Both the position numbers and the translations under genes were made by a program. This document shows positions 1 through 64,000 of a DNA stretch of 64,000 nucleotides, one piece after another; the stretch's first letter is position 1, and each line of letters begins with the position of its first letter. Origin of the DNA: Acidobacteriota bacterium (lineage in GTDB: Bacteria; Acidobacteriota; Vicinamibacteria; Vicinamibacterales; 2-12-FULL-66-21); assembly GCA_003222675.1 (NCBI GenBank), contig QHWT01000042.1:1-64000 (forward strand), read 5' to 3'. A model generated the notes under the pieces. That model saw only the letters and a program-made list of their open reading frames with translations. It was not told the origin of the DNA and made no database searches.

Positions 1-1
1 T

Positions 2-3000
2 ATCTTCAAGCTCCCCGTCCTCATCGAATCTCAGGAGGGATACCGCAATCTTTGCCGGCTGCTGACGAAGATGAAGCTCCGGGCGCCGAAGGGAGAAGGG
101 GCGCTCACGCTCGAGGATCTCGAGGAAACGACCTCCGGGCTGATCGCGCTCGCGGGGCGCGCGATGCTCAGCGGCGCGCGGTTCGGCGTCGGCGGCCTCG
201 TCGATCGACTCGTGGGCCTCTTCGGCCGCGACAGCACGTACATCGAACTGCAGCGGCACCTGCTGCGCGACGAGGAAGCGGACAACCACGCGCTGCGCGA
301 TCTTGCCGCGGCGTTTCACGTGCCGATCGTCGCGACCAATGGTATCCGCTTCGCCCAGCCCGCGGATCGTCCACTCTACGATGTCCTCACCTGTATCCGC
401 CACAAGACAACCGTGGAGCGTGCGGGCCGGCGATTGAGCTGCAACGCGGAGCGCTACCTCAAAGCTCCGGACCAGATGGCGCGGCTGTTCAGCGATCTGC
501 CGCACGCGCTCGCCGCGACGCGCGATCTCGCCGACCGTCTCGGGTACACCATGGCGGATCTCGGCTATCGCTTTCCCGAATATCCCGTGCCGCCGGGCGA
601 AACGATGGCGTCGTTCCTCCGCAAGATCACGCAGGCCGGCGCGCGCGAGCGCTATCGGCCGATCGAGCCGCGGCACGCGCGGCAGATCGAGCGCGAGCTG
701 GATTTGATCGACACGCTCGACCTCGCCGGCTACTTTCTCATCGTGTGGGACATCGTCAATTTCTGCCGGCAGGAGGGGATCCTCGTGCAGGGGCGCGGCT
801 CCGCGGCGAACAGCGCCGTCTGCTACAGCCTCGGCATCACGGCCGTCGATCCGATCGGGATGGACCTCCTGTTCGAGCGATTCCTGTCCGAAGAACGCGG
901 CGAGTGGCCGGACATCGATCTCGATCTGCCGAGCGGCGACCGGCGCGAGCGCGTCATTCAGCACGTGTACGCGAAATACGGCAAGCTCGGCGCGGCGATG
1001 ACGGCCAACGTCATCACGTATCGCGGCCGAAGCGCGGCGCGCGAGGTCGGCAAGGTCCTCGGGATCGAGCCGGCGCAGGTCGATACGCTCGCGAAAATCA
1101 TGAACCGGTTCGAGTGGGTCGATCCAAAGGAGACGATCGAGCGCAACCTGCGCGACGCCGGCCTCGACGGCGCGCACCCGACGATGCAGGTGTTCGGCCA
1201 GCTCTGGCAGCAGATCCAGGACCTGCCACGCCACCTCGGCCAGCATTCCGGCGGCATGGTCATCTGTCAGGGCCGCCTCGACGAGGTCGTCCCGCTCGAG
1301 AACGCCTCGATGCCCGATCGCGTTGTGATCCAGTGGGACAAGGACGACTGCGCCGACATGAGAATCGTGAAAGTGGATCTGTTGGGATTAGGAATGATGG
1401 CCGTTCTTCAGGATGCACTGGAAGTGGTGAATACCGGGACGCGGGATGCGGGACGCGGGATGCGGAACGAAGAACCCGAAGAACCTGCGGACCCCGCACC
1501 CCGCACCCCGGTTGCCGTCGACCTGGCCCATCTCCCCCCCAACGACCCCGCCGTCTATCGGATGCTGCAGGAGGCAGACACGATCGGGATCTTCCAGGTG
1601 GAATCGCGCGCGCAGATGGCGACGCTCCCGCGGCTGCGTCCCGAAACGTTCTACGACATCGTCGTCGAGGTCGCGATCATCAGGCCGGGACCAATCGTCG
1701 GGCAGATGGTGCATCCCTATTTGAAGCGGCGGCAGGGGCAGGAGGCGGTGACGTATCCGCATCCGTCGCTGCAGCCGATCCTCGAGCGCACGCTGGGCGT
1801 GCCGCTGTTCCAGGAACAGTTGCTGCGCATGGCGATGGTCGCGGCGGGGTTCAGCGGCGGCGAGGCGGAGGAGCTGCGCCGCGCGTTCGGGTTCAAGCGG
1901 TCCGAGCATCGCATGCAGCAGATCGAAGGCAAGCTGCGCGCGGGCATGGCGAGGCAGGCGATTATCGGCGAAGCGGCCGAGGAGATCATCCGCTCGATCA
2001 CGTCGTTCGCGCTGTATGGATTTCCCGAATCGCACGCCGCGAGCTTCGCGCTGCTCGTCTACGCGAGCGCGTACCTGAAGGCACACTATCCCGCGGCGTT
2101 CTACACCGCGATGCTGAACAACCAGCCGATGGGGTTCTATCACCCGTCGACGCTGGTCAAGGACGCGCAGCGCCACGGCGTCCGCTTCGCGTCGATCGAC
2201 GTACAGGTCTCCGAGTGGTCGTGCCGCGTCGAGCCCGACGGCCGCGTCCGTCTCGGGTTGATGTATGTGAACGGATTGCGTAAGGAGGTTGGGGAGGCGA
2301 TCGAGTCTTCGGGGTGCGGGATGCGGGACGCGGGGTGCGGAACGAAGAACACGGAGGACACCGAGCTTCGATGTCCAAAGTGCGGTGCCGATGATCCATC
2401 GATGGTCGAAGCACTGCACACGCACGAGGGTTTCTGCAACGTCTGCTCTCATCTGTGGGCGTTGCCGCCGTCCGTACTATTGGTCGCATCCCCGGACCCC
2501 GCACCCCGCGCCCCGGACGCCGATCGACCGCGTTTCGCCACCCTCGATGATCTCATCCGCCGCACCGGCCTGCGGCGCGACGAGGTCGCGACGCTCGCTG
2601 AAATCGGCGCGCTCAACGCGTTCGGCTTCGATCGCCGCACGGCGCTGTGGCAGGTCGAACAGGCCATCCGCCCCGCGGGCGAATTGTTCGACCACGTCGA
2701 CGATCGAGGACCGAGGCCCGAGGCCCGGAAAGACATCGAGGACCGAGGACCGAGGACCGAGGCGCCGGAAGACAACGAAGAAACGTCGGACCTCGGACCT
2801 CGAACCTCGGACCTCGATCGGACCTCGGATCTCGAACCTCGGACCTCGGATCTCGCACCTCGGACCTCGGATCTCGAACCTCCGACCTCGCCCCTCAAGC
2901 CCATGACCGTCCCCGAGCGTCTGCTCGCCGACTACGCAGGAACGAGCCTGACGATCGGTCCGCATCCGATGTCGTTGCGACGCGCGGAGCTGGCGTTGCG

Positions 3001-3319
3001 TGGTGTGCTCCGCGCGAGCGATCTCCGTTGCGGACGGCATGGCCGGCGCGTGCGCGTCGCCGGCGCCGTCATTACGCGGCAGCGTCCCGGCACCGCGAAA
3101 GGATTCGTGTTCCTCACGCTCGAGGACGAAACGGGGATCGCCAACATCATCGTGCGCCCCGACTTGTTCTCCGAGCAGCGTGCGATGATCGTGGGAGAGC
3201 CATACCTGCTCGTCGAGGGCACGTTGCAGATCCAGGAAGGCGTCACCTCGGTGAAGGCCGAGCGTCTCCAGTCCATCGGTGGAAACTCGCCTCCTGTCGA
3301 GTCGCACAACTTCAGATGA
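2..3319 (+). CDS. dnaE2: Error-prone DNA polymerase DnaE2, 5'-truncated by window edge
   Basis: C-family polymerase alpha subunit of the DnaE2/ImuC type, which does damage-induced translesion synthesis. The frame is open from base 2 and reads through to the first ATG at 71, so the PHP-domain N terminus lies outside the window and about 1,105 residues are visible. The palm motif PDIDLDLPSGDRRE (about residues 303-316) carries the catalytic aspartates. The stretch LLGLGMMAVLQ and then DTIGIFQVESRAQM is diagnostic for DnaE2. An OB-fold (VRVAGAVITRQRPGTAKG, about residue 1018) closes the C terminus. Three in-frame low-complexity inserts, at about residues 478-504, 770-840 and 901-965, sit where family members have short linkers. 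They come from 7-bp repeats, and the middle one also holds a CxxC-17-CxxC motif. No imuA or imuB is visible. Confidence 0.95.
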   Translation: MFKLPVLIESQEGYRNLCRLLTKMKLRAPKGEGALTLEDLEETTSGLIALAGRAMLSGARFGVGGLVDRLVGLFGRDSTYIELQRHLLRDEEADNHALRDLAAAFHVPIVATNGIRFAQPADRPLYDVLTCIRHKTTVERAGRRLSCNAERYLKAPDQMARLFSDLPHALAATRDLADRLGYTMADLGYRFPEYPVPPGETMASFLRKITQAGARERYRPIEPRHARQIERELDLIDTLDLAGYFLIVWDIVNFCRQEGILVQGRGSAANSAVCYSLGITAVDPIGMDLLFERFLSEERGEWPDIDLDLPSGDRRERVIQHVYAKYGKLGAAMTANVITYRGRSAAREVGKVLGIEPAQVDTLAKIMNRFEWVDPKETIERNLRDAGLDGAHPTMQVFGQLWQQIQDLPRHLGQHSGGMVICQGRLDEVVPLENASMPDRVVIQWDKDDCADMRIVKVDLLGLGMMAVLQDALEVVNTGTRDAGRGMRNEEPEEPADPAPRTPVAVDLAHLPPNDPAVYRMLQEADTIGIFQVESRAQMATLPRLRPETFYDIVVEVAIIRPGPIVGQMVHPYLKRRQGQEAVTYPHPSLQPILERTLGVPLFQEQLLRMAMVAAGFSGGEAEELRRAFGFKRSEHRMQQIEGKLRAGMARQAIIGEAAEEIIRSITSFALYGFPESHAASFALLVYASAYLKAHYPAAFYTAMLNNQPMGFYHPSTLVKDAQRHGVRFASIDVQVSEWSCRVEPDGRVRLGLMYVNGLRKEVGEAIESSGCGMRDAGCGTKNTEDTELRCPKCGADDPSMVEALHTHEGFCNVCSHLWALPPSVLLVASPDPAPRAPDADRPRFATLDDLIRRTGLRRDEVATLAEIGALNAFGFDRRTALWQVEQAIRPAGELFDHVDDRGPRPEARKDIEDRGPRTEAPEDNEETSDLGPRTSDLDRTSDLEPRTSDLAPRTSDLEPPTSPLKPMTVPERLLADYAGTSLTIGPHPMSLRRAELALRGVLRASDLRCGRHGRRVRVAGAVITRQRPGTAKGFVFLTLEDETGIANIIVRPDLFSEQRAMIVGEPYLLVEGTLQIQEGVTSVKAERLQSIGGNSPPVESHNFR
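1434..1511. repeat. Inverted pair of heptad arrays inside dnaE2 (insert 1)
   Basis: The left arm repeats the heptad GCGGGAY four times. The right arm (1492-1511) is CCCCGCACCCCGCACCCCGG, whose reverse complement matches the left arm at most positions. A roughly 40-bp spacer separates them. The length keeps the dnaE2 frame and encodes a linker rich in Arg, Gly, Glu and Pro. Confidence 0.8.
2311..2520. repeat. Inverted pair of heptad arrays inside dnaE2 (insert 2)
   Basis: The left arm (2311-2350) is nearly identical in sequence to the left arm of the insert at 1434, including the following AACGAAGAAC. The right arm (2491-2520) again has the CCCCGCACCCCGC type. Between the arms lies about 140 bp coding for a cysteine-rich CPKC...CNVC segment. 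The whole insert is in frame. Confidence 0.75.
2705..2890. repeat. Inverted pair of CCGAGGA / CGGACCT heptad arrays inside dnaE2 (insert 3)
   Basis: Left arrays of CCGAGGA units lie at 2705-2727 and 2737-2763. They face a longer right array of CGGACCT and CGGATCT units at 2785-2890. The two arms are imperfect reverse complements. The array encodes a Ser/Asp/Leu/Arg/Pro-rich linker between the palm/fingers half and the C-terminal OB part of DnaE2. Confidence 0.8.
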
Positions 3320-3411
3320 ACCCCACACCAGGAGGACTGGACACCACGAGATCTCTATCAGTCGAACCGCGGATCTTTAATCTTCTGTTCTCTGCAATTT
3401 GCTGAGCTTTC

Positions 3412-3427
3412 TGGCCCATAGCTTGCA
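3412..3427 (+). promoter_or_regulatory. Sigma-54 promoter candidate before the lipoprotein operon
   Basis: TGGCCCATAGCTTGCA matches TGGCAC-N5-TTGCW at 10 of 11 positions, with the correct -24/-12 spacing. The predicted start site falls only a few bases before the ATG at 3444, so the leader would be very short. Confidence 0.5.
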
Positions 3428-3443
3428 GTTGAGTTGGTAAAAG

Positions 3444-4376
3444 ATGCGGCGCGCTGTACTTCCGTTGGCTGTCACGCTCGCAATAGCGACCTCGTGTCAT
3501 CCCGCCGTTCCCTCGACGCGCGCTGAACTTCCGACAGCCGATAAACTTGCTGAGCTTTGGTTTTCGCCGCAACCTGGCCGAGATCTGTTCTGGGGCATTG
3601 GGGGGCAGCGTCTCGCGCCAGACGTCGCCGCGACCTACAAAGTGATTGATGTGAAGAAGTACGGATTCAGCCCTGGCATGACCATCGTCGGTCCGGGCGA
3701 CCGGCACTGGAGTGTCAAGTTCCCGCCCGAAGCGTCAACTGAAGTAGTGGCGTCCCGGATTCTCTGGGGTGTGGGTTACCATCAGCCACCGATCTATTAC
3801 GTCGGCCGGTGGAATGCGGAAGGCTCGCCGGAGAAGAATCCTCAGCTCCCGGCGCGCTTTCGCGAGAGCAAGCCGGATGTCCATGGTCTCGACGCGAAGG
3901 GCACCTGGTCGTATTACCGGGGGCCGTTCGTCGGCACGCGTGAGCAGAATGGCTTGCTCGTGCTGCAAGTCATGCTCGGCAATTCGGATCTCAAGGACGA
4001 ACAGAACGCGATCTATGAGCTCAAGCAGCCGCTCGAAGGCGCGTCGCGGTGGTACGTCGCGCGCGATCTCGGCCAGTCGTTCGGGCGCACCGGCGTCATC
4101 AACGCGCCTCGCGGCGATGTTCAGGTCTTCGAACAGACGCCCTTCATCAAGGCCGTCGTCGACGGCCGCGTGCGGTTTGATTATCGCGGTCGACACGGCG
4201 TGCTCGTCGAACGCATGACGCCCGACGACGTGCGGTGGATCTGCGAGAAGCTGGCGAAGCTCACCGACCGTCAGTGGGATGATGCGTTCCGCGCGGGCGG
4301 ATATGCGCCGGAGCTGGCGGCGCGGTTCATCCGCCGCTTCAAACAGAAAATCCAGGAAGGCCTCGCGCTGAAATGA
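3444..4376 (+). CDS. Lipoprotein with kinase-like catalytic motifs
   Basis: The product is a 310-residue exported lipoprotein. The N terminus is a signal peptide ending in a lipobox-like ATSC, which would acylate Cys18. No named family was recognised. Its motifs read in kinase order: a Lys in WSVKFP, a Glu in the following helix (TEVVASRIL), a catalytic-loop-like GNSDLKDEQN, then a metal-binding-like VARDLGQSFG. This order suggests an atypical extracytoplasmic kinase fold (inference; no family hit can be checked here). The stop overlaps the next start as ATGA, so it is translationally coupled to the DUF4956 gene. The start ATG follows a sigma-54-like element. Confidence 0.75.
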   Translation: MRRAVLPLAVTLAIATSCHPAVPSTRAELPTADKLAELWFSPQPGRDLFWGIGGQRLAPDVAATYKVIDVKKYGFSPGMTIVGPGDRHWSVKFPPEASTEVVASRILWGVGYHQPPIYYVGRWNAEGSPEKNPQLPARFRESKPDVHGLDAKGTWSYYRGPFVGTREQNGLLVLQVMLGNSDLKDEQNAIYELKQPLEGASRWYVARDLGQSFGRTGVINAPRGDVQVFEQTPFIKAVVDGRVRFDYRGRHGVLVERMTPDDVRWICEKLAKLTDRQWDDAFRAGGYAPELAARFIRRFKQKIQEGLALK

Positions 4377-5128
4377 CGATCAGGACGTGGGTCGTTGCGT
4401 TCCTGCTGCTGTGGCCGCTCGCCAGTGCGGGTGTTCGAGCGCAGCAGCCGGACACGGCTGTTTTGAGCGAATCGACAAAGCGGCAGGCCGCCGTGCCCGC
4501 CGATACGGCATCCGAGATTCTCGACGCGCTGGTGCGGCTGCCGCTCGCGGCGGTGCTTGGCGCGGCGCTCGCGGTCCGGCCGCGGCGTCGCGGCACTCCG
4601 CCACGACAGCCAGCCGTCATCCAGACGCAGATCATCCTCGCGATCGTTGGCGCCGTCGTGATGATGGTCGTCGGCACGAACCTGGCGCGCGCCTTCGGCG
4701 TGGTCGGGGCCGCGGGGCTCGTCCGCTACCGCGCGAAAATCGCCGACCCGAAAGACGCTGGCGTCATGCTCTCGACGCTCGCGCTCGGCCTCGCCTCCGG
4801 CGTGGGACTCTATGCCATAGCGATTTTTTCCGGTGTTTTCATTCTCCTGGCGCTCTGGGTGATCGAGTCGTTCGAGCCGAAAAAGCGCGACGCCTTCATC
4901 GTGAAGGTGAAGATCGGAGACGACACCGACAGCCGCCGCGGGGACATCGAGGCGATCCTGCGCCGGCATCGTGTAGACTTCGAGCTCACCTCCTCGTCCG
5001 ACGAGGAGGTCTGTTACGACGTCGAAGTGCCCCTGGAGCTGCGCCGCGCCCGCGTCACCAACGCCATCCTGAAGCTCGACCCCGCGGGGCACGCGGCGGT
5101 GGAGTGGGCCGAAAAGAAAACCAAGTGA
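4373..5128 (+). CDS. DUF4956 family membrane protein
   Basis: A 251-residue inner-membrane protein with an N-terminal signal or anchor helix, further hydrophobic helices at about residues 83-103 and 134-165, and a cytosolic C-terminal alpha/beta domain. The motif NLARAFGVVGAAGLVRYR is characteristic of DUF4956. That family is known to occur beside VTC- and CotH-type proteins in other bacteria. It overlaps both neighbours by 4 nt (ATGA upstream, GTGA downstream), so the three genes form one coupled operon. The function of the family is unknown. Here the context is a kinase-like lipoprotein and a phospholipase-D-like protein. Confidence 0.85.
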   Translation: MTIRTWVVAFLLLWPLASAGVRAQQPDTAVLSESTKRQAAVPADTASEILDALVRLPLAAVLGAALAVRPRRRGTPPRQPAVIQTQIILAIVGAVVMMVVGTNLARAFGVVGAAGLVRYRAKIADPKDAGVMLSTLALGLASGVGLYAIAIFSGVFILLALWVIESFEPKKRDAFIVKVKIGDDTDSRRGDIEAILRRHRVDFELTSSSDEEVCYDVEVPLELRRARVTNAILKLDPAGHAAVEWAEKKTK

Positions 5129-5982
5129 AGCTGATCATTCAACCCGACGCCGGCATGACGCCGGTCGTCAAGGCGATCAAGAAGGCGAAGAAGACGATAG
5201 ACATCGTCATTTTCCGCATGGATCGGACCGAGATCGAGAAGGCGCTACGTGCCGCGGTCGACCGCGGCGTCGTGGTGCGCGCGCTCATCGCGCACACGAA
5301 CCGCGGCGGCGAGAAGACGCTCCGGAAACTGGAGCAGCGGTTCCTCGAGTGCGGCGCGACGGTCTCGCGCACCGCGGACGACCTTCCGCGTTACCACGGA
5401 AAGATGATGATCGTGGATGGCACGCTCCACGTGTACGGCTTCAACTACACCAAGCTCGATATCGAGAAGAGCCGCAGCTTCGGCGTGGTCACACGCAACA
5501 AACGCCTCGTCGCCGAGGCGATGAAGCTCTTCGAGGCTGACAACAACCGGACGCTGTATCAGCCGGGACACCGGCGTCTGGTCGTGAGCCCCGAGACGTC
5601 GCGCGAGGCGCTGACGACGTTCGTCAAGGGCGCGAAGAAGCAGCTGCTGATCTACGACGAGCAGGTGAGCGACAACCTCCTGCAGCGCGTGCTGCTCGAG
5701 CGCGCGAAGGCGGGCGTCGAAATCCGCATCATCGGGAAGCTCGAAAAAAAGCTGCCCGGGGTCAAGGTGAAGAGGCTGGCCGACCTGCGGCTGCACGTTC
5801 GCGCGATCGTGCGCGACGGCCAGGAGGCGTTCGTCGGGAGCCAGAGCCTGCGCAAGCTGGAACTCGACGGCCGCCGCGAAGTCGGCGTCGTGGTGAACGA
5901 CTCGCGGATCGCGAAGAAGATCGCCTCCGTGTTCGAAACCGACTGGGCGCACGCCCAGAAGGTGCAGGCAAAGGCGTCGTGA
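5125..5982 (+). CDS. Phospholipase D-like phosphatidyltransferase/nuclease fold protein
   Basis: A 285-residue protein with two PLD half-domains. The first half has a complete HKD signature (HGKMMIVD, about residues 92-99). The second has HVRAIVRD, in which the HKD lysine is replaced by Arg. The open frame runs far upstream, but the GTG at 5125 is preferred because it forms a GTGA overlap with the DUF4956 stop and the protein then begins directly in the fold. No signal peptide is apparent. The substrate (phospholipid, cardiolipin precursor or nucleic acid) cannot be decided from sequence. The coupled partners suggest an envelope role. Confidence 0.85.
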   Translation: MKLIIQPDAGMTPVVKAIKKAKKTIDIVIFRMDRTEIEKALRAAVDRGVVVRALIAHTNRGGEKTLRKLEQRFLECGATVSRTADDLPRYHGKMMIVDGTLHVYGFNYTKLDIEKSRSFGVVTRNKRLVAEAMKLFEADNNRTLYQPGHRRLVVSPETSREALTTFVKGAKKQLLIYDEQVSDNLLQRVLLERAKAGVEIRIIGKLEKKLPGVKVKRLADLRLHVRAIVRDGQEAFVGSQSLRKLELDGRREVGVVVNDSRIAKKIASVFETDWAHAQKVQAKAS

Positions 5983-5987
5983 CTCAC

Positions 5988-6115
5988 GTGGGGCTCCGCC
6001 CCACACCCCGGCTCGGTCGCTCGCGGGGACCGCTACGCCCCGCACCGCTCCCTCGGGCCCCACGCGCGGCTGCCGCGCGTGGGGCCCCGGCTCGCAGGCG
6101 CGCCGTGCGCGCCTG
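5988..6115. terminator. Three consecutive hairpins between convergent genes
   Basis: Perfect stems lie at 5988-6004 (7 bp, loop TCC), 6055-6087 (15 bp, loop CTG) and 6095-6115 (8 bp, loop CCGTG). None has a T-tract, so intrinsic termination is not assured. Their place between the convergent PLD and phosphatase genes suggests a bidirectional stop or RNA 3'-end element. Confidence 0.5.
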
Positions 6116-6197
6116 GCCCGTTATGCGGCTCGGTGCGTCTTGGCTGGCAGCTGCCGCGAACGAGCACGAGATTCTCGCTGCAAGCCGCATAACGGGC
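6116..6197. repeat. 15-bp perfect inverted repeat with 52-nt centre
   Basis: The arms GCCCGTTATGCGGCT (6116-6130) and AGCCGCATAACGGGC (6183-6197) are exact reverse complements. The right arm ends 3 bp before the stop codon of the phosphatase gene. The GTTATGC/GCATAAC cores recall integron attC boxes, but their orientation is not canonical. Confidence 0.7.
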
Positions 6198-6200
6198 TAA

Positions 6201-7148
6201 CTACTTCGGCGGCTCGCGGCGCTTGATCACGCCCGAGTCGAACACCTTGCCCTGGCGATCGATCGCTACGAAAGTCAGATCGTCGCCGTCGATTTCCATC
6301 AGCATGAACGCGTTGTCGGTATCGAGCCCTTTCGCGGTCAGCGGCGAGCCCTTGCGAAGATCGCCTTCACGAAGCTGACCCGACGAACCAACCACGAAAT
6401 AAGCGATCCCGTTCTGCGGCTTGATCCGCTCGTAGACGTGATCGTGTCCGTTCAGGACGAGCGAGACGTTGTTCTTGATGAGGAGCGGCTCGAGCGTCGC
6501 GCGCAGCCGCGTCTCCGATCCGTGCGTCCGCGCCGACGAGTACAACGGATGGTGCCAGAAACAGATCTTCCACTTCTCGTTGGAGCCTTCGAGCTCCTTC
6601 CGGAACCACTCGATCTGTTGCGGCTCGGGATACGTACTCTCGAGCGCAAAGAAGCGCACGTCCTCCTTGGGCGCCTTGAAGCTGTAGTACAACTTCCCGT
6701 CCATGTTGTAGTACTTGTAGTACCGCTGCTCGCGTGCGTCGTGGTTGCCGAGGCTCGCATAAAACTTCACGCCCGCGTCGAGCAGCGGCTTGTACGGCTC
6801 CTCGAATTTCTGCACGAAGTCCTGCGGCCGCTCCGAGCCGTAGATATTGTCGCCCATCATCAGCACGAGCTCGTAGGCAAACCGTGCGCGCCAGGCTGCC
6901 ATCTGCTTGGCGACGTCGTACTGGCGCTGCTCGCCGTTGCCGTTGTCGCCAATCACAGCGAACTTGAGCGAGTTGGCTTTATTCGGGAGCTGGATTTCCT
7001 GCGCCGGGGCGACCGCCGCGTCCTTCGGCGCGCCCGGCGGCTCGCCGGCGACGACGATCGCCGGGCCCGCGGCGTCCGCACCGGCACAGCACACGAGTGC
7101 GATCAGCGCGCAGACAGGGGCCCACGGGCTCAGACGGCGAAGACGCAT
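6201..7148 (-). CDS. Secreted calcineurin-like metallophosphoesterase
   Basis: A 315-residue protein with a Sec signal peptide (hydrophobic core to about residue 26, ending near ADAAG). The metallophosphatase motifs appear in order: GDNGNG, MMGDNIYG, GNHD, WHHPLYSS and GHDHVYER. These supply the two-metal site typical of purple-acid-phosphatase-like enzymes. It probably hydrolyses phosphomonoesters or diesters in the periplasm or outside the cell. Its start lies 9 nt after the stop of the preceding secreted hypothetical gene, so the two are likely co-transcribed. It converges on the PLD operon across a hairpin-rich gap. Confidence 0.9.
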   Translation of the reverse strand: MRLRRLSPWAPVCALIALVCCAGADAAGPAIVVAGEPPGAPKDAAVAPAQEIQLPNKANSLKFAVIGDNGNGEQRQYDVAKQMAAWRARFAYELVLMMGDNIYGSERPQDFVQKFEEPYKPLLDAGVKFYASLGNHDAREQRYYKYYNMDGKLYYSFKAPKEDVRFFALESTYPEPQQIEWFRKELEGSNEKWKICFWHHPLYSSARTHGSETRLRATLEPLLIKNNVSLVLNGHDHVYERIKPQNGIAYFVVGSSGQLREGDLRKGSPLTAKGLDTDNAFMLMEIDGDDLTFVAIDRQGKVFDSGVIKRREPPK

Positions 7149-7157
7149 AACGCTCTC

Positions 7158-7727
7158 TCAGGGAATCGCACGCGCGATGAAATCCGCAATGATGTGCGCG
7201 TGCGGATCGAGCAGAATCAGGTTCGTGCCGACGAACCGGTACTCGAGCGCTTCCGGCAGCTTCGGCAGCCCGGCGAGCACGCCGGGAGGCACCGTCGACA
7301 ACGGGACTTCATCGGGGTAGCGGCCGTTGACCGTCGGCACGATGTTGCGCTGTCCGTATTCTTCGAAGACCTCGCGCTTCATCTGAGCGCCGCCGGGCCC
7401 GCGAAAGATATCGCTCAGCAACTTCCGCGCGATGCGCTCCATCGCCGGCGCGAAGATGTCGCCACGCTTCGCACTTGCGCGCGCCTGCTCTATGAGGCGC
7501 CCGAGCGCACGCTGGTGTTGATCGATCTGCTGCGGCGATGCTTCCTTCGGCAGGGAGGGAATCGTCGATTCGAGCTTCTTATGGAGCGCGACGTATTCCT
7601 CGACGCGCTTCATGAACTCGGCGATGGCGGCCGCGTTGGGATTGGCGCGGTCCTTCTGCGAGGTGGCAGACGCGCACGTGACCAGTGCGAGAGAAATGAC
7701 GACGCCGAGCATCGGCCGTGTCAGCAT
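7158..7727 (-). CDS. Secreted hypothetical protein
   Basis: An unrecognised 189-residue protein. It has a short N-terminal signal peptide (MLTRPMLGVVISLALVTCASA), then a charged helical stretch (about residues 30-90, possibly coiled coil), and a C-terminal part ending in a motif-like stretch LILLDPHAHIIADFI. A Cys near the cleavage region (VTCAS) could mark a lipoprotein, but the lipobox is poor. The nearest feature is the metallophosphatase 9 nt downstream, which shares its operon. The upstream gap contains a word-repeat element and no obvious promoter was recognised. Confidence 0.7.
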   Translation of the reverse strand: MLTRPMLGVVISLALVTCASATSQKDRANPNAAAIAEFMKRVEEYVALHKKLESTIPSLPKEASPQQIDQHQRALGRLIEQARASAKRGDIFAPAMERIARKLLSDIFRGPGGAQMKREVFEEYGQRNIVPTVNGRYPDEVPLSTVPPGVLAGLPKLPEALEYRFVGTNLILLDPHAHIIADFIARAIP

Positions 7728-7749
7728 ACCTCAGCGAACTGCAAGATAG

Positions 7750-7877
7750 TGTCCAGTTGCCGGCCGGGAGTTGCGAATCATCAGTGGCCAGCAGGCAATT
7801 GCCGGCTGACGTCGAATCTGCAACGCAGTCGGAATTGGAACCTGAACTGGAGACTGGCAACTGGCAACTGGCAATTT
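7750..7877. repeat. Inverted word-repeat element (CAGTTGC / GGCAACT)
   Basis: The left half has degenerate CAGTTGC-type words (7753-7775). The right half has GGCAACT GGCAACT GGCAATT (7856-7877). The arms are roughly inverted around a 75-bp centre. The element abuts the yajQ stop codon. Confidence 0.65.
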
Positions 7878-8379
7878 ACCCGCGATAGTTCCCAAATTGC
7901 AGCGCGCACCCGAAATCCTGTTCGCGCAACAGACGCATGGCCTCCTGGAGCTCGTCTTTCGACGGCGAAGAAACACGCACCTGATCCGCCTGGATGGCGG
8001 CCTGCACCTTCTTGAGCTTGTGCTCCTTCAGGAACTTGATGATGTCCTTGGCGGCTTCGGTCGGAATCCCCTGCTGGAGCGTGACGACGCGGCGGACGGT
8101 GTCGTTGGCCGCGCGCTCGATCGCTCCGGGGGTCAGATTCTTGGTCGGCACGCCGCGCCGCACCATGCGCGTCTGCACGATCTCCCACAACGCGTTCATC
8201 TTGAATTCGTCGTCGGCGGTCAGCGTCAGCGTATTGTCGACGCGGTTCAAATCGATCGCCGCGCGTGAGCCTTTGAAGTCGTAGCGCTGCGCGACTTCCT
8301 TCCGGGCCTGATTCACCGCGTTGTCGACCTCCTGGAGATCGACGTTCGAAGTGATGTCGAACGAGGGGACCTGCGCCAT
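7876..8379 (-). CDS. yajQ: YajQ family nucleotide-binding protein
   Basis: A 167-residue cytosolic protein of the YajQ/DUF520 family. The diagnostic start MAQVPSFDITSNVDLQEV, the QRYDFKGS motif and the C-terminal LREQDFGCALQFGNYR are all present, and the length fits the family of about 160-165 residues. Some members bind cyclic di-GMP and act as effectors; others bind nucleic acid. The open frame extends further upstream, but the ATG at 8379 matches the family start. It lies 4 nt after the stop of the radical SAM gene, so it is the last gene of that operon. A degenerate GGDEF protein elsewhere in the window makes a c-di-GMP link possible but unproven. Confidence 0.96.
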   Translation of the reverse strand: MAQVPSFDITSNVDLQEVDNAVNQARKEVAQRYDFKGSRAAIDLNRVDNTLTLTADDEFKMNALWEIVQTRMVRRGVPTKNLTPGAIERAANDTVRRVVTLQQGIPTEAAKDIIKFLKEHKLKKVQAAIQADQVRVSSPSKDELQEAMRLLREQDFGCALQFGNYRG

Positions 8380-8383
8380 CTGA

Positions 8384-9400
8384 CTAATGGATCGGCGAGA
8401 CCGATTCCTGGGGAATGTGAGGCTCCTGCCGCTGCGGCTGGCGCCAGTAATCCATCGTCGAGACCCGGTGCACGCACCCGATCGTGCAGAGCGGAGCGCA
8501 CCACTTCGGGACGAGGAACTCGCGCCGGATGTCTTCGGTCGTATACGTCGCGAGCGGTACACCGGGACAGCCACGTTGCTGAGAGCACCAGTGCACGAGG
8601 CCGTTCTCGCAGACATACAGATAACGAGCGCCGGCGCGGCACTGCCATTCGTTCGGCCTACCGTCCGCCAGGTTTATCTGGAACTGGCGAATCCCGGAGT
8701 AGAGGTTTTTCAGCACCTGCCGGCGGGCATCGATCCGCTGCATCACATCGTCGAACACCGCGCGCTCGGCAGGCCCCAGCGGCTTCAGCAGGCCCGAGCC
8801 GTCGTGAATGATGCCGATCGACGTCGAAAACCCGAGCTCCGCCGCCCGCTGGTTGATCGTGCGCGCATCGTCGGGATTTTTGATGCCGCCTCCGACGACC
8901 GAATTGATGTTGATATCGAAATATGCGTACTCGGCCAGCCACTGCAGTTTTTTGTCGAGGAGGCGGAGGCTTTTCTTCGAAACCTCGTCCGGCTCTACGT
9001 TGTCGATGCTGATCTGCAGGTAGTCGAGCCCCGCCGTGTTCAGCGCGTCGATACGCTTCGGCGATATCAGGTAGCCGTTCGTGATGAGGCCCGCGATCAT
9101 GCCGCGGCCGCGGATCCGCGCGATGAGGCTGTCGAGATCCGGGTGCAGCATCGGTTCTCCGCCGCTGAACGCCACCACGGAGGTGCCGAGATCGGCAAGC
9201 TTGTCGATCCGCTTCAGCATCTCGTCCGTCGGGACCGGGTGCGACACCTTGTCGTACTCGTTGCAGTACCCGCAGTCGATATTGCAACGGCGGATCGGCA
9301 CGATGTGGACGAGCAGCGGGTGATCGGTGCGCGCCAGGCCGCGAAGGAATTCTCGGACGGAGCGTGCCCGTCGGCTGATCTTGTGGCGAAAACGTGGCAT
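8384..9400 (-). CDS. Radical SAM protein with C-terminal cysteine cluster
   Basis: About 338 residues. The CNIDCGYC motif near residue 44 ligates the 4Fe-4S cluster that cleaves S-adenosylmethionine. SGGEP and later TIM-barrel motifs follow. The C terminus has further cysteines (CRAG, CENG, CSQQRGC, CAPLCTIGC), consistent with a SPASM-like auxiliary cluster domain. The longer frame would begin with TTG; the ATG at 9400 (MPRFRHK) is preferred. It is 18 nt downstream of a second radical SAM gene and 4 nt upstream of yajQ. The substrate is unknown. The SPASM-type tail suggests peptide or protein modification, but cofactor or lipid chemistry cannot be excluded. Confidence 0.85.
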   Translation of the reverse strand: MPRFRHKISRRARSVREFLRGLARTDHPLLVHIVPIRRCNIDCGYCNEYDKVSHPVPTDEMLKRIDKLADLGTSVVAFSGGEPMLHPDLDSLIARIRGRGMIAGLITNGYLISPKRIDALNTAGLDYLQISIDNVEPDEVSKKSLRLLDKKLQWLAEYAYFDININSVVGGGIKNPDDARTINQRAAELGFSTSIGIIHDGSGLLKPLGPAERAVFDDVMQRIDARRQVLKNLYSGIRQFQINLADGRPNEWQCRAGARYLYVCENGLVHWCSQQRGCPGVPLATYTTEDIRREFLVPKWCAPLCTIGCVHRVSTMDYWRQPQRQEPHIPQESVSPIH

Positions 9401-9417
9401 CGAAACCAGCAATTATA

Positions 9418-10416
9418 TCAGGCGGCCGGGCTCGGCTGATTGATCGCCAAAGGCTCACGCCGCCCGCGCACCATGCGCCCGACTTTCAGCGATCCTTCGA
9501 AGATGGCGCCGACGCGCAGGCCGCCAGGCAGCCGATGGGAGGCCACGGCCGCCAGTCCCGCCGACGCGATGCATCCGCACTGTGAACAATCAGGCGTGCC
9601 GCCGAACTGGCACGGCGTGATGCGGCGCTCGAGATCCGCCGAGATGCAGCTCGTGGTCTGCGCGAAGACGCACTCCTCTGGACTCTGCGGCGGCCGTGCG
9701 TACTTCTTGATGAGCCCCTCGGGCATCTGCAATTTGTGGTATCGGTGGCGCAGCGTCATGAGGGCGGCAATAACTCGCTCCCGATCTGCCGGGAGAAGGA
9801 TCTCTTCCGCGATCTCGCCGATCTGCGGCGTGAAAAGGCTCACCCAGATTTGGCGCGTGTGCTGATTCGCCGACCAGAACCGCAGGAACTCTTCGAGGTA
9901 GCCTTCGCGCTGCACCTGCTGCCGCGTGACGGTGCAGTGCACGGTGATCTGATGCCCGACGATGTGTTTCAGGATGCGATCGTAGGTCGCGGGAGTGCGG
10001 CGAAGATCATGTTCCGGCTGCAAGCCGTCGATCGACACGACGATCTGCAGGCGCGGAATGGAGGCAAACTCCGCGGGAATCGGCCGTACTGCGCTCGTGA
10101 CAAGCTGCGAGTAGATACCGCGCGCCGCCAGCTTCGGCAGGAGCTGTTGCAGCTCGCGATAGCGCACGAGCGGCTCGCCACCAACGATGGAGACGTGAAT
10201 CGGTTTCTCTTCGTCGACGATCGCCAGGACGCGATCCACCAGTTCCTGGCCCTTGTAGTCGGTGACCTGCCGCAGCGTGACGTCGCCGCCGAGGTGGTCA
10301 TCCCCGTACGCGTAACAGCCGGGGCATCGAAGCGGGCACTCACGCGTGATTTCAATCGAGAGCGAGGGTGTATAGCCGCGCAGGATCCTGCCCCACGCGG
10401 TGATGATCCCTTCCAT
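9418..10416 (-). CDS. Radical SAM protein, second of a tandem pair
   Basis: A 332-residue protein with the radical SAM motif CPLRCPGC (about residues 27-34) and the glycine-rich SAM-binding motif VGGEP. The C-terminal cysteine set (CVFAQTTSC, CQF, CSQCGC) resembles a SPASM or twitch domain. It differs clearly in sequence from the neighbouring radical SAM protein, so this is not a recent duplication. It is the first gene of a three-gene operon ending in yajQ. No precursor peptide gene is evident in the flanks. The ATG at 10416 is used. Confidence 0.85.
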   Translation of the reverse strand: MEGIITAWGRILRGYTPSLSIEITRECPLRCPGCYAYGDDHLGGDVTLRQVTDYKGQELVDRVLAIVDEEKPIHVSIVGGEPLVRYRELQQLLPKLAARGIYSQLVTSAVRPIPAEFASIPRLQIVVSIDGLQPEHDLRRTPATYDRILKHIVGHQITVHCTVTRQQVQREGYLEEFLRFWSANQHTRQIWVSLFTPQIGEIAEEILLPADRERVIAALMTLRHRYHKLQMPEGLIKKYARPPQSPEECVFAQTTSCISADLERRITPCQFGGTPDCSQCGCIASAGLAAVASHRLPGGLRVGAIFEGSLKVGRMVRGRREPLAINQPSPAA

Positions 10417-10448
10417 CCGGCCGACTATATCACGCGGATTTCACTGGA

Positions 10449-10540
10449 AGTTTACGGTTCGGGTTCGCAGTTCACGGCTCGTTTGGAGTTCACCGTGGTT
10501 CAGCGTTCACGATCGTGCGGAGTTCACGGTTGATTCGGCG
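10449..10540. repeat. GTTCACGG word-repeat element
   Basis: Degenerate copies of GTTCACGG occur about every 8-20 bp (GTTTACGG, GTTCACGG, GTTCACCG, GTTCACGA, GTTCACGG). It fills most of the gap between the radical SAM operon and the DUF4097 gene. No promoter was recognised in it. Confidence 0.6.
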
Positions 10541-10558
10541 TTCGGCACCTCGATCTGT

Positions 10559-11347
10559 CTACGGGCGCTTCAGGGTGATTCCCCCATTCACCGTTTCGAT
10601 GGAGAGCATGCGTCCGCCGCCGCCAATCGTCCCTTCCACACGACGTCGCGACCATCGGCCGGTGATCGTGAGCGGGAAATCCGTCGCGATGTCGCCATTG
10701 ACGGTCTGCGCCTTGACGTCGGTGCTCAGGTCATTCGGCAACGTGAGCTCGACGCTGCCGTTGACCGTGCTGAACTCCAGCGTGTCGATCCAGTCCGCGC
10801 GTCCGAGGTCCCCCTTGATCGAGCCATTCACGGTGCTCGCGCGGCCCGATGCGGACGTCGAGAATTTCACGCCGCCGTTGACCGTCGACAAATCTACGGC
10901 GCCACCCAGGCGCTGTGCCTCGACGTCGCCGTTGACGGTGCGTCCGACGAAGCGCACACCCGCCGGCACCTTCACGGTGAAGTTGACCGTCACATCGTTG
11001 TCGCGCACGTTCATGCGGCCACCGCTGCCCGCCGCGCATTCATTCGGCCGGTCGCCGTCGCGGCTCGGATAAACCGCGCAAATCGTCACGCCGTCTCCAT
11101 GCTGTACGACGTCGATCTTTACGCTGCCAGGGTCGCTCCGCCGCGCCTTCTTCTCAGCGACGACTTCGACTTCGTTGCTGCCGGACGGCTCCGCGCTCAC
11201 GTTGCCGTTGACGCCTTTGATTTCAACTGCCGTCCCCTGCGCAAGAGCGCCGTGCCAGCGGAATGGCGCCGATTGCGCCCGTGCTGTTGAGGCGACGGTC
11301 AGCAGTGCCGCGACCAGCGCCGCGATCGCGTAAAGCCGGAGTCTCAT
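10559..11347 (-). CDS. Secreted DUF4097 (adhesin-like beta-solenoid) protein
   Basis: A 262-residue protein with a Sec signal peptide ending ASTARA. The rest is a series of short beta repeats centred on T-V-N-G (KGVNGNV, RTVNGDV, STVNGGV, STVNGSI, QTVNGDI, ETVNGGI), as in DUF4097. These are thought to stack into a surface beta-solenoid. The open frame begins 41 codons earlier, but the ATG at 11347 starts directly at the signal peptide. It is divergent from the DUF882 gene. The function is unknown; DUF4097 proteins are envelope-exposed and often encoded near envelope-stress regulators. Confidence 0.88.
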   Translation of the reverse strand: MRLRLYAIAALVAALLTVASTARAQSAPFRWHGALAQGTAVEIKGVNGNVSAEPSGSNEVEVVAEKKARRSDPGSVKIDVVQHGDGVTICAVYPSRDGDRPNECAAGSGGRMNVRDNDVTVNFTVKVPAGVRFVGRTVNGDVEAQRLGGAVDLSTVNGGVKFSTSASGRASTVNGSIKGDLGRADWIDTLEFSTVNGSVELTLPNDLSTDVKAQTVNGDIATDFPLTITGRWSRRRVEGTIGGGGRMLSIETVNGGITLKRP

Positions 11348-11614
11348 GAGGACCTCTTCGTTATCGTCGGTTACCGGTTGTCGGTTGATAGTTGCTGGAG
11401 AGATTCCCAGCTGAAGTTCGAGCTTTAGACGGAGCGATGGATCCAGAAGGTTGCCGGCTCTGCTAAACACCTGCGAACGCTTGGTTTATGTTGGTAGATC
11501 AGCTTGCGCCAGAGGACACCCATGTGGTTCAATAGAGGTTCACCGCGCATCAACCAACAACCACAATTTGGGCCTAGCCGTCCGGCGGACTCTGCCGACG
11601 AGCGATCTGAACCT
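11348..11614. other. Divergent intergenic region with short word repeats
   Basis: This gap separates the divergent DUF4097 and DUF882 genes. At 11362-11400 it has degenerate GTCGGTTA / GGTTGTCGGTTG words of the same style as the other repeat elements. Promoters for both genes must lie here, but no clear -10/-35 or -24/-12 box was found. Confidence 0.4.
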
Positions 11615-12202
11615 ATGCCGTCCCTGGAACGCCTGAGTCGTCGCAACTTTCTTGGAATTGGTGCCATCGCCGCCGCCGGAGCTCTGCTGCCGGCGCGTGC
11701 CGTCGCGGCTGCGGCTGCTGCGACGGCTATCGCAGCGGTCTCGACCGCGGCCGATCGCAGTTTGTCGTTCTTCCACACGCACACGAACGAGCGGCTGACG
11801 ACCGCCTACTGCTGCAACGGCGAGTACGTCTCGAAGGAATTGATCGGCGTCAATCATCTGCTGCGCGATTTCCGCATGAACGAAATCAAGGCGATCGATC
11901 CGCGCCTGCTCGATCTGCTGTTCGAGTTGAACAACCGGCTCGGCACCGATCAACCGTTCCACGTAATCTCCGGTTACCGAACGCCCGAGACGAATGCGAT
12001 GCTGAACGAGCGCGGCGGTGCGCAGAGCGGCGTTGCGGCGCACAGCCTGCACATCGAAGGGAAGGCGATCGATATCCGTGTGCCGGGCATCAAGCTCGAA
12101 CATCTTCGCGATACGGCCAAGGCATTGCGTGTCGGCGGCGTCGGCTACTATCGGGCTTCGAACTTCGTTCATGTCGACACGGGACGCATCCGGTACTGGT
12201 GA
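11615..12202 (+). CDS. Tat-exported DUF882 / M15-type murein peptidase-like protein
   Basis: A 195-residue protein with a twin-arginine signal (SRRNFLGIGA, then a long Ala-rich hydrophobic stretch). The body is a YcbK/MepK-like DUF882 domain. Metal-binding motifs HSLHIEGKAIDIR and FVHVDTG, plus SGYRTPETN, match zinc D,D- or L,D-endopeptidases of the M15 superfamily. It probably trims peptidoglycan crosslinks in the periplasm. The ATG at 11615 places the RR motif close to the N terminus and is preferred over the in-frame ATG at 11504. Confidence 0.92.
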   Translation: MPSLERLSRRNFLGIGAIAAAGALLPARAVAAAAAATAIAAVSTAADRSLSFFHTHTNERLTTAYCCNGEYVSKELIGVNHLLRDFRMNEIKAIDPRLLDLLFELNNRLGTDQPFHVISGYRTPETNAMLNERGGAQSGVAAHSLHIEGKAIDIRVPGIKLEHLRDTAKALRVGGVGYYRASNFVHVDTGRIRYW

Positions 12203-12204
12203 AT

Positions 12205-12269
12205 CGGGTAATTGAGTGAAGCGGTAATTTGGTAATTTGTAAGAACAATTGCCCGATTACTCAATTCCG
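12205..12269. repeat. Inverted word-repeat element (GGTAATT / AATTACC type)
   Basis: Left words GGGTAATTGAGTG, CGGTAATT and TGGTAATT are followed after a short centre by CCCGATTACTCAATTCCG, an imperfect reverse complement of the left arm. It starts right after the DUF882 stop and may act as that gene's 3' hairpin. Confidence 0.65.
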
Positions 12270-12284
12270 CAGTGACCCGATCTC

Positions 12285-12677
12285 ATGATCGAGAAGCGTC
12301 GTTCCGCTATCCAGGGCTGGGGCGTATTCGCCACCGAGCCGATTCCCAAGAACAAGCGCATCGTCGAGTACGCCGGGGAGAAGATCAGCAACAGGGAAAG
12401 CCTGAAGCGCGAGGTGCGCTACCTGAAGCAGGGGCACATCTGGTGCTTCAAGCTGAATCGGCAGTACGTCCGTGATGCCGCGGTGGGTGGAAACGTCGCG
12501 CGCTATATCAATCACGCGTGCGCGCCCAACTGCTACACTCGCGTAATCGGCGATACGATCTGGATCATTGCTGCGCGCAACATCCGCAAGGGTGAAGAGC
12601 TCACCTACGATTATTCGACCGATGGCGAGGGCTCTATCAGGTGTCGCTGCAGCCCAGGCTGCAAGACAATGATCTGA
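12285..12677 (+). CDS. Stand-alone SET-domain protein (putative lysine methyltransferase)
   Basis: A 130-residue protein consisting almost only of a SET domain. It has GWGVFA (SAM-binding start of SET), ARYINHACAPNC (SET pseudoknot NHxCxPNC), GEELTYDY (catalytic Tyr region) and a post-SET CRCSPGC that with the pseudoknot Cys could bind zinc. All core residues appear intact, so an active S-adenosylmethionine-dependent protein-lysine methyltransferase is expected. Such minimal SET proteins are common in eukaryotes and sporadic in bacteria. The target is unknown. Flanking genes are envelope or esterase genes and give no clear context. Confidence 0.92.
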   Translation: MIEKRRSAIQGWGVFATEPIPKNKRIVEYAGEKISNRESLKREVRYLKQGHIWCFKLNRQYVRDAAVGGNVARYINHACAPNCYTRVIGDTIWIIAARNIRKGEELTYDYSTDGEGSIRCRCSPGCKTMI

Positions 12678-12690
12678 TTTTGTGAGGTAG

Positions 12691-12740
12691 TGATTTGGTA
12701 ATTTGGTGATTTGGTCGTCTCTCGATTTGGTGATTTGGTG
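12691..12740 (+). repeat. TGATTTGG octamer array overlapping a start codon
   Basis: Copies of TGATTTGG or TAATTTGG recur at an 8-bp period (12691-12714 and 12723-12738). The array runs into the start of the esterase gene. The likely start codon GTG at 12738 lies in the last unit. Confidence 0.75.
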
Positions 12741-13373
12741 ATCTATCTTCACGGGTTCGCGTCCGGGTCCGCCTCGTCGAAAGCCGCATACCTCGGGCGG
12801 CGGCTCCGCGAGCAGGGGATCGAGCTGCAGACGCCGGATCTCAATCTGCCTGATTTCTCCACGCTCACGATCACGCGCATGCTGGAGCAGACGCGCGCGC
12901 TCCTCGAAGCATCGACCGAACCGCAGATCCTCATTGGGTCCAGTCTCGGCGGCTTCGTCGCTGTGAACGCCGCCGTTCAGAACCCCCATCGAGTCGATCG
13001 GCTAGTCTTGATCGCGCCGGCCCTTGATTTCGATGGGAACCGAATGCAGAAGCTTGGCAACCTCAGGCTCGAGCAGTGGAAAGCGTCAGGTCACCTGCCC
13101 GTCTTCCATTACGGTTATGGGCGGGTCGTTCCCGTGCACTACGAGCTGTACGACGACGCGCGCCGCTACGACGTCTTCAACGCTGACGTGCGCGTGCCGA
13201 TTTTGATTTTCCAAGGTAAGCGAGACGATGCGGTCGACCCGAAGACCGTCGAAGCGTGGGCGAGCCGCCGGCCGAACGCCGAACTGCACATGCTCGACGA
13301 CGACCACCAGTTGACGGCATCCCTCAGTTACATCTGGCAAACACTGGCAGCACGCCTCAATTTGGTGGCGTAG
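12738..13373 (+). CDS. YqiA-like alpha/beta-hydrolase (esterase)
   Basis: A 211-residue cytosolic esterase of the YqiA/UPF0227 type. The opening MIYLHGFASG supplies the oxyanion strand, GSSLGG is the nucleophile elbow with the catalytic Ser, and the late motifs FQGKRDDAVD (Asp) and DDDHQL (His) complete the triad. The frame can start at TTG 12711, but those extra residues are encoded by the upstream word-repeat array. GTG 12738 matches the usual family start. No Shine-Dalgarno sequence is visible because the array occupies its place. The substrate is a small acyl ester in characterised relatives. Confidence 0.85.
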   Translation: MIYLHGFASGSASSKAAYLGRRLREQGIELQTPDLNLPDFSTLTITRMLEQTRALLEASTEPQILIGSSLGGFVAVNAAVQNPHRVDRLVLIAPALDFDGNRMQKLGNLRLEQWKASGHLPVFHYGYGRVVPVHYELYDDARRYDVFNADVRVPILIFQGKRDDAVDPKTVEAWASRRPNAELHMLDDDHQLTASLSYIWQTLAARLNLVA

Positions 13374-13374
13374 G

Positions 13375-13406
13375 TGTTGATTCCGTGATGTGTTGATTCC
13401 GTGATG
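13375..13406 (+). repeat. Two perfect 16-bp direct repeats
   Basis: TGTTGATTCCGTGATG is repeated exactly twice in tandem just after the esterase stop. It belongs to the same class of 8-bp-periodic word repeats seen in other gaps. Confidence 0.85.
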
Positions 13407-13435
13407 TCGTGAAGCGGACGTCGGCCGGACGTGGC

Positions 13436-14605
13436 TTACAACAGGTGAATGCGTCCGTCGCCGTCGCCGCGCGTGACGTGGACCCGGCCGATATCGTCGC
13501 CGATCGTCTCGATGAGGGGTTTGGACATCGCCAGCAGGTAGTTCGAGTGCGCGGACGCGAAGCCGGCCTGCCGAAAGGCAGAAATCCAGAGGGCGTGCGA
13601 CTGGTTCGTGATGATGAGATCCACCCAGTTCGCCAGCGCGTGTGACAGGGCGGATGCGAGCGACGGCGCAGCGTCGGGAAGGCTTACGGCATCCAGGACC
13701 GTTGCGACCCGCAGGTTTCCAAAATACTGGTGGTCGTGCATGGCAGTCTGCGCGCAGACGGCCCACCCAATCACCGAATCCCGATCGCGGAACGTGTAGG
13801 CGGCGTACCGCTGATCCTCGAGGGGATACAAGCAGTCGAGCGTGGTGCAATCGCGCGCGATGGAAAACGAGTACAGGTCGCGTGTACGGTTCCACACGGC
13901 GTCCGCCCACTCGCCCCAGCGCGTCACTCGCTCGATCCGAAGCGACGAATGACCCGCGCGCGCCCCCCTGGCGTGCAGCAGCGTGGCGCCGATCCAGCCG
14001 GCGCCGCTGTAGGCGGCGAGACGGGCCGCGACCCGCGTCAAGAGTCGCCGCTGCAGCGGACGCAGTTCCCGCAGGACGCGGCGCGGTTGGACGATCCTGA
14101 ACAGGAAGGGTACAGTACGGAGCGTCCAGCCGCCCGCCGCGAGCAGTCGCGGCAGCGGCCTGTCGGGTGCGCCCATGCCGACGACGAACGTGTACGGCCA
14201 GTGCCGCTGCACGTACCGGACCATGTGCATCCCGACCATGCCGTAGCGTTTGTCGAGAATCCCCTCGGAGACCGGCGACTGGTAATTGGCAGCCGCCACC
14301 GAGCGCCCGTTCAGGCACGCGCGCTGCTCCATCAGCATGAACCCGCCGCGCACCTCATCTCCCTCGTCCACGGCCAGGTACTTGGTCCACGTGATCGCCG
14401 CGTCCTGGACGCCAGCGTCGTATTTGTTCGGCCGGTCTGGCAGAACGAAGTCGGTTGGTGCGCGACCGGCGAGCATGCGTTCGTTGAACGCGCGGACGGC
14501 AGCGCTTTCTGCGTTCGTGTAGCGCACAATCCGTGTCGTCACGCTGCGACCGCGCGGCCCCACCGGAACCGGTTCGGCTGCATCGCCTGTTGCCAGCGAG
14601 TTCAT
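13436..14605 (-). CDS. GNAT/FemAB-like acyltransferase of the exopolysaccharide locus
   Basis: A 389-residue protein. It contains strand-helix patterns of the GCN5-related fold (YGMVGMHMVRYVQRHW and a C-terminal half starting YAAYTFRDRDSVIGWAV), suggesting a double-GNAT or FemAB-like acyltransferase. FemAB-type proteins are known in exosortase-A polysaccharide loci. No certain family name can be given. The ATG at 14605 is chosen over 14638 because it makes an ATGA overlap with the preceding stop. It is the last gene of the coupled E1-E2-ACP-deacetylase-acyltransferase run and is a plausible final acyl acceptor enzyme (inference). Confidence 0.65.
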   Translation of the reverse strand: MNSLATGDAAEPVPVGPRGRSVTTRIVRYTNAESAAVRAFNERMLAGRAPTDFVLPDRPNKYDAGVQDAAITWTKYLAVDEGDEVRGGFMLMEQRACLNGRSVAAANYQSPVSEGILDKRYGMVGMHMVRYVQRHWPYTFVVGMGAPDRPLPRLLAAGGWTLRTVPFLFRIVQPRRVLRELRPLQRRLLTRVAARLAAYSGAGWIGATLLHARGARAGHSSLRIERVTRWGEWADAVWNRTRDLYSFSIARDCTTLDCLYPLEDQRYAAYTFRDRDSVIGWAVCAQTAMHDHQYFGNLRVATVLDAVSLPDAAPSLASALSHALANWVDLIITNQSHALWISAFRQAGFASAHSNYLLAMSKPLIETIGDDIGRVHVTRGDGDGRIHLL

Positions 14606-15552
14606 GAGGTCCCGCGGAACACTTTTTCCCACAGCCATCGCGTTTCGAGCTTCCGTCGTTCATGATCGCTCAACTGCGTGAGGCCCTGATATTGCTGCAG
14701 GTACTCGAGGAGCGTCGAAACAGGTGCAAACCACCCGGGTTTGCGACTGAGACGGCGCATCAGGTCGACGAACCGTGGTGACACCGTATCCCCCTCCACA
14801 AAAGCGTGCCCGAAATGGGTGTACATGATGCACGCGCCGCCCTCGGCTTCCAGACGATCCTGATTGCGCTCGTGCAGCGCATCGAGAAACCGGGGCGCGT
14901 TCGATCCCTCGCTTGACGCGTACCACGCATTGACAAATGGTTTGGTCGGGTCGTGATACGGCATGGACGGGCATGCCGCAAGCGTATTCACGTCCGCATA
15001 TACGAAGTTACGGCAATACTGAATGCGCTCTCGGCATACCTCGCCCCAGAACGACTCGTGCCCGGGAATGTGACCGAAGTGCCGGCCCTTTGTCCGTCCG
15101 ACCGTCACCGCGATGTACACAGCCCGAAGGGGTGGTGTCAGACGCGCTGGCCCCCAGTACATCGCGTCCGCGTTGTAGTGGTTCGCCATTGCCGAAGGGT
15201 CGCGCCCGAAGAAATCCTTGAACGCGTCCAGTCCCGCAATGATCTCCTGCCGGCGCGACGAATGCTTTGTATGGTTGTGGTATCCCACTTCGAATCCGGC
15301 CGCTTGCAGCATCTGGGTGTGACGCGTGTACTCCACATCGTCACATGCCGCGCCCAACGAGTTTGGCGTACGAACCGGCGTTCCCGGCCAGACGCCGCGC
15401 GTTGTCCGGAATCCCATCTCCGCGAGCAAGCCGTAGACACGTTTGCCGTCTTCGACGGTCTGCCCGTCGGGATCGTCGAAGATGGTGAACGCGAACTGCT
15501 TGCCATCCGGCCAGCGGATGGCGGGCCGCGCGTCGGTCGCCAATGACGTCAA
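14602..15552 (-). CDS. Polysaccharide deacetylase-fold protein
   Basis: A 316-residue protein with the hallmarks of a NodB-like TIM barrel: an FDD near the N terminus (TIFDDPDGQT), HNHTKHSS as the metal-binding HxxxH-like segment, and a late YTHFGH. It probably removes an N- or O-acyl group from a sugar precursor or polymer. No signal peptide is seen, so it may act on cytosolic lipid-linked or nucleotide sugars. The likely start is TTG at 15552, overlapping the ACP stop as TTGA. It overlaps the next gene by 4 nt. Deacetylases are standard members of exosortase-A polysaccharide loci, but this one is not obviously the DUF3473 type. Confidence 0.75.
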   Translation of the reverse strand: MTSLATDARPAIRWPDGKQFAFTIFDDPDGQTVEDGKRVYGLLAEMGFRTTRGVWPGTPVRTPNSLGAACDDVEYTRHTQMLQAAGFEVGYHNHTKHSSRRQEIIAGLDAFKDFFGRDPSAMANHYNADAMYWGPARLTPPLRAVYIAVTVGRTKGRHFGHIPGHESFWGEVCRERIQYCRNFVYADVNTLAACPSMPYHDPTKPFVNAWYASSEGSNAPRFLDALHERNQDRLEAEGGACIMYTHFGHAFVEGDTVSPRFVDLMRRLSRKPGWFAPVSTLLEYLQQYQGLTQLSDHERRKLETRWLWEKVFRGTS

Positions 15553-15815
15553 GCTCGCGCGAGATAGTCGACCATCGCGTTGACAGTGCCGAAGTTCTCG
15601 ATTGTCAGATCCGCCTGCTCGATGGCGAGATCGAAGCGCGTCTCGTACCAGACGATCAGTTCCATGATGCCCGCCGAGTCCAGCAGGTTCGTCTCGGGTA
15701 TTACTTCGTTGTCGCGGAAGCCGGTCACGCGGATCCCGCGCGCCCGAGCCAGCTCCACGACCTTCGCGTGTATTTCGCGCGCCGCTTCGGCGCGATCGAA
15801 GGTACGTGGCGTCAC
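15549..15815 (-). CDS. Acyl carrier protein
   Basis: An 88-residue, acidic, helical protein of carrier-protein size. LLDSAGIMELIVWYE contains the DS motif whose Ser47 would carry 4'-phosphopantetheine, and a helix-2 pattern follows. GTG at 15815 overlaps the E2 stop as GTGA, and its own stop overlaps the next start, so it is coupled on both sides. A dedicated ACP next to E1 and E2 genes suggests an acyl chain made or received here and used in the polysaccharide pathway (inference). It does not look like the housekeeping fatty-acid ACP. Confidence 0.88.
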   Translation of the reverse strand: MTPRTFDRAEAAREIHAKVVELARARGIRVTGFRDNEVIPETNLLDSAGIMELIVWYETRFDLAIEQADLTIENFGTVNAMVDYLARA

Positions 15816-16948
15816 GATATTCCTTCCGGCACGCTGATGTCGCGAACTGCAGAGAGCGCGTCGACGCCGGTCAGGACGCGATGGTCGTAGGTCGCGCCGA
15901 GCGTCCCGATGCCGTTGAACGTTGCCGCGTGCGCGATCATGAGCGATGTAAAAGGGGGCAGCACGGGAACGTGGCGGCTGACGTTCCAGCGGGCCATGCT
16001 GCTGAATGAGACGGTGGCGCCAGTCAGATCGGCGGAGCGCAGCCTGTGGCCGAGGGCGCCGCGCTGAACGTCGCCGAGCCGCGACACGAACTCTCGGCAC
16101 GACATCGCCGCGGCGTTCTGGATCACCGCCAGGTACAACGTCCTGTCGCTCTGGATCGTGAACCCGAGGTTGACGCTGCTGTAGACGTAGAGGGCGTCGC
16201 CGACAATAGTTGCGTTGATGCGCTCCTGTTGTGCGGCGACGCGCACGAGCCGATAGGCCATGAGCGCCAGCAGCGGATTCAACAGCAGCTTTTCGGCCTT
16301 CTGGAAATCGGCGGCGATCCGCTCCCAGGGCGCGGCGTCGTACTGCACCTCGACATAGCCGGGCACGGCCTCCTCGCGCTGCCACACGACCGTCCGGAGC
16401 ATTCCGCGTTCCTCGGGTGTCAGCGCACGGATGGCGCCGGCCGCGCTCGGCGTCGACCCACGCGACTCCGCACGCGGCAGCACCGGCACAGGTGCCGTGT
16501 CTGCCGACGCCACCGGTTCGGTCGGACTTGTGCGGGTCGCCACGTACGCTTCGATGTCGCGGACGGTCAGGCGATCTCCCGCGGCCGGTACCTCAGACGC
16601 CGACAATCCATGTTTCGCGAGCAGCTGCGCGGCCTTCAACGTCGGTTGCGCGCCGGTCCGCGCCGCAGGCGTGGGTCCGTTCGAGCTCGGTGCGGGCGCA
16701 GGTTCGTCGGGGGTGGCCCCGAGCCAGAGGAGCACGGAACCGACGTTGATTGTCTCGTTGAGTGCCTGCGCGACGGCCAGCACGTAGCCGTCCTGTTCCG
16801 ATTCGACGGTAAAGTTCGCCTTGTCGGTTTCGACCTCGGCGACGACGTCTCCAGCCCGAACAGCGTCGCCGCGCTCGACGAGCACCTTAACCAGCCTCAC
16901 AGTGTCGTCGTTGTTGTTCACGCGAGGCGTATAGAGCGGCGTCGGCAT
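15812..16948 (-). CDS. 2-oxoacid dehydrogenase E2-like (dihydrolipoamide acyltransferase) protein
   Basis: A 378-residue protein with three E2 parts. The lipoyl domain (residues 1-75) has the lipoylated Lys43 in ETDKANF. A peripheral-subunit-binding domain lies at about residues 127-165, between Pro/Ala-rich linkers. A C-terminal acyltransferase-like domain occupies about residues 200-378. The catalytic motif reads DHRVLTGVD instead of the usual DHRxxDG: His356 is kept but the essential Asp is replaced by Thr360. It may be catalytically altered, or transfer the acyl group to something other than CoA. It starts in a TGATG overlap with E1 and ends in GTGA with the ACP. Confidence 0.9.
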   Translation of the reverse strand: MPTPLYTPRVNNNDDTVRLVKVLVERGDAVRAGDVVAEVETDKANFTVESEQDGYVLAVAQALNETINVGSVLLWLGATPDEPAPAPSSNGPTPAARTGAQPTLKAAQLLAKHGLSASEVPAAGDRLTVRDIEAYVATRTSPTEPVASADTAPVPVLPRAESRGSTPSAAGAIRALTPEERGMLRTVVWQREEAVPGYVEVQYDAAPWERIAADFQKAEKLLLNPLLALMAYRLVRVAAQQERINATIVGDALYVYSSVNLGFTIQSDRTLYLAVIQNAAAMSCREFVSRLGDVQRGALGHRLRSADLTGATVSFSSMARWNVSRHVPVLPPFTSLMIAHAATFNGIGTLGATYDHRVLTGVDALSAVRDISVPEGIS

Positions 16949-18999
16949 CAGTCTGGGTCGGCGACGAAGGATGCCAGACGCTGGAACAACACATCTTCAC
17001 CGGGCAGCACCTGCGATTCGAGACTCCGCGCCGCGGGGATTGGAACCGGCGACGTACCGATGCGCGTTACGCGGCCGGCATACCGGCGCTCGAGCAGCGA
17101 CGCGGCGAGTTCCGATCCAAATCCTGGACCGAGATACGTCTCTTCGACGATGGCCACGCGTTCCCGTTTCATCAGAACGTTCAGGAGCGTTTCGCGGGGC
17201 AGAGGCTGAAGCAGCGACGGCGCCACCAGTTCCACCACGAAATCTTCGGCCTCGAGCAGATCGGCGACGCGTTCGATGACCGGCAGCATGCCGCCGTAGG
17301 CGACGATCGTCAGGTCCGGATGCGCTCTGGTCCGGACGAGCGTCGGGAAGCGGTCCGCTCCCGCATCGCTTGCCGTGGCTGGCGTCTCGACGTAATCGCC
17401 ACGGTGCTGCATTTCACCGTAGAGCAGTTTGTGCTCGAGGAACACGACCGGGTGATCCCAGCCGACGGTCGCCGTTTCGAGGAGCGATCCGATATCGTGG
17501 CGATGGCTGCCAAACACGACAGTGAGGCCTGGGACGCCGCTGAGGAGATTCTCCGGACTCTGGCTATGGGTCGGGCCATAGCCGCGCCGGCCGCCGCACG
17601 GCGTCCGGATGACGAGCGGCACAGCGCAGTGGTCGAACATCGACGGGAACTTCACCGCGTGGTTATAAATCTGATCCATCGCGAGAAAGATGAAGTCCGC
17701 GAACATGATCTCGACGACCGGGCGAAATCCCGCCAGCGCGAGACCGATCGCCGCACCAACGACTCCGGCTTCGCTGATCGGCGTCGACAGCACGCGCCCG
17801 CGGAAGTCGGTCGACAGCCCCTTGGTGACCTTGAACGCACCGCCGTACGGATCGTGAAGATCCTCGCCGAGGAGCAGGACCTCAGAGTGCCGCTCCAGCA
17901 ACTCCCGCAGGGCCGCATTCAGGGACGCGCGCACATTCCGCGCCGGGGCGGGCGCCCGTTGCCGCGAAACCGCAACGGTGCCGCCGGTCACCGACACCGA
18001 ATCGCTCGGCGCCGCCTGCCGCGATTCGGGCGCAGCCATTGCGCGATCGCGGACCAGCTGAATGTAGGCGTAGTTCGCGGCTTCGACTTCCGCGCGTTCC
18101 TCGGACCGGAGCGAGTCTCCAAGCCGCATCAGCGGATCGCGGAGGCGAATCGCATCCATTTCATCGGCGTCGCGCAGGTCGTCGCCTTTGCTGTGTGGGC
18201 CAAGGCGGCGAGTATGAATCACGAGGAAGCCCGGCTCGCGCTGCTGCCGCATCGACTTGACGACTTCCTCAGCCGCCGCCATGAACCCGGCGTCGGCATC
18301 GTCAAGCTCCCAGGTGCGCAGGCCGAACGCCGCTCCGCGCGCCGTCAGGGATCCACCCACGGTGTCGGCCGTCGGAGTGGTTTGGGCAATCCCGTTGTTC
18401 TCGACGACGAATAGCATCGGCACGCGCCACACCGCCGCGAGATTGAGGCTCTCGTACAGGAGCCCCTCACCGAAGGTGCCGTCGCCGATGAAACAGGTCA
18501 CGATCCCGCTCGACTGTCGCATCCGCCGTGCGAGTGCGAGGCCTGCGCCAATCGCGCTCATGCCGGCCTGCACGCCATTGCTGTGGAAGTGACGGAAAGC
18601 AAGGTGTTGACTGCCACCCACGCCGCGGCACACGCCCGACTGCCGGCCCATGATTTCCGCGACCAGCGGCTCGAACGCGCCGGAGTAGGTGAGGAAGTGC
18701 CCGTGATTGCGATGGTTCGACAGCACGACATCTTCAGGGTCGGTCAGCGCGCGGACCACTGCCATCTGACAGAGTTCCTGACCGATACACGTGTGGGTCG
18801 TTCCCGAGAGCAACCCCTTCCCGAACAGATCGAGAAGCAGTTGTTCGGTCAATCGGATGAGATGCCCGAACCGGTAGACAACAGCCGAATCGAGCGGCAA
18901 CATCGGCTTTGCATGTACGTCCCGTTCAATGCCTGGGACGTTATCGGCCTGTCTCAACAAGACGGCCGCGGCCGGTTGCGGTTCGTTGACCTGCGCCAT
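16948..18999 (-). CDS. Fused E1 alpha-beta subunit of a 2-oxoacid dehydrogenase-like complex
   Basis: About 683 residues. The alpha half has the thiamine diphosphate motif GDGTFGEG...VVENN (about residues 172-203). The beta half, from about residue 360, has LSTPISEAGVVGAAIGLAL and DQIYNHAVKF. A linker rich in Ser, Ala and Pro joins them. It would decarboxylate a 2-oxo acid and load the acyl group onto the E2 lipoyl arm. The substrate is unknown; pyruvate, a branched-chain 2-oxo acid or a dedicated precursor are all possible. The ATG at 18999 is used, but TTG at 19062, with GGAG 7 nt upstream, is an alternative start. No E3 gene is present, so housekeeping dihydrolipoamide dehydrogenase would have to serve. 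Confidence 0.92.
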   Translation of the reverse strand: MAQVNEPQPAAAVLLRQADNVPGIERDVHAKPMLPLDSAVVYRFGHLIRLTEQLLLDLFGKGLLSGTTHTCIGQELCQMAVVRALTDPEDVVLSNHRNHGHFLTYSGAFEPLVAEIMGRQSGVCRGVGGSQHLAFRHFHSNGVQAGMSAIGAGLALARRMRQSSGIVTCFIGDGTFGEGLLYESLNLAAVWRVPMLFVVENNGIAQTTPTADTVGGSLTARGAAFGLRTWELDDADAGFMAAAEEVVKSMRQQREPGFLVIHTRRLGPHSKGDDLRDADEMDAIRLRDPLMRLGDSLRSEERAEVEAANYAYIQLVRDRAMAAPESRQAAPSDSVSVTGGTVAVSRQRAPAPARNVRASLNAALRELLERHSEVLLLGEDLHDPYGGAFKVTKGLSTDFRGRVLSTPISEAGVVGAAIGLALAGFRPVVEIMFADFIFLAMDQIYNHAVKFPSMFDHCAVPLVIRTPCGGRRGYGPTHSQSPENLLSGVPGLTVVFGSHRHDIGSLLETATVGWDHPVVFLEHKLLYGEMQHRGDYVETPATASDAGADRFPTLVRTRAHPDLTIVAYGGMLPVIERVADLLEAEDFVVELVAPSLLQPLPRETLLNVLMKRERVAIVEETYLGPGFGSELAASLLERRYAGRVTRIGTSPVPIPAARSLESQVLPGEDVLFQRLASFVADPD

Positions 19000-19079
19000 A
19001 GGTAAGAAAAAATGAATCAGCCCGCGAGGCTCCTGCTCGTGCTGTTGAGGTCCAAGCAACAATACCAGCTCCGACCAAG

Positions 19080-20396
19080 CTACCAGCAGAGACCGCGATA
19101 TTCGGCTGGCACTTGCAACGGGTCGAGCGGCAGCCGCACGAGATCGATGACGATCTGGTCCGGCCGTGTCGCCCTCACCGCATCGGCGAACTCCGGCGAC
19201 TGATTGCCGATGACGATGACGTCAGACTTGTCGATGACGTCCTGGATCGTGTCGCAGAGCAGTGACGAGAGGTGCGGAATCTGCTTGTTGATGTAGTCCT
19301 TGTTGGCGCCGACCAGCCGCGCAAGTGACACGTTCCGATCATAGATGCACAACTGGCAGCCCTTGCCGAGCAGCGCCTCGGCGAGGATCACGATTGGGCT
19401 CTCCCGAAGATCGTCCGTCCCCGCCTTGAAGCTGAATCCGAGCAGCCCTACGCGCTTTTTTCCGGTCTCGACGATCTCATCGAGTGCGTGCCGGATCTGC
19501 AGCTGGTTGCTGGTGAGGATCGACTGGATCACCGGCATCTCCAGGTCGACTTCCTTCGCGCGGTACTGCATCGCGCGCACATCCTTCGGCAGGCACGACC
19601 CGCCGAACGCGAATCCGGGCTTCAGATAGTACGACGACAGGTTCAGCTTTTCGTCGCGGCAGAAAATGTCCATGACCTCATGGCTGTCGATCTTCAGCCG
19701 CTTGCACAGGTTGCCGACCTCGTTCGCGAACGTCACCTTCAGCGCGTGCCACGTGTTGCTCGCGTACTTGATCATCTCCGCCGTGCGAATCGTCGTCGTG
19801 ACCATCGGCGCCTGCACGTTCGCGTACAGTGCCTGCGTCGGATCGGCGTCCGAACGGTAGTTGTGGCCAACGAGCGTGAGCGGAGGATTGCGGAAGTCGT
19901 AAATCGCCGTACCCTCGCGCAGGAACTCCGGATTGACGGTGACGCCGAAGCCGGTGCCGTACTTCTTGCCCGACGTCCGCTCGATCGCGGGAATCACCAC
20001 GTCATGCGTCGTACCTGGCAACACGGTGCTGCGGACGCAGACGATGTGATAGCTGTCCTTGGCGCGCAGCGCTTCGCCGATCTGCTCTGCGACACGCGCG
20101 AGGTACCTGAGGTCGAGGCTGCCGTTCTTGCGGCTGGGCGTGCCGACGCAGATAAGCGACAGTTCCGTGTCATTCACCGCTTCGGCGCTGCTGGTTGTCG
20201 CCCGCAGCCGTCCGTTGGCGGCGTTGTCGCGAATCAACTCGTCGAGCCCCTTCTCGACGATCGGGCTGCGCCCCTCGTTGAGACTCGCCACCTTGTCGGG
20301 GTTCACGTCGACACCGACCACGCTGTGGCCGTCTGCGGCGAACGACGCCGCCGACACGCTCCCGACGTAACCCAGACCGAAAACGGAAACATTCAT
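19080..20396 (-). CDS. algD: GDP-mannose 6-dehydrogenase (AlgD-like)
   Basis: A 438-residue NAD-dependent nucleotide-sugar dehydrogenase oxidising a hexose C6 to the uronate. It has an N-terminal Rossmann motif (GLGYVGSVSAASFA), NPEFLREGTA, a catalytic-Cys motif GGSCLPKD and GFSFKAGTDDLRESP. The stretches TAEMIKYASNTWHALKVTFA and KLNLSSYYLKPGFAFG resemble AlgD of alginate producers more than UDP-glucose dehydrogenases. The length matches AlgD (436). ATG 20396 follows GGAGGAG at good spacing and is preferred over the in-frame start at 20438. It implies GDP-mannuronate as a precursor of the polymer. Confidence 0.9.
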   Translation of the reverse strand: MNVSVFGLGYVGSVSAASFAADGHSVVGVDVNPDKVASLNEGRSPIVEKGLDELIRDNAANGRLRATTSSAEAVNDTELSLICVGTPSRKNGSLDLRYLARVAEQIGEALRAKDSYHIVCVRSTVLPGTTHDVVIPAIERTSGKKYGTGFGVTVNPEFLREGTAIYDFRNPPLTLVGHNYRSDADPTQALYANVQAPMVTTTIRTAEMIKYASNTWHALKVTFANEVGNLCKRLKIDSHEVMDIFCRDEKLNLSSYYLKPGFAFGGSCLPKDVRAMQYRAKEVDLEMPVIQSILTSNQLQIRHALDEIVETGKKRVGLLGFSFKAGTDDLRESPIVILAEALLGKGCQLCIYDRNVSLARLVGANKDYINKQIPHLSSLLCDTIQDVIDKSDVIVIGNQSPEFADAVRATRPDQIVIDLVRLPLDPLQVPAEYRGLCW

Positions 20397-20482
20397 TTTT
20401 GCTCCTCCGCTCGGTGGACCCTCCTGGACCTTTCCCACCTCACGCCTTCGCTCGCCGCGCGCCGCAGGCCCTGCCCAGCTCC

Positions 20483-21715
20483 TTATGCTGCCGCCCGCTT
20501 TGCCGCAGCGCGCCGAAGCGCGTCTTCAAAATCCATCGCAATGGCCGACCAGTCGTAGCGCTCCACGACGAGGCGTCGGGCGGCGGCTTCGATCGCCTGC
20601 CGCGCCGGTGCGTCGCGCATCAGGTGCACCACACCCTCCGCGAAACGTGCGGGATCGTCCGCAATCATGACGTCACGTCCGGATGTGACGGGCAGCCCCT
20701 CAGCGCCGACCGTCGTGGAGACGACAGCCTTGCCCATGGCCATCGCCTCGAAGATCTTCAGCCGCGTGCCGCCACCAATCCGGAGCGGCACGACATAGAC
20801 CTCACCCCTTGCGACGTGCGGCCGCACGTCGTCGACACGCCCCGTGACCTCGACATTGTGCTCTTCAGCGAGCCGCCGAACGGCGCGGGTCGGCGAGCGG
20901 CCGATGATGCTGAGCGTCGCGTCGGGTTCGGCCTCGCGAATGCGCGGCAGGATCTCGCGGCAGAAGTACACCATCCCGTCCTCGTTCGGCAGCCAGTCCA
21001 TGGAGCCTGTGAAGACGACGTGCGCGCGTTCCGGCGCGCCTGCATCCGGCTTGAAGAACGACGTGTCGACGCCCGTCTGCACGACGTGAATGGGCGCGCG
21101 CAGCGCGCGCGGGTACAGCCGTTCGAACGTCTCTCGATCCGTGTTCGACACGGCGAGCACGAGATCGAACCGCGCGAGCGCATTCCGCTCGAAGCGCAAC
21201 ATGCGACGCCACTGCTGCGCGAGGAGGCGCCGCGAGACGGGCTTGGAGGCATGTTCCGCGTGACGTCGCCAAATCTCCGCTTCGACGTTATGCGTAAAGA
21301 GGACGGACGGGCAGGGCAGAGCGTCGGGAAGATTTACGATCGGCGGCAGGAAGTCGCATACCAGCGCGTCGAAGCGCTCGGTTCCGAGCAACTGTTCGAG
21401 ACGGGCGCGATAGGCGGACGAGCGATATTTCGCGACGGCGTACGGCGCCGGCTCGAGGAGATACTTTGCCACATCGGCATGGAAGCGCCACGTCCCCTTC
21501 GCGGTATCGGTTCGCGCAATCGTCTCGAGCCGTGAGCAGACCTGACGCATACCGTCGCGATTCGGATCAGCCACGCGCATGTCTGAGGGCTCGCCAAATG
21601 ACAAGTACGTGATGTCGTGTCGCTCCGCGAGGTGTCGCAGCACGTGCCACGTGCGAAGCTTGCCCCCTTTGTCGAGCGGCAGCAGCAGCCCCGCGTTGAG
21701 CCACAGGATCTTCAT
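20483..21715 (-). CDS. GT4 glycosyltransferase, Stp1-like (PEP-CTERM/EpsH1-associated type)
   Basis: A 410-residue GT-B glycosyltransferase. The N terminus MKILWLNAGLLLPLDKGGK and TWHVLRHLAERHDITYLSF resemble the sugar transferases known from exosortase-A loci (TIGR03087 type). The C-terminal half has the donor site VVPLRIGGGTRLKIFEAMA with the EX7E-like glutamate. It is cytosolic or membrane-associated and adds a sugar during repeat-unit assembly. Its ATG overlaps the preceding amidotransferase stop as ATGA. An 86-bp gap follows before the AlgD-like gene. Confidence 0.88.
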   Translation of the reverse strand: MKILWLNAGLLLPLDKGGKLRTWHVLRHLAERHDITYLSFGEPSDMRVADPNRDGMRQVCSRLETIARTDTAKGTWRFHADVAKYLLEPAPYAVAKYRSSAYRARLEQLLGTERFDALVCDFLPPIVNLPDALPCPSVLFTHNVEAEIWRRHAEHASKPVSRRLLAQQWRRMLRFERNALARFDLVLAVSNTDRETFERLYPRALRAPIHVVQTGVDTSFFKPDAGAPERAHVVFTGSMDWLPNEDGMVYFCREILPRIREAEPDATLSIIGRSPTRAVRRLAEEHNVEVTGRVDDVRPHVARGEVYVVPLRIGGGTRLKIFEAMAMGKAVVSTTVGAEGLPVTSGRDVMIADDPARFAEGVVHLMRDAPARQAIEAAARRLVVERYDWSAIAMDFEDALRRAAAKRAAA

Positions 21716-23811
21716 GCGGTGGCCCGCTTCTTCTCAATGGCGGGGTCCGCTGCACCCCGTCCCTCGGCGAGCTCGGGACGCCCTGAGCCTGTCGAAGGGC
21801 GCGGGGGTCGCTTCGTTCGGTGGGGCCGCGAGTCCCACTCCGCTCTGCCCGCGGTCTGCGCCTCCGGACGCCGCTCGGTGCGCGACGTTGGCGCAGGCAG
21901 CGTCTGGATGCCGCCGCCGTCGATGAACGTCCGATACCAGAGCTCCAGGTTGAGGAGACTCCAGATCGCGTCGCTCCCTTCGATCGTGCCCGCCTGGTGC
22001 GCGTCGATTAACCGACGCACGGCCGCGGCATCGATGATGCCGCGGTCGCGTGTGCGGCGATCGAGCAGCACCTCTCGTGCCGCATCGCCCCACGCGCCGC
22101 GCGTCCATAGCGCGAACGGCACCGGGAAGCCCATCTTCCTGCGCGTGAGAATCTCCCGCGGGAGGATCGTCTGCACGGCTTTTCGAAGGATCCACTTGGT
22201 GGTGAAGCCGCGCAATTTCATCCGTGGAGGCAGCGCGGCCGCGAACTCCACGAGGTGGTGATCCAGGAATGGGACGCGGCTCTCGATCGAGGCCGCCATG
22301 CTCATCTGGTCCTGCTTCATCAGCAGTTCCACCAGGTACGTTTTCAAATCCGTATAGAGAAGCCGGTCGAGCACGGTGCTACGGCCGTTCGGCAGATCGA
22401 AGTACGCGCGGGAGGTGGCGTACGCGCTCTGCTCGGTCGCGAGCAGGCCGAGCCGCGGCGCCAGCAGCGTGGCCTGGCGCTGAAGACCGACCGAGGCGAA
22501 GTTGTCGAAGAACATGGACTCCGGCGTGGGCCGCATCACGAGGAACGAGCGACGGGCATAGCGAGCCAGGCGACCTGGAAGTCGCGGCACGAGCGTGTCG
22601 GCGACGAATGCGCGGACCGGATCCGGCGCGAGATTCCACAGCTTGCCCGCGCGCCAGTTGACGAGCGCGCGCGGATATTTCCCGTAGCCGCCCAGCAACT
22701 CATCGCTGCCTTCGCCGGTCAGCACCACTTTCACGTGCGACCGCGCGAGCTGCGACACGAAATACAGCGGTACGCTCGAGGGATGCGCGATCGGTTCGTC
22801 CTCGTGCCAGACCAGCCTTGGCAGCGCGCCGAAGAAGTCCCGATCGTTGATGACGATCTCATGCGCATCAGCCTTGATCGCGCGCGCGACCTGTCTCGCG
22901 TACTCGAGCTCGCTGAACGCGCGCTGTTCGAACGCCACCGAGAAGGTCTGCAGCGGACGATCGATCATGCCGGCGATCAGCGCCGCGATCGCGCTGCTGT
23001 CCAGACCGCCTGACAGGAACATCCCGAGCGGCACGTCGGCCATCAGCCTCGTGCGCACGGCGTCTTCGAGCTTCGTCCGGAACTCCGCAACCGCCTCGCG
23101 GTCGGAAAGCCGTGCGGACGCCGCGTCGCCGTTACCAACAGGAATGTCCCACCAGCACCGGATCGTGACGGCGCCGCGTTCAAACAGGAGTATGTGGCCC
23201 GGCATCAATCTGTGGATGCCTTTAAAGAGCGTCTCGCTTCCCGAGAGGTAGCGCGTGCTGAGCAGCTCCGGGATCGCGTGCTCGTTGGCTTCGGCACGAA
23301 CCAGGCCGCTCTCGAGGATGGCCTTGATTTCGGACCCGAAGAGCAGGCGCGTGCCGACAAGCGTCCAGTAGAGCGGCTTGATGCCCATGCGATCGCGCGC
23401 GAGAAGCAGGCGTCGCCGCGGCGCATCCCAGATAGCAAACGCGAACATGCCCCGGAGCCGTTCGACCGCGCGGTCTCCCCACTGCTCGTAGGCGTGCACG
23501 ATCGTTTCAGTGTCGCAGCGCGTCTTGTATCGATGTCCAAGAGCTTCGAGCTCGGGCCTGATGTCGGCGTGGTTGTAGATTTCACCGTTGAAGACGATCC
23601 AGATCGTACCGTCTTCGTTCGATAGCGGCTGTTGTCCTGCCGCGAGATCGACGATGCTCAGACGGCGATGGGCGAGGCCGGCGTGGGAGTCAGCGAAGAT
23701 ACCGGCTTCGTCGGGGCCGCGGTGCGTCATGACGTCCCGCATCGGCACGAGACGTGTGCGATCGTCCCCCTGAAGACCGTCAGTCGCGACAATGCCTGCG
23801 ATGCCGCACAT
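21712..23811 (-). CDS. Asparagine synthase-type glutamine amidotransferase 1
   Basis: A 699-residue protein with a class II glutaminase domain beginning MCGIAG (Cys2 nucleophile) and including FNGEIYN and CDTETIVHAYE. The synthetase domain has the ATP pyrophosphatase loop FLSGGLDSSA. Exosortase-A loci carry homologues that are thought to amidate uronic acids or related carboxylates on the polymer (TIGR03108-type; inference). All catalytic motifs look intact. The last 60 or so residues are a low-complexity tail partly encoded by the CTTCGACAGGCTCAGGGC-type repeat, so the true core ends near residue 635. It is the third of three such genes in transcription order. Confidence 0.9.
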   Translation of the reverse strand: MCGIAGIVATDGLQGDDRTRLVPMRDVMTHRGPDEAGIFADSHAGLAHRRLSIVDLAAGQQPLSNEDGTIWIVFNGEIYNHADIRPELEALGHRYKTRCDTETIVHAYEQWGDRAVERLRGMFAFAIWDAPRRRLLLARDRMGIKPLYWTLVGTRLLFGSEIKAILESGLVRAEANEHAIPELLSTRYLSGSETLFKGIHRLMPGHILLFERGAVTIRCWWDIPVGNGDAASARLSDREAVAEFRTKLEDAVRTRLMADVPLGMFLSGGLDSSAIAALIAGMIDRPLQTFSVAFEQRAFSELEYARQVARAIKADAHEIVINDRDFFGALPRLVWHEDEPIAHPSSVPLYFVSQLARSHVKVVLTGEGSDELLGGYGKYPRALVNWRAGKLWNLAPDPVRAFVADTLVPRLPGRLARYARRSFLVMRPTPESMFFDNFASVGLQRQATLLAPRLGLLATEQSAYATSRAYFDLPNGRSTVLDRLLYTDLKTYLVELLMKQDQMSMAASIESRVPFLDHHLVEFAAALPPRMKLRGFTTKWILRKAVQTILPREILTRRKMGFPVPFALWTRGAWGDAAREVLLDRRTRDRGIIDAAAVRRLIDAHQAGTIEGSDAIWSLLNLELWYRTFIDGGGIQTLPAPTSRTERRPEAQTAGRAEWDSRPHRTKRPPRPSTGSGRPELAEGRGAADPAIEKKRATA
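21759..21803. repeat. Dispersed repeat (CCTTCGACAGGCTCAGGGC type) in a CDS tail
   Basis: On the minus strand it reads CGCGCCCTTCGACAGGCTC and continues AGGGCGTCCCGAGC. Related units are scattered in many bacterial genomes and give STGSGRPE-like or FDxLR-like peptides depending on frame. Here it lies inside the C-terminal tail of the amidotransferase. A second copy is at 25759-25795. Confidence 0.75.
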
Positions 23812-23815
23812 GGAA

Positions 23816-25735
23816 TTAGATGGCCTCCGCGTAGCGGACGTCGGCCGAGCTCGATCGAGGGGCGGCGTCGATGAACCGTCGAAACCACAACTCGAGCATC
23901 AGCAGCTGCCAGATGCGATGCCGATGATCCGCGCGTCCGTCGCGGTGTTCGGTCCACATCCGCGCAACCTCGTCGTCGTTGAAGATCCCGCGATCGCGCA
24001 GGCGGCCGTCGCGAAGCAGCGCGTCCGTCATTGGAGCGAGCGCGCCCCGGAGCCACTCTCCGATCGGCGCCTCGAAGCCGCGTTTACCGCGTTCGAGGAT
24101 CGCGCGCGGCACCTTACGCTCGAGCGCCTTGCGGAGGAGGTATTTCGTCCGGCCGTCTTTCAGCTTCAACGAGCTGGGTACGGAGGCGGCGAACTCGAGG
24201 AGCCTATGGTCCAGCAACGGCTCGCGCGCCTCCAGCGACACGGCCATGCTCATGCGATCAACCTTCGTGAGAATGTCGTCGACCATGTAAGTGTGAACGT
24301 CGACATAGAGGGCGCGGTCGAGAGGATCCGCGGAACCGCACCGCCGATACGCGTCCCGGAATGACGCGAAGGGATCGGTCGCGGCGACGGCTTCCGCAAA
24401 GTCACCGGAGTACAGGCGGCGCTTTGCATCCGGCTCGAACATGCCGTAAGCGTGCTTCAGCGCGTAGGCGTGCTCGGGCCGATAAGACAGATGGCGCAGT
24501 GCGCGCGCACCTTTCACGGACAAGGGCAGCGCGCGTCCGATCCAGCCCGCCGCGGCGCGCGCAGGTCCCAGACTCGTGCGCGCCCGCTGCTCCCACCGCT
24601 CGACGCGATGCCGCGCATAGCCGGCCCACAGCTCGTCGCCGCCGTCACCGGACAGCGCGACCGTCACGAGCTCGCGCGCGGCCTTCGAGACGTAGTACGT
24701 CGGTACGGCGGACGAGTCGGCGAAGGGCTCGTCGAAGTGCCACGCCAGCCTCGGCAACAGCGACACGATATCGGGCGTGACGGTGCGCGGATGGAATGCG
24801 CACCCGAGATGCTCCGCCACTGTGCGCGCGTGGGCGAGCTCGTCGTACGCGGCGTGATCGAATCCAACGGCGATCGTCACCGGCGGCTGCGGGCTCGTCT
24901 CCACCATGTACGCGACCACCGCGGTCGAGTCGATCCCGCCTGACAGAAACGCTCCGAGCGGCACATCGCTGATCTGACGCAGCGCGACCGATTCCCGGAG
25001 TAGTGTGTCGAGCTGATCGAGGTACTCTGCTTCGCGCTGCGGGCTGCCATCGCCGGTGAAGGCAAGATCCCAGTACCTGAAGGTCCGAACGCGGCCCTTC
25101 TCGGCAACCAGAACGTGGGCCGGGGGCAGCTTCTGAATGCCGCGATAGATCGTCGTCGGTGCCGGGATATAGAGCAGCGTGAGATACGCGTCTATCGCCT
25201 CGGCGTCCCATTCGCGCGGCACGCCCGGATCCTCGAGCAGCGACTTCAGTTCCGAACCAAACACAAGGCCGCGGCCGGGCAGTTCGACGAAGTACAGGGG
25301 CTTGACACCGAGTCGATCGCGTGCGAGCACCAGCCGTCGCGCCTTCGCATCGTAGATCGCCAGCGCGAACATGCCGCGAAACCGCTCAACGCAACGTTCG
25401 CCCCATTGCTCGTAGCCATGGACAATGATCTCGGTGTCGGAAGATGTACGGAAGCGGTGCCCGAATGCGATGAGTTCCGCTCGCACGTCCGCGAAGTTGT
25501 AGATCTCGCCATTGAAGACCGTCCAGACGCTGCCATCTTCGTTGGCGAGAGGCTGATCGCCGGTTGCCAGATCGATGATGCTCAGGCGACGGTGGCCCAG
25601 ACCGACTCCCGGCGCTACGTAATAGCCGGACGCGTCAGGGCCGCGGTGCGAGACGGCATCCGTCATCGCCGTCAGCACATCACGATCGACGGGGCGCAAC
25701 GGGTCGTAATTGAAGCAGCCGGTGATCCCGCACAT
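23816..25735 (-). CDS. Asparagine synthase-type glutamine amidotransferase 2 (XrtA-locus type)
   Basis: A 639-residue protein. It starts MCGITGCFNYDP with the Cys2 nucleophile, has FNGEIYNFADVR in the glutaminase domain and FLSGGIDSTA in the synthetase domain. The residue pattern LRPVDRDVLTAMTDAVSHRG resembles the amidotransferase of exosortase-A polysaccharide loci (TIGR03108). The frame extends upstream to 25840, but the ATG at 25735 exposes Cys2 as required. It lies 2 nt after the GT4 stop. It differs clearly from the two flanking amidotransferases, so each may amidate a different residue (inference). Confidence 0.92.
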   Translation of the reverse strand: MCGITGCFNYDPLRPVDRDVLTAMTDAVSHRGPDASGYYVAPGVGLGHRRLSIIDLATGDQPLANEDGSVWTVFNGEIYNFADVRAELIAFGHRFRTSSDTEIIVHGYEQWGERCVERFRGMFALAIYDAKARRLVLARDRLGVKPLYFVELPGRGLVFGSELKSLLEDPGVPREWDAEAIDAYLTLLYIPAPTTIYRGIQKLPPAHVLVAEKGRVRTFRYWDLAFTGDGSPQREAEYLDQLDTLLRESVALRQISDVPLGAFLSGGIDSTAVVAYMVETSPQPPVTIAVGFDHAAYDELAHARTVAEHLGCAFHPRTVTPDIVSLLPRLAWHFDEPFADSSAVPTYYVSKAARELVTVALSGDGGDELWAGYARHRVERWEQRARTSLGPARAAAGWIGRALPLSVKGARALRHLSYRPEHAYALKHAYGMFEPDAKRRLYSGDFAEAVAATDPFASFRDAYRRCGSADPLDRALYVDVHTYMVDDILTKVDRMSMAVSLEAREPLLDHRLLEFAASVPSSLKLKDGRTKYLLRKALERKVPRAILERGKRGFEAPIGEWLRGALAPMTDALLRDGRLRDRGIFNDDEVARMWTEHRDGRADHRHRIWQLLMLELWFRRFIDAAPRSSSADVRYAEAI

Positions 25736-25737
25736 GG

Positions 25738-26913
25738 TTATGCTGCCGTCCCCCGACGCTGCTCGGGACGGCCCTGAGCCCGTCGACGGGCCGCGGCGCG
25801 GCCCTGGGGCGTAGCCCCTGCCGCTGCGAGTTGCGTGCAATAGAGATTTTCGAAAGCGCCGACCATCCGTTCGAACGAGTAGCGCCGTGCGACCTCGTCA
25901 CGCGCCGCACGGCCGAGCGCGAAGGCTCGATCGGGATTGAAGACCAGCTCTTCAATCGCCGCGGCGAACTCCGCGGGTTCGGCGGGTGAGACGAGGACGC
26001 CGGTCCGTCCATCCTCGATCAGATCGAGGAACCCCCCCACGCGGCTGGCGATGACCGGCAGGCCTGCGGCCATCGCCTCGATGGCGCCGTTTGGAAATGC
26101 TTCGGAGCGTGAGGGCAGCACGAAGAGGTCCGCCTGCGCGAGGAGCGCCGGCACATCCTCACGATGACCCACGAACGTCACTTGCGGATCTAGGCCGAGC
26201 GAGGTGGCGAGCGTCATGAGCTCCGTCCGACGCGGTCCATCGCCGACGATCAGGTACCGCAGCCCGCGATGACGCGGGGCAAGGCGCCGAGCGGCGTGCA
26301 GCAGCACTTCATGCGCCTTTTCAGAACGGAGGTTCGCCACCGTCACAATCGTCGTCACCGGCCGCACTCCGCGCCGGACGTCGTAGCGAACGATCTCGAC
26401 GCCATTCGGAATGACGTGGATACGATCGGGCGAGACGCCTTCCTGGCGAAGCTGCTGTGCGGCGGCTCGCGAATTGGCGACGACAGCGTGCGCGCAGCGG
26501 TAGGCGTGGCGCTGCAGTGTAATCTGCGCTGCACTCTTGTCGGGATTCAATTCACGGCGACTGCCGATGCGCACTGGAACTCCTGCCAGAGCGGCCGCAG
26601 GCAGCGCGAACGTATTCGCGTACAAGTCGCAGGTCTGCAACACCGCGATCCGGCGTGCTCGACACCACCGTGCGAACGACGCCGCTTGTGCGAGAGTCTG
26701 CGGCCGCGCGAACCCCCGAATCGGAAACTCGGTCACGGAGGCGCAGCTCTCCATTCGCGGCAGCCAGGATCCCTCGCGGTGAAAGCACGAGACGTGCACC
26801 TCGAACCGGCTGCGATCCAGGCGCTGCACGAGCTCGGTCATCTGGCGCTCCGTGCCGCCGGGATGAAAGCTGGTGAGGAACACGGCAATGGGAATTTGTG
26901 GCGACAAATTCAC
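25738..26913 (-). CDS. GT4 glycosyltransferase
   Basis: About 391 residues with a GT-B fold. PIAVFLTSFHPGGTERQM is the acceptor-side glycine motif. IVTVANLRSEKAHEVLL starts the donor domain and LPSRSEAFPNGAIEAMA supplies the EX7E motif. It is similar in style to Stp2-type transferases of exosortase-A loci (inference). The frame opens at 27039 inside the upstream gene, but a sigma-54 promoter match at 26942-26927 implies a start downstream of it. GTG 26913 is used, and GTG within IAVFLTS is possible. A perfect 8-bp hairpin (26892-26911) covers the first codons. The C-terminal Arg/Ala-rich tail is encoded by a dispersed repeat. Confidence 0.85.
   Translation of the reverse strand: MNLSPQIPIAVFLTSFHPGGTERQMTELVQRLDRSRFEVHVSCFHREGSWLPRMESCASVTEFPIRGFARPQTLAQAASFARWCRARRIAVLQTCDLYANTFALPAAALAGVPVRIGSRRELNPDKSAAQITLQRHAYRCAHAVVANSRAAAQQLRQEGVSPDRIHVIPNGVEIVRYDVRRGVRPVTTIVTVANLRSEKAHEVLLHAARRLAPRHRGLRYLIVGDGPRRTELMTLATSLGLDPQVTFVGHREDVPALLAQADLFVLPSRSEAFPNGAIEAMAAGLPVIASRVGGFLDLIEDGRTGVLVSPAEPAEFAAAIEELVFNPDRAFALGRAARDEVARRYSFERMVGAFENLYCTQLAAAGATPQGRAAARRRAQGRPEQRRGTAA
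25759..25795. repeat. Second copy of the dispersed CTTCGACAGGCTCAGGGC-type repeat
   Basis: On the minus strand CCCGTCGACGGGCTCAGGGC is followed by CGTCCCGAGC, matching the 21759 copy with a few changes. It encodes the end of the GT4 protein. Confidence 0.7.
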
Positions 26914-26926
26914 AAGCTGCCATCTC

Positions 26927-26942
26927 AGCAAGGCAGGTGCCA
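26927..26942 (-). promoter_or_regulatory. Sigma-54 promoter, full consensus match
   Basis: TGGCACCTGCCTTGCT matches TGGCAC-N5-TTGCW at all 11 scored positions. It lies in the 85-bp gap between amidotransferase 3 and the GT4 gene, inside the operon, and would give a very short leader for GTG 26913. Confidence 0.7.
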
Positions 26943-26964
26943 CCGGTAGAGGGCTCAGATTGGG

Positions 26965-26982
26965 AAAATCTTTGGAGATTTT
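26965..26982 (-). terminator. AT-rich hairpin after amidotransferase 3
   Basis: AAAATCT and AGATTTT form a perfect 7-bp stem with a 4-nt loop, starting 17 nt after the stop codon at 26999. On the minus strand the stem ends in TTTT. It could be a weak terminator or attenuator just before the internal sigma-54 promoter. Confidence 0.45.
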
Positions 26983-26998
26983 GAGCGATTTCGGCAGC

Positions 26999-28945
26999 TC
27001 AGCGGCGCAGTGTGAACGGCGCAAGGTGTAGATGGGCATTTGGCGACCCGACGCCGCTGCCGTCGAGGTACTGCCGATGCCACAGTTCGAACACCAGCAA
27101 TTGCCACAGTCGAAGCGTGTGATCGCGCGCGCCGGCCAGATGTTCGCGAATCAGCCGTCGAATGAACGACGGTTCGAAGTACCCACGTTGCTCGGTTCGC
27201 GCGGAATGCAGGACGTCGGCAAACAGATCTGTCAGTCCTCCTCGGAACCACACGCCGAGCGGCACGCCAAAACCCTGCTTACGTCTCTCGAGGATGCCTG
27301 CCGGAAGCATCGGCCGGAGCGCCTGCTTCAAGATGTACTTCCGGCGTCCATCTTTAATCTTGAATGACGAGGGGAGCGTCGCGGCAAACTCGATCACCTC
27401 GTTATCGAGTATCGGCACCCGTGATTCGATCGAATGCGCCATGCTCATGCGGTCGACCTTCGTGAGCACATCCTCCGGCAGGTAGGTCTCGAAGTCGACG
27501 CGCATCATGCGCGCCTGCAGCGAGAGGCCGCTGAACCGATCGAACCGGCATTCCAGCGCACGTTCAGCGTGCGTCGCGAGCGCGCGGCGCACATCGGGCG
27601 AGTACAGCGACGCGCGTTCGTCCGGCTGGAAGAACACGCGCGCGTCGACGTATCGCTGGTCTGCGTTCTTCGCCACGTGGCGCAGGAAATTCTTACCCCG
27701 CGCGCCGTGTGGCAGGTGGGGCCACACGAGCGCCGCCATGCCGCGGCGCCCCGGCAGCGGCAGCCGATCGAATCGTGCGACGCTCGGGTGCGGCAGATAC
27801 CGATCGTACCCACCGAAGAGCTCGTCGCCGCCATCGCCCGAGAGCACCACCGTCACGTGCCGCCGCGCGATCTCCGACACATACCAGGTGGGAATCGCGG
27901 AGGAGTCCGCGAACGGTTCGTCGAAATGCGCGATCAGCCGATCGAGAATCGACAACCCGTCTGGCCGGACGACGAATTCATGGTGATCGGTGGCGAAGTG
28001 GCGCGCGACCGTTCGCGCGTGCTCGAGCTCGTCGAACTCCGGCTCATCGAACCCGATTGAGAAGGTTTTGACCGGCCGCGCCGACGCGCGCGCCATCATT
28101 CCAACGACCGCGGACGAATCCACGCCGCCCGAGAGAAACGCGCCGAGCGGCACATCGCTGACCATGTGCGATTGCACCGCGTCGGCCAGCACCGTCCGAA
28201 GTTGCTCGGCCGCGTCGTCTTGCGTTCCGGTGAACGTTTCCTCGGCGGCGACCTGCCAGTACTGCCGCACGTCGGCGCGGCCGTCCTGCCATCGGAGATA
28301 GTGTCCGGGCGGCAGCTTACTGACATCCCCGAACATCGACTGATCGCGCGGCGTGTAGAGGAACGCCAGGTAATGATCGAGGGCGTCGAGGTTCAGCCGC
28401 GGTGCGACGACACCTGCGGCGAGCAGCGACTTGATTTCGCTGCCGAAATACAGCCGTCCACCGCGCTCGGTGTAATGCAGCGGCTTGATCCCTGACCGAT
28501 CGCGCGCGAGCAGCAGCATCCGCTGCGGTTGATCCCAGATGGCCACGCCGAACATCCCGCGCAGTCTGCGGAACGCGTCTTCTCCCCACTCTTCGTAGGC
28601 GTGGACAATCGATTCCGTATCGCTCGACGTGTAGAACTGATGACCGCGGGTCTCGAGCTCGCGGCGCAGCTCGCGGTAGTTGTAAATTTCGCCGTTGAAG
28701 ACGATCCAGATCGTGCGCGTCTCGTTGTGCATCGGCTGCCGGCCGCCCGCCAGATCGATGATGCTGAGGCGCCGCATGCCGAGGGCGAGCCCCGGCTCAA
28801 CGTGCATGCCTTCGTCGTCGGGTCCCCGGTGGCGGATCACGTCGCACATCCGGTGGACGAGGGAGAATTCCGCCTCGAGACGCGCCGGAGACTGCTGGCC
28901 GCCGCCGCCCGCCGTCGAATCCGCGAAGCCTGCTATCCCGCACAT
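26999..28945 (-). CDS. Asparagine synthase-type glutamine amidotransferase 3
   Basis: A 648-residue protein with MCGIAGFADS (Cys2), FNGEIYNYRELRRELE and the ATP loop FLSGGVDSSAVV. It has an expanded N-terminal segment (GGGGQQSPARLEAEFS) before the usual core. It is closest in layout to general AsnB proteins of surface-polysaccharide clusters. Like its two neighbours it would transfer glutamine-derived ammonia to a carboxylate, and with uronate dehydrogenases in the locus, hexuronamide formation is a reasonable guess (inference). ATG 28945 is preceded by GGAG. It is first of the three amidotransferases in transcription order and is separated from the next gene by a hairpin and a sigma-54 site. 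Confidence 0.92.
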   Translation of the reverse strand: MCGIAGFADSTAGGGGQQSPARLEAEFSLVHRMCDVIRHRGPDDEGMHVEPGLALGMRRLSIIDLAGGRQPMHNETRTIWIVFNGEIYNYRELRRELETRGHQFYTSSDTESIVHAYEEWGEDAFRRLRGMFGVAIWDQPQRMLLLARDRSGIKPLHYTERGGRLYFGSEIKSLLAAGVVAPRLNLDALDHYLAFLYTPRDQSMFGDVSKLPPGHYLRWQDGRADVRQYWQVAAEETFTGTQDDAAEQLRTVLADAVQSHMVSDVPLGAFLSGGVDSSAVVGMMARASARPVKTFSIGFDEPEFDELEHARTVARHFATDHHEFVVRPDGLSILDRLIAHFDEPFADSSAIPTWYVSEIARRHVTVVLSGDGGDELFGGYDRYLPHPSVARFDRLPLPGRRGMAALVWPHLPHGARGKNFLRHVAKNADQRYVDARVFFQPDERASLYSPDVRRALATHAERALECRFDRFSGLSLQARMMRVDFETYLPEDVLTKVDRMSMAHSIESRVPILDNEVIEFAATLPSSFKIKDGRRKYILKQALRPMLPAGILERRKQGFGVPLGVWFRGGLTDLFADVLHSARTEQRGYFEPSFIRRLIREHLAGARDHTLRLWQLLVFELWHRQYLDGSGVGSPNAHLHLAPFTLRR

Positions 28946-28990
28946 CGTAGGAGCTCCGTGTCGCTCTCGTTTTCCGCTTTGGCTTGGTGT

Positions 28991-31300
28991 TTACGCGGAC
29001 GATCGCGCCTGAGGCATATGCACGGCTGAGGCCACCGGCGCGAGAACCTCGGCCGTCTGGCCTTCGATGAGCGCAACGACCGTCGCGCGACGTACGGCGC
29101 ACACTCTTGCGTCAGTTCGAATATCGGCAGTCCCCCAGAGGACGCCGGGACCACCTGGTGCGCCGTCGCGGGCAACGCGCGTCGAGACAAGAACTCTGAG
29201 GTCTGAGATGCCGGTGATGTGGAAAGCGCTGCCCACCCAGCCGGGCGGCGGAGGCACGTCGACGGCAATGGGTCTGATGTCGATCGGCACGGCCGACGGA
29301 GCATGCGACGGGATGAACGCGGCAAACGAGAAAGGCGGTTGCCCGCATCTCCTGGTGCAGATCGCGGGCGCGTGCTCGACTCGTCCGTACTCTGGCGCAT
29401 AGACGGCCCAGTCGCTCTCGTGCCTGCTATGGGCGCGTTCGGAAAACGCAATCGTGCGATCGACGGATGAGCACCACGACGGATGGACGTGCCACCACGC
29501 TTCCGCCTCCACCTGGCCATCACCGAGCACGTGGTCGATGATGATCCAGCCGATTCCATGAAGCGCGAGCACCGATCGCACGTGCGACGCGTGCGCGTAG
29601 GCGTCGTGCGTCCCTTCCGCGAAATCGAACGTCGCCGTGACGCGCGCGAACAACAGTCGCGCGTCAGGTTTCGCCTGCCATTGGAATGGACCTCGCGGTT
29701 CGGCGTGGTCGCGGCCATCGAGCACCACGGTGTTGTGCATCCGCGTCGCGCGGAATCGATTGCGGAGCTGCGGATCCATGGTGTACGTAGCGGTGCCCGG
29801 ATCGATGAGCAGGGGCTGTCCACAAACGCTGAGGTCCACCGACAGCGCGTCGGAGTGCGCGTGACCGCCGTTCAGGAATCCATGCGGACCAGCATCGAAG
29901 ATCAAGTGATCACCGCATGGCGTCCGTGAGACGAAGTAGCCGCTGGCAGTCAGGAGTCTCGACGGCCAGGGCACGCGCGCGAGCGTCTCGTGGACCGAGG
30001 CCGCTTCGCCCATCGCCCAGTACACTTCCTCCGATGCAGGCCTGACCGCGAGAGCGGCGTCGTGGAGCGCAGATGCGGCGATTCCCAGGGTGACGCTCGC
30101 GTCAGCGGGACGCGTGCCGCACCATCCCGTCAATTGGCCGCCGTCATCGTCGCCAATCAGCGGCAGCTGACCGTGGTCGTCGCTGATCGTGCGCAGGTAC
30201 TCGGCCTGCGCGCGTGCCGCCCGCTCGAACACCGCCGCGGCCGGATCGCGCGAGGCGCGCGCGACGAGCAGCGCGAGCAAGTAGAAGTCAGTCGAGTAGC
30301 GATGATAGTGGGCGGACAGCTCGATGTGTCCGCCGTCAGCGCGGATTTGTTTCGACGTCTCGGCGACGAGCACGTCGCGTCCAAGCGCGGCGCGCGCATG
30401 GCTGCGGCTAAGCTCCGGCAGCGCCTGCGACACCGCGTAGAGCGCGAGAGCTTCGCCCGAGCGGTGCGTGTTGGGATGGAAGTACCACGAGAGATTGTTT
30501 GCGATGTGTTCCAGTTGACGATCGAGCGCAACCAGCAGATCGACGAGCCACGGCTCCCGATCCGCGTCCGCACCGTGACTGAAGAACTCGATCGCCCACA
30601 TCCATGAGATCGCGCGGAAGGCGAGCTCGAGCATGCTCGCCCAGTTGATGCCCGTGAGCGGCGGGTTCGCGGCGATCCAGCTTTCCAGCTCGCGAACGAA
30701 GACATCGCGGTATCGTGAGTCACCCGAAAGGCGGAAGGCACGTCCGAGCGCGATCCAGTGCTGATGACGATTGATCTCCCAGATCAGCTTGTGATCACCA
30801 CACGCCGGGTCAAGGTAAGGGACCGAGGCCCAGAAGCGTCGTGGAGGACGCCGGCCGTGGATGACATCGAGGTGCCAGTCGGGTGGAGAGCCGTACTCCA
30901 GATCGCGATAGCCGAGCAGATCGAACCATCCCTCTGCGATGCGATTTCCACGTGCGATTGCGTCGTCCGCGGCGGCAGGGAAACGCTCGACGATCCTCGC
31001 GACGATCGCGGTCACTGCACGGGCGCTCACTGGCCATACCGACCGGCGTGCCTGGAAGTGGACCGCAAGCGACTGATGTGCCGTCAGAAAATCACGCCGC
31101 CTGCCGGCCGCGCAGGCGTCATCGAGTGACGTGGACGCAGACGAGGCGAGGATTCGCGCGATCGAGGCGCGATCCCATCGCGGCGCGCTGATCGCGTAGC
31201 GTGCCCGGTCCACGCCTTTGCGGGCATGATACGAAATACGGGACCACAGCTCGTCGGAGTCCATCGTGACGAGCCGCCGCACGGCGGACACGGCGCTCAT
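28991..31300 (-). CDS. Heparinase II/III family protein
   Basis: A 769-residue protein with an N-terminal alpha/alpha-toroid (W-rich, e.g. HKLIWEINRHQHW, SWYFHPNTHRSGEALALYA) and a C-terminal beta-sandwich (GGHAHSDALSVDLSV and MHNTVVLDGRDHAEP). This is the heparinase II/III and oligo-alginate lyase architecture, which cleaves uronate-containing chains by beta-elimination using His and Tyr. No signal peptide is evident, as is common for copies inside exopolysaccharide loci. ATG 31300 is chosen because it gives an ATGA overlap with the preceding GT4 gene; the open frame runs to 31396. It may edit or recycle the polymer made here (inference). Confidence 0.9.
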   Translation of the reverse strand: MSAVSAVRRLVTMDSDELWSRISYHARKGVDRARYAISAPRWDRASIARILASSASTSLDDACAAGRRRDFLTAHQSLAVHFQARRSVWPVSARAVTAIVARIVERFPAAADDAIARGNRIAEGWFDLLGYRDLEYGSPPDWHLDVIHGRRPPRRFWASVPYLDPACGDHKLIWEINRHQHWIALGRAFRLSGDSRYRDVFVRELESWIAANPPLTGINWASMLELAFRAISWMWAIEFFSHGADADREPWLVDLLVALDRQLEHIANNLSWYFHPNTHRSGEALALYAVSQALPELSRSHARAALGRDVLVAETSKQIRADGGHIELSAHYHRYSTDFYLLALLVARASRDPAAAVFERAARAQAEYLRTISDDHGQLPLIGDDDGGQLTGWCGTRPADASVTLGIAASALHDAALAVRPASEEVYWAMGEAASVHETLARVPWPSRLLTASGYFVSRTPCGDHLIFDAGPHGFLNGGHAHSDALSVDLSVCGQPLLIDPGTATYTMDPQLRNRFRATRMHNTVVLDGRDHAEPRGPFQWQAKPDARLLFARVTATFDFAEGTHDAYAHASHVRSVLALHGIGWIIIDHVLGDGQVEAEAWWHVHPSWCSSVDRTIAFSERAHSRHESDWAVYAPEYGRVEHAPAICTRRCGQPPFSFAAFIPSHAPSAVPIDIRPIAVDVPPPPGWVGSAFHITGISDLRVLVSTRVARDGAPGGPGVLWGTADIRTDARVCAVRRATVVALIEGQTAEVLAPVASAVHMPQARSSA

Positions 31301-32406
31301 GCTGGAGTTGGAGCGGGAACGGCAGGAGAGGCCGCCAGACTTCGATAGAGTTGCAGCCATTGCTGGCGGACGGACGACCACTGGTAGCGGGCGCACGAGG
31401 CAAACGCCGCCTCGGTCAAGCCGGTCGCCAGGCCGGGCTGATCCAGCAGCCGCAGCACCGCAGCGCCGGCCGCCTCGTGATCGTTCACGGGGACGAGCAG
31501 TCCGTGCACCTGATCGCTCAGGATCGCCGGAACTCCGCCGGCCGTCGTGGACACAACCGCGCAGCCACTGGCAAACGCCTCGAGCACCGAAGACGGCATG
31601 TTGTCGATGTCCGGCGTTTGGAGATAGATATCGGTATCGGCGTAATAGCGCCAGATGTTCTCCGGATCGATGCGTCCGGCAAACGTGACGTGGCGTAGCG
31701 CGAGTGTTGCGACGAGCCGGCGCAGCGCGGGCTCCTGCGAGCCGCTGCCGACCAGCGTCAATGTCGCATCAGGATAGCGATCCTGGATGATGCGGAAGGC
31801 CCGCAGCGTGCACGGCAGATTATAGAGATCCTCGAAGCTGCGCGTGGACACGACATGCGGCCGGAGTGTGTCCCTGCGGCGAAACCGGAACTGCTCGACA
31901 TCGACAATATTTGGAATAATCTCCGACGCGATGCCGAATTCAGCGAAAACGTCGCGCAGGAAACGTGACGGGACGGCGTTGCGATCGACGCGCTTCAGTG
32001 TGGCCCGCGCGAGCGGCGAGCGCCGCAGATGATCGGGAGCCTGGCCGCTGCGATAGTTCATCACGACGGGCTTGCCAAGAAGTCTCGCCACCACCACGGC
32101 GGGCAGCGGCGCGAGCAGGAACGAGAAGTACGAGGCGGAGAATACGTGGACGACGTCCGCCTTGCGCAGCTCCTTTAATAAGAGCGGCCAGTATGCGAGC
32201 TGCGTCGCCAGCGTGCGCACGTACTTGATCCTGGTCAGGTGGCGCAGCGGGCCGGGCAGCACCGGATTGATCGGCACCAGCCAGCCGTGCACCTCCGGAT
32301 CGTTGCGCCACGCCGTGAGCAGGCGGTCAGCTTGGACAGCCTGGCCGCCGAGGATCGCCATCGAGGGCGCGACGATGGCGACGTTGAGTGGACGTGAACG
32401 GTTCAT
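31297..32406 (-). CDS. GT4 glycosyltransferase
   Basis: A 369-residue GT-B glycosyltransferase. The N terminus NVAIVAPSMAILGGQAVQAD contains the usual glycine turn. The donor half has LVGSGSQEPALRRLV and QTPDIDNMPSSVLEAFASG with the EX7E-like motif. ATG 32406 begins the fold, and the extra 41 codons upstream look non-coding. The 4-nt overlap with the heparinase gene indicates coupling. A 175-bp gap upstream separates it from the GT2 gene; no promoter was recognised there. Confidence 0.9.
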   Translation of the reverse strand: MNRSRPLNVAIVAPSMAILGGQAVQADRLLTAWRNDPEVHGWLVPINPVLPGPLRHLTRIKYVRTLATQLAYWPLLLKELRKADVVHVFSASYFSFLLAPLPAVVVARLLGKPVVMNYRSGQAPDHLRRSPLARATLKRVDRNAVPSRFLRDVFAEFGIASEIIPNIVDVEQFRFRRRDTLRPHVVSTRSFEDLYNLPCTLRAFRIIQDRYPDATLTLVGSGSQEPALRRLVATLALRHVTFAGRIDPENIWRYYADTDIYLQTPDIDNMPSSVLEAFASGCAVVSTTAGGVPAILSDQVHGLLVPVNDHEAAGAAVLRLLDQPGLATGLTEAAFASCARYQWSSVRQQWLQLYRSLAASPAVPAPTPA

Positions 32407-32581
32407 GCAAGCAACTGTTCGACCCGAGCTCTGCAAATGACGCGCCGGAGGAATCAGGCTCGGATATCCCTGCACTGCATCATGCGGATGACCTTGATGG
32501 AAGAGCACCACATACTGGTGTGCGTGCACGACGACTCAGCGGTAATCGATTACACCTCGCGAATTGATCGCAACACGCGCT

Positions 32582-33574
32582 CTATACCGCCCGCCTTAAC
32601 GCACTCGTGCGCCGCGGGCGCCGGTCCTTCCATCGCTGCGCGACGATCCCGGCAAAGAACCAGACCCACAATTCGTGCTCGAACGCTGCCACGACATCAT
32701 GCCGCAGCGCGGCCTTCGCCCACCGTCCAATATTCGCGAGCGCTTTACGATAGAGATAACGCGGCACACCCAGGATGTGCGGCACCGCGGAGGGGTCGCG
32801 CGGGGGCTGTTCGGGCGTTTCCATGTCGAGTCCCGATTTCTCATACAGCCTCGCGCGGCTGATGCCGCGCCAGTAGAACCATCGCCTGAAATAGGTCTTG
32901 CGGAGTCGACTCGCTGGAATGATGTGCTGCACAACCATCCCGGGCACGTAAAAACCGCGCAAGCCCGCGGCGCGCGCGCGCACGCACCATTCACGTACTT
33001 CCTGTCCGAGCAGGGTCCCTGCCTTCCGCCCGGTGTGTGGATCGAGAAGGCCTGCGCGCGTAAACGCATCGCGCCGAAACGCCATGTTCACGCCGAGCGG
33101 CACGTTGCTCCCGAACTCCAGCGGGTCCGGCCCGTAGTCGAGCAGCGCAATCACCGCCCACTGCTTCCCGCCGCGGTTCGGCAGCCACACGGGGCGCGGT
33201 GCGCCCCAGATCGGGACCACGCGGCCGCCCACGTAGTCGCATTGCAATCGCTCGAGACCCTCGGCGGCGCGATCGAGCCAATCGGCCTCGACCCGCACGT
33301 CATCGTCGGTCGTGACGATGATGTCCCCCCGGGCGAGACGAATACCGGCGTTCAAGGCAGGGCTCCGTCCCTGCTCGCGTTCGAAGACGTAGCGGAGCGG
33401 CGCAGGAAATGAAACGGCAGCCGTCTCAACGACGCGCCGCGTGTCATCCGGCGAATTGTTGTCTACGACGATTACTTCCCAGTCACCCTCTGGACGCAGG
33501 CTGGCCAGGCTCGCAAGCGTGTCGCGCAGGTCCGCTGCACGGTTGTAGGTCGCGATGAGAATCGTGAACTTCAT
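32582..33574 (-). CDS. GT2 glycosyltransferase
   Basis: A 330-residue GT-A family 2 enzyme. It opens with MKFTILIATYNRAADL, has the nucleotide-binding VVDNNSPDDT and the metal-binding DDD motif in IIVTTDDDVRVEADWL. A short hydrophobic C-terminal stretch (AAFEHELWVWFFAGIVAQRW) may anchor it in the membrane. ATG 33574 forms an ATGA overlap with the stop of the preceding GT2 gene, so it is preferred over 33655. It adds one sugar to the lipid-linked repeat unit. Confidence 0.9.
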   Translation of the reverse strand: MKFTILIATYNRAADLRDTLASLASLRPEGDWEVIVVDNNSPDDTRRVVETAAVSFPAPLRYVFEREQGRSPALNAGIRLARGDIIVTTDDDVRVEADWLDRAAEGLERLQCDYVGGRVVPIWGAPRPVWLPNRGGKQWAVIALLDYGPDPLEFGSNVPLGVNMAFRRDAFTRAGLLDPHTGRKAGTLLGQEVREWCVRARAAGLRGFYVPGMVVQHIIPASRLRKTYFRRWFYWRGISRARLYEKSGLDMETPEQPPRDPSAVPHILGVPRYLYRKALANIGRWAKAALRHDVVAAFEHELWVWFFAGIVAQRWKDRRPRRTSALRRAV

Positions 33575-34536
33575 GACACGTGTGGAGTCGCCTGGTTCGC
33601 CACCTGGCGCTCCCGGCGGAACTTGTACGCGCGAGCGAGCAGCGATGGCGTCCACTGCGCCATCAGCCGCACCACCGCAATCGAAACCTCCGGACAGCGC
33701 GCATGGAGCGCATCGAGCCGCGACACCGCGCGACGGAAATCAGACGCTTCGATGGCGTTCCGCGCTTCGGACCGGAGCAACTGCCGCTCGAACCGCTCGA
33801 CTTGTCGTTCAACGATCGTCCGCTCCCGCGGGCGATCGGCGACCAGTGCAGCCGCTTTCGCATACACGCGAAGGATGCCGCGCAGCATGCGCTCTTCGCC
33901 CGCCGACAAGCTGTCGTCGCGGCGCCGGTAATGTCCGAGCGGATGATCGTTACGGGCGAAGACGAACCCGGCCGCCGCGGCGCGAATCCAGTAATCGTAG
34001 TCTTCGTTTGTCCGCATCGTCTGGTCGAATCCGCCGATGCGCTCGTAGACGGCGCGCCGGAAAATCGACATGATGAAGACCGCCTCTTCGTCGGCGAGGA
34101 TTGTCGCGAGGTCAGGCTCGGGTCGCATATCGGGACAGGGACGAGCCGCGAAGCCGTCGAGGCGACGGCCGAGATATCGCGCATTGCCAGTCACGATGCT
34201 GACTTCCCGCCGGGCCTGCAGGATGGCGATCTGCTCTTCGAGGTATGTCGGGTCCCACATGTCGTCGCTATCGAGCAGCGCGAAATAATCCCCGCTCGCA
34301 TGAGCGAGCGCCTGGTTGCGCGCGGCGGAGATGCCGCGGTTGTCCTGCCGGATCAATCGGACACGCCGGTCATGCGCGGCGACATCCGCGACAATCGCCA
34401 GCGTTTCGTCGGTGGACCCATCGTCGACGATGACCACTTCGAGATCCGTGAACGTCTGCGCCAGCACTGATTCGAGCGCCGCGCGCACGTACTCGGCGAC
34501 GTTGTAGGCAGGCATGATCACGCTGACGGCTGGCAC
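33571..34536 (-). CDS. GT2 glycosyltransferase
   Basis: A 321-residue GT-A family 2 enzyme with AVSVIMPAYNVAEYVRAAL, VVIVDDGSTDET, the metal-binding DSDD in YFALLDSDDMWD, and the acceptor-side TNEDYDYWIRAAAAG (ED motif). The C terminus is helical and charged. The start is GTG 34536 and overlaps the end of the preceding CDP-glycerol transferase-like gene by 19 nt. It is one of two adjacent GT2 genes that share little sequence, so each probably makes a different linkage. Confidence 0.92.
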   Translation of the reverse strand: MPAVSVIMPAYNVAEYVRAALESVLAQTFTDLEVVIVDDGSTDETLAIVADVAAHDRRVRLIRQDNRGISAARNQALAHASGDYFALLDSDDMWDPTYLEEQIAILQARREVSIVTGNARYLGRRLDGFAARPCPDMRPEPDLATILADEEAVFIMSIFRRAVYERIGGFDQTMRTNEDYDYWIRAAAAGFVFARNDHPLGHYRRRDDSLSAGEERMLRGILRVYAKAAALVADRPRERTIVERQVERFERQLLRSEARNAIEASDFRRAVSRLDALHARCPEVSIAVVRLMAQWTPSLLARAYKFRRERQVANQATPHVS

Positions 34537-35699
34537 GTGACCTCCTGTGCAAAGGCGAGCGCCGCGCCTGGCGCGAGCGCCACCGCCTCGTAGAGAAACT
34601 GCACGGCCCGCGCGGTGGCCCCCCCGGGCCTGTAGAACAGGTCGGCCGCCACGGAGCGCCGCTCATCGCTGCGGAGCCCCGGATTCGCCAGGCCCATGTC
34701 CACGGCCTCGAGCGCGGTCCGGATCGTGTCGACTGAATCCGAGACCAACGCGAGCAGCGCCGTGTAGTCAGGATGCACGTTCGCGAGCGTCAACAACTCG
34801 GGCCGATGAATACGCACGAGCGGTCGATCGCGCAGCAGGAACTCGAAGCCGGCGGAGCTGTGATCGGTGATCATGAGGTCGGCGGCCACGAGATACGGCG
34901 AGATGTCGGGGTTTGCGGCGATCACGCCACGGCGGCCGCGTAGAACACTCTGCAGCGTCGCCGCCCAGTCAACGCCGCCCGAGTACCGCTCGCGCCGGTC
35001 GAGCGATCGATCGTGCAGCTTGACGATCAGGTTAATCGGGCGATCCAGCAGACCCCGCACCAAATCGACGCCGATCGCATTGAGGGATGATGCTGCCGAC
35101 CAGGTCGGCGCGTAGAGCACCGTCGGGCGTGAGACATCGAAGCCGAGAGCGTGGAGCACGGTTTCACGGTGAATCGTGCCGTCCACGAGGCAGTCGGTCT
35201 TCGGCATGCCGACGAGTCGGATCGCGGGACTGTTCGGATCGATCGCGCCGCTCGCGATGAAGTTGCGGAGACGCCGCTGGTTGATGAAGAAGAGGCGGTC
35301 CCACTCGCGCACGGAGCGGTCTGGCGCATCGAAGCCGTACTTTCCCGCGACGCCGTGAAACACCTGGATGCGGCATGTGCCGCGCGGAAGGGAGGCCCAC
35401 ATGAAATCGGAGGTGATATACGCGTCGAATTTCATGAGCGCGGCGCGTCGCGGGTGCACGAGACGGACACCGGGCGCCTCGTGGTAGATCTCCGCCACGC
35501 GGGCGGGTTCCTCGCTCGCCGTGAACCAGAACTCCACGCGGGGGTCGCTGCGCATCATTCGATAGATTGGCGCGACCATCGTGAAATTGAGCGGCGTCCG
35601 TGCGTCAATGAGCACGCGGCGGCGTCCCCTGCGCCGCGCCATCCTCGTGTCGAGCGCGCGCGCTGCCTCGACGCCGCGACGAAGAATCGCCGCTCTCAT
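34518..35699 (-). CDS. CDP-glycerol glycerophosphotransferase-like protein (TagB/TagF family)
   Basis: A 393-residue GT-B-like protein. FHGVAGKYGFD, VLYAPTWSAASSLN, and a late ITDHSSAGFEFLLRDRP are signature segments of the glycerophosphotransferase family. In Gram-positives these add glycerol phosphate in teichoic acid synthesis. In Gram-negative loci related enzymes transfer polyol phosphates to surface glycans. Whether this copy uses CDP-glycerol is not known; no CDP-glycerol synthesis gene is visible. It overlaps the Wzy-like gene by ATGA. Confidence 0.85.
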   Translation of the reverse strand: MRAAILRRGVEAARALDTRMARRRGRRRVLIDARTPLNFTMVAPIYRMMRSDPRVEFWFTASEEPARVAEIYHEAPGVRLVHPRRAALMKFDAYITSDFMWASLPRGTCRIQVFHGVAGKYGFDAPDRSVREWDRLFFINQRRLRNFIASGAIDPNSPAIRLVGMPKTDCLVDGTIHRETVLHALGFDVSRPTVLYAPTWSAASSLNAIGVDLVRGLLDRPINLIVKLHDRSLDRRERYSGGVDWAATLQSVLRGRRGVIAANPDISPYLVAADLMITDHSSAGFEFLLRDRPLVRIHRPELLTLANVHPDYTALLALVSDSVDTIRTALEAVDMGLANPGLRSDERRSVAADLFYRPGGATARAVQFLYEAVALAPGAALAFAQEVTCQPSA

Positions 35700-37264
35700 G
35701 CCTGTACGGCCTCGACGCGCGCCTGCGGCATCCGTTGCAGCGCGGTCACCGGGGTTGGCATACGGTCGATGAGCAGATCGCGCGGCGCCACCGCAAGCGC
35801 GAGCAGGTAGTAGAAGGTCCAGTTATATGCGACGGATGCGAAGAGCGCGCACACGAGCCAGCCTGTGAGCGATGCCGCCATCGCGGCGGAGTGCGCATCG
35901 AGCGACTCGCACTCGTCCCGCTCGAGGTGTGGGACGGGCTTGGCGCTAGGCCGTCTCGCCCGGGAGGGGGCGGATGCCAGGCGGACGCGCCGGAGCATCG
36001 TCCGCGTGCTCGCGACTGAAAGCCCCGCACGCGCGATCAGGAACACGAACAGAACCAGACCGCCGATTCCCAGTTCTGCGGCGACCTGCAGAAAGACGTC
36101 GTGGCTTTCGTGCCAGGGCTCGGCCCGTCCCTTCGGGTTCCAGTTCTTGAATTGTCCGGCGCCGACGCCCGTCAGCGGATTTTCAAGAAAGGCTTGCGTG
36201 GACTCGCGGAGCAAGGTCTGGCGTGCCTCGCGAGAGCCGGTGAGGTCCTTGCTCTGATCGGTGATGCTTTCGAGGCGCTCCCAATAGCTCGACGGCACGA
36301 GCGGCAGCGCGACCGCCATCGCGAGCGCACCTCCGAGGACGATGCCCGGACGTCGGCGGATCGCGAAATACACGAGCACGATTGTCATCGAGACCAATCC
36401 CAGAGCCCCGCTGCGGGAATGGGACGCGATCGTGGCGCCCAGCATGAAGACTGCGGATCCCGCTGCGAACAGCCGACGCCCGGACGGGCCGGGGCGCATC
36501 GCGATGAACAACGCAAGCGGCAACACCGACACCATGTTCAACGCGAGATCGTTCGGATTACCGAAGATGCCGCTCACGGCGCCTTTCACGCGGCCGTTCT
36601 CGACGAGATTCACGCCGCGCGCGTAATCCAGGACGGCACGGAACCCGATGTAACCAGACGCGATGACCATCAGCCACGTCAGCCGCTCGATGCGCCGCGC
36701 GGACGTCAGCACGTTGATCATCAGCAGGAAGATCAGCATGACCTTCACGTAGAGGTCCTTGAACATGCCGATCGCGCCTCCCATCCAGATCGAGAACGGC
36801 GCCAGCACGACGATCAACAATCCGAGCGCAAAGATGCCGACCAGTTCCGGCGTGATGCGGGTCACCGGCAGGTTTCGTGAAAGGCGACCCATCATGAGCG
36901 CGGTCATTCCGGCAATCGCGGACATTTCCGCGAGGTGCAGCAAGTGCAATCCGGGTATTCCGTCCTGCGGCCGGAAGAATACGTTCGCCGTGAACGCCAG
37001 CATGAACAGGAACGCCCAGTCCCTCGGCTCCGACTTGATCTTCGACAGGCTGCGCGCGTTCGCGGTCGGCGGAGGCGGCGCCGCGGGTCCGGAGGTGGTT
37101 GCCGGACCTCCCGGCGTCGCGCCGCCGAAAGACGAAGGGGGAACCTGCCTCGTGGAATCCGAAGTCAGAGGCGAAGACGCAGCCTGCCCCGCCGAATCCG
37201 AAGCCGGAGACAACGGCGGAGCCTGCCTCGCCGAAGCCGGGTTGAACGCAAACCGGTCGTTCAC
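35696..37264 (-). CDS. O-antigen polymerase/ligase (Wzy/WaaL-like) membrane protein
   Basis: A 522-residue polytopic membrane protein. After a cytosolic N-terminal tail of about 75 residues rich in Ser, Ala and Pro there are about 10 hydrophobic helices. The large periplasmic loop contains NPLTGVGAGQFKNW and WHESHDVFLQVAAELG, typical of the Wzy_C/O-antigen ligase family. It would polymerise repeat units on the outer face of the inner membrane or ligate the glycan. GTG 37264 overlaps the GT2 stop as GTGA and is chosen over the much longer open frame. The N-terminal tail contains a 13-residue tandem repeat. Confidence 0.88.
   Translation of the reverse strand: MNDRFAFNPASARQAPPLSPASDSAGQAASSPLTSDSTRQVPPSSFGGATPGGPATTSGPAAPPPPTANARSLSKIKSEPRDWAFLFMLAFTANVFFRPQDGIPGLHLLHLAEMSAIAGMTALMMGRLSRNLPVTRITPELVGIFALGLLIVVLAPFSIWMGGAIGMFKDLYVKVMLIFLLMINVLTSARRIERLTWLMVIASGYIGFRAVLDYARGVNLVENGRVKGAVSGIFGNPNDLALNMVSVLPLALFIAMRPGPSGRRLFAAGSAVFMLGATIASHSRSGALGLVSMTIVLVYFAIRRRPGIVLGGALAMAVALPLVPSSYWERLESITDQSKDLTGSREARQTLLRESTQAFLENPLTGVGAGQFKNWNPKGRAEPWHESHDVFLQVAAELGIGGLVLFVFLIARAGLSVASTRTMLRRVRLASAPSRARRPSAKPVPHLERDECESLDAHSAAMAASLTGWLVCALFASVAYNWTFYYLLALAVAPRDLLIDRMPTPVTALQRMPQARVEAVQA
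37144..37246 (-). repeat. 39-bp tandem repeat in the 5' end of the wzy-like gene
   Basis: Units begin at 37144, 37183 and 37222 with CCTGCCTCG, CCTGCCCCG and CCTGCCTCG. The period is exactly 39 bp, or 13 codons, and the third unit is partial. It encodes a cytosolic Ser/Ala/Pro/Gln-rich tail before the first membrane helix. Confidence 0.8.
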
Positions 37265-38388
37265 CGCCAGACCTCGCGCCCGCGCCGGAGCGCCGCGAGC
37301 CCGGCGACCGCCGAGTAATTCATCATCACGAATGTGAACGCGATCCGCGAGCCGCGCTCGCGCACGTTCAACCAGGCGCCTGCCGCGGCCAGTGCGTAGA
37401 AGGCGAGCTGCGCGGCAAGGACAACCGTGTAGAACCATGCGGCCGTGGCGAGCAACGCGCTCGAGGCGAGCAGCGCGACGAGCGCCCACGGCACGAGGAG
37501 GCGCCCGATCTTGTGCGAGGCGTACTGCAGCCACACCGGATTGACAATCGGCAGCAGAAGACGCGGTTCGTGGGCGAGGATCTGATAATTGCCTGCGAGC
37601 GTGCGTGTCTTGCGGATGGACTCGGCAGTCGCGTCTGGGGCGGCGCGATCGAACGCAATCGCCTGCTCCTCGAAAACAATCCGGCTGCCGCCGAGCACCG
37701 CGCGCATCGGCGCCAGCACGTCGTCGAGCAGCGACGCCGCGGGGAGCGGTTGCCAGACCGAGCGGCGCATCGCATAGATCGCGCCGGTGGCGCCCAGCGT
37801 GGACCACACGCGGCTCTCCTTGCGCCGCAGCCACTTCTCGTACTTCCAATAGAGTCCGACCCCTTCGCCGACAGACGAGTCGGTCGGCGCGCCGTTCTCG
37901 CAATCGAGCACGAGCTCGCCAGTGACGCCCCCAACCTGCGGATCGGCGAAGTTGGCGACCAGCGCGCGCAGCGCACCAGGCGCGAAGCGCTGCCGCGCGT
38001 CCGCGAAAACCAGCACGTCACCGCGGGCCGCGAGCACTCCACCGTTGAGCGCAACCGGCTTTCCCCCGGGTGGCAATTCGATGAGCTGGATTTCGCCAGC
38101 CCAACGCGCGAGGGCTGCGCGCGGCTCATCCGTGGAACCGTCCGATACGACGATGATCTGGCGAGGCCCGGGATAGTCCTGCTCGAGAAGGTTGGTTACG
38201 CGGGCCGGCAGCCGGTGCGCTTCGTTCCGCGCGGCGACGATGATGGAGATCGACGGCCAACGACCTGGCTCGAACGCTCTGGAGCGCGGTCTCCGATCAA
38301 CGGCTCTAGCCCACGCGGCGAGCAGCAGAGGGTAGCCCGCGTAAACGTAGAGCACAACCGTTACCGATAACCAGAAGAGTGTATCCAT
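37261..38388 (-). CDS. Membrane GT2 glycosyltransferase
   Basis: A 375-residue GT2 enzyme with an N-terminal membrane helix (LFWLSVTVVLYVYAGYPLLL), then SISIIVAARNEAHRLPARV, VVSDGSTDEP, the metal-binding FADARQRF and the acceptor motif LLDDVLAPMRAV. The C terminus has three or four further membrane helices. The layout resembles processive or membrane-integral GT2s such as BcsA/HasA-like or IcaA-like enzymes, but the QxxRW motif is not evident, so single addition is more likely. A weak sigma-54-like site lies upstream. Confidence 0.88.
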   Translation of the reverse strand: MDTLFWLSVTVVLYVYAGYPLLLAAWARAVDRRPRSRAFEPGRWPSISIIVAARNEAHRLPARVTNLLEQDYPGPRQIIVVSDGSTDEPRAALARWAGEIQLIELPPGGKPVALNGGVLAARGDVLVFADARQRFAPGALRALVANFADPQVGGVTGELVLDCENGAPTDSSVGEGVGLYWKYEKWLRRKESRVWSTLGATGAIYAMRRSVWQPLPAASLLDDVLAPMRAVLGGSRIVFEEQAIAFDRAAPDATAESIRKTRTLAGNYQILAHEPRLLLPIVNPVWLQYASHKIGRLLVPWALVALLASSALLATAAWFYTVVLAAQLAFYALAAAGAWLNVRERGSRIAFTFVMMNYSAVAGLAALRRGREVWR

Positions 38389-38674
38389 AGTCGGCCGGCG
38401 GTCCCGGCATGCTCGGCAGGCTGTGCAAAATCAGGACCGCGCAATTGAAAGGACGGAGATTGCAAATTACAGATTCACCTGCGATTAGCGGACTGAAGAA
38501 TGTCGATCGAGATGCGGATCGGGGAATCACGGAAGTCGCGGGTTGCAGATTGGCGGTCATTCTCGGCCGCTTCGGCAAAGTCGAGCGCCAACCGCCATTC
38601 GACAATCGTCAAGGTCAGTCGGCTGTCGCCAGTCCCGAAATCGGCAATCTCGAGTCCGCACTCCGCAATGAGGA
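38389..38674. other. Intergenic gap with degenerate repeats
   Basis: This gap separates the WbpA-like gene from the GT2 gene downstream. It has degenerate GCAGATTG / GCAAATTAC / GCGATTAGCG words at 38460-38560, similar in style to the other word repeats but strongly decayed. No gene is seen. Confidence 0.4.
38424..38439 (-). promoter_or_regulatory. Weak sigma-54 promoter candidate
   Basis: CGGTCCTGATTTTGCA has the -24 GG, the -12 TTGCA and the correct spacing, matching 8 of 11 scored positions. It would start transcription about 25 nt before the membrane GT2 gene. Confidence 0.35.
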
Positions 38675-40054
38675 TTATGCGGCGCCGATCTTTTCAGGCG
38701 CGCCGCTCGCGCGCGGCGCACCGAGCTTGAACACGTTCGGATGCGATCCTTTGATGGCGTTGCGTGTGTCGACGACGAGGTCGGCCTCCGACACGATCGC
38801 GTCGTAGTCGAAGGACTTATGATCCGTAAGGATGACCACGCAATCGTACTGCCCGATCGTCCCTCGCGTGAGATCGACGCGTCGAATGTCGTAATCGCCC
38901 GCCCATTCGCGGCCGTGCACCTCGGGCACGAACGGATCGGCATACGACACCTGGGCCCCTTTCGCATGCAGCAGGCCCATCACGTCGAGCGCGGGAGACT
39001 CGCGCATGTCGTCGATATCGCGCTTGTAGGCGACACCCGCGATCAGCACGTTCGATCCGTTGATCGCCTTCCGCCGCGTGTTCAGCGCCTCGCTCACTTT
39101 TTCGACGACATAGTGCGGCATTGCGGCGTTGATGTGGCCGGCGAGCTCGATGAACCGCGGATCGAATCCCGTCTGCTTCGCCTTCCACGACAGGTAGAAC
39201 GGACCGATCGGGATGCAATGTCCGCCGAGGCCGGGGCCCGGATAGAACGCCATGAACCCGAAGGGCTTCGTCTTGGCGGCATCGACGACTTCCCACACGT
39301 CGATGTTCATCCGATCGCACATCAGCGCGAGCTCGTTGACCAGGCCGATGTTCACCGCGCGGAACGTGTTCTCCAACAGCTTCACCATCTCGGCGACGCG
39401 CGTCGAGCTGACCGGCACAATTGTTTCGATCGCCGAGCCATACAGTTCCTTTGCGAGCGCGCAGCAGGTCGGCGTGCACCCTCCAACCACCTTCGGCACG
39501 TTGTGAGTCTGGAATGTCGGGTTGCCCGGATCGACGCGCTCGGGCGAGAAGGCGAGAAAGAAATCCACGCCCGCCTTGAGGCCTGTGGCCTCCAGCATCG
39601 GCTGCACGACTTCGTCGGTGGTTCCGGGATAGGTGGTCGACTCGAGGACGATGAGCATCCCGGGACGCAGATGCTTCGCGATGCCTTCCACCGCGGAGAC
39701 GATGTAGGACATGTCGGGGTCCTTCGTCTTGCGCAGCGGCGTCGGCACGCAGATGTTGATCGTATCGAGTTCGCGGACGACCGAGAAGTCCGTGGTCGCG
39801 TCGAGACGTCCCGCGGCGCGCAGCGCCTGCACGTCTAGAGTCTGGACGTCGGGGATATACGATCGACCATCGTTGATCGACTGCACCTTCCGTAGATCCA
39901 GGTCGATCCCCGTCGCGCGAAACCCTGCCTTCCCGAGTTCCACCGCGAGCGGCAAGCCCACGTAGCCCAGGCCGACGATGCCCGTGCGCGCGCGACGGGT
40001 CCGAAGCTTCTCGCGAAGCGCATCCGCAATCGCTGACATCGATGCGTTCCTCAT
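38675..40054 (-). CDS. Nucleotide-sugar dehydrogenase, WbpA/UDP-N-acetylhexosamine type
   Basis: A 459-residue NAD-dependent dehydrogenase. It has GIVGLGYVGLPLAVELG, SPERVDPGNP, a catalytic Cys in PGPGLGGHCIPIGPFY, and GVAYKRDIDDMRESPAL. The GGHCIP signature and SPERVDPGN point to the UDP-GlcNAc or UDP-ManNAc 6-dehydrogenase branch (WbpA/WecC), unlike the AlgD-like enzyme at the other end of the locus. It would supply an N-acetylhexosaminuronate donor. Its ATG overlaps the ATPase stop (ATGA). A second ATG 15 nt downstream is possible. Confidence 0.92.
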   Translation of the reverse strand: MRNASMSAIADALREKLRTRRARTGIVGLGYVGLPLAVELGKAGFRATGIDLDLRKVQSINDGRSYIPDVQTLDVQALRAAGRLDATTDFSVVRELDTINICVPTPLRKTKDPDMSYIVSAVEGIAKHLRPGMLIVLESTTYPGTTDEVVQPMLEATGLKAGVDFFLAFSPERVDPGNPTFQTHNVPKVVGGCTPTCCALAKELYGSAIETIVPVSSTRVAEMVKLLENTFRAVNIGLVNELALMCDRMNIDVWEVVDAAKTKPFGFMAFYPGPGLGGHCIPIGPFYLSWKAKQTGFDPRFIELAGHINAAMPHYVVEKVSEALNTRRKAINGSNVLIAGVAYKRDIDDMRESPALDVMGLLHAKGAQVSYADPFVPEVHGREWAGDYDIRRVDLTRGTIGQYDCVVILTDHKSFDYDAIVSEADLVVDTRNAIKGSHPNVFKLGAPRASGAPEKIGAA

Positions 40055-41373
40055 GTGTTCGCGCGATAGTTCTTCTGGACGGGCGCGGAAATACCGAGCA
40101 TAACGCGTTTGAGCCAGCCCAAGAAGCTCTCGTGCCGCGCCGCGAAGGCCGGCGCCTGCGCCCCGGGCACCTGCAACCGCACGCGTCCGCCCGTCGTCGC
40201 GACCGGTTCGGGCGACGGCGTGATCGGTTGTCGCTGCGTCCGCAGCAGCCGGTATTCTTCGGCGAGCACGCGGCGTTGCTCGGCGAGCTCGCGCTCGCGT
40301 TGGCGCAGTGCTTCCTCGCGCTGATCCAACGCGCTGGCGCGCGCCTCTAGATGCGATTCAATGCGCGGTGGCGCTATCGGGGGCCAGTTCACGTCGATCG
40401 CGGGCAACGCTGACGTTGCCACCGCGGTCGACGCGGGAGCGGCCGGCGCACCTGCATGCGTGGCCGATCCTTTCGCCGCCGTCGCCTCCGCGAATGTGGC
40501 CCTTGGTGAGGTCTGCGCCGACGCGCCCCTTGGCGCGGTCGCCTCAGCGGAGACGCCCGGCAACACACCCGTGGTCTCCAGCTCGCCGAGCACGTCGACG
40601 ATGAGTTCGCGATCGATCTGGCGACGCTCCTCTGCGTAGCCGAAGACGAGCGCGGCATCGCAGATGACGTTGATGATGCGCGGCACGCCGCGGCTTCGAG
40701 TGTGGATGACCGCCGTGGCGTCGGCCGGGAACTCCAGCGGCGCGCCGAGCGCCGCGCGGCGGAGCCGGTGATTGATGTAGTGCAGCGTCTCGTCTGCATC
40801 GAGCGGCGGCAGGTGATAGCTGACCGTGATGCGCTGACGGAGTTGTTCGAGCTCCGGCGCATTCAGCTTGTCGCGCAGGTTCGGCTGGCCGACGAGCACG
40901 ACCTGCATCAACTTGGACTTCTCCGTCTCGAGGTTCGACAGCATCCGCAGCTCCTCGAGCGCGGCGAGACTGAGATTCTGCGCTTCGTCGATGACGAGGA
41001 GCACGAGCCGGCCGGCGAGGCGCTGGTCGACCAGGTACTGCGCGAGATCGCGGAGGAGCAGCGGCTTGCTCCGGCCGCCAGGATCCAGGCCGAAGTCGAT
41101 CATGATCGTCTCGAGCAGCTCTCGCGGCTCGAGCATCGTGTTCACGATCCGTCCGACCGTCGTCTGACTGTCGAGATTGCGCAGCAGCGTCTGCAGCAGC
41201 GTCGTTTTTCCGGAGCCGATTTCTCCGGTGATCACGACAAATCCCGCCTGCGTCTCGAGGCCGTACCTCAGGTAGCCGAGGGCCTCCTGGTGCACCCGGC
41301 TCGGGTACAGGTATTCGGGATCCGGGCTCAGCGCGAACGGACGTTCACGTAATTGATAAAACCGTTCGTACAT
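40051..41373 (-). CDS. ExeA-like ATPase of exosortase-A polysaccharide loci
   Basis: A 440-residue AAA-type ATPase. MYERFYQLRERPFALSPDP, Walker A GEIGSGKTTLL and Walker B VLLVIDEAQNLS match the secretion-ATPase family found in PEP-CTERM/exosortase-A loci (TIGR03015). Such proteins are usually near 270 residues. This one adds about 170: an Ala/Thr/Ser-rich linker, then a coiled coil (about residues 345-395, EARASALDQREEALRQRERE) and a positively charged end. Its role in polysaccharide export is not established. ATG 41373 is 1 nt after the YvcK stop. Confidence 0.92.
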   Translation of the reverse strand: MYERFYQLRERPFALSPDPEYLYPSRVHQEALGYLRYGLETQAGFVVITGEIGSGKTTLLQTLLRNLDSQTTVGRIVNTMLEPRELLETIMIDFGLDPGGRSKPLLLRDLAQYLVDQRLAGRLVLLVIDEAQNLSLAALEELRMLSNLETEKSKLMQVVLVGQPNLRDKLNAPELEQLRQRITVSYHLPPLDADETLHYINHRLRRAALGAPLEFPADATAVIHTRSRGVPRIINVICDAALVFGYAEERRQIDRELIVDVLGELETTGVLPGVSAEATAPRGASAQTSPRATFAEATAAKGSATHAGAPAAPASTAVATSALPAIDVNWPPIAPPRIESHLEARASALDQREEALRQRERELAEQRRVLAEEYRLLRTQRQPITPSPEPVATTGGRVRLQVPGAQAPAFAARHESFLGWLKRVMLGISAPVQKNYRANT

Positions 41374-41374
41374 C

Positions 41375-42466
41375 TCACATGCCTCCGAGCTCTGACCGGG
41401 TTCGCCACGCGCCAAGCTTGCCCTGCGATATCGCGGTGATGGCGGAAGCAAGGCATTCGGGGTGATGGCGGATTTTCCCTGCCGGATGCTCCGACACGAG
41501 CGGCACGCCGATGGCGCGGATACCGAGGCGCTCCAGCGCGTTCAGCTCGAAAGTTCCCGTGACGAGCGGCACTGCGCCCCGCGCGCGGTAAGCGTCGGCG
41601 AGAGCGTCCGGCACGGGCATCGTGTTGTAGATCACGTAATCAAACAATTGCCAGCTCGCGTGTCGCTCGATCGTCAGCAGGTGATCGAGGATGCTGAAAT
41701 TGTCCGTTTCGCCCGGCTCCGTCATCAGATTTGCGACAAGGATCCGGATTCCCTTCGACACGTGAATCGCCTCTGTGACCGCCGGCACGAGCAAGGGCGG
41801 CAGAATGCTCGTGAACAGACTGCCTGGGCCTACGACGATTACATCGGCACTGCGCAGCGCATCGATGACCTGCGGCGAGCATCGCGGACGGTCCGGCAGC
41901 AGGGAGAGGCGCTCGATCCTGCCCCGCGCCGAAGCAATAGCCGTCTCGCCGCTCAACACCCGGCCGTCGGTGAACTCCGCGACCAGCGTCACGAGCTCGC
42001 TCGTCGCGGGCAACACGACGCCGCGCGCGCCGATGACGCGCGAGGCGATCTCGACGGCCTGCGCGAAATCGTTCGTGACATCGGCGAGCGCTGTCAGTAC
42101 CAGGTTTCCGATCGCATGGCCGTTCAATCCGTCGCCCCCGCCGAAGCGGTACTGAAAGAGGTCTGCGATCTGCGCGTGATTGTCGGACAGCGCGGCAAGA
42201 CAATTCCGAATGTCTCCAGGCGGGATGACGTTGAACTCCGCGCGCAGCCGTCCGGAGCTCCCGCCGTCGTCGGACGTGGCCACGATTGCGACCAGGCGTT
42301 CACGGGGCGCCGCGGCGTCGGCAAAAAGCACCGGGCGCAAGCCGCGCAACACGTTCGGAAGACCTGTGCCGCCGCCGACCGCCGCGACTCGCGGCGCGGT
42401 CCCGCGATGCGGCTCCGCCTGCAGGGGCTGTTCGGAATCAGCGTGCGGCAGCATGGATGATCTCAT
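41375..42466 (-). CDS. yvcK: YvcK/CofD-family protein (gluconeogenesis factor)
   Basis: A 363-residue protein with VAAVGGGTGLPNVLRGL, SDDGGSSGRLR, PPGDIRNCLAAL and VGPGSLFTSILPPLLV, the hallmarks of YvcK. Characterised YvcK proteins bind UDP-sugars such as UDP-GlcNAc and affect carbon flux and cell-wall synthesis. Placement inside an exopolysaccharide operon, coupled by ATGA to the nucleotidyltransferase upstream and 1 nt from the ATPase downstream, suggests a role in balancing nucleotide-sugar supply (inference). Key glycine-rich and Asp motifs look intact. Confidence 0.92.
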   Translation of the reverse strand: MRSSMLPHADSEQPLQAEPHRGTAPRVAAVGGGTGLPNVLRGLRPVLFADAAAPRERLVAIVATSDDGGSSGRLRAEFNVIPPGDIRNCLAALSDNHAQIADLFQYRFGGGDGLNGHAIGNLVLTALADVTNDFAQAVEIASRVIGARGVVLPATSELVTLVAEFTDGRVLSGETAIASARGRIERLSLLPDRPRCSPQVIDALRSADVIVVGPGSLFTSILPPLLVPAVTEAIHVSKGIRILVANLMTEPGETDNFSILDHLLTIERHASWQLFDYVIYNTMPVPDALADAYRARGAVPLVTGTFELNALERLGIRAIGVPLVSEHPAGKIRHHPECLASAITAISQGKLGAWRTRSELGGM

Positions 42467-43266
42467 CGCGCGTCGGTCGCGATCCGCAGGAGCGGGGGCG
42501 TGACGTCTTCGTCACCGGCGCGATCGTCGATCTCGTCTCCCACCATTGCTTCGATTGCAGGGAGCACCTCACCCACGGCCCGCTGATAATCCTCGGGGAA
42601 GTCGATCTCAATCCAGGGCAGCCCGCGCGTGCCGACGGCATGGAGCGACCGTACTTGCGCGAACTCGCGGAAGGCACGCGGCGCCCACGCGCGCAGCTCT
42701 CCCGCGGCGACGAGGCGATCCATGATCTCTACAAGGAGCGCGGCCCCCGCCGGACTGAATTTCACGATTCCAAGGTTCTCGCCGTCCGCCTCGGACGGAT
42801 CCATTGTCTTCGACATGTCGACCACGCGGCCGCACCGGACTTTCACCTTCATTTCTTCTTCGCCGAAGGGCGGGTGGTGCGCTTCGCGATACGCAATCAG
42901 CAGCGCGTCCTGGTGCAGCGACGTCAGTAGATCCGTCAGCAGCACGGGGTGGAAGAGAACGTCACAATTCAGCACCACGAAGCCATCATAAAGCAGAGCT
43001 CGTGCCATCCAGAGCGAGTACAGGCTGTTTGTCTCGGCGAATCGCGTGTTCTCAACGTAAGTCACGCCGCTTCCACAAAGCGATCGCACCCGATCGGCCC
43101 CGCAACCGACCACGAGAGTGAGATCGTCCAGGCCCGCGCGTTCGAGGATCTGCATCTGCCGCTCGATGAGCGTCAGGCCGCCGGCCTCAACGAGACACTT
43201 CGGCTTGTCGGCCGCCGTGCCATTGAGCCTCGATCCCTTCCCGGCTGCCAGAATGATTCCACGCAT
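42463..43266 (-). CDS. Sugar nucleotidyltransferase-like (NTP_transf) protein
   Basis: A 267-residue enzyme with the nucleotidyltransferase start MRGIILAAGKGSRL, a signature Lys in DKPKCLVEAGG, and the metal-binding Asp in VVLNCDVLF. It would activate a phospho-sugar, phosphocholine-like or polyol phosphate group with CTP or UTP. The compact size and GENLGIVKFSP resemble LicC-type and inositol-1-phosphate cytidylyltransferases, so a CDP-activated product is possible, which would fit the TagB/F-like transferase (inference). ATG 43266 begins the fold; the open frame is longer. Confidence 0.85.
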   Translation of the reverse strand: MRGIILAAGKGSRLNGTAADKPKCLVEAGGLTLIERQMQILERAGLDDLTLVVGCGADRVRSLCGSGVTYVENTRFAETNSLYSLWMARALLYDGFVVLNCDVLFHPVLLTDLLTSLHQDALLIAYREAHHPPFGEEEMKVKVRCGRVVDMSKTMDPSEADGENLGIVKFSPAGAALLVEIMDRLVAAGELRAWAPRAFREFAQVRSLHAVGTRGLPWIEIDFPEDYQRAVGEVLPAIEAMVGDEIDDRAGDEDVTPPLLRIATDAR

Positions 43267-43292
43267 GCAGCGTCCCCCGTGTCGCGTAATGT

Positions 43293-44855
43293 CTATGCGG
43301 CAGGCGCCAGGGTTCGGCGCCGTCCAATCAGCTCCATCGCCTTGGCCACGTAGTGCGCGCGGTCCGGGCGTCCAACGGCGATCACGAAGAACAACGCCAG
43401 ATAAGCCGCGACCGCAACCGTCGCTTCTATCAACACAGCCAGAAGCGTGCCGGATGAGATCCCGCGGAAGGGCGTGAGACACGCGGCCACAATCACCGCG
43501 GGCCAGAAGGCCGGCCACACTGCACGGCGTGCCACGCGCATCGTGGGCAAGCCGACGCGACGGCAGGCAGCAGGGAAGAGCACGAACATACTGGCGAAGG
43601 CGACGGGGATCAACGTGCCGATCGCGACGCCAACCAGTCCGAGGGACTTGACCAGGAGCGCACTGAGCGCGAGATTCACGAGCCCCGTGATGATGTTGAC
43701 GAAAGCGAGATAGCGGACGCACCCCGCTCCCTTGAGCAGCGTAGTACTCGTGGCGTTACCGACACGCAGCGTGACCGCAACCGCGAGGATCTGGATCACC
43801 GGCACGCTTCCGAGCATCTTTACGCCGACCCAGGCGCGGACGAGCGGCTGCGCCAGGAGGATCAGCATCACCGCGATCGGGACGACCATCGCGAGGGACA
43901 ACCGCGTGCCCTCCACCAGCAGCTTCTGAAGCCGCTCGGTACGCTGCGTCGTGTCCGAGTCCACGATCACCGGGAACAGAACGGCGTTCAATTGATTCGT
44001 CAGCCGCTGCGTTCCCGAGATGATCCGATCCGCGACGGCCCAGACCGCAACCGGGGCGCTGCCCATGAACGCGCCGATGACGATCGCGTCGAGCTGATAA
44101 TTGAGCTTGTTCGCCCAGTCGATGATGGACGTGTAAACGCTGAACCCGGCGACCTCGCGCAGCCGATCGCGGCGGAACAGCGACCAGCGGATGCTCAGCG
44201 GCGGATAGATGCGATAAGCGTTACGACGGTACATGAAGTACGCGACGATGCGGACGGTCGTGGTCGCGGCCACCAGCATGACGACGCCGTGTCCTGCCAG
44301 CAGCACGGCGGCATTCGCCAGGGCGACCATCGCGCTGGTGACGATGGCCACGAAGTTGTTCGCGTCATTCCGCTGGAACCCGCTGATGACGCCGCCGAAC
44401 ACGCTGAACGGAAAATTGAGCGCGACGTTCAGGCCGATGATGAGCAGGATCCATTGACCGGTGTGCGCCTGCGCGGCCGTAATCCTGAAGATGTGATCGA
44501 GATTGAAGGCGAGGCCGACCGCCACCGCATACGAAACGACGCCGATCGCCGCAAACAGAAAGAACAACGTGCTTGCGATTTCATTCAGCGCTCGTGTGTC
44601 GCGATGGGCGCGGTATTGCGCCATGAACTTCACCAGCGCTCCGCCCAATCCCAGGTCAAGCACGGAGAAATGGATGGTGAGCGAGGCCGTGAGCGTCCAC
44701 AGTCCGTAGGCCTCCTGCCCGAGGTGCCGCAGGTTGAACGGCAGCATCACGAACCCGAGTATCATCTCGACCGCGAGCGCGAAGTAGCGGGTCGTGATAT
44801 TCCTGGCAATCGTCGCGAGCTGCCGGCGATCGTCCGGCGCCCAGGTCTCGCTCAT
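43293..44855 (-). CDS. Wzx-like polysaccharide flippase
   Basis: A 520-residue protein with about 12-14 membrane helices spread along the whole length, in the MOP/PST exporter superfamily. The N terminus ARNITTRYFALAVEMILGF and LRHLGQEAYGLWTLTASL matches polysaccharide biosynthesis flippases. It would flip the undecaprenyl-linked repeat unit to the periplasmic face for Wzy. ATG 44855 overlaps the stop of the glycosylphosphotransferase gene as ATGA. It is followed 26 nt later by the nucleotidyltransferase gene. Confidence 0.92.
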   Translation of the reverse strand: MSETWAPDDRRQLATIARNITTRYFALAVEMILGFVMLPFNLRHLGQEAYGLWTLTASLTIHFSVLDLGLGGALVKFMAQYRAHRDTRALNEIASTLFFLFAAIGVVSYAVAVGLAFNLDHIFRITAAQAHTGQWILLIIGLNVALNFPFSVFGGVISGFQRNDANNFVAIVTSAMVALANAAVLLAGHGVVMLVAATTTVRIVAYFMYRRNAYRIYPPLSIRWSLFRRDRLREVAGFSVYTSIIDWANKLNYQLDAIVIGAFMGSAPVAVWAVADRIISGTQRLTNQLNAVLFPVIVDSDTTQRTERLQKLLVEGTRLSLAMVVPIAVMLILLAQPLVRAWVGVKMLGSVPVIQILAVAVTLRVGNATSTTLLKGAGCVRYLAFVNIITGLVNLALSALLVKSLGLVGVAIGTLIPVAFASMFVLFPAACRRVGLPTMRVARRAVWPAFWPAVIVAACLTPFRGISSGTLLAVLIEATVAVAAYLALFFVIAVGRPDRAHYVAKAMELIGRRRTLAPAA

Positions 44856-46222
44856 GCCGCCCCCTTGCGGAAGAGCACGACCTTTACCGTGTCGAACACG
44901 ATCGTCAGGTCGAAGAAGATGGAGAGGTGCTTGATGTAATAGAGGTCGTAGCGCAGCTTCTCCGTCGCGTCTTCGAGCGACGAGCCGTAGCGATATTTCA
45001 CCTGCGCCCACCCGGTGATCCCGGGTTTGACGGCATGACGCTGCTGGTAGAAGGGAACATTCTTCGACAGCTCCTCCACGAAATATGGGCGCTCGGGCCG
45101 CGGTCCGACGAAGCTCATGTCCCCGAGTATCACGTTCCAGAGCTGCGGCAGCTCGTCGAGCCGCGTCTTTCTGATGATCCGGCCGACGAAAGTGATGCGA
45201 TCATCACCGTGCTTCGCCCACAGCGGCGTGCCGGTCTCGGCGTCCTTCCGCATCGATCTGAACTTCGACAGTGTGAAGGTGCGGCCGTTCTCGCCGACGC
45301 GCTCCTGCCGGTAGAGCACAGGACGGCCATCCTCGAGCAGGATCGCCAGCGCGGTGACCAGCATCGCGGGCAGCGCCAGGATGAGCATGATGAGCGACAG
45401 CGTGAGATCGATCGAGCGCTTCATCAGCCGCATCCCGCGTGAAACACAGAATCCGTCCGAGAAGATCAACCATGACGGACGGAGGTCATCGATCAGGATC
45501 TTGCCCGTCACGCGTTCGTAGGTCGTCGTCGCATCCTCGACGCGGACGCCAGCCATCTTCGCGCGCAGCAACTCCTGAACCGGCAGCTTTCCCCGCCGAT
45601 CCGGCAACCCGACGACGATCCGGTCCACCTGGTGCTCCGCAATCAGCCGCTCGATGTCCGCGGGCGTGCCGACGATGGCGGGATTGACGATGCGCTCGCC
45701 GAGGCGCGAGGGGTCGTCGTCGATGAATCCGATAATGCGATACGCGAAGTCGTGCTGATCGAGGATCTGCCGCGCGACCTTGCGCGCCGTCTCGCCCGTG
45801 CCGACAAACAGCACGCGCTCCTCGAGTTTCAGCGAGCCGGTGACCTGGTTGAACGCGAGGCGCCACCCCAGGATCGCGATCAGGAAGACGAACAGCGCCG
45901 ACACGAAGATGCCGTTGCCGATCATCAACTGCGGCTGGAGAAAGTACAGCGCCGCCAGGACGATCGACGCGGCCCCGGCGGCCTGGAGCAGCCGCACGAC
46001 GAGCTCGCGGTTCGAGTGGACCAGAGTGAGATCGTAGAAGTCGTTGTAGTACAGGCACAGCTGGCAGATCACCGTGACGAGCGCAACCTTCCAGAGATTC
46101 GACTCGAGATCGGGCGTGTCCTGCACCAGCGCCGCCAGTGCGACCGATCCGAAGATCAGCAGCAGCTCGCCGGCGAAGATCGTCAGGCTGCGCGTCGAAA
46201 CGTAACGGTTGAACAGCTGCAT
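44852..46222 (-). CDS. Undecaprenyl-phosphate glycosylphosphotransferase, exosortase-A-locus type
   Basis: A 456-residue initiating transferase that places sugar-1-phosphate on undecaprenyl phosphate. Four N-terminal membrane helices are followed by a CoA-binding-like Rossmann segment (VLFVGTGETARKVARQIL), a further helix, and the catalytic C-terminal domain with QERVGENGR, KTRLDELPQLWNV and FVGPRPERP. The N terminus MQLFNRYVSTRSLTIFAGE matches the PEP-CTERM-system sugar transferase family (TIGR03013). It probably begins each repeat unit. It lies 16 nt after the BY-kinase gene. Confidence 0.94.
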   Translation of the reverse strand: MQLFNRYVSTRSLTIFAGELLLIFGSVALAALVQDTPDLESNLWKVALVTVICQLCLYYNDFYDLTLVHSNRELVVRLLQAAGAASIVLAALYFLQPQLMIGNGIFVSALFVFLIAILGWRLAFNQVTGSLKLEERVLFVGTGETARKVARQILDQHDFAYRIIGFIDDDPSRLGERIVNPAIVGTPADIERLIAEHQVDRIVVGLPDRRGKLPVQELLRAKMAGVRVEDATTTYERVTGKILIDDLRPSWLIFSDGFCVSRGMRLMKRSIDLTLSLIMLILALPAMLVTALAILLEDGRPVLYRQERVGENGRTFTLSKFRSMRKDAETGTPLWAKHGDDRITFVGRIIRKTRLDELPQLWNVILGDMSFVGPRPERPYFVEELSKNVPFYQQRHAVKPGITGWAQVKYRYGSSLEDATEKLRYDLYYIKHLSIFFDLTIVFDTVKVVLFRKGAA

Positions 46223-46238
46223 GGCCGCGTCGATCGCC

Positions 46239-47135
46239 TTAGCCTGCGACGTACTTGTAGCCAGCGTAATCTTGATAGGTCGCCTCGGCGCCTACCTCAT
46301 TGAGCACCAGCCCCAGCACTTTCGTCGTGTCGAGTCCCCCCAGCGCGCGCTCGATCGCGGGCTTCTGCGTCATTCCGGCGCGGACGATCAGAAGGATGCC
46401 GTCGGCCACAGCGGCGGCGATGTTCACGTCAGCGAGCGGCGCGACAGGCGGCATGTCGAGAATCAGCCGATCGAAACGCGTGCGCAGCGTGTCGATCGTG
46501 CGGCGCATCGCCGCGGATCCGAGGAGCTCCGCCGGATGGCTCGGCGGAACGCCGGACGGGAGCACAGTGAGGTGGTGATCCGCCAGCGTCACGAGCGCAT
46601 CATCCAGCGTCGCGCCACCCATGAGCACGTCAGTGAGGCCAGGCGCCTCCGGCAGGTCGAACAGGTGATGCACTGACGGACGGCGCAGGTCCGCGTCGAT
46701 GAGCAGCACGCGCTGCGAGAATTCCTCAGCCATGGCGAGCGCGAGGTTCGCCGCCGTCAGGCTCTTGCCGTCTCCTTTCGCGGGACTCGTCACGATCAAC
46801 ACGCGCACCGCGCGGCCGTTCTCCATGCGACTGATTCGCGTCCGCAGCGACCGGTACTGTTCGGCGGCAAGCGACTGAGGGGCCAGCGCAGCGACGAGAT
46901 GACGATCGAGATTGACTTCGCGATGTGGTGAAGCCTGCTCGGCCAGTCGCGCCCGCGCTTCGCGGCGTTCGGCAATCGGCGTGGGCTCGACGATTGGTCG
47001 GTGCACCGGCGTCGGCGGCGGCGCAGCCACGGGGGATGGGGGCGTCCCCACCGGCGCGTCCGTTCCGATCGATCGCGTGCGCCGGGCGCTACCCTCACGT
47101 TCGGCCTTGTTCAGAATGTCCTGTATGCGGCTCAT
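46239..47135 (-). CDS. BY-kinase / CpsD-like tyrosine autokinase
   Basis: A 298-residue cytosolic P-loop protein. It has Walker A SPAKGDGKSLTAANLA, Walker A' VLLIDADLRRP and Walker B LILDMPPVAPL. The N terminus is a Pro-rich linker of about 85 residues. The C terminus ends YQDYAGYKYVAG with three tyrosines, a short version of the autophosphorylated tail. It acts with the separate Wzz-like membrane protein encoded upstream to control polymer length. It resembles the exosortase-associated kinase family (TIGR03018). Confidence 0.92.
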   Translation of the reverse strand: MSRIQDILNKAEREGSARRTRSIGTDAPVGTPPSPVAAPPPTPVHRPIVEPTPIAERREARARLAEQASPHREVNLDRHLVAALAPQSLAAEQYRSLRTRISRMENGRAVRVLIVTSPAKGDGKSLTAANLALAMAEEFSQRVLLIDADLRRPSVHHLFDLPEAPGLTDVLMGGATLDDALVTLADHHLTVLPSGVPPSHPAELLGSAAMRRTIDTLRTRFDRLILDMPPVAPLADVNIAAAVADGILLIVRAGMTQKPAIERALGGLDTTKVLGLVLNEVGAEATYQDYAGYKYVAG

Positions 47136-47166
47136 AATAATCGTCAGCTCTCAGTGGCCCGTCAAT

Positions 47167-47207
47167 CAGTTGCCAGTTGCCAGTTGCCAGTTGCCGGTTC
47201 TCCGTTG
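47167..47207 (+). repeat. CAGTTGC heptad array
   Basis: Four exact tandem CAGTTGC units (47167-47194) are followed by decayed ones (CGGTTCT, CCGTTGC). The array fills half of the 75-bp gap between the Wzz and kinase genes. The same heptad occurs in the element at 7750. Confidence 0.85.
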
Positions 47208-47210
47208 CGG

Positions 47211-48644
47211 TCAGGCCGGGATGCGCGGAATTTCTCCGAGTACCGGCACCTCGAATTCGCTCTGCAGCGCGCGGACGTCGTGAACGGAACGATCCAGAAA
47301 CTCGCGGCCAACGGCGGCGCCCGCGCCCAGGACGAGTCCCGCAACGATCGCCAGCGCCATGATCTTGAGGAAATCGGGCTTGCTGGGACGTGTCGGCAGA
47401 TCGGCCGGGTACAACACGCTGAAGCGCTCGCCGCCCTGTTTACGCGCAAGATTCTCGGCTGTGATCGCCGACTGGTGCCGCGTGGTGAGGTCGGTGTAGT
47501 GCGCCCTCTCCATCGTGACCTCGCGCTCGAGCGACAAAAGCTCCTGCTCGACCATCGGGGCCGCGTCCACGCGACTCTGATACAGCGCGATCTGGCTCTG
47601 CGCGGCCTTCGAAGCGCGCTTCAATTCGGCAATCCGCAGTCTCGACGCGTCCCGTTCCTGCGTTTTCTGCTTGTAGGCCGGATCCGTCGTGAGCCCGTCG
47701 TCTTTGCCGGACTGCTGCTGCGCGGCCGCCAGATCTTTGCGCGCGCTCGAGAGATCTTCCTGGAGACGCGCGATTTCGGGGTGCTTGTCCGTATAGAGCG
47801 TCCGTGCCTCGGTCAGCTCCTTTTGCAGCTGATTGACGCGCGCCTGCGCTGCATGGATTGCCGCGGCGCTCGATGCCGTCGTGCCACTGCCGCCCTGGCG
47901 CATCGCTTCGATCTGGTACTCGATGCTCGTGAGCCGATCCTGCTCGCTGCGCAGCATGTTCGAGACGGACTCGAACTGGTTGCGCAGCCCATTGACCATC
48001 TGAACGTTGGCGTTCACTTGATCGGGAAGGCGGCCCATGTTCGCCTGCTTTTTGATCCGGAGATCGTTCTCCAGGTTCGTCAGCCGCGATTGGCTCGCCT
48101 GGACCTGCTGGCTCAATACCTCGGACGTGTTTTCGGTCCGCTCGATCTGACTTTTCGAGTTCTCTTCGACAAACACGTAGGCGATCCGATTGGCGATGCG
48201 TTGCGCGCGCGCCGCCTCGCTGTCCGTGTAGCCGAGTACGAAGCTGTCGATCCCCTTGTAATCGGACTTGGTGATCGGGTTTGGCACCGAGATGTTCTGC
48301 TCCACGTTGACACGCAGCCACTGCGCCACCTGGTCCACCGGGTACTCGGGGTTGATGCGCTCTTCCCTCACGACGCGCTGGAGGACGGTGGGACTCAAGA
48401 GCTGCTGCGAAATCGCGCGCTGGCGCTCCTCTTTGTCGAGCGAGCTCACGCCCTTCAGGAGTTCCGGCGTCAGCGTTGGCGCCGCGACGCCGATCGTCGC
48501 CTGCGAGAGGTACTCGCGCGGGAGCAGCAGCGCCAGCACGCCACCGCCGAAGATGCAGACCACGAGCGGTACGATGAACCACCACATCCGGCGGTGCACC
48601 ACCGACATGTAATCAAGCGGGTGAAAACTGCGTTCGTCGATCAT
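47211..48644 (-). CDS. Wzz-like chain-length determinant / co-polymerase
   Basis: A 477-residue inner-membrane protein. One helix lies near the N terminus (WWFIVPLVVCIFGGGVLALL) and one near the C terminus (FLKIMALAIVAGLVLGAGA). Between them is a long periplasmic coiled coil (about residues 155-395). SVLYPADLPTRPSKPD is the Pro-rich segment before the second helix. The layout matches the PEP-CTERM chain-length family (TIGR03007). Its ATG overlaps the outer-membrane protein stop (ATGA). It sets polymer length with the BY-kinase. Confidence 0.93.
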   Translation of the reverse strand: MIDERSFHPLDYMSVVHRRMWWFIVPLVVCIFGGGVLALLLPREYLSQATIGVAAPTLTPELLKGVSSLDKEERQRAISQQLLSPTVLQRVVREERINPEYPVDQVAQWLRVNVEQNISVPNPITKSDYKGIDSFVLGYTDSEAARAQRIANRIAYVFVEENSKSQIERTENTSEVLSQQVQASQSRLTNLENDLRIKKQANMGRLPDQVNANVQMVNGLRNQFESVSNMLRSEQDRLTSIEYQIEAMRQGGSGTTASSAAAIHAAQARVNQLQKELTEARTLYTDKHPEIARLQEDLSSARKDLAAAQQQSGKDDGLTTDPAYKQKTQERDASRLRIAELKRASKAAQSQIALYQSRVDAAPMVEQELLSLEREVTMERAHYTDLTTRHQSAITAENLARKQGGERFSVLYPADLPTRPSKPDFLKIMALAIVAGLVLGAGAAVGREFLDRSVHDVRALQSEFEVPVLGEIPRIPA

Positions 48645-49849
48645 TGAATCCTCATGGGTTGGGCAAAGACGAACTGCACGCCGACACGCTGCCGGTTGAC
48701 CAGGCCTCCCGGGACGCGCGAGTCCTGCCGTGTATAGGCGTAGAAGCCTTCAAGGCGGACCCAGCGGGACACTGCGTAACCCATGGTCGAGCGCAGCCAC
48801 CACGAATCGAGCGCCAGGATCGTCGGATCCAGCGGATTGCTGCGGCGCCACGAAACAGACTGCTGCACGTACATGCGGTTCCTGGTGATTGGCATTCGCA
48901 CGAAGCCATGAAACGCCTCGCTCTGGCTGGAACCGCCGAATCCGAACGTTGGCAGCAACGAACGCGAGAAGCTCGCGCCGACCGTGGCGCGCTCCATCTG
49001 GTGCGTGATCCCGATGCGCACGTATGGGCCCGTGTGGGTAATGTTCGTCGACTGGTCGATCAAATGCGAAACGCCGGCTGCCGCGTCGAGACTGGTGTGC
49101 GGGCCCGTGTCGTATCGAAACGTTGCCCCGACATCCTGGAAAGTCAGGTTACGGCTGCCCGCGTCGAGTGTGGCGAAACGGATGGCGTACTCGGCGCCGA
49201 GGGCGGATCGATCGCTCAGGCGGCGCGCGAGCTCCGCTCGTACACCATTCGTGAAGCCGCTGCGCAGCAGTGTATTCACGCGTTTGAAATCGACCCACGT
49301 GAGGTCGTATCGAACGTTGAGGTCCATGTACTTCGACAGGCGCGACTCCATGCCTCCGCCGAGCGTGTTCGTGCGCGACCCGGTGCGCGCGAACAGCACG
49401 CCATTCAGCTCGAGCTCGTCGGTCGTCGGTACCTTCATGTACGCGTTGTTCAGAAACAACGTCAGATGACGCGTCGCGCGGTGACGGATCGACACCTGGC
49501 CGCGCTGATCGAATCCGTTGAGTTCGTCAAGATCCATATAGCGCCGCAGGTAACCGCGATAACTGCTCTCGAAAGTGGTACGCGGGCCGTGGAACTCGAA
49601 CTGGCCGAACGGTTCGATCAGCAACAGCTGGTCCCCTTGCGTCTCCGGCCGCGTCGGGAACTCCGCCGCGAGCGCGACGTTGTTGTCGAAGATCGTTGAC
49701 ACGATGACGCCCGGCGTGAACGTCCATCCCGAAATCTGCGTTCCCTCGAACTCTGCCGGTGTCTGCGCGAAGGCGCCGCGGGAGGCGCTCAGCGTCAGGG
49801 CTGAGGCCAGCGCGACAACCGATGCGACGTGCCAGTAGCAGCGCATCAC
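48641..49849 (-). CDS. Outer-membrane beta-barrel protein of the exopolysaccharide locus
   Basis: A 402-residue protein with a Sec signal peptide ending SRGAFAQ. The mature part is a series of amphipathic beta strands (e.g. RATRHLTLFLNNAYMK, VRLEGFYAYTRQDSR) and ends in a Gln/aromatic-rich strand. The position between Wza-like and Wzz-like genes matches the uncharacterised barrel proteins of exosortase-A loci (TIGR03016-like; inference). It may form the outer-membrane exit pore for the polymer. Confidence 0.8.
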   Translation of the reverse strand: MMRCYWHVASVVALASALTLSASRGAFAQTPAEFEGTQISGWTFTPGVIVSTIFDNNVALAAEFPTRPETQGDQLLLIEPFGQFEFHGPRTTFESSYRGYLRRYMDLDELNGFDQRGQVSIRHRATRHLTLFLNNAYMKVPTTDELELNGVLFARTGSRTNTLGGGMESRLSKYMDLNVRYDLTWVDFKRVNTLLRSGFTNGVRAELARRLSDRSALGAEYAIRFATLDAGSRNLTFQDVGATFRYDTGPHTSLDAAAGVSHLIDQSTNITHTGPYVRIGITHQMERATVGASFSRSLLPTFGFGGSSQSEAFHGFVRMPITRNRMYVQQSVSWRRSNPLDPTILALDSWWLRSTMGYAVSRWVRLEGFYAYTRQDSRVPGGLVNRQRVGVQFVFAQPMRIQ

Positions 49850-49855
49850 GGCGTC

Positions 49856-50461
49856 CTACTTCACCACCACGACGTCGCCGGCCTGCAGCAGCACCGGAGC
49901 GCGGTTAGTCTCGAGCGCTTCCTTATAATTGAACGTCAGCGTCTTGATGCCCGTGCCGGTCTGCCGCTGGATTCGGATGTCCTTCTTCTTGGCGAACTCG
50001 GAGAAGCCGCCCACCATCGCGATCGCCTGCACCACTGACAAAGGCCCCTTCAGCTGCACCGGACCGGATGATTTCACTTCACCCATCACGTACACGCTCT
50101 GCGGTGTGGACTCCGTGACGATCACAGTGACGACGGGGTTGGTGATGTATTCCTTGAGCGAGGTGGTGAGCGCATCCCGCAGCTCGGTCGGCGTCTGACC
50201 GGCGGCCCGTACGTCGCCGACGAATGGCAGCGTGATCTTGCCGTCGGGCCGAATCTGCAGCGACTGCGACAACTGCGAGTCCTTGTAGACCTCGATGCGA
50301 AGCTTGTCACCCGGGAACAGGCGGTAATCCGGCGTGACCTCCTCGGCAGTGGACATGGACGACGACGGGGTCGCGGGGGCCGGCGCCCGACGCGCTTCCT
50401 GCGCAAACGCCGGGCTCAGCAGAATCAGGAAAGAGAACGCCGTGAATGTGGCAGTCTTCAT
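49856..50461 (-). CDS. Wza-like polysaccharide export protein
   Basis: A 201-residue protein with a Sec signal peptide (ending AFAQ). The Poly_export domain begins DYRLFPGDKLRIEVYKDSQL. An SLBB domain follows (VYVMGEVKSSGPVQL...AIAMVGGFSEFAKKKDI). No lipobox Cys and no C-terminal barrel helix are seen, as in the short export proteins of exosortase loci (TIGR03027). It forms the periplasmic part of the export channel. It lies 11 nt after the GGDEF-like gene. Confidence 0.93.
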   Translation of the reverse strand: MKTATFTAFSFLILLSPAFAQEARRAPAPATPSSSMSTAEEVTPDYRLFPGDKLRIEVYKDSQLSQSLQIRPDGKITLPFVGDVRAAGQTPTELRDALTTSLKEYITNPVVTVIVTESTPQSVYVMGEVKSSGPVQLKGPLSVVQAIAMVGGFSEFAKKKDIRIQRQTGTGIKTLTFNYKEALETNRAPVLLQAGDVVVVK

Positions 50462-50472
50462 GGCTATACCTT

Positions 50473-50943
50473 TTATTGAGCGTTAGAAGCATTGGACCGC
50501 GCCCCCGGCTCACGCCGAGGCATCCCGGTCCGGGCCTCAGCGACGCGCCGCAGCGTGTCGGCATCAGCCCCATGGGTTGGGCAGCACGCCGCGCCGACTT
50601 CAATCGAGAGCGGCGAGGAGAACTGATAATGTTCCAGGCGCGTCATCAGCCGATCGATGACGCGCATCGAGTTCTGCATGTCGGCGTCGAGGAGCACCAT
50701 CGAGAGGCGTCCCTCCGGGGTTGCCGACAGGAGATCGGTTTCACGGACTTCCCGGCTCACCAGTTGCGCGATTTCCCGCGCGGCTTCCTGGCGCGTACGC
50801 CCTTCGGACTGCGGATCCACGACGACAAGCGTCAGGAAGTTCTGAGACCGTACTGCGCGCTTCAACTCATTGTTGAGCACGAAGTCGAAGGCCTCGGGTG
50901 TGAGCACGCGGAAGTCCTCTTGAAGGAACGGTTCGTCGGCCAT
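50473..50943 (-). CDS. Degenerate GGDEF-like protein
   Basis: A 156-residue cytosolic protein. The pattern FDFVLNNELKRAVRSQNFLTLVVVD, then a helix, then RETDLLSATPEGRLSMVLLD, then IEVGAACCPTHGADADTL follows the diguanylate cyclase fold strand by strand. The active-site GGDEF hairpin is replaced by ATPEGR, so cyclase activity is not expected. It could be a protein-protein or nucleotide-sensing module. ATG 50943 sits in a TGATG overlap with the preceding sigma-54 activator gene, so the two are coupled. Confidence 0.75.
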   Translation of the reverse strand: MADEPFLQEDFRVLTPEAFDFVLNNELKRAVRSQNFLTLVVVDPQSEGRTRQEAAREIAQLVSREVRETDLLSATPEGRLSMVLLDADMQNSMRVIDRLMTRLEHYQFSSPLSIEVGAACCPTHGADADTLRRVAEARTGMPRREPGARSNASNAQ

Positions 50944-52058
50944 CACGACGCTTTATCGAGCTCCGCTTCCTTGATCTTGTAGAGCAGCGCCTTGTAGCTG
51001 ATGCCGAGGATTTCCGCCGCCTCGCGGCGGTTCCAGCGCGTCTGCTGAAGCGTACGGAAGATCAGCTCGCGTTCAGCTTCACGTGCCGCGTGTCGTGCGA
51101 TGTCCTTGAGGGACCCGGTGATAAACACCGGGGCAGCCGGCGCGGCCACCGCCATCGCCGGCGCCACGGCGAGCGGTGCCGGCTCGATAGTCTGGAGCGC
51201 GGGAATCGGGCCGACAGGCATCGTGCGTCCGGCGATCGCATTGGCGAGGTCGCGACGGATCGGCGCGTCGGTGCCGAGAATCAGCATCCGCTTCACCAGG
51301 TTCTCCAGTTCGCGGACGTTGCCCGGCCACTCGTACTCGGCGAACAGGCGCAGTGTGTCGGTTGCGAGCGCGGGCGCGGGCTTGTTGTAGTGCTCCGAAT
51401 ACCGGTGCAGAAAGTATTCCGTGAGCGCCGGGATTTCGTCACGGCGCTGGCGCAGCGGAGGAAGGGTGATGCAGACGACGTTGAGACGGAAGTATAGATC
51501 CTCGCGGAATTGTCCCTCGGCAACCGCAGACTCGAGGTCCCGGTTCGTCGCGGCCACGACACGCACGTCGACGCGCACATCCTGCCGTCCCCCGAGCCGC
51601 GCGAACTCGCCGTCCTGCAGCACCTGGAGCAGCTTCGCCTGCAGCGCCCCTCCCATCTCGCTGATCTCGTCGAGGAACATTGTCCCGTGATGGGCGAATT
51701 CGAACTTGCCGGGTTTCTGCTGAATCGCACCGGTGAATGCGCCGCGCTCGAAGCCGAAGAGTTCCGATTCGAGCAACTCGGCCGGCAAAGCTGCGCAATT
51801 GACCTTTACAAATGTGCGATCGCGACGTGGCGATGCCGCGTGGATTCCGCGCGCGACGAGTTCCTTCCCGGTGCCGCTCTCGCCGCGTACCAGCACCGTC
51901 ACGTCGGTATCGGCCACACGACCAATGAGCTCGCGTACTTCGCGCATCTTGTCGCTCGCGCCGAGCAGCTCGCCGTGTGGCCGGCGGCTGACGTGCGTTG
52001 TCGAGAGATCAACATCCGCAGAGGCTCCGTACGCGCGTGGTTGAGTCGTCCACTGCAC
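50943..52058 (-). CDS. Sigma-54 activator without receiver domain
   Basis: A 371-residue enhancer-binding protein. The AAA+ core has Walker A GESGTGKE, the sigma-54 contact loop GAFTGA, Walker B MFLDEI and [13 protein letters not shown] Fis-type DNA-binding helix-turn-helix ends the protein ([19 protein letters not shown]). Instead of a phosphoacceptor receiver there are only about 30 N-terminal residues, so it may be constitutive or controlled by another protein, for example the coupled GGDEF-like partner (inference). GTG 52058 is used. A full sigma-54 site lies directly upstream. Confidence 0.93.
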
Positions 52059-52069
52059 GCCTGCAGTTC

Positions 52070-52085
52070 AGCAAGGCGAATGCCA
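52070..52085 (-). promoter_or_regulatory. Sigma-54 promoter for the receiver-less activator operon
   Basis: TGGCATTCGCCTTGCT matches 10 of 11 scored -24/-12 positions (Y at -20 is tolerated) and is very similar to the site at 26942-26927. Its predicted start site is at or next to GTG 52058, so the message may be leaderless. Confidence 0.7.
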
Positions 52086-52235
52086 CGACGGAAAAAGTTT
52101 GGAGAACTTGGAGAAAGGGCGGGAGTTCCGCAAAAATTACCGCCCATTGTTCCGCGCCGGTGACCACCGCCGCGGAACACAAATACTTACTGTGGGTAGG
52201 TTGGCTGCCCTTCGAGGTCTGCAGTTAGCAACGCG

Positions 52236-53858
52236 CTAAGCCCGGCTGATCCCGCATTCCTTGATCTTGTTGAGCAAGGTCTTGTAGCTCACGCCGAGGA
52301 TCTGAGCGGCCTTGCGCCGGTTCCAATGGACCTGCCGAAGCGTTTGCTCGATCGCCGCGCGCTCGGCTTTCATCGCGGCGGCCTTGGCGACTGTCGCGAG
52401 TGAACCGCCACCCGACTCTCCAGTTCCCTCATCAGCCACGGGCTCGACGTCGTCGATCTCCACTTCCGGCGGTGGCAGCGGCGGCGCGTACGAGACTGGC
52501 GGCAGCGCCGCGCCGAGTCCGCCCGGCATACCAGCGCCGACCATGACGGCGGCCGCTACTGGCGTCGCAGCCATCGCGTGCGCACGCTGCATGTTGCGTT
52601 CGATCTCACGGACGACGAGCTGCTCGTCCTGGAGAATCACGACCCGCTTGATCATGTTCTCCAGCTCGCGGATATTGCCTGGCCAGTCGTACTGCAGGAA
52701 GAGATGCCGGAGCGTATCCGAGATGAGGCGCGCGGGGCGGTTGTACTTGCGGGAATAGCGCGCGACGAAGAAGTCGGTCAGCGTCGCGACCTCATCGCGC
52801 CGTTCACGCAACGCCGGCACGACCAACTCGATGACCTTGAGCCGATAGTAGAGATCCTCGCGGAAGTCCCCGCTCAGCATCATCTTCTCGAGGTCACGGT
52901 TCGTTGCCGCCACGATGCGGACGTCGACTTGGATGCGCTTGTTGCTGCCCAGTTTCGTGAACTCGCCGTCCTGGAGGACGTGCAGCAGCTTGGCCTGGAG
53001 CGCCGGCTTCATCTCACCGATCTCGTCGAGCATCAGCGTTCCGGTGTCTGCCTGCTCGAACTTGCCGATTCGAGTTGTAGCCGCGCCGGTGAACGCGCCG
53101 CGCTCGTGACCGAAGAGCTCGCTTTCGAGAAGCTCGGCCGGCAGCGCCGCGCAGTTGACTTTCACGAATGGGCGATTGCGGCGCGTCGATCGCTGGTGAA
53201 TGGCGCGCGCGACGAGTTCCTTGCCGACACCGCTCTCGCCACGGATGAGCACGGTGACGTCGCTGTCCGCCACCTGCTCGATCACGGTCGCGATGCCGCG
53301 CATCTTCTCGCTGTTGCCCCATACCGCGCGATCCTCGTCGTCGCTCAGCTGCTGACGGAGTTCGCTCAGCTCGGAGACGAGCCGATTCTTTTCGATCGCA
53401 TTCTTGATTGCGACATCGAGGGCGATTTCGCCGAGTCCTTCCGGATCGTCTGGCTTGACCACGTAATCGGCGGCGCCGAGGCGCACCGCTTCGACGATCG
53501 TCGATGCCTGGTTGCGACCTGACAGCATGATGACTTGCGATTCCGGCCGCGATGCCTTCAACGCGCGCAGCGTTGCCATACCGTCGAGGCCGGGCATCAT
53601 CACATCGAGCAGCACCACGTCCGGCGATTCTGTCTGTTTCATTGACGCGAGCAGCTCATCACCGCGCGTGTAGCAGCGCGCTTCGTAGCCGCGTAAAGAA
53701 AGGAAGGTTCGCAGGTAGGCGGCGAAAGCCGAGTCGTCATCCACAATGGCGACGTATGGCTTTTTCCCCGTCTTTCCGGCGATCACGGGCGCGCGCTGGT
53801 CTGTATCACTGGGCTGCACTGGAAGGCGAGTGTCCATTTCGTTTCCCACTTCATTCAA
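52236..53858 (-). CDS. prsR: PrsR-like sigma-54 response regulator
   Basis: A 540-residue NtrC-type regulator. The receiver domain (about residues 34-150) has the phospho-Asp in VVLLDVMMPGLDG. The AAA+ core has GESGVGKE, GAFTGA and MLDEIGEM. A Pro/Ala-rich linker leads to a Fis-type helix-turn-helix (RRKAAQILGVSYKTLLNKI). It matches the response regulator of exosortase/PEP-CTERM systems (TIGR02915 type), whose partner PrsK kinase is not visible here. It would activate sigma-54 promoters of the polysaccharide and sorting-signal protein genes. Confidence 0.92.
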   Translation of the reverse strand: MNEVGNEMDTRLPVQPSDTDQRAPVIAGKTGKKPYVAIVDDDSAFAAYLRTFLSLRGYEARCYTRGDELLASMKQTESPDVVLLDVMMPGLDGMATLRALKASRPESQVIMLSGRNQASTIVEAVRLGAADYVVKPDDPEGLGEIALDVAIKNAIEKNRLVSELSELRQQLSDDEDRAVWGNSEKMRGIATVIEQVADSDVTVLIRGESGVGKELVARAIHQRSTRRNRPFVKVNCAALPAELLESELFGHERGAFTGAATTRIGKFEQADTGTLMLDEIGEMKPALQAKLLHVLQDGEFTKLGSNKRIQVDVRIVAATNRDLEKMMLSGDFREDLYYRLKVIELVVPALRERRDEVATLTDFFVARYSRKYNRPARLISDTLRHLFLQYDWPGNIRELENMIKRVVILQDEQLVVREIERNMQRAHAMAATPVAAAVMVGAGMPGGLGAALPPVSYAPPLPPPEVEIDDVEPVADEGTGESGGGSLATVAKAAAMKAERAAIEQTLRQVHWNRRKAAQILGVSYKTLLNKIKECGISRA

Positions 53859-53914
53859 GAGTTGTACCTCGACAGCATCCTTGCTCAGACCAAGCAGAAA
53901 ATTTAGGTAGATTG

Positions 53915-53930
53915 AGCAACAGTTTTCCCA
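53915..53930 (-). promoter_or_regulatory. Sigma-54 promoter candidate for prsR
   Basis: TGGGAAAACTGTTGCT keeps the -24 GG and full TTGCT -12 box (9 of 11 scored positions) with correct spacing, 57 nt upstream of the prsR start. It suggests autoregulation. Confidence 0.5.
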
Positions 53931-53989
53931 CGCCGCGCGTCATTCCTGGCTTCGGGTGTTCAATCCTCGAAGGGCTATGAATCGCTTTA

Positions 53990-54005
53990 TGGCACAGCCC
54001 TTGTA
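53990..54005 (+). promoter_or_regulatory. Sigma-54 promoter for the small sorting-signal protein
   Basis: TGGCACAGCCCTTGTA has a perfect -24 box and TTG at -12, matching 10 of 11 positions. It is divergent from the prsR promoter with about 60 bp between the -24 boxes. The leader to ATG 54130 would be about 114 nt. Confidence 0.6.
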
Positions 54006-54129
54006 GTTTGGCGAGTCGTCACGGCGTCAGCTGCAGCCCGCAGCGGCCGGAAGCGAATCAGGCGTTTCAGGCGACGCCGGTCAGTGGTCCATCGGCCCCG
54101 CGGCGCCGTGACGAATGAGAGCTCGGACC

Positions 54130-54396
54130 ATGAGATTGGATGTAAGTCGAATGTATCGAGCGGAGATTGTCGTCTTACGCACGTTCGTAGCTTCTGTCGC
54201 GTTCGTCGGCTGCGCCGCACTGGCGGAGGCCGCGCCTGCGACGACCGGCGACCCGTCTGCCGCTAGCCAGTCGACACCGGCGCTGGCAGTGCAGCAGGTG
54301 CGCGTCCCATTGCTGGGATTGCGGGACGAGGCAGCGATGGTGCTGGTCGGCACCGCGCTCATCGGATTGGCGGCCGCGGTACGTCGCGCGGCCTGA
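54130..54396 (+). CDS. Small exported protein with PEP-CTERM-like C-terminal sorting tail
   Basis: An 88-residue protein. A Sec signal peptide (hydrophobic LRTFVASVAFVGCAALAEA) leads to about 30 residues of Ala/Ser/Thr/Gln-rich linker. The C terminus is tripartite like exosortase substrates: a short conserved-looking segment (VPLLGLRDEA), one membrane helix (AMVLVGTALIGLAAAV) and a basic RRAA end. The canonical VPEP motif is absent. A sigma-54 site at the expected place and the adjacent prsR support a role as a sorted surface protein. ATG 54130, with GAGAG 8 nt upstream, is preferred over 54115. Confidence 0.7.
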   Translation: MRLDVSRMYRAEIVVLRTFVASVAFVGCAALAEAAPATTGDPSAASQSTPALAVQQVRVPLLGLRDEAAMVLVGTALIGLAAAVRRAA

Positions 54397-54482
54397 CGAC
54401 CCATCGTTTCGAGGCGGGCCGGTTTGCCGGCGGCGTATTGTCCGCACCCGCAGCCGGACGCCTTCGAATCCCTTCTCTTCGT

Positions 54483-56020
54483 ATGTCCATCTGCGCTTCC
54501 GCCTGCTTGCCGCTTCGCACTTGCGCGGCGGTGCTCGTGCTGGCGCTGTCGACGGGCGCGACGGCCCGCAGCGCCATTGTCGTTGGACCCGGTGGGGATC
54601 TGCAGGCCGCCATCAACGGCGCAACCGGCGGAGACGTGATCACCTTGACGGCCGGCGTCACTTACACGGGAAACTTCCTGCTGCCGACACACGGCGGGAG
54701 TGGAGTGGTCACCATTCGCACGAAGCCAGACGACCGGCTTCCCGCACCCGGTCAACGCGTAAGCCCTCAAGACGCGCCAAGACTGGCAAGGCTGCAGTCC
54801 GGCAATTCCGGGCCGGCGCTGCAAACAGCGCCGGGGGCGCGGGGCTGGCGGCTCGAGTTGCTGGAGTTCGGCCCGAACGCCGGCCGCGCGACTTGGCGAT
54901 CGATCGATGTTACATCCACGGGGATCGCGCGGTTGGCCAGAAGCGCGGCATCGCGCTCAACAGCGGCGCTACGGAGATCACTGGATCGCACATCGACGAG
55001 ATCAAGGAGATCGGCTTCGAGTCGCAGGCGATCGCCGGTTGGAACGGTCCCGGTCCTTTTCGTATCGACAACAATCACCTGGAAGCGGCTGGCGAGGTCT
55101 TTCTCCTCGGTGGCGCAACACCGGGGATCCACGACCTCGTGCCTTCAGACGTCGTCTTCACGCGGAACTACGTCGGACGCCCCGAAGCATGGCTAACCGA
55201 GAAGTGGCAGGTGAAGAACCTGTTCGAGTTGAAGAACGCGCGCCGCGTCATGGTCTCAATGAACCTGTTCGAGCATAATTGGGTGGCGGCTCAGCCCGGC
55301 TACGCAATTGTGCTGACGCCGCGGGGCGAGCACGGGGAAGCCGCATGGGCCGTCGTCGAAGACGTGACCTTCAGACTCAACATCGTCCGCGACGTGGCCG
55401 CCGCGATCAACGTGCTTGGCCACGACGACGCAGGCCCGAGCGGGCTGGCGCGGCGAGTTCGGATCTCCGAGAACCTGTTTTACGGGTTCGATCGCGAGAA
55501 GTGGAAGGGCAACGGGTTCTTTCTTTTGATCAACGACGGCCCACCGGATATCACCGTAGAACGAAACACGATTCTGCAGGCGGGTAATCTCATCGAGGCT
55601 GCCGGACGTCAGGCGGGCGCGCCCGTCACGATTGAGCGCTTCATCTTTAGAGACAACATCGCGCTTCACAATGCGTTCGGCGTTCATGGTCAGGGCCGGG
55701 GTGTGGGGAAGGACACGTTGAATGCCTACTTTCCGGACGTGGAGTTCGATCACAATGTCCTCGCTGGCGCAAACCCATCCGCATATCCGCCGGCGAACTT
55801 CTTTCCAAGCGCCGCTGCCCTGATGGCAGAGTTCGTTGCTCCCGAGGCGAGAGACTTCCGGCTGAAATCGGGCAGCAAGTACCTCACAGCCGCCGCGGAC
55901 GGAGGCCCAATTGGCGCTCCAATGCGGGAGTTGGCGCAGATCCTCGAAGGATCTGACACGAAGCAAGACGATCGATCGAACAACCGATCTCATCCGAGAG
56001 GACGCGGATCCGGCGGCTAG
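54483..56020 (+). pseudogene. Frameshifted right-handed beta-helix exoprotein (paralogue 1)
   Basis: The reading frame starts at ATG 54483 with a signal peptide and GPGGDLQAAINGATGGDVI. It continues to LEFGPNAG near 54890, after which homology resumes in another frame as DLAIDRCYIHGDRAVGQKRG and runs to the stop at 56020. Compared with the three paralogues downstream, about 21 codons are missing at the junction, a deletion not divisible by three. Restored, it would be about 510 residues, without the fibronectin-like insert of its paralogues. It may be a pseudogene or an assembly error. The family resembles beta-helix uronate lyases or epimerases, but activity is unproven. Confidence 0.75.
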
Positions 56021-56169
56021 GCCGGCCTGATTCTGTAACTGCTCGACGAGAACGTAACGGACAAACCGTCAGCGCGCGCTAGTCGAAACACGTAAGATGC
56101 TGACAGGATGTCGCTTGGTCGCGCCGCCACAGTCGGCAACAGGATTGTAGTCTCGAGCGCATCGGTCTG

Positions 56170-58092
56170 ATGCGCACCTCATTTTTGATCCCGGCAGCTC
56201 TCCGCGTCGCTGCGATCGTCACCGTGGCTGGAGCGCTGCCGGTCGTTGCCACAGCGTCTACGGTTTCGGTCCGGGCGGGTCAAGATCTTCAAGCCGCACT
56301 CAACGCCGCGCAGCCTGGTGACGTGATCGTGCTCGAGGCCGGTGCGACGTTTACCGGAAACTTTGTCCTGCCCATGAAAGCGGGATCCGAGTTCGTTACG
56401 GTTCGCTCGTCCGTCGGCGATTCCGAGTTACCGGGTGCCGGCGAGCGCATGACACCTCGATGGGCGAACGATCTTCCGAAGCTACGCTCACCAAACAGCA
56501 GGAGCGCCTTGCGGACCGCGCCCGGCGTGCACCACTGGCGGCTGCAATTTCTCGAGTTCGAGGCGAACAAGGACGGGTACGGCGATATCATCGAGCTCGG
56601 CGACGGTTCCGCCGCGCAAGACACGCTTCCTGCGGTGCCGCACGACCTCGAACTCGATCGCGTATACGTTCACGGGGATCCGCTCGTCGGACAGAAGCGT
56701 GGCATCTCGCTAAACGCAGGCGCCGTAACGATCCGGAATTCCTACATCAGTATCTGCAAAGCCGTCGGCATGGACGCGCAGGCGATTGCCGGCTGGAACG
56801 GGCCTGGTCCATACCTGATTGAAAACAACTACCTCGAAGGTGCTGGAGAAAACGTTCTCTTCGGTGGCAGCGATCCCGCCATTGGCGGGTTGATTCCATC
56901 GGACGTCGTGTTCAGACGCAATCATGTCGCGAAGCCCCTCGAGTGGCGTGAACCGATCATTCGAACGCCAAGCGGACTCGTTTCGACATCGAACACCGAC
57001 GGGACGCTCATCGCTGGCCGAATCACGTATCTCGTTGTCGCGCGACGCGGGGTAGGGCAAGGAACCATGGGCCGCTCGACTGCGGCATCGGTCGACGTCG
57101 ACGTGCCGGCGAATGGTTCCGTCCACTTGGGCTGGTCAGCAGTGGCCGATGCCACCGAGTATCAGGTGTTCGCGCGTGGATTCGCATGGACCGTCACGAC
57201 GCCTACCTTCTTAGATAGCGGCGCGCCGGGCACCGTCGCATCGGCGCCAACGGGCGCGGGCACGCGGTGGCTCGTAAAGAACATCTTCGAACTGAAAAAC
57301 GCTCGCCGCGTCACTGTCGAGTACAACGTCTTCGAGTCGAACTGGCTGCATGGCCAGGCGGGATACGCGATCGTCTTCACGCCACGAAACTCGAACCACC
57401 ACTGCGACTGGTGCGCGGTGCAGGATGTCGCCTTCCAGTACAACATCGTCCGTCACACAGCCGCAGGCATAAACATCCTCGGCCACGACAGCCCTGCCGT
57501 GTCCGGCCTGGCGGAGAACATTCGGATTCGTCACAACCTGTTTTATGACATCAGCAGCGCCCGATGGGGTGGGAACGGCTGGTTCCTGCTGATCGGGGAC
57601 GAGCCGCGCGACATCATGATCGATCACAACACCATCGATCATGACGGCGGGTCGCTGGTGTACGCCTATGGAGGAACGGCGGCAAATCCAAAGACGATCA
57701 GCGGCTTCAGATTCACCAACAATCTCGCGCGTCACAACCGCTACGGCATCAACGGCGCGTCGTCCTCGTTTGGCGCCGCCGCCATCCATGCATACTTTCC
57801 GGACGCAGTCATCGACCACAACCTTTTGAGCGACGGTCCTGCAAATCGGTACCCTCCAAATAACTATTTCAATACAGGCTTCGCGTCGGTGTTCCTGAAC
57901 CAAAACGCCGGCGACTACAGGCTCGACCCGGGGGGTATCGCAAAAGGGCATGCCGCCGACGGAACGGACCTCGGTGCCGATATCACCACGCTTCTCAAGG
58001 GTATTGCGAGCGTGACGCCGGAATCTGCGGCCGGCCCAGAGTCCGAGCTCTCCGTCCCAAACGCCCCCGTGCATCTTCGCCTGATTCGATAG
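56170..58092 (+). CDS. Right-handed beta-helix exoprotein with fibronectin-like insert (paralogue 2)
   Basis: A 640-residue exported protein. The signal peptide ends near ATA at residue 29. The N-terminal part DLQAALNAAQPGDVIVLEAG begins a parallel beta-helix, with repeat-rich coils such as NNYLEGAGENVLFGG and HNTIDHDGGSLVY. An insert of about 95 residues (about 258-355), between WREPI and WLVKNIFELKNARR, looks like a fibronectin III domain. The fold is typical of polysaccharide lyases and C5-epimerases such as AlgG. The neighbouring AlgD-like and heparinase genes make a uronate polymer a likely ligand (inference). No sigma-54 site is clear upstream. Confidence 0.85.
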   Translation: MRTSFLIPAALRVAAIVTVAGALPVVATASTVSVRAGQDLQAALNAAQPGDVIVLEAGATFTGNFVLPMKAGSEFVTVRSSVGDSELPGAGERMTPRWANDLPKLRSPNSRSALRTAPGVHHWRLQFLEFEANKDGYGDIIELGDGSAAQDTLPAVPHDLELDRVYVHGDPLVGQKRGISLNAGAVTIRNSYISICKAVGMDAQAIAGWNGPGPYLIENNYLEGAGENVLFGGSDPAIGGLIPSDVVFRRNHVAKPLEWREPIIRTPSGLVSTSNTDGTLIAGRITYLVVARRGVGQGTMGRSTAASVDVDVPANGSVHLGWSAVADATEYQVFARGFAWTVTTPTFLDSGAPGTVASAPTGAGTRWLVKNIFELKNARRVTVEYNVFESNWLHGQAGYAIVFTPRNSNHHCDWCAVQDVAFQYNIVRHTAAGINILGHDSPAVSGLAENIRIRHNLFYDISSARWGGNGWFLLIGDEPRDIMIDHNTIDHDGGSLVYAYGGTAANPKTISGFRFTNNLARHNRYGINGASSSFGAAAIHAYFPDAVIDHNLLSDGPANRYPPNNYFNTGFASVFLNQNAGDYRLDPGGIAKGHAADGTDLGADITTLLKGIASVTPESAAGPESELSVPNAPVHLRLIR

Positions 58093-58193
58093 CGCCACCA
58101 GACCCGGTAGATTTTACGAACGGCTCAGTTGTCGTTCGCGACAGGTTCAGTTCGTCCAGCCCGCCCGCCTGCAAAATTCAGCTGTTTCGCGCA

Positions 58194-58209
58194 TGGCGCT
58201 GCTCTTGCC
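58194..58209 (+). promoter_or_regulatory. Sigma-54 promoter candidate for the beta-helix/PKD gene
   Basis: TGGCGCTGCTCTTGCC has TGGC, correct spacing and TTGC, matching 9 of 11 scored positions. It would start transcription about 40 nt before GTG 58260. Confidence 0.5.
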
Positions 58210-58259
58210 GGTCGAGCGGCGGTCTCCTTTACTCCTGTTCTCATTCGAAGGTGGTACCC

Positions 58260-61200
58260 GTGCGGCGGTCGATCTCGTTGTGTGTGTTGTGCGTCTCGTA
58301 TTTGGTCGCTGCCGTACCCGCGCGTGCCGCCACGTTGACGGTGTGTGCGAGCGGCTGCGGCTATTCAGATATCCAGCCGGCCATCGACGCCGCCCATTAC
58401 GGGGACACGATCTTGTTGCGCGCGGGTCAGACGTTCATCGGTCACTACAAGCTCCGCGCGAAGTTGGGCACGGGATGGATCACGATTCGCAGCGACGCGA
58501 GCGACTCACAGCTACCACCTGCGGGCACGCGTCTGATTCCATCGGATCGGCCGGGTGGCAATACCCCGACGTCTCTTCTGCCACGCATCCTCGGCAAAGG
58601 AGGGACGTTGAAGACGACGCCGGTTCTACGTACTGAACCGGGTGCACACGGCTACCGGATTCAATACGTGGAATTGGACGGCACCGCGCAGCTCGGGTAC
58701 GAGACGCTGATCTACCTCGGCGACGACACTGCCGCGGCGACGGCCTACGATCTCGCGCTGGAACACGTCTATATCCACGGTCACAAGTACAAGGGCCAGA
58801 AGCGAGGAATCTCGCTGAACAGCGGCGCCACGTCAATCACCGACAGCTACATTACCGACATCCGAGCCGTCCATGCCGACTCGCAGGCGATCGCTGCCTA
58901 CAACGGCACTGGGCCGTACACGATCACCAACAATCACCTGGAAGCCGCGGGAGAGAACATCCTGTTCGGCGGCGCCGATCCGGCGATCCCTAACCTCGTG
59001 CCCGCGGATGCGCAGATCCGCCGCAACCTGTTTACAAAACCGCTCGCGTGGCGCAACGAGATTCTCGCGATTCCCGGCGCAGTCAGAGCGGTTGCGCAGA
59101 CGGGCGGGTCGCTGACGGCGGGAACGCATTATTTCCGCGTGGTGGCGGTTATGATCACCGGCACCCGGACGGTCGTTTCGAGGCCGTCGGCGGAAGTCAG
59201 CGCGGTGGTGTCATCGAGCGGGAAAGTCACCGTGAGCTGGTCGGCGATTGCTGGTGCGGACAAGTACCGCGTCTATCGAGGCACTGCCGCCGCTGCCGAA
59301 AATGTGTACACCGAGACGGCCACAGCCGTAACGTCTCTCGCGTATACGGGCAGCGGGGAGACGGCTGGAACACCCGCTGCATCCGGCACGATGTGGGTCG
59401 TGAAGAATATTTTCGAGGTGAAGAACGGCGAACGGCTCACTGTCGACGGCAACATTTTCGAAAACATCTGGGCCTCGGGCCAGTTCGGGCACGCGATCGT
59501 CCTGACGCCGCGCAACAGCGGCGGTACGGCAACGTGGGCGCGCGTGAAGGATGTGGTGTTTACGAACAATCTGGTGCGACACGCCACGGCCGTCATGAAC
59601 ATCTCCGCCTTCGACGACAACAGTCCGAGCGGCCGGACGACCAATGTTACCGTACGAAATAACGTGTTCGAAGACATCGATCCGACCAAGTGGGGCGGCG
59701 GTGCGAAGACGTTCACTCTACAGGGCGGTCCGGCAGGCGTTATCATCGATCACAACACGATCATCGATACGAATTCATCAGTCGTGTACGCCTCGGGTGC
59801 GCCTGCGGCCGGCTTCGTCTATAGGAATAACATCTCTCGGTACGGTACGTACGGAATCATGGGCGGAGCCTCGTCGCCGGGGCTTCCAACCATCGCGCAG
59901 TATTTCCCGCAGTCGAACATCACGTGCAACGTGTTCGCGGGTGGGAAGGCGTCGCTGTACCCAACGCCGAATGCGTTTCTGACCGAGGCTCAATGGACGA
60001 CGTCGTTCATGGATTACGCCGGAGGCAACTACCAGTTGCTGCCCGACAGCGTGGTCGGATCTCTTCGGTGCGGCAACAGCATCGCAGGCGCGGACTACAA
60101 GTCCTTCACCGCCGCGCAGGGGGGCGCAGCGACACCAACCCCGACACCCGTTCCCCCGGCGACAAACGCGGCGCCGACCGCGTCGGTGGGTGGTCCTTAC
60201 GCAGGCGTACCCGGCCAGAATCTCGTCGTGGATGGATCGGGGTCCCATGATACCGACGGTACGATCGTCACATACCACTGGAGTTGGGGCGATCAGGTTC
60301 TCGTGCGTGCCGCGGACCTGTCGGGCACGGCGATTCACGGCAGCGAATGGAGCCGGTTGGCCGACGCCACGGCGGCTGGAGGCGCGGCACTGAACAATCC
60401 GGACCACGCCGTGGCAAAGCGGACGACGGCCCAGGCGACGCCAGCAAGCTACGTCGAGTTCAAGGTGTCGGTCGCCGCGGGCACACCGTACCAACTCTGG
60501 ATGCGGACGCGCGCGGCGAACGACTCGTCAGCCAACGATTCGTTGTTCGTGCAGTTCAGCGGCGCGGTGGATGCGTCTGGCGGCGCCCTTGCCAGAATCG
60601 GCACGACGAACGCGATAGCAGTCATCCTCGAGGAAGGAACCGGTGCGGGCCTGAGCGGCTGGGGATGGAACGACGGCGATTACGGAGCCCTCGCCGGACC
60701 GGTGTACTTCGCGTCGAGCGGCGCTCAGACAATACGCATCCAGCAGCGCGAGGATGGAATCGAATGGGACCAGCTCCTGCTGACCAGCGCCTCGAATGCG
60801 AGCACCAGGCCTGGGTTGCCGCGCGGAGACGCGACCATCCTGCCGACGTCCTACGGGACCGGCAGCGGCGTAACCGCGCAGCACACGTACGGGAGGCCCG
60901 GGCTCTATCCCATTACGCTGACCGTCAGCGACAACGGCGGCGCGTCAGCGGGTGCGTCGACGAGTGCAACGATCGCGTCCACGGGCTCGACGCTCGTGGC
61001 CGACGCCGGCGGCCCATACAGCGGTGGCATCAACGGCGCCGTCACATTCGCCGGCACCGGGACGCGCGTGCCGTCGGGCAGCACGGCGCAGTACGTGTGG
61101 ACCTTCGGCGATGACATCGTCCTGCACGCGTCGCAGCTGGTGATCGCCGGTTCCGCGTGGCGGAAGGTGAGCGATACGACAGCCGCAGACGGTGTCGCGA

Positions 61201-61787
61201 TTGAGAATCCGAATCTCAGCGCCGCGAAGATCACAAGTGCGAACGCGGCACCATCGAGCTACGTGGAAGGGACGTTCCGCGCAGCGGCGGGCGTGCCCTA
61301 CCGAGTGTGGCTCCGGCTGCGCGCGGCCAACGATGACTGGGCCAACGACTCTCTGTTCGTGCAGTTCTCCGGCGCCGTCACGTCGGGCGGCAGCGCGACG
61401 TCGCGTATCGGCACAACGAACGCGCTGGAGGTGGTGCTCGAAGACGGAGCCGGGGCGGGCGTGTCTCAATGGGGATGGGCCGACTCCGGATATGGAACGC
61501 TTGGCGCTCCCGTCTACTTCAATCAGGATGGCGAGCAGACGATCCGTATCCAGCAGCGTGAAGACGGCGTGCGCATCGATCAGATCGTGATCAGCACGGA
61601 TACGTACTACGACGTCGCGCCGGGGCCTCTACAGGGTGACAAGACAATCGTGCCCGTCACCGGCGCCGATGTCACCGGGGTCACGGTACACCACGCATAT
61701 CGCCGCGCCGGCGTGTATCCGATCGTCCTCCAGGTGCGATCCGGGAGCGCTGCGTCAGAGGATCGGACGACGGCCACTATCAAGTGA
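58260..61787 (+). CDS. Large beta-helix exoprotein with two split PKD domains (paralogue 3)
   Basis: About 1,175 residues. A Sec signal peptide ends near PARAA. The N-terminal 615 residues form a beta-helix like its paralogues, with a fibronectin-like insert at about residues 273-375. A Pro/Thr linker (TPTPTPVPP) leads to two units. In each, a PKD domain (GGPYAGVPGQNLVVDGSGS; HTYGRPGLYPITLTVSD) is interrupted by a domain of about 180 residues resembling a carbohydrate-binding beta-sandwich (QLWMRTRAANDSSANDSLFV). GTG 58260 follows AAGGTGG and is preferred; GTG 58251 is in frame. It probably binds or modifies the polymer outside the cell. Confidence 0.87.
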   Translation: MRRSISLCVLCVSYLVAAVPARAATLTVCASGCGYSDIQPAIDAAHYGDTILLRAGQTFIGHYKLRAKLGTGWITIRSDASDSQLPPAGTRLIPSDRPGGNTPTSLLPRILGKGGTLKTTPVLRTEPGAHGYRIQYVELDGTAQLGYETLIYLGDDTAAATAYDLALEHVYIHGHKYKGQKRGISLNSGATSITDSYITDIRAVHADSQAIAAYNGTGPYTITNNHLEAAGENILFGGADPAIPNLVPADAQIRRNLFTKPLAWRNEILAIPGAVRAVAQTGGSLTAGTHYFRVVAVMITGTRTVVSRPSAEVSAVVSSSGKVTVSWSAIAGADKYRVYRGTAAAAENVYTETATAVTSLAYTGSGETAGTPAASGTMWVVKNIFEVKNGERLTVDGNIFENIWASGQFGHAIVLTPRNSGGTATWARVKDVVFTNNLVRHATAVMNISAFDDNSPSGRTTNVTVRNNVFEDIDPTKWGGGAKTFTLQGGPAGVIIDHNTIIDTNSSVVYASGAPAAGFVYRNNISRYGTYGIMGGASSPGLPTIAQYFPQSNITCNVFAGGKASLYPTPNAFLTEAQWTTSFMDYAGGNYQLLPDSVVGSLRCGNSIAGADYKSFTAAQGGAATPTPTPVPPATNAAPTASVGGPYAGVPGQNLVVDGSGSHDTDGTIVTYHWSWGDQVLVRAADLSGTAIHGSEWSRLADATAAGGAALNNPDHAVAKRTTAQATPASYVEFKVSVAAGTPYQLWMRTRAANDSSANDSLFVQFSGAVDASGGALARIGTTNAIAVILEEGTGAGLSGWGWNDGDYGALAGPVYFASSGAQTIRIQQREDGIEWDQLLLTSASNASTRPGLPRGDATILPTSYGTGSGVTAQHTYGRPGLYPITLTVSDNGGASAGASTSATIASTGSTLVADAGGPYSGGINGAVTFAGTGTRVPSGSTAQYVWTFGDDIVLHASQLVIAGSAWRKVSDTTAADGVAIENPNLSAAKITSANAAPSSYVEGTFRAAAGVPYRVWLRLRAANDDWANDSLFVQFSGAVTSGGSATSRIGTTNALEVVLEDGAGAGVSQWGWADSGYGTLGAPVYFNQDGEQTIRIQQREDGVRIDQIVISTDTYYDVAPGPLQGDKTIVPVTGADVTGVTVHHAYRRAGVYPIVLQVRSGSAASEDRTTATIK

Positions 61788-61837
61788 GTCCTCGGTCGGA
61801 TGGCAAGCGATGCGAACGGGTAAGAGGACCGTGCCAG

Positions 61838-61860
61838 CGAGCGCGCCCCAGGCGCGCTCG
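61838..61860 (+). terminator. Perfect 10-bp hairpin after the beta-helix/PKD gene
   Basis: CGAGCGCGCC and GGCGCGCTCG pair perfectly around a CCA loop, 51 nt after the stop. No T-run follows, so factor-dependent termination or mRNA end protection is more likely than classical intrinsic termination. Confidence 0.5.
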
Positions 61861-62314
61861 TCTACGCCGTTGCCCGCCTCTACGTGCGTCTGCACGTTGA
61901 ACCCTCAGGTCCGCACCTCTCCTCGTCCGTGCTGCTGGATACGCAGCTCGCCGTGCGCTCCGCTACCACGTCGCCGAACATCTCATCGCTAGCCCCTTAT
62001 TCCGACTAGATCTCCCTCGAGCACGCCGTCTGTCACCTCCAGTTACTTGCCTGGTAACGCGGCGGACACTGCAGTCCGCCTAGAGGTGCCGAGTGCGTTC
62101 CTCGGAGCGACCGCGCGGCATCGTCGAGTCGATCGTGTCTTCATCAGGTTCATTCCCGCGATCACCGCGTGATCGTGAGCGCCGTGCGTGCTCAGACGAG
62201 GAATGAGGTCGCTCGGATTTCAAATCCGTCGCCTCGCCCCGAAACCGTAATTTCCTTCTGAGCGCGCCGCGCGAAGAAGTCGCCAATTTCAGGCCGAAAT
62301 TACGATTTCAGCCC
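61861..62314. other. Long intergenic stretch without a recognised gene
   Basis: Only minor structures are seen: a 7-bp stem GGCGGAC/GTCCGCC (62061-62080) and a 9-bp inverted repeat CGTAATTTC (62246-62254) with GAAATTACG (62296-62304). Short open frames here have no start context or recognisable product. The downstream end carries the next gene's promoter region. Confidence 0.5.
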
Positions 62315-62330
62315 CGGCACATCCGTTGCC
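62315..62330 (+). promoter_or_regulatory. Sigma-54 promoter candidate for the last beta-helix gene
   Basis: CGGCACATCCGTTGCC matches GGCAC and TTGC with exact spacing (9 of 11 scored positions). A start site near 62342 would give a 50-nt leader with AGGA before ATG 62392. Confidence 0.55.
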
Positions 62331-62391
62331 ATGACGAGGAACCGGCCGATATCCCAGGCCGCTTAATCCCAAATTTCCGCAGGAACCCGCA

Positions 62392-64000
62392 TGAGCAACA
62401 AGTCTTCGGCGGCGGCCGTAGTGTGTTTCGCGATGTGTGTCGGCGTGATCGGTGCGGCAGCGCCGGCCAGTGCGCAAGGCGGCGCAGTCATCTCTGTCGC
62501 ATCAGGTGGCGACGTGCAGGCCGCGATCAACAAAGCGGCGCCTGGCGATACCATTCAGTTGCAGCCCGGCGGCACGTACGTCGGCAACTTCGTCCTTCCG
62601 AAAAAAGCTGGAACGGCGGTGGTCACGATCCAGACGGCGCCGGACTCTCGACAGCCAGCGCAGGGCGTGCGCGTGAAGCCTTCGCATTCGCCGGCGCTCG
62701 CGCGCCTCACCTCCCCGAATTCGGATCCCGTGATGCGCACCGACACCGGCGCTCACCACTATCGGCTCATGCTGCTGGAGTTCGGTCCGAACGACCAGGG
62801 GGGCGGCGAGATCGTACAGCTCGGTCGGGCAGATGCCACTCAGACAAGCCTCGATCAGGTGCCGTACTCGTTGGTCCTCGATCGGGTGTACATCCATGGC
62901 GATCCGATCGTCGGACAGAAGCGCGGCGTTGCCCTGAACAGCGCGTCAACCGACATCGTCAACTGCTACATCTCTGATATCAAGGCCGTCGGACAGGATA
63001 CGCAGGCGATCGCCGCGATGAACGGTCCGGGACCGTACTTGATCCAGAACAACTATCTCGAAGCCGCTGCCGAGAACTTCATGGCCGGTGGTGTCGACCC
63101 GCAGATCGCGAATCTGAGCCCTTCGGACATCACGTTCCGCTACAACTACCTCTCGAAGCCCACCGCATGGCGGGCTCCGATCGTGCCGACGCCCACGAAA
63201 GTCGCGGCGGTGAGCGGAGCGGGAGCCTTACCCGCCGGGACGTACGCGTACCGCGTCGTGGCAGAGCGGCTCGTGGCCAATGCCGCCACCGCACGGTCCG
63301 ACGCATCTCCCGAAGTATCGGTGACACTTGCGGCACCAGGGGGCGTGACCGTCAGCTGGGCGCCCGTCGCGAAGGCAGTGAGTTACCGCATCTATGGACG
63401 GCTGGCCGGCAATGCCACGCAATTCTGGACCACGACCTCGACGTCGTTCGTCGATAACGACGCGGCCGGCACCGCGGGCACACCCGGGGCCGCGACGGTG
63501 TGGAGTGTCAAGAACATCTTCGAACTGAAGAACGCTCGGCGCGTGATCGTCGAGCGAAACGTCATGGAGAACAACTGGCTGGCCGCACAGCCAGGCTATG
63601 CCATCGTGTTCACGCCGCGCAACTCGGGCGGGATGTGCAACTGGTGCACCGTCGAAGACGTCACGTTCCGCTTCAACATCGTCCGGCATACCGCCGCGGG
63701 TTTCAACATCCTGGGATATGACAACGGCCATCCAAGCGGTCAGGCACATCGCATCACCATCACGGACAACCTGTTGTACGACGTAAGCAGTGCGGCCTGG
63801 GGAGGAAATGGGTGGGCCGCCCTGATGGGAGGCGGACCCGCGGACGTCGTGTTCGATCACAACACGTTCGACCACGACGGCGCGTCCGCGTTCTACGCAT
63901 ACGGATCGCCGCTGATGACGGGCATTCAAATCACGAACAATCTGCTGCGCCACAACAATTATGGAATCTTCGGTTCCGGCACGGCATATGGGAACGGGAC
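62392..64000 (+). CDS. Beta-helix exoprotein with fibronectin-like insert (paralogue 4), 3'-truncated
   Basis: 536 codons are visible and the frame is still open at the window end. The signal peptide runs to about residue 29 (PASAQ). The beta-helix start GGDVQAAINKAAPGDTIQLQ, the motif GQKRGVALNSAST and NNYLEAAAENFMAGG align with the paralogues. The fibronectin-like insert is at about residues 265-360, before WSVKNIFELKNARR. Closest in layout to the 56170 gene. ATG 62392 is chosen because AGGA lies 7 nt upstream and the signal peptide follows directly. A sigma-54 candidate stands 62-77 nt upstream. Confidence 0.88.

Follow-up and report, generated by a model that had tools for sequence, protein, structure and literature searches.

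The closest described relatives of the genes considered here are the cassettes of NRPS antibiotic pathways in which a ThDP-dependent E1 and a lipoyl E2 serve a dedicated acyl carrier protein (ACP). Published accounts describe NapB/C/D, QncN/M/L and SclQ1-4 as moving the C2 unit of a ketose phosphate onto the ACP as a glycolyl group (PMC6335953, PMC7570522). In the dnacin pathway the homologs of NapD and NapB are DinS and DinU, which are associated with a hydroxyethyl unit that derives from xylulose-5-phosphate and is carried by the ACP DinT (PMC7570522). The activity of RenH, an E1 from renieramycin biosynthesis, is itself assigned by homology.

Nod factors are N-acylated by a system that combines the deacetylase NodB, the N-acyltransferase NodA and a dedicated ACP, NodF, and N-glycolylmuramic acid is formed by NamH through hydroxylation of the N-acetyl group. 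Exopolysaccharide (EPS) loci of the XrtA (exosortase A) type carry genes for a TIGR03006 deacetylase, a TIGR03019 FemAB protein and an acyl-CoA ligase. In the open-licence literature we found no report of an E1-E2-ACP cassette in EPS or exosortase loci, and no description of a glycolyl-transfer route to glycolylated bacterial sugars. Here we analyse such a cassette, encoded with NodB-like and GNAT proteins on a 64-kb stretch of DNA (the window; 64.1% G+C) from a draft genome of 7.16 Mb.

Gene content of the locus

The window ORF calls contain all five genes, on the minus strand at 13436-18999. The first (16948..18999) encodes a 683-aa ThDP-dependent E1 with alpha and beta parts fused (Pfam E1_dh, 2.6e-38; Transket_pyr, 4.4e-31; Transketolase_C, 3.1e-18) that falls in the RenH-containing clade described below. 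It is followed at 15812..16948 by an E2-like protein with a lipoyl domain (Biotin_lipoyl, 2.4e-14), which bears its lysine in the motif ETDKA, and a 2-oxoacid_dh catalytic domain (3e-16) in which HRVLTG replaces HxxxDG. By eye, residues 105-140 of the E2 have the look of a subunit-binding domain, where Pfam reports none. The third gene (15549..15815, GTG start) encodes a dedicated ACP whose PP-binding match of 0.0015 is slightly short of the Pfam cut-off and whose DS phosphopantetheine attachment site is invariant. The remaining two, a NodB-like candidate N-deacetylase (14602..15552, TTG start) and a tandem GNAT protein that is a candidate glycolyl-ACP N-acyltransferase (13436..14605, ORF extendable to 14638), have no matches to Pfam or NCBIfam models.

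The genes overlap in an operon-like manner, by 1 nt at the E1/E2 junction and by 4 nt at both the E2/ACP and ACP/NodB-like junctions in the window sequence; the NodB-like/GNAT overlap is also 4 nt if the GNAT gene starts at the ATG at 14605, its longest ORF starting at 14638. The preliminary description of five genes joined by overlaps of 1 to 4 nt is therefore accurate (1, 4, 4 and 4 nt). Its gene identities hold for the E1, E2 and ACP by domains and for the GNAT protein by fold, while the NodB fold that it named is weakly supported. A ThDP E1, a lipoyl E2 and a discrete ACP encoded together constitute gene content of the Nap/Qnc/Scl/Ren type.

The cassette closes a long series of genes, most of them on one strand, that is of the XrtA EPS type by gene content, including its core genes. 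Directly upstream of the E1 gene, across an 80-nt gap, this series ends in a nucleotide sugar dehydrogenase (19080..20438, minus strand; TIGR03026, 1.4e-124, above cut-off). Beyond it on the same strand lie a TIGR03087-like XrtA-system glycosyltransferase (20483..21715; 274.8 bits against a cut-off of 316.65) and three XrtA-type asparagine-synthase-like amidotransferases (21712-23811, 23816-25735 and 26999-28945) that pass the cut-off of TIGR01536 but not that of TIGR03108; the second and third enclose a glycosyltransferase-like ORF (region 21712..28945). The EPS core at 40051..48644, again on the minus strand, comprises an XrtA ATPase, a sugar transferase, a tyrosine kinase, a chain-length determinant and others, of which TIGR03015 and TIGR03013 score above cut-off and TIGR03018 and TIGR03007 below. 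No exosortase hit falls in the 64-kb window; the two exosortases of the genome are on other contigs of the draft.

Conservation and distribution of the cassette

When 84,980 species genomes were scanned with the E1 as query, five loci (given L numbers here) stood out at 59-62% identity, after which identity drops to 30-39%, and all five encode E1, E2 and ACP in that order. An E2 profile recovered five further loci (L117, L119, L120, L121 and L125). Module E2s score 473-605 bits against this profile, compared with at most 122 for other E2s of the same genomes. The E1-E2-ACP order is found in 11 of 11 loci, that is in the window and in ten other genomes from several phyla, so that the proposed succession from E1 through lipoyl E2 to a dedicated ACP is supported as a conserved unit. 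Conservation of the full arrangement is narrower: L041, L043 and L125 have all five genes ordered as in the window, and L039 has the same five genes with the GNAT gene divergently oriented, its NodB-like and GNAT genes flanking the cassette.

The cassette is a genuine and conserved module, and a rare one. Within the phylum of the source organism it occurs in the window alone among 396 sampled genomes, as judged with a single-sequence E2 query that is less sensitive than the profile; beyond the window this search met only low-scoring E2s, none with the other module genes adjoining. One of these low-scoring E2s adjoins an E1 of ordinary level. With the E2 profile, the cassette was found in four of 349 sampled genomes from the order of the Nitrosomonas MAG, and once in 396 genomes sampled from an actinobacterial phylum, which also yielded one NRPS-type set (L118). 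Other samples contained it in 1/249 and 2/250 genomes, and at full score in 1/210. The genome carrying L117 was sampled in an actinobacterial phylum, yet its partner in the tree is Nitrosomonas, and the bin may therefore be mixed. Since the NodB-like gene is absent from 100 relatives, save for two weak partial matches, its distribution suggests horizontal gain.

Placement in a polysaccharide locus, as claimed for the window in the preliminary description, is borne out there and also in L040 and L117, both of them XrtA loci. The same description took a module lying mainly away from polysaccharide loci as evidence against its reading, and this is partly what is seen: for six of the 11 cassettes (L041, L042, L043, L119, L121 and L125) the flanks read contain no polysaccharide cluster that could be recognised. 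In those six the acceptor may be encoded at an unlinked position or be of another kind.

Relationships of the E1 and E2 proteins

In the E1 tree a branch with 100/100 support separates 14 proteins, namely the eleven cassette E1s, two actinobacterial E1s and RenH, from nine ordinary E1s and six named pyruvate dehydrogenase (PDH), 2-oxoacid or acetoin E1s. The antibiotic side is represented in this tree by RenH and the two unassigned actinobacterial sets, and the cassette E1s form a subclade of their own, for which reason a different donor is possible. Six exact E1 motifs part 13 of 13 cassette and actinobacterial E1s from 55 ordinary ones. Because RenH retains only one of these motifs exactly, they were replaced by a less biased test on 77 E1 columns picked from the cassettes alone, in which RenH and both actinobacterial E1s share 39 columns each and the six named controls share 6-13.

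Of the two actinobacterial sets, the one on pSCAT of S. cattleyicolor (L038) encodes a polyketide synthase, KSIII, ACP, E1 alpha, E1 beta and E2, the ACP-E1alpha-E1beta-E2 part of which is the order of SclQ1-4; L118 carries KSIII, E1 alpha, E1 beta and E2 together with a reductase-like gene. The NCBIfam 2-oxoacid models all score far below cut-off on the window proteins, the best reaching 186.6 bits for E1 alpha (cut-off 393.85) and 60.7 bits for E2 (cut-off 722).

The E2 proteins differ from ordinary ones at the catalytic motif. Of the comparison E2s, the 28 in which the HxxxDG motif is visible all keep its aspartate, which is missing from 14 of 14 family members; these carry threonine, serine or asparagine instead, giving the family motif HRx(L/V)(T/S/N)G, and retain the lipoyl lysine. 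The cassette E2 accordingly lacks the motif expected of an ordinary 2-oxoacid dehydrogenase.

The NodB-like and GNAT partners

The structural model of the last of the five proteins (pLDDT 71.8) is of a tandem GNAT fold, matching tandem GNATs and N-myristoyltransferases with E values of about 1e-8 over most of its length. The model of the NodB-like protein is poor (pLDDT 49), and the PDB entry that it matches best, at E 0.01, is a putative polysaccharide deacetylase. Against deacetylase family models (carbohydrate esterase 4 / NodB) the window protein gives no significant match; among its relatives two touch DUF2334, the best at 0.0011, a family to which the window protein has no match. With regard to the Asp-His-His metal site of such deacetylases, residues D27, D29, H92, H125 and H246 are invariant, the second histidine of the usual HxxxH motif not being so. 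The model weakly suggests a NodB fold.

GNAT and deacetylase-like genes occur together in other settings. On a Bacteroides plasmid a polysaccharide locus, with no cassette seen, has a GNAT gene next to one for a NodB-like protein of 31% identity. In three Burkholderiales genomes (L119-L121) the cassette is beside a second type of GNAT and a gene of the polysaccharide deacetylase family; the latter has no Pfam matches, and its assignment stems solely from 39% identity to a protein annotated as a polysaccharide deacetylase. GNATs of the Burkholderiales type are also found beside or near the cassettes of L040 and L117, within XrtA loci, and L042 has a cassette with no evident partner gene. A GNAT thus stands beside the cassette in five of the six loci that have no NodB-like/GNAT pair. 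Profile comparison of shallow alignments detects no relation between the two GNAT groups (probability ~0.5%) or between the two deacetylase groups (probability ~0.5%).

Discussion

The most likely reading, which we consider slightly more probable than not, is that the five genes make glycolyl-ACP and then N-glycolylate a glycan amine exposed by N-deacetylation. The fused E1 would draw on a ketose phosphate (xylulose-5-P or fructose-6-P, for example), take up its C2 unit on ThDP and pass it to the lipoyl arm of the E2, where reduction of the lipoate would bring it to the glycolyl oxidation level. From the E2 the glycolyl group would then pass to the dedicated ACP, on its phosphopantetheine, giving glycolyl-(hydroxyacetyl)-S-ACP. 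The cassette neighbours include no visible E3 gene, so lipoate would presumably be re-oxidized by the general E3 of the cell. The NodB-like protein is predicted to deacetylate an acetamido sugar in a cytoplasmic precursor, and the tandem GNAT would transfer the glycolyl group from the ACP to the amine so released, producing an N-glycolyl sugar in the exopolysaccharide. The glycolyl identity and the ketose donor are deduced from the E1 clade: the likely product is glycolyl-S-ACP, and not the acyl group of an ordinary 2-oxo acid, because the E1 belongs with RenH and the published relatives are glycolyl-forming. For N-acylation of the freed amine the best evidence is that the cassette repeatedly has a GNAT for a partner, in most cases with a deacetylase-like gene as well, and this recurrence supports the idea of the preliminary description that an N-acyltransferase and a deacetylase-like partner serve E1-E2-ACP. 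The sugar acceptor and the deacetylase activity are likewise putative.

In the preliminary description the donor was instead an ordinary 2-oxo acid. An E1-E2 of the ordinary 2-oxo acid dehydrogenase kind could charge the ACP with an acetyl or longer acyl group from such an acid, to be used in N-acylating an amino sugar, and the E1 and E2 do have PDH-type domain content, with general PDH models giving the best profile scores. We regard this as unlikely, given that all NCBIfam 2-oxoacid models fall well short of their cut-offs, that the E1 lies outside the ordinary PDH/acetoin group and that the E2 aspartate is replaced; clade and motif both disfavour it, and the relatives of the E1 use a ketose phosphate. 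Loading of an ACP by E1/E2 is itself already known from NRPS pathways.

Glycolyl-ACP synthesis could also be right and the acceptor be a lipid, a peptidoglycan precursor or a small molecule, the position in the EPS locus being incidental. The five-gene unit does stand alone among unrelated genes in L041, L043 and L125, and the GNAT fold resembles N-myristoyltransferase, which acts on peptides. Against this are the XrtA/EPS context of the window, L040 and L117, the NodB-like relative beside a GNAT in the Bacteroides polysaccharide locus and the deacetylase-family partner in Burkholderiales, and we judge such an acceptor rather improbable. It is less likely still that two separate functions are juxtaposed, with the acyl-ACP made by E1-E2-ACP serving another purpose and the NodB-like and GNAT proteins being an unlinked deacetylase and CoA-dependent acetyltransferase. 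The pair without a visible cassette in Bacteroides and the cassettes without the pair in L040, L042, L117 and L119-L121 would fit such an arrangement, but the overlapping junctions in the window, the same five genes together in four other genomes and the GNAT that accompanies nearly every cassette devoid of the pair all argue for a joint function.

More broadly, and more tentatively, N-glycolylation by these genes may reflect a self-contained, horizontally spread module that converts ketose phosphate into glycolyl-ACP and then into N-glycolyl groups on N-deacetylated surface glycans. Such a module would combine an antibiotic-type E1-E2-ACP set with Nod-like deacetylase and acyltransferase genes, and would have come together on at least two occasions, each time with partners unrelated to the other. 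If so, the ketose-to-glycolyl-ACP chemistry of NRPS antibiotic pathways enters surface polysaccharide biology, and the cassette offers a compact enzyme set for glycolyl-ACP production. It would also account for the 'pyruvate dehydrogenase' genes that adjoin ACP genes in XrtA loci, and it predicts glycolic acid as the polymer modification.

The first half of this scheme is the known chemistry of NRPS pathways; in the open-licence literature we found no case of its use in EPS loci alongside GNAT and deacetylase-like genes. With the Nap, Qnc, Scl, Din and Ren cassettes the window shares the ThDP E1, lipoyl E2 and dedicated ACP, with RenH/RenI the E1 clade and E2 motif, and with SclQ1-4 the gene content. 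It differs in that no NRPS or KSIII gene was seen in the window, in its NodB-like and GNAT partners and in its EPS or stand-alone context. The E1 alpha and beta parts are fused in the window and the E2 is separate, whereas NapB is a 306-aa alpha-like protein and DinS/NapD are large (PMC7570522). The E1/E2 domain architecture and lipoyl lysine resemble those of pyruvate, branched-chain and acetoin dehydrogenases, from which the cassette is distinguished by its E1 clade, its changed E2 motif, the attached ACP gene and the lack of a visible E3 gene nearby. Compared with XrtA EPS loci in general, the window has the same EPS core genes, and the cassette is inside full XrtA loci in L040 and L117; however, its NodB-like and GNAT proteins match neither TIGR03006 nor TIGR03019, and the cassette is found in few genomes. 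The likeness to the Nod factor system is in logic alone, namely a deacetylase, an N-acyltransferase and a dedicated ACP: the proposed acyl group is a C2 glycolyl and not a fatty acyl, E1-E2 stands in place of NodE and the match to NodB is not significant. The proposed end product, an N-glycolyl sugar, is like that of NamH, but the cassette would reach it by transfer of a ready-made glycolyl group, a route distinct from the hydroxylation of N-acetyl sugars.

Clustered at 21712-28945 (-) in the exopolysaccharide gene series of the window are three asparagine-synthase-like amidotransferases of the XrtA type (TIGR03108-like), whose close spacing suggests several uronamide or amide modifications on one polymer. 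Two proteins encoded within the same series at 41375-43722 (-) resemble, by eye, YvcK in one case and a nucleotidyltransferase in the other. Adjoining the five-gene module, a small SET-domain protein is encoded on the opposite strand at 12285-12677 (+) (PF00856, 3.8e-26). Elsewhere in the window, two neighbouring ORFs at 8384-10416 (-), radical SAM-like by eye from their CxxxCxxC-type motifs, lie upstream of an ORF that resembles PspTM or an adhesin.

Among the loci compared from other genomes, L117 (G491:C64) has exosortase-A hydrolases and an amidotransferase accompanying the cassette. Its genome was sampled as actinobacterial, yet L117 pairs with Nitrosomonas in the E1 tree, so that mis-binning is possible. 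A polysaccharide locus on a Bacteroides thetaiotaomicron plasmid (L036, 8024-9981) presents a GNAT protein and an adjoining NodB-like protein; since no E1-E2-ACP genes were seen with this pair in the locus, it may work with a different acyl donor. On pSCAT of S. cattleyicolor (L038, 2694-7098), for which the collection record carries no annotated genes, KSIII, ACP, E1 alpha, E1 beta and E2 adjoin a polyketide synthase, an arrangement resembling an SclQ-type glycolyl-ACP set.
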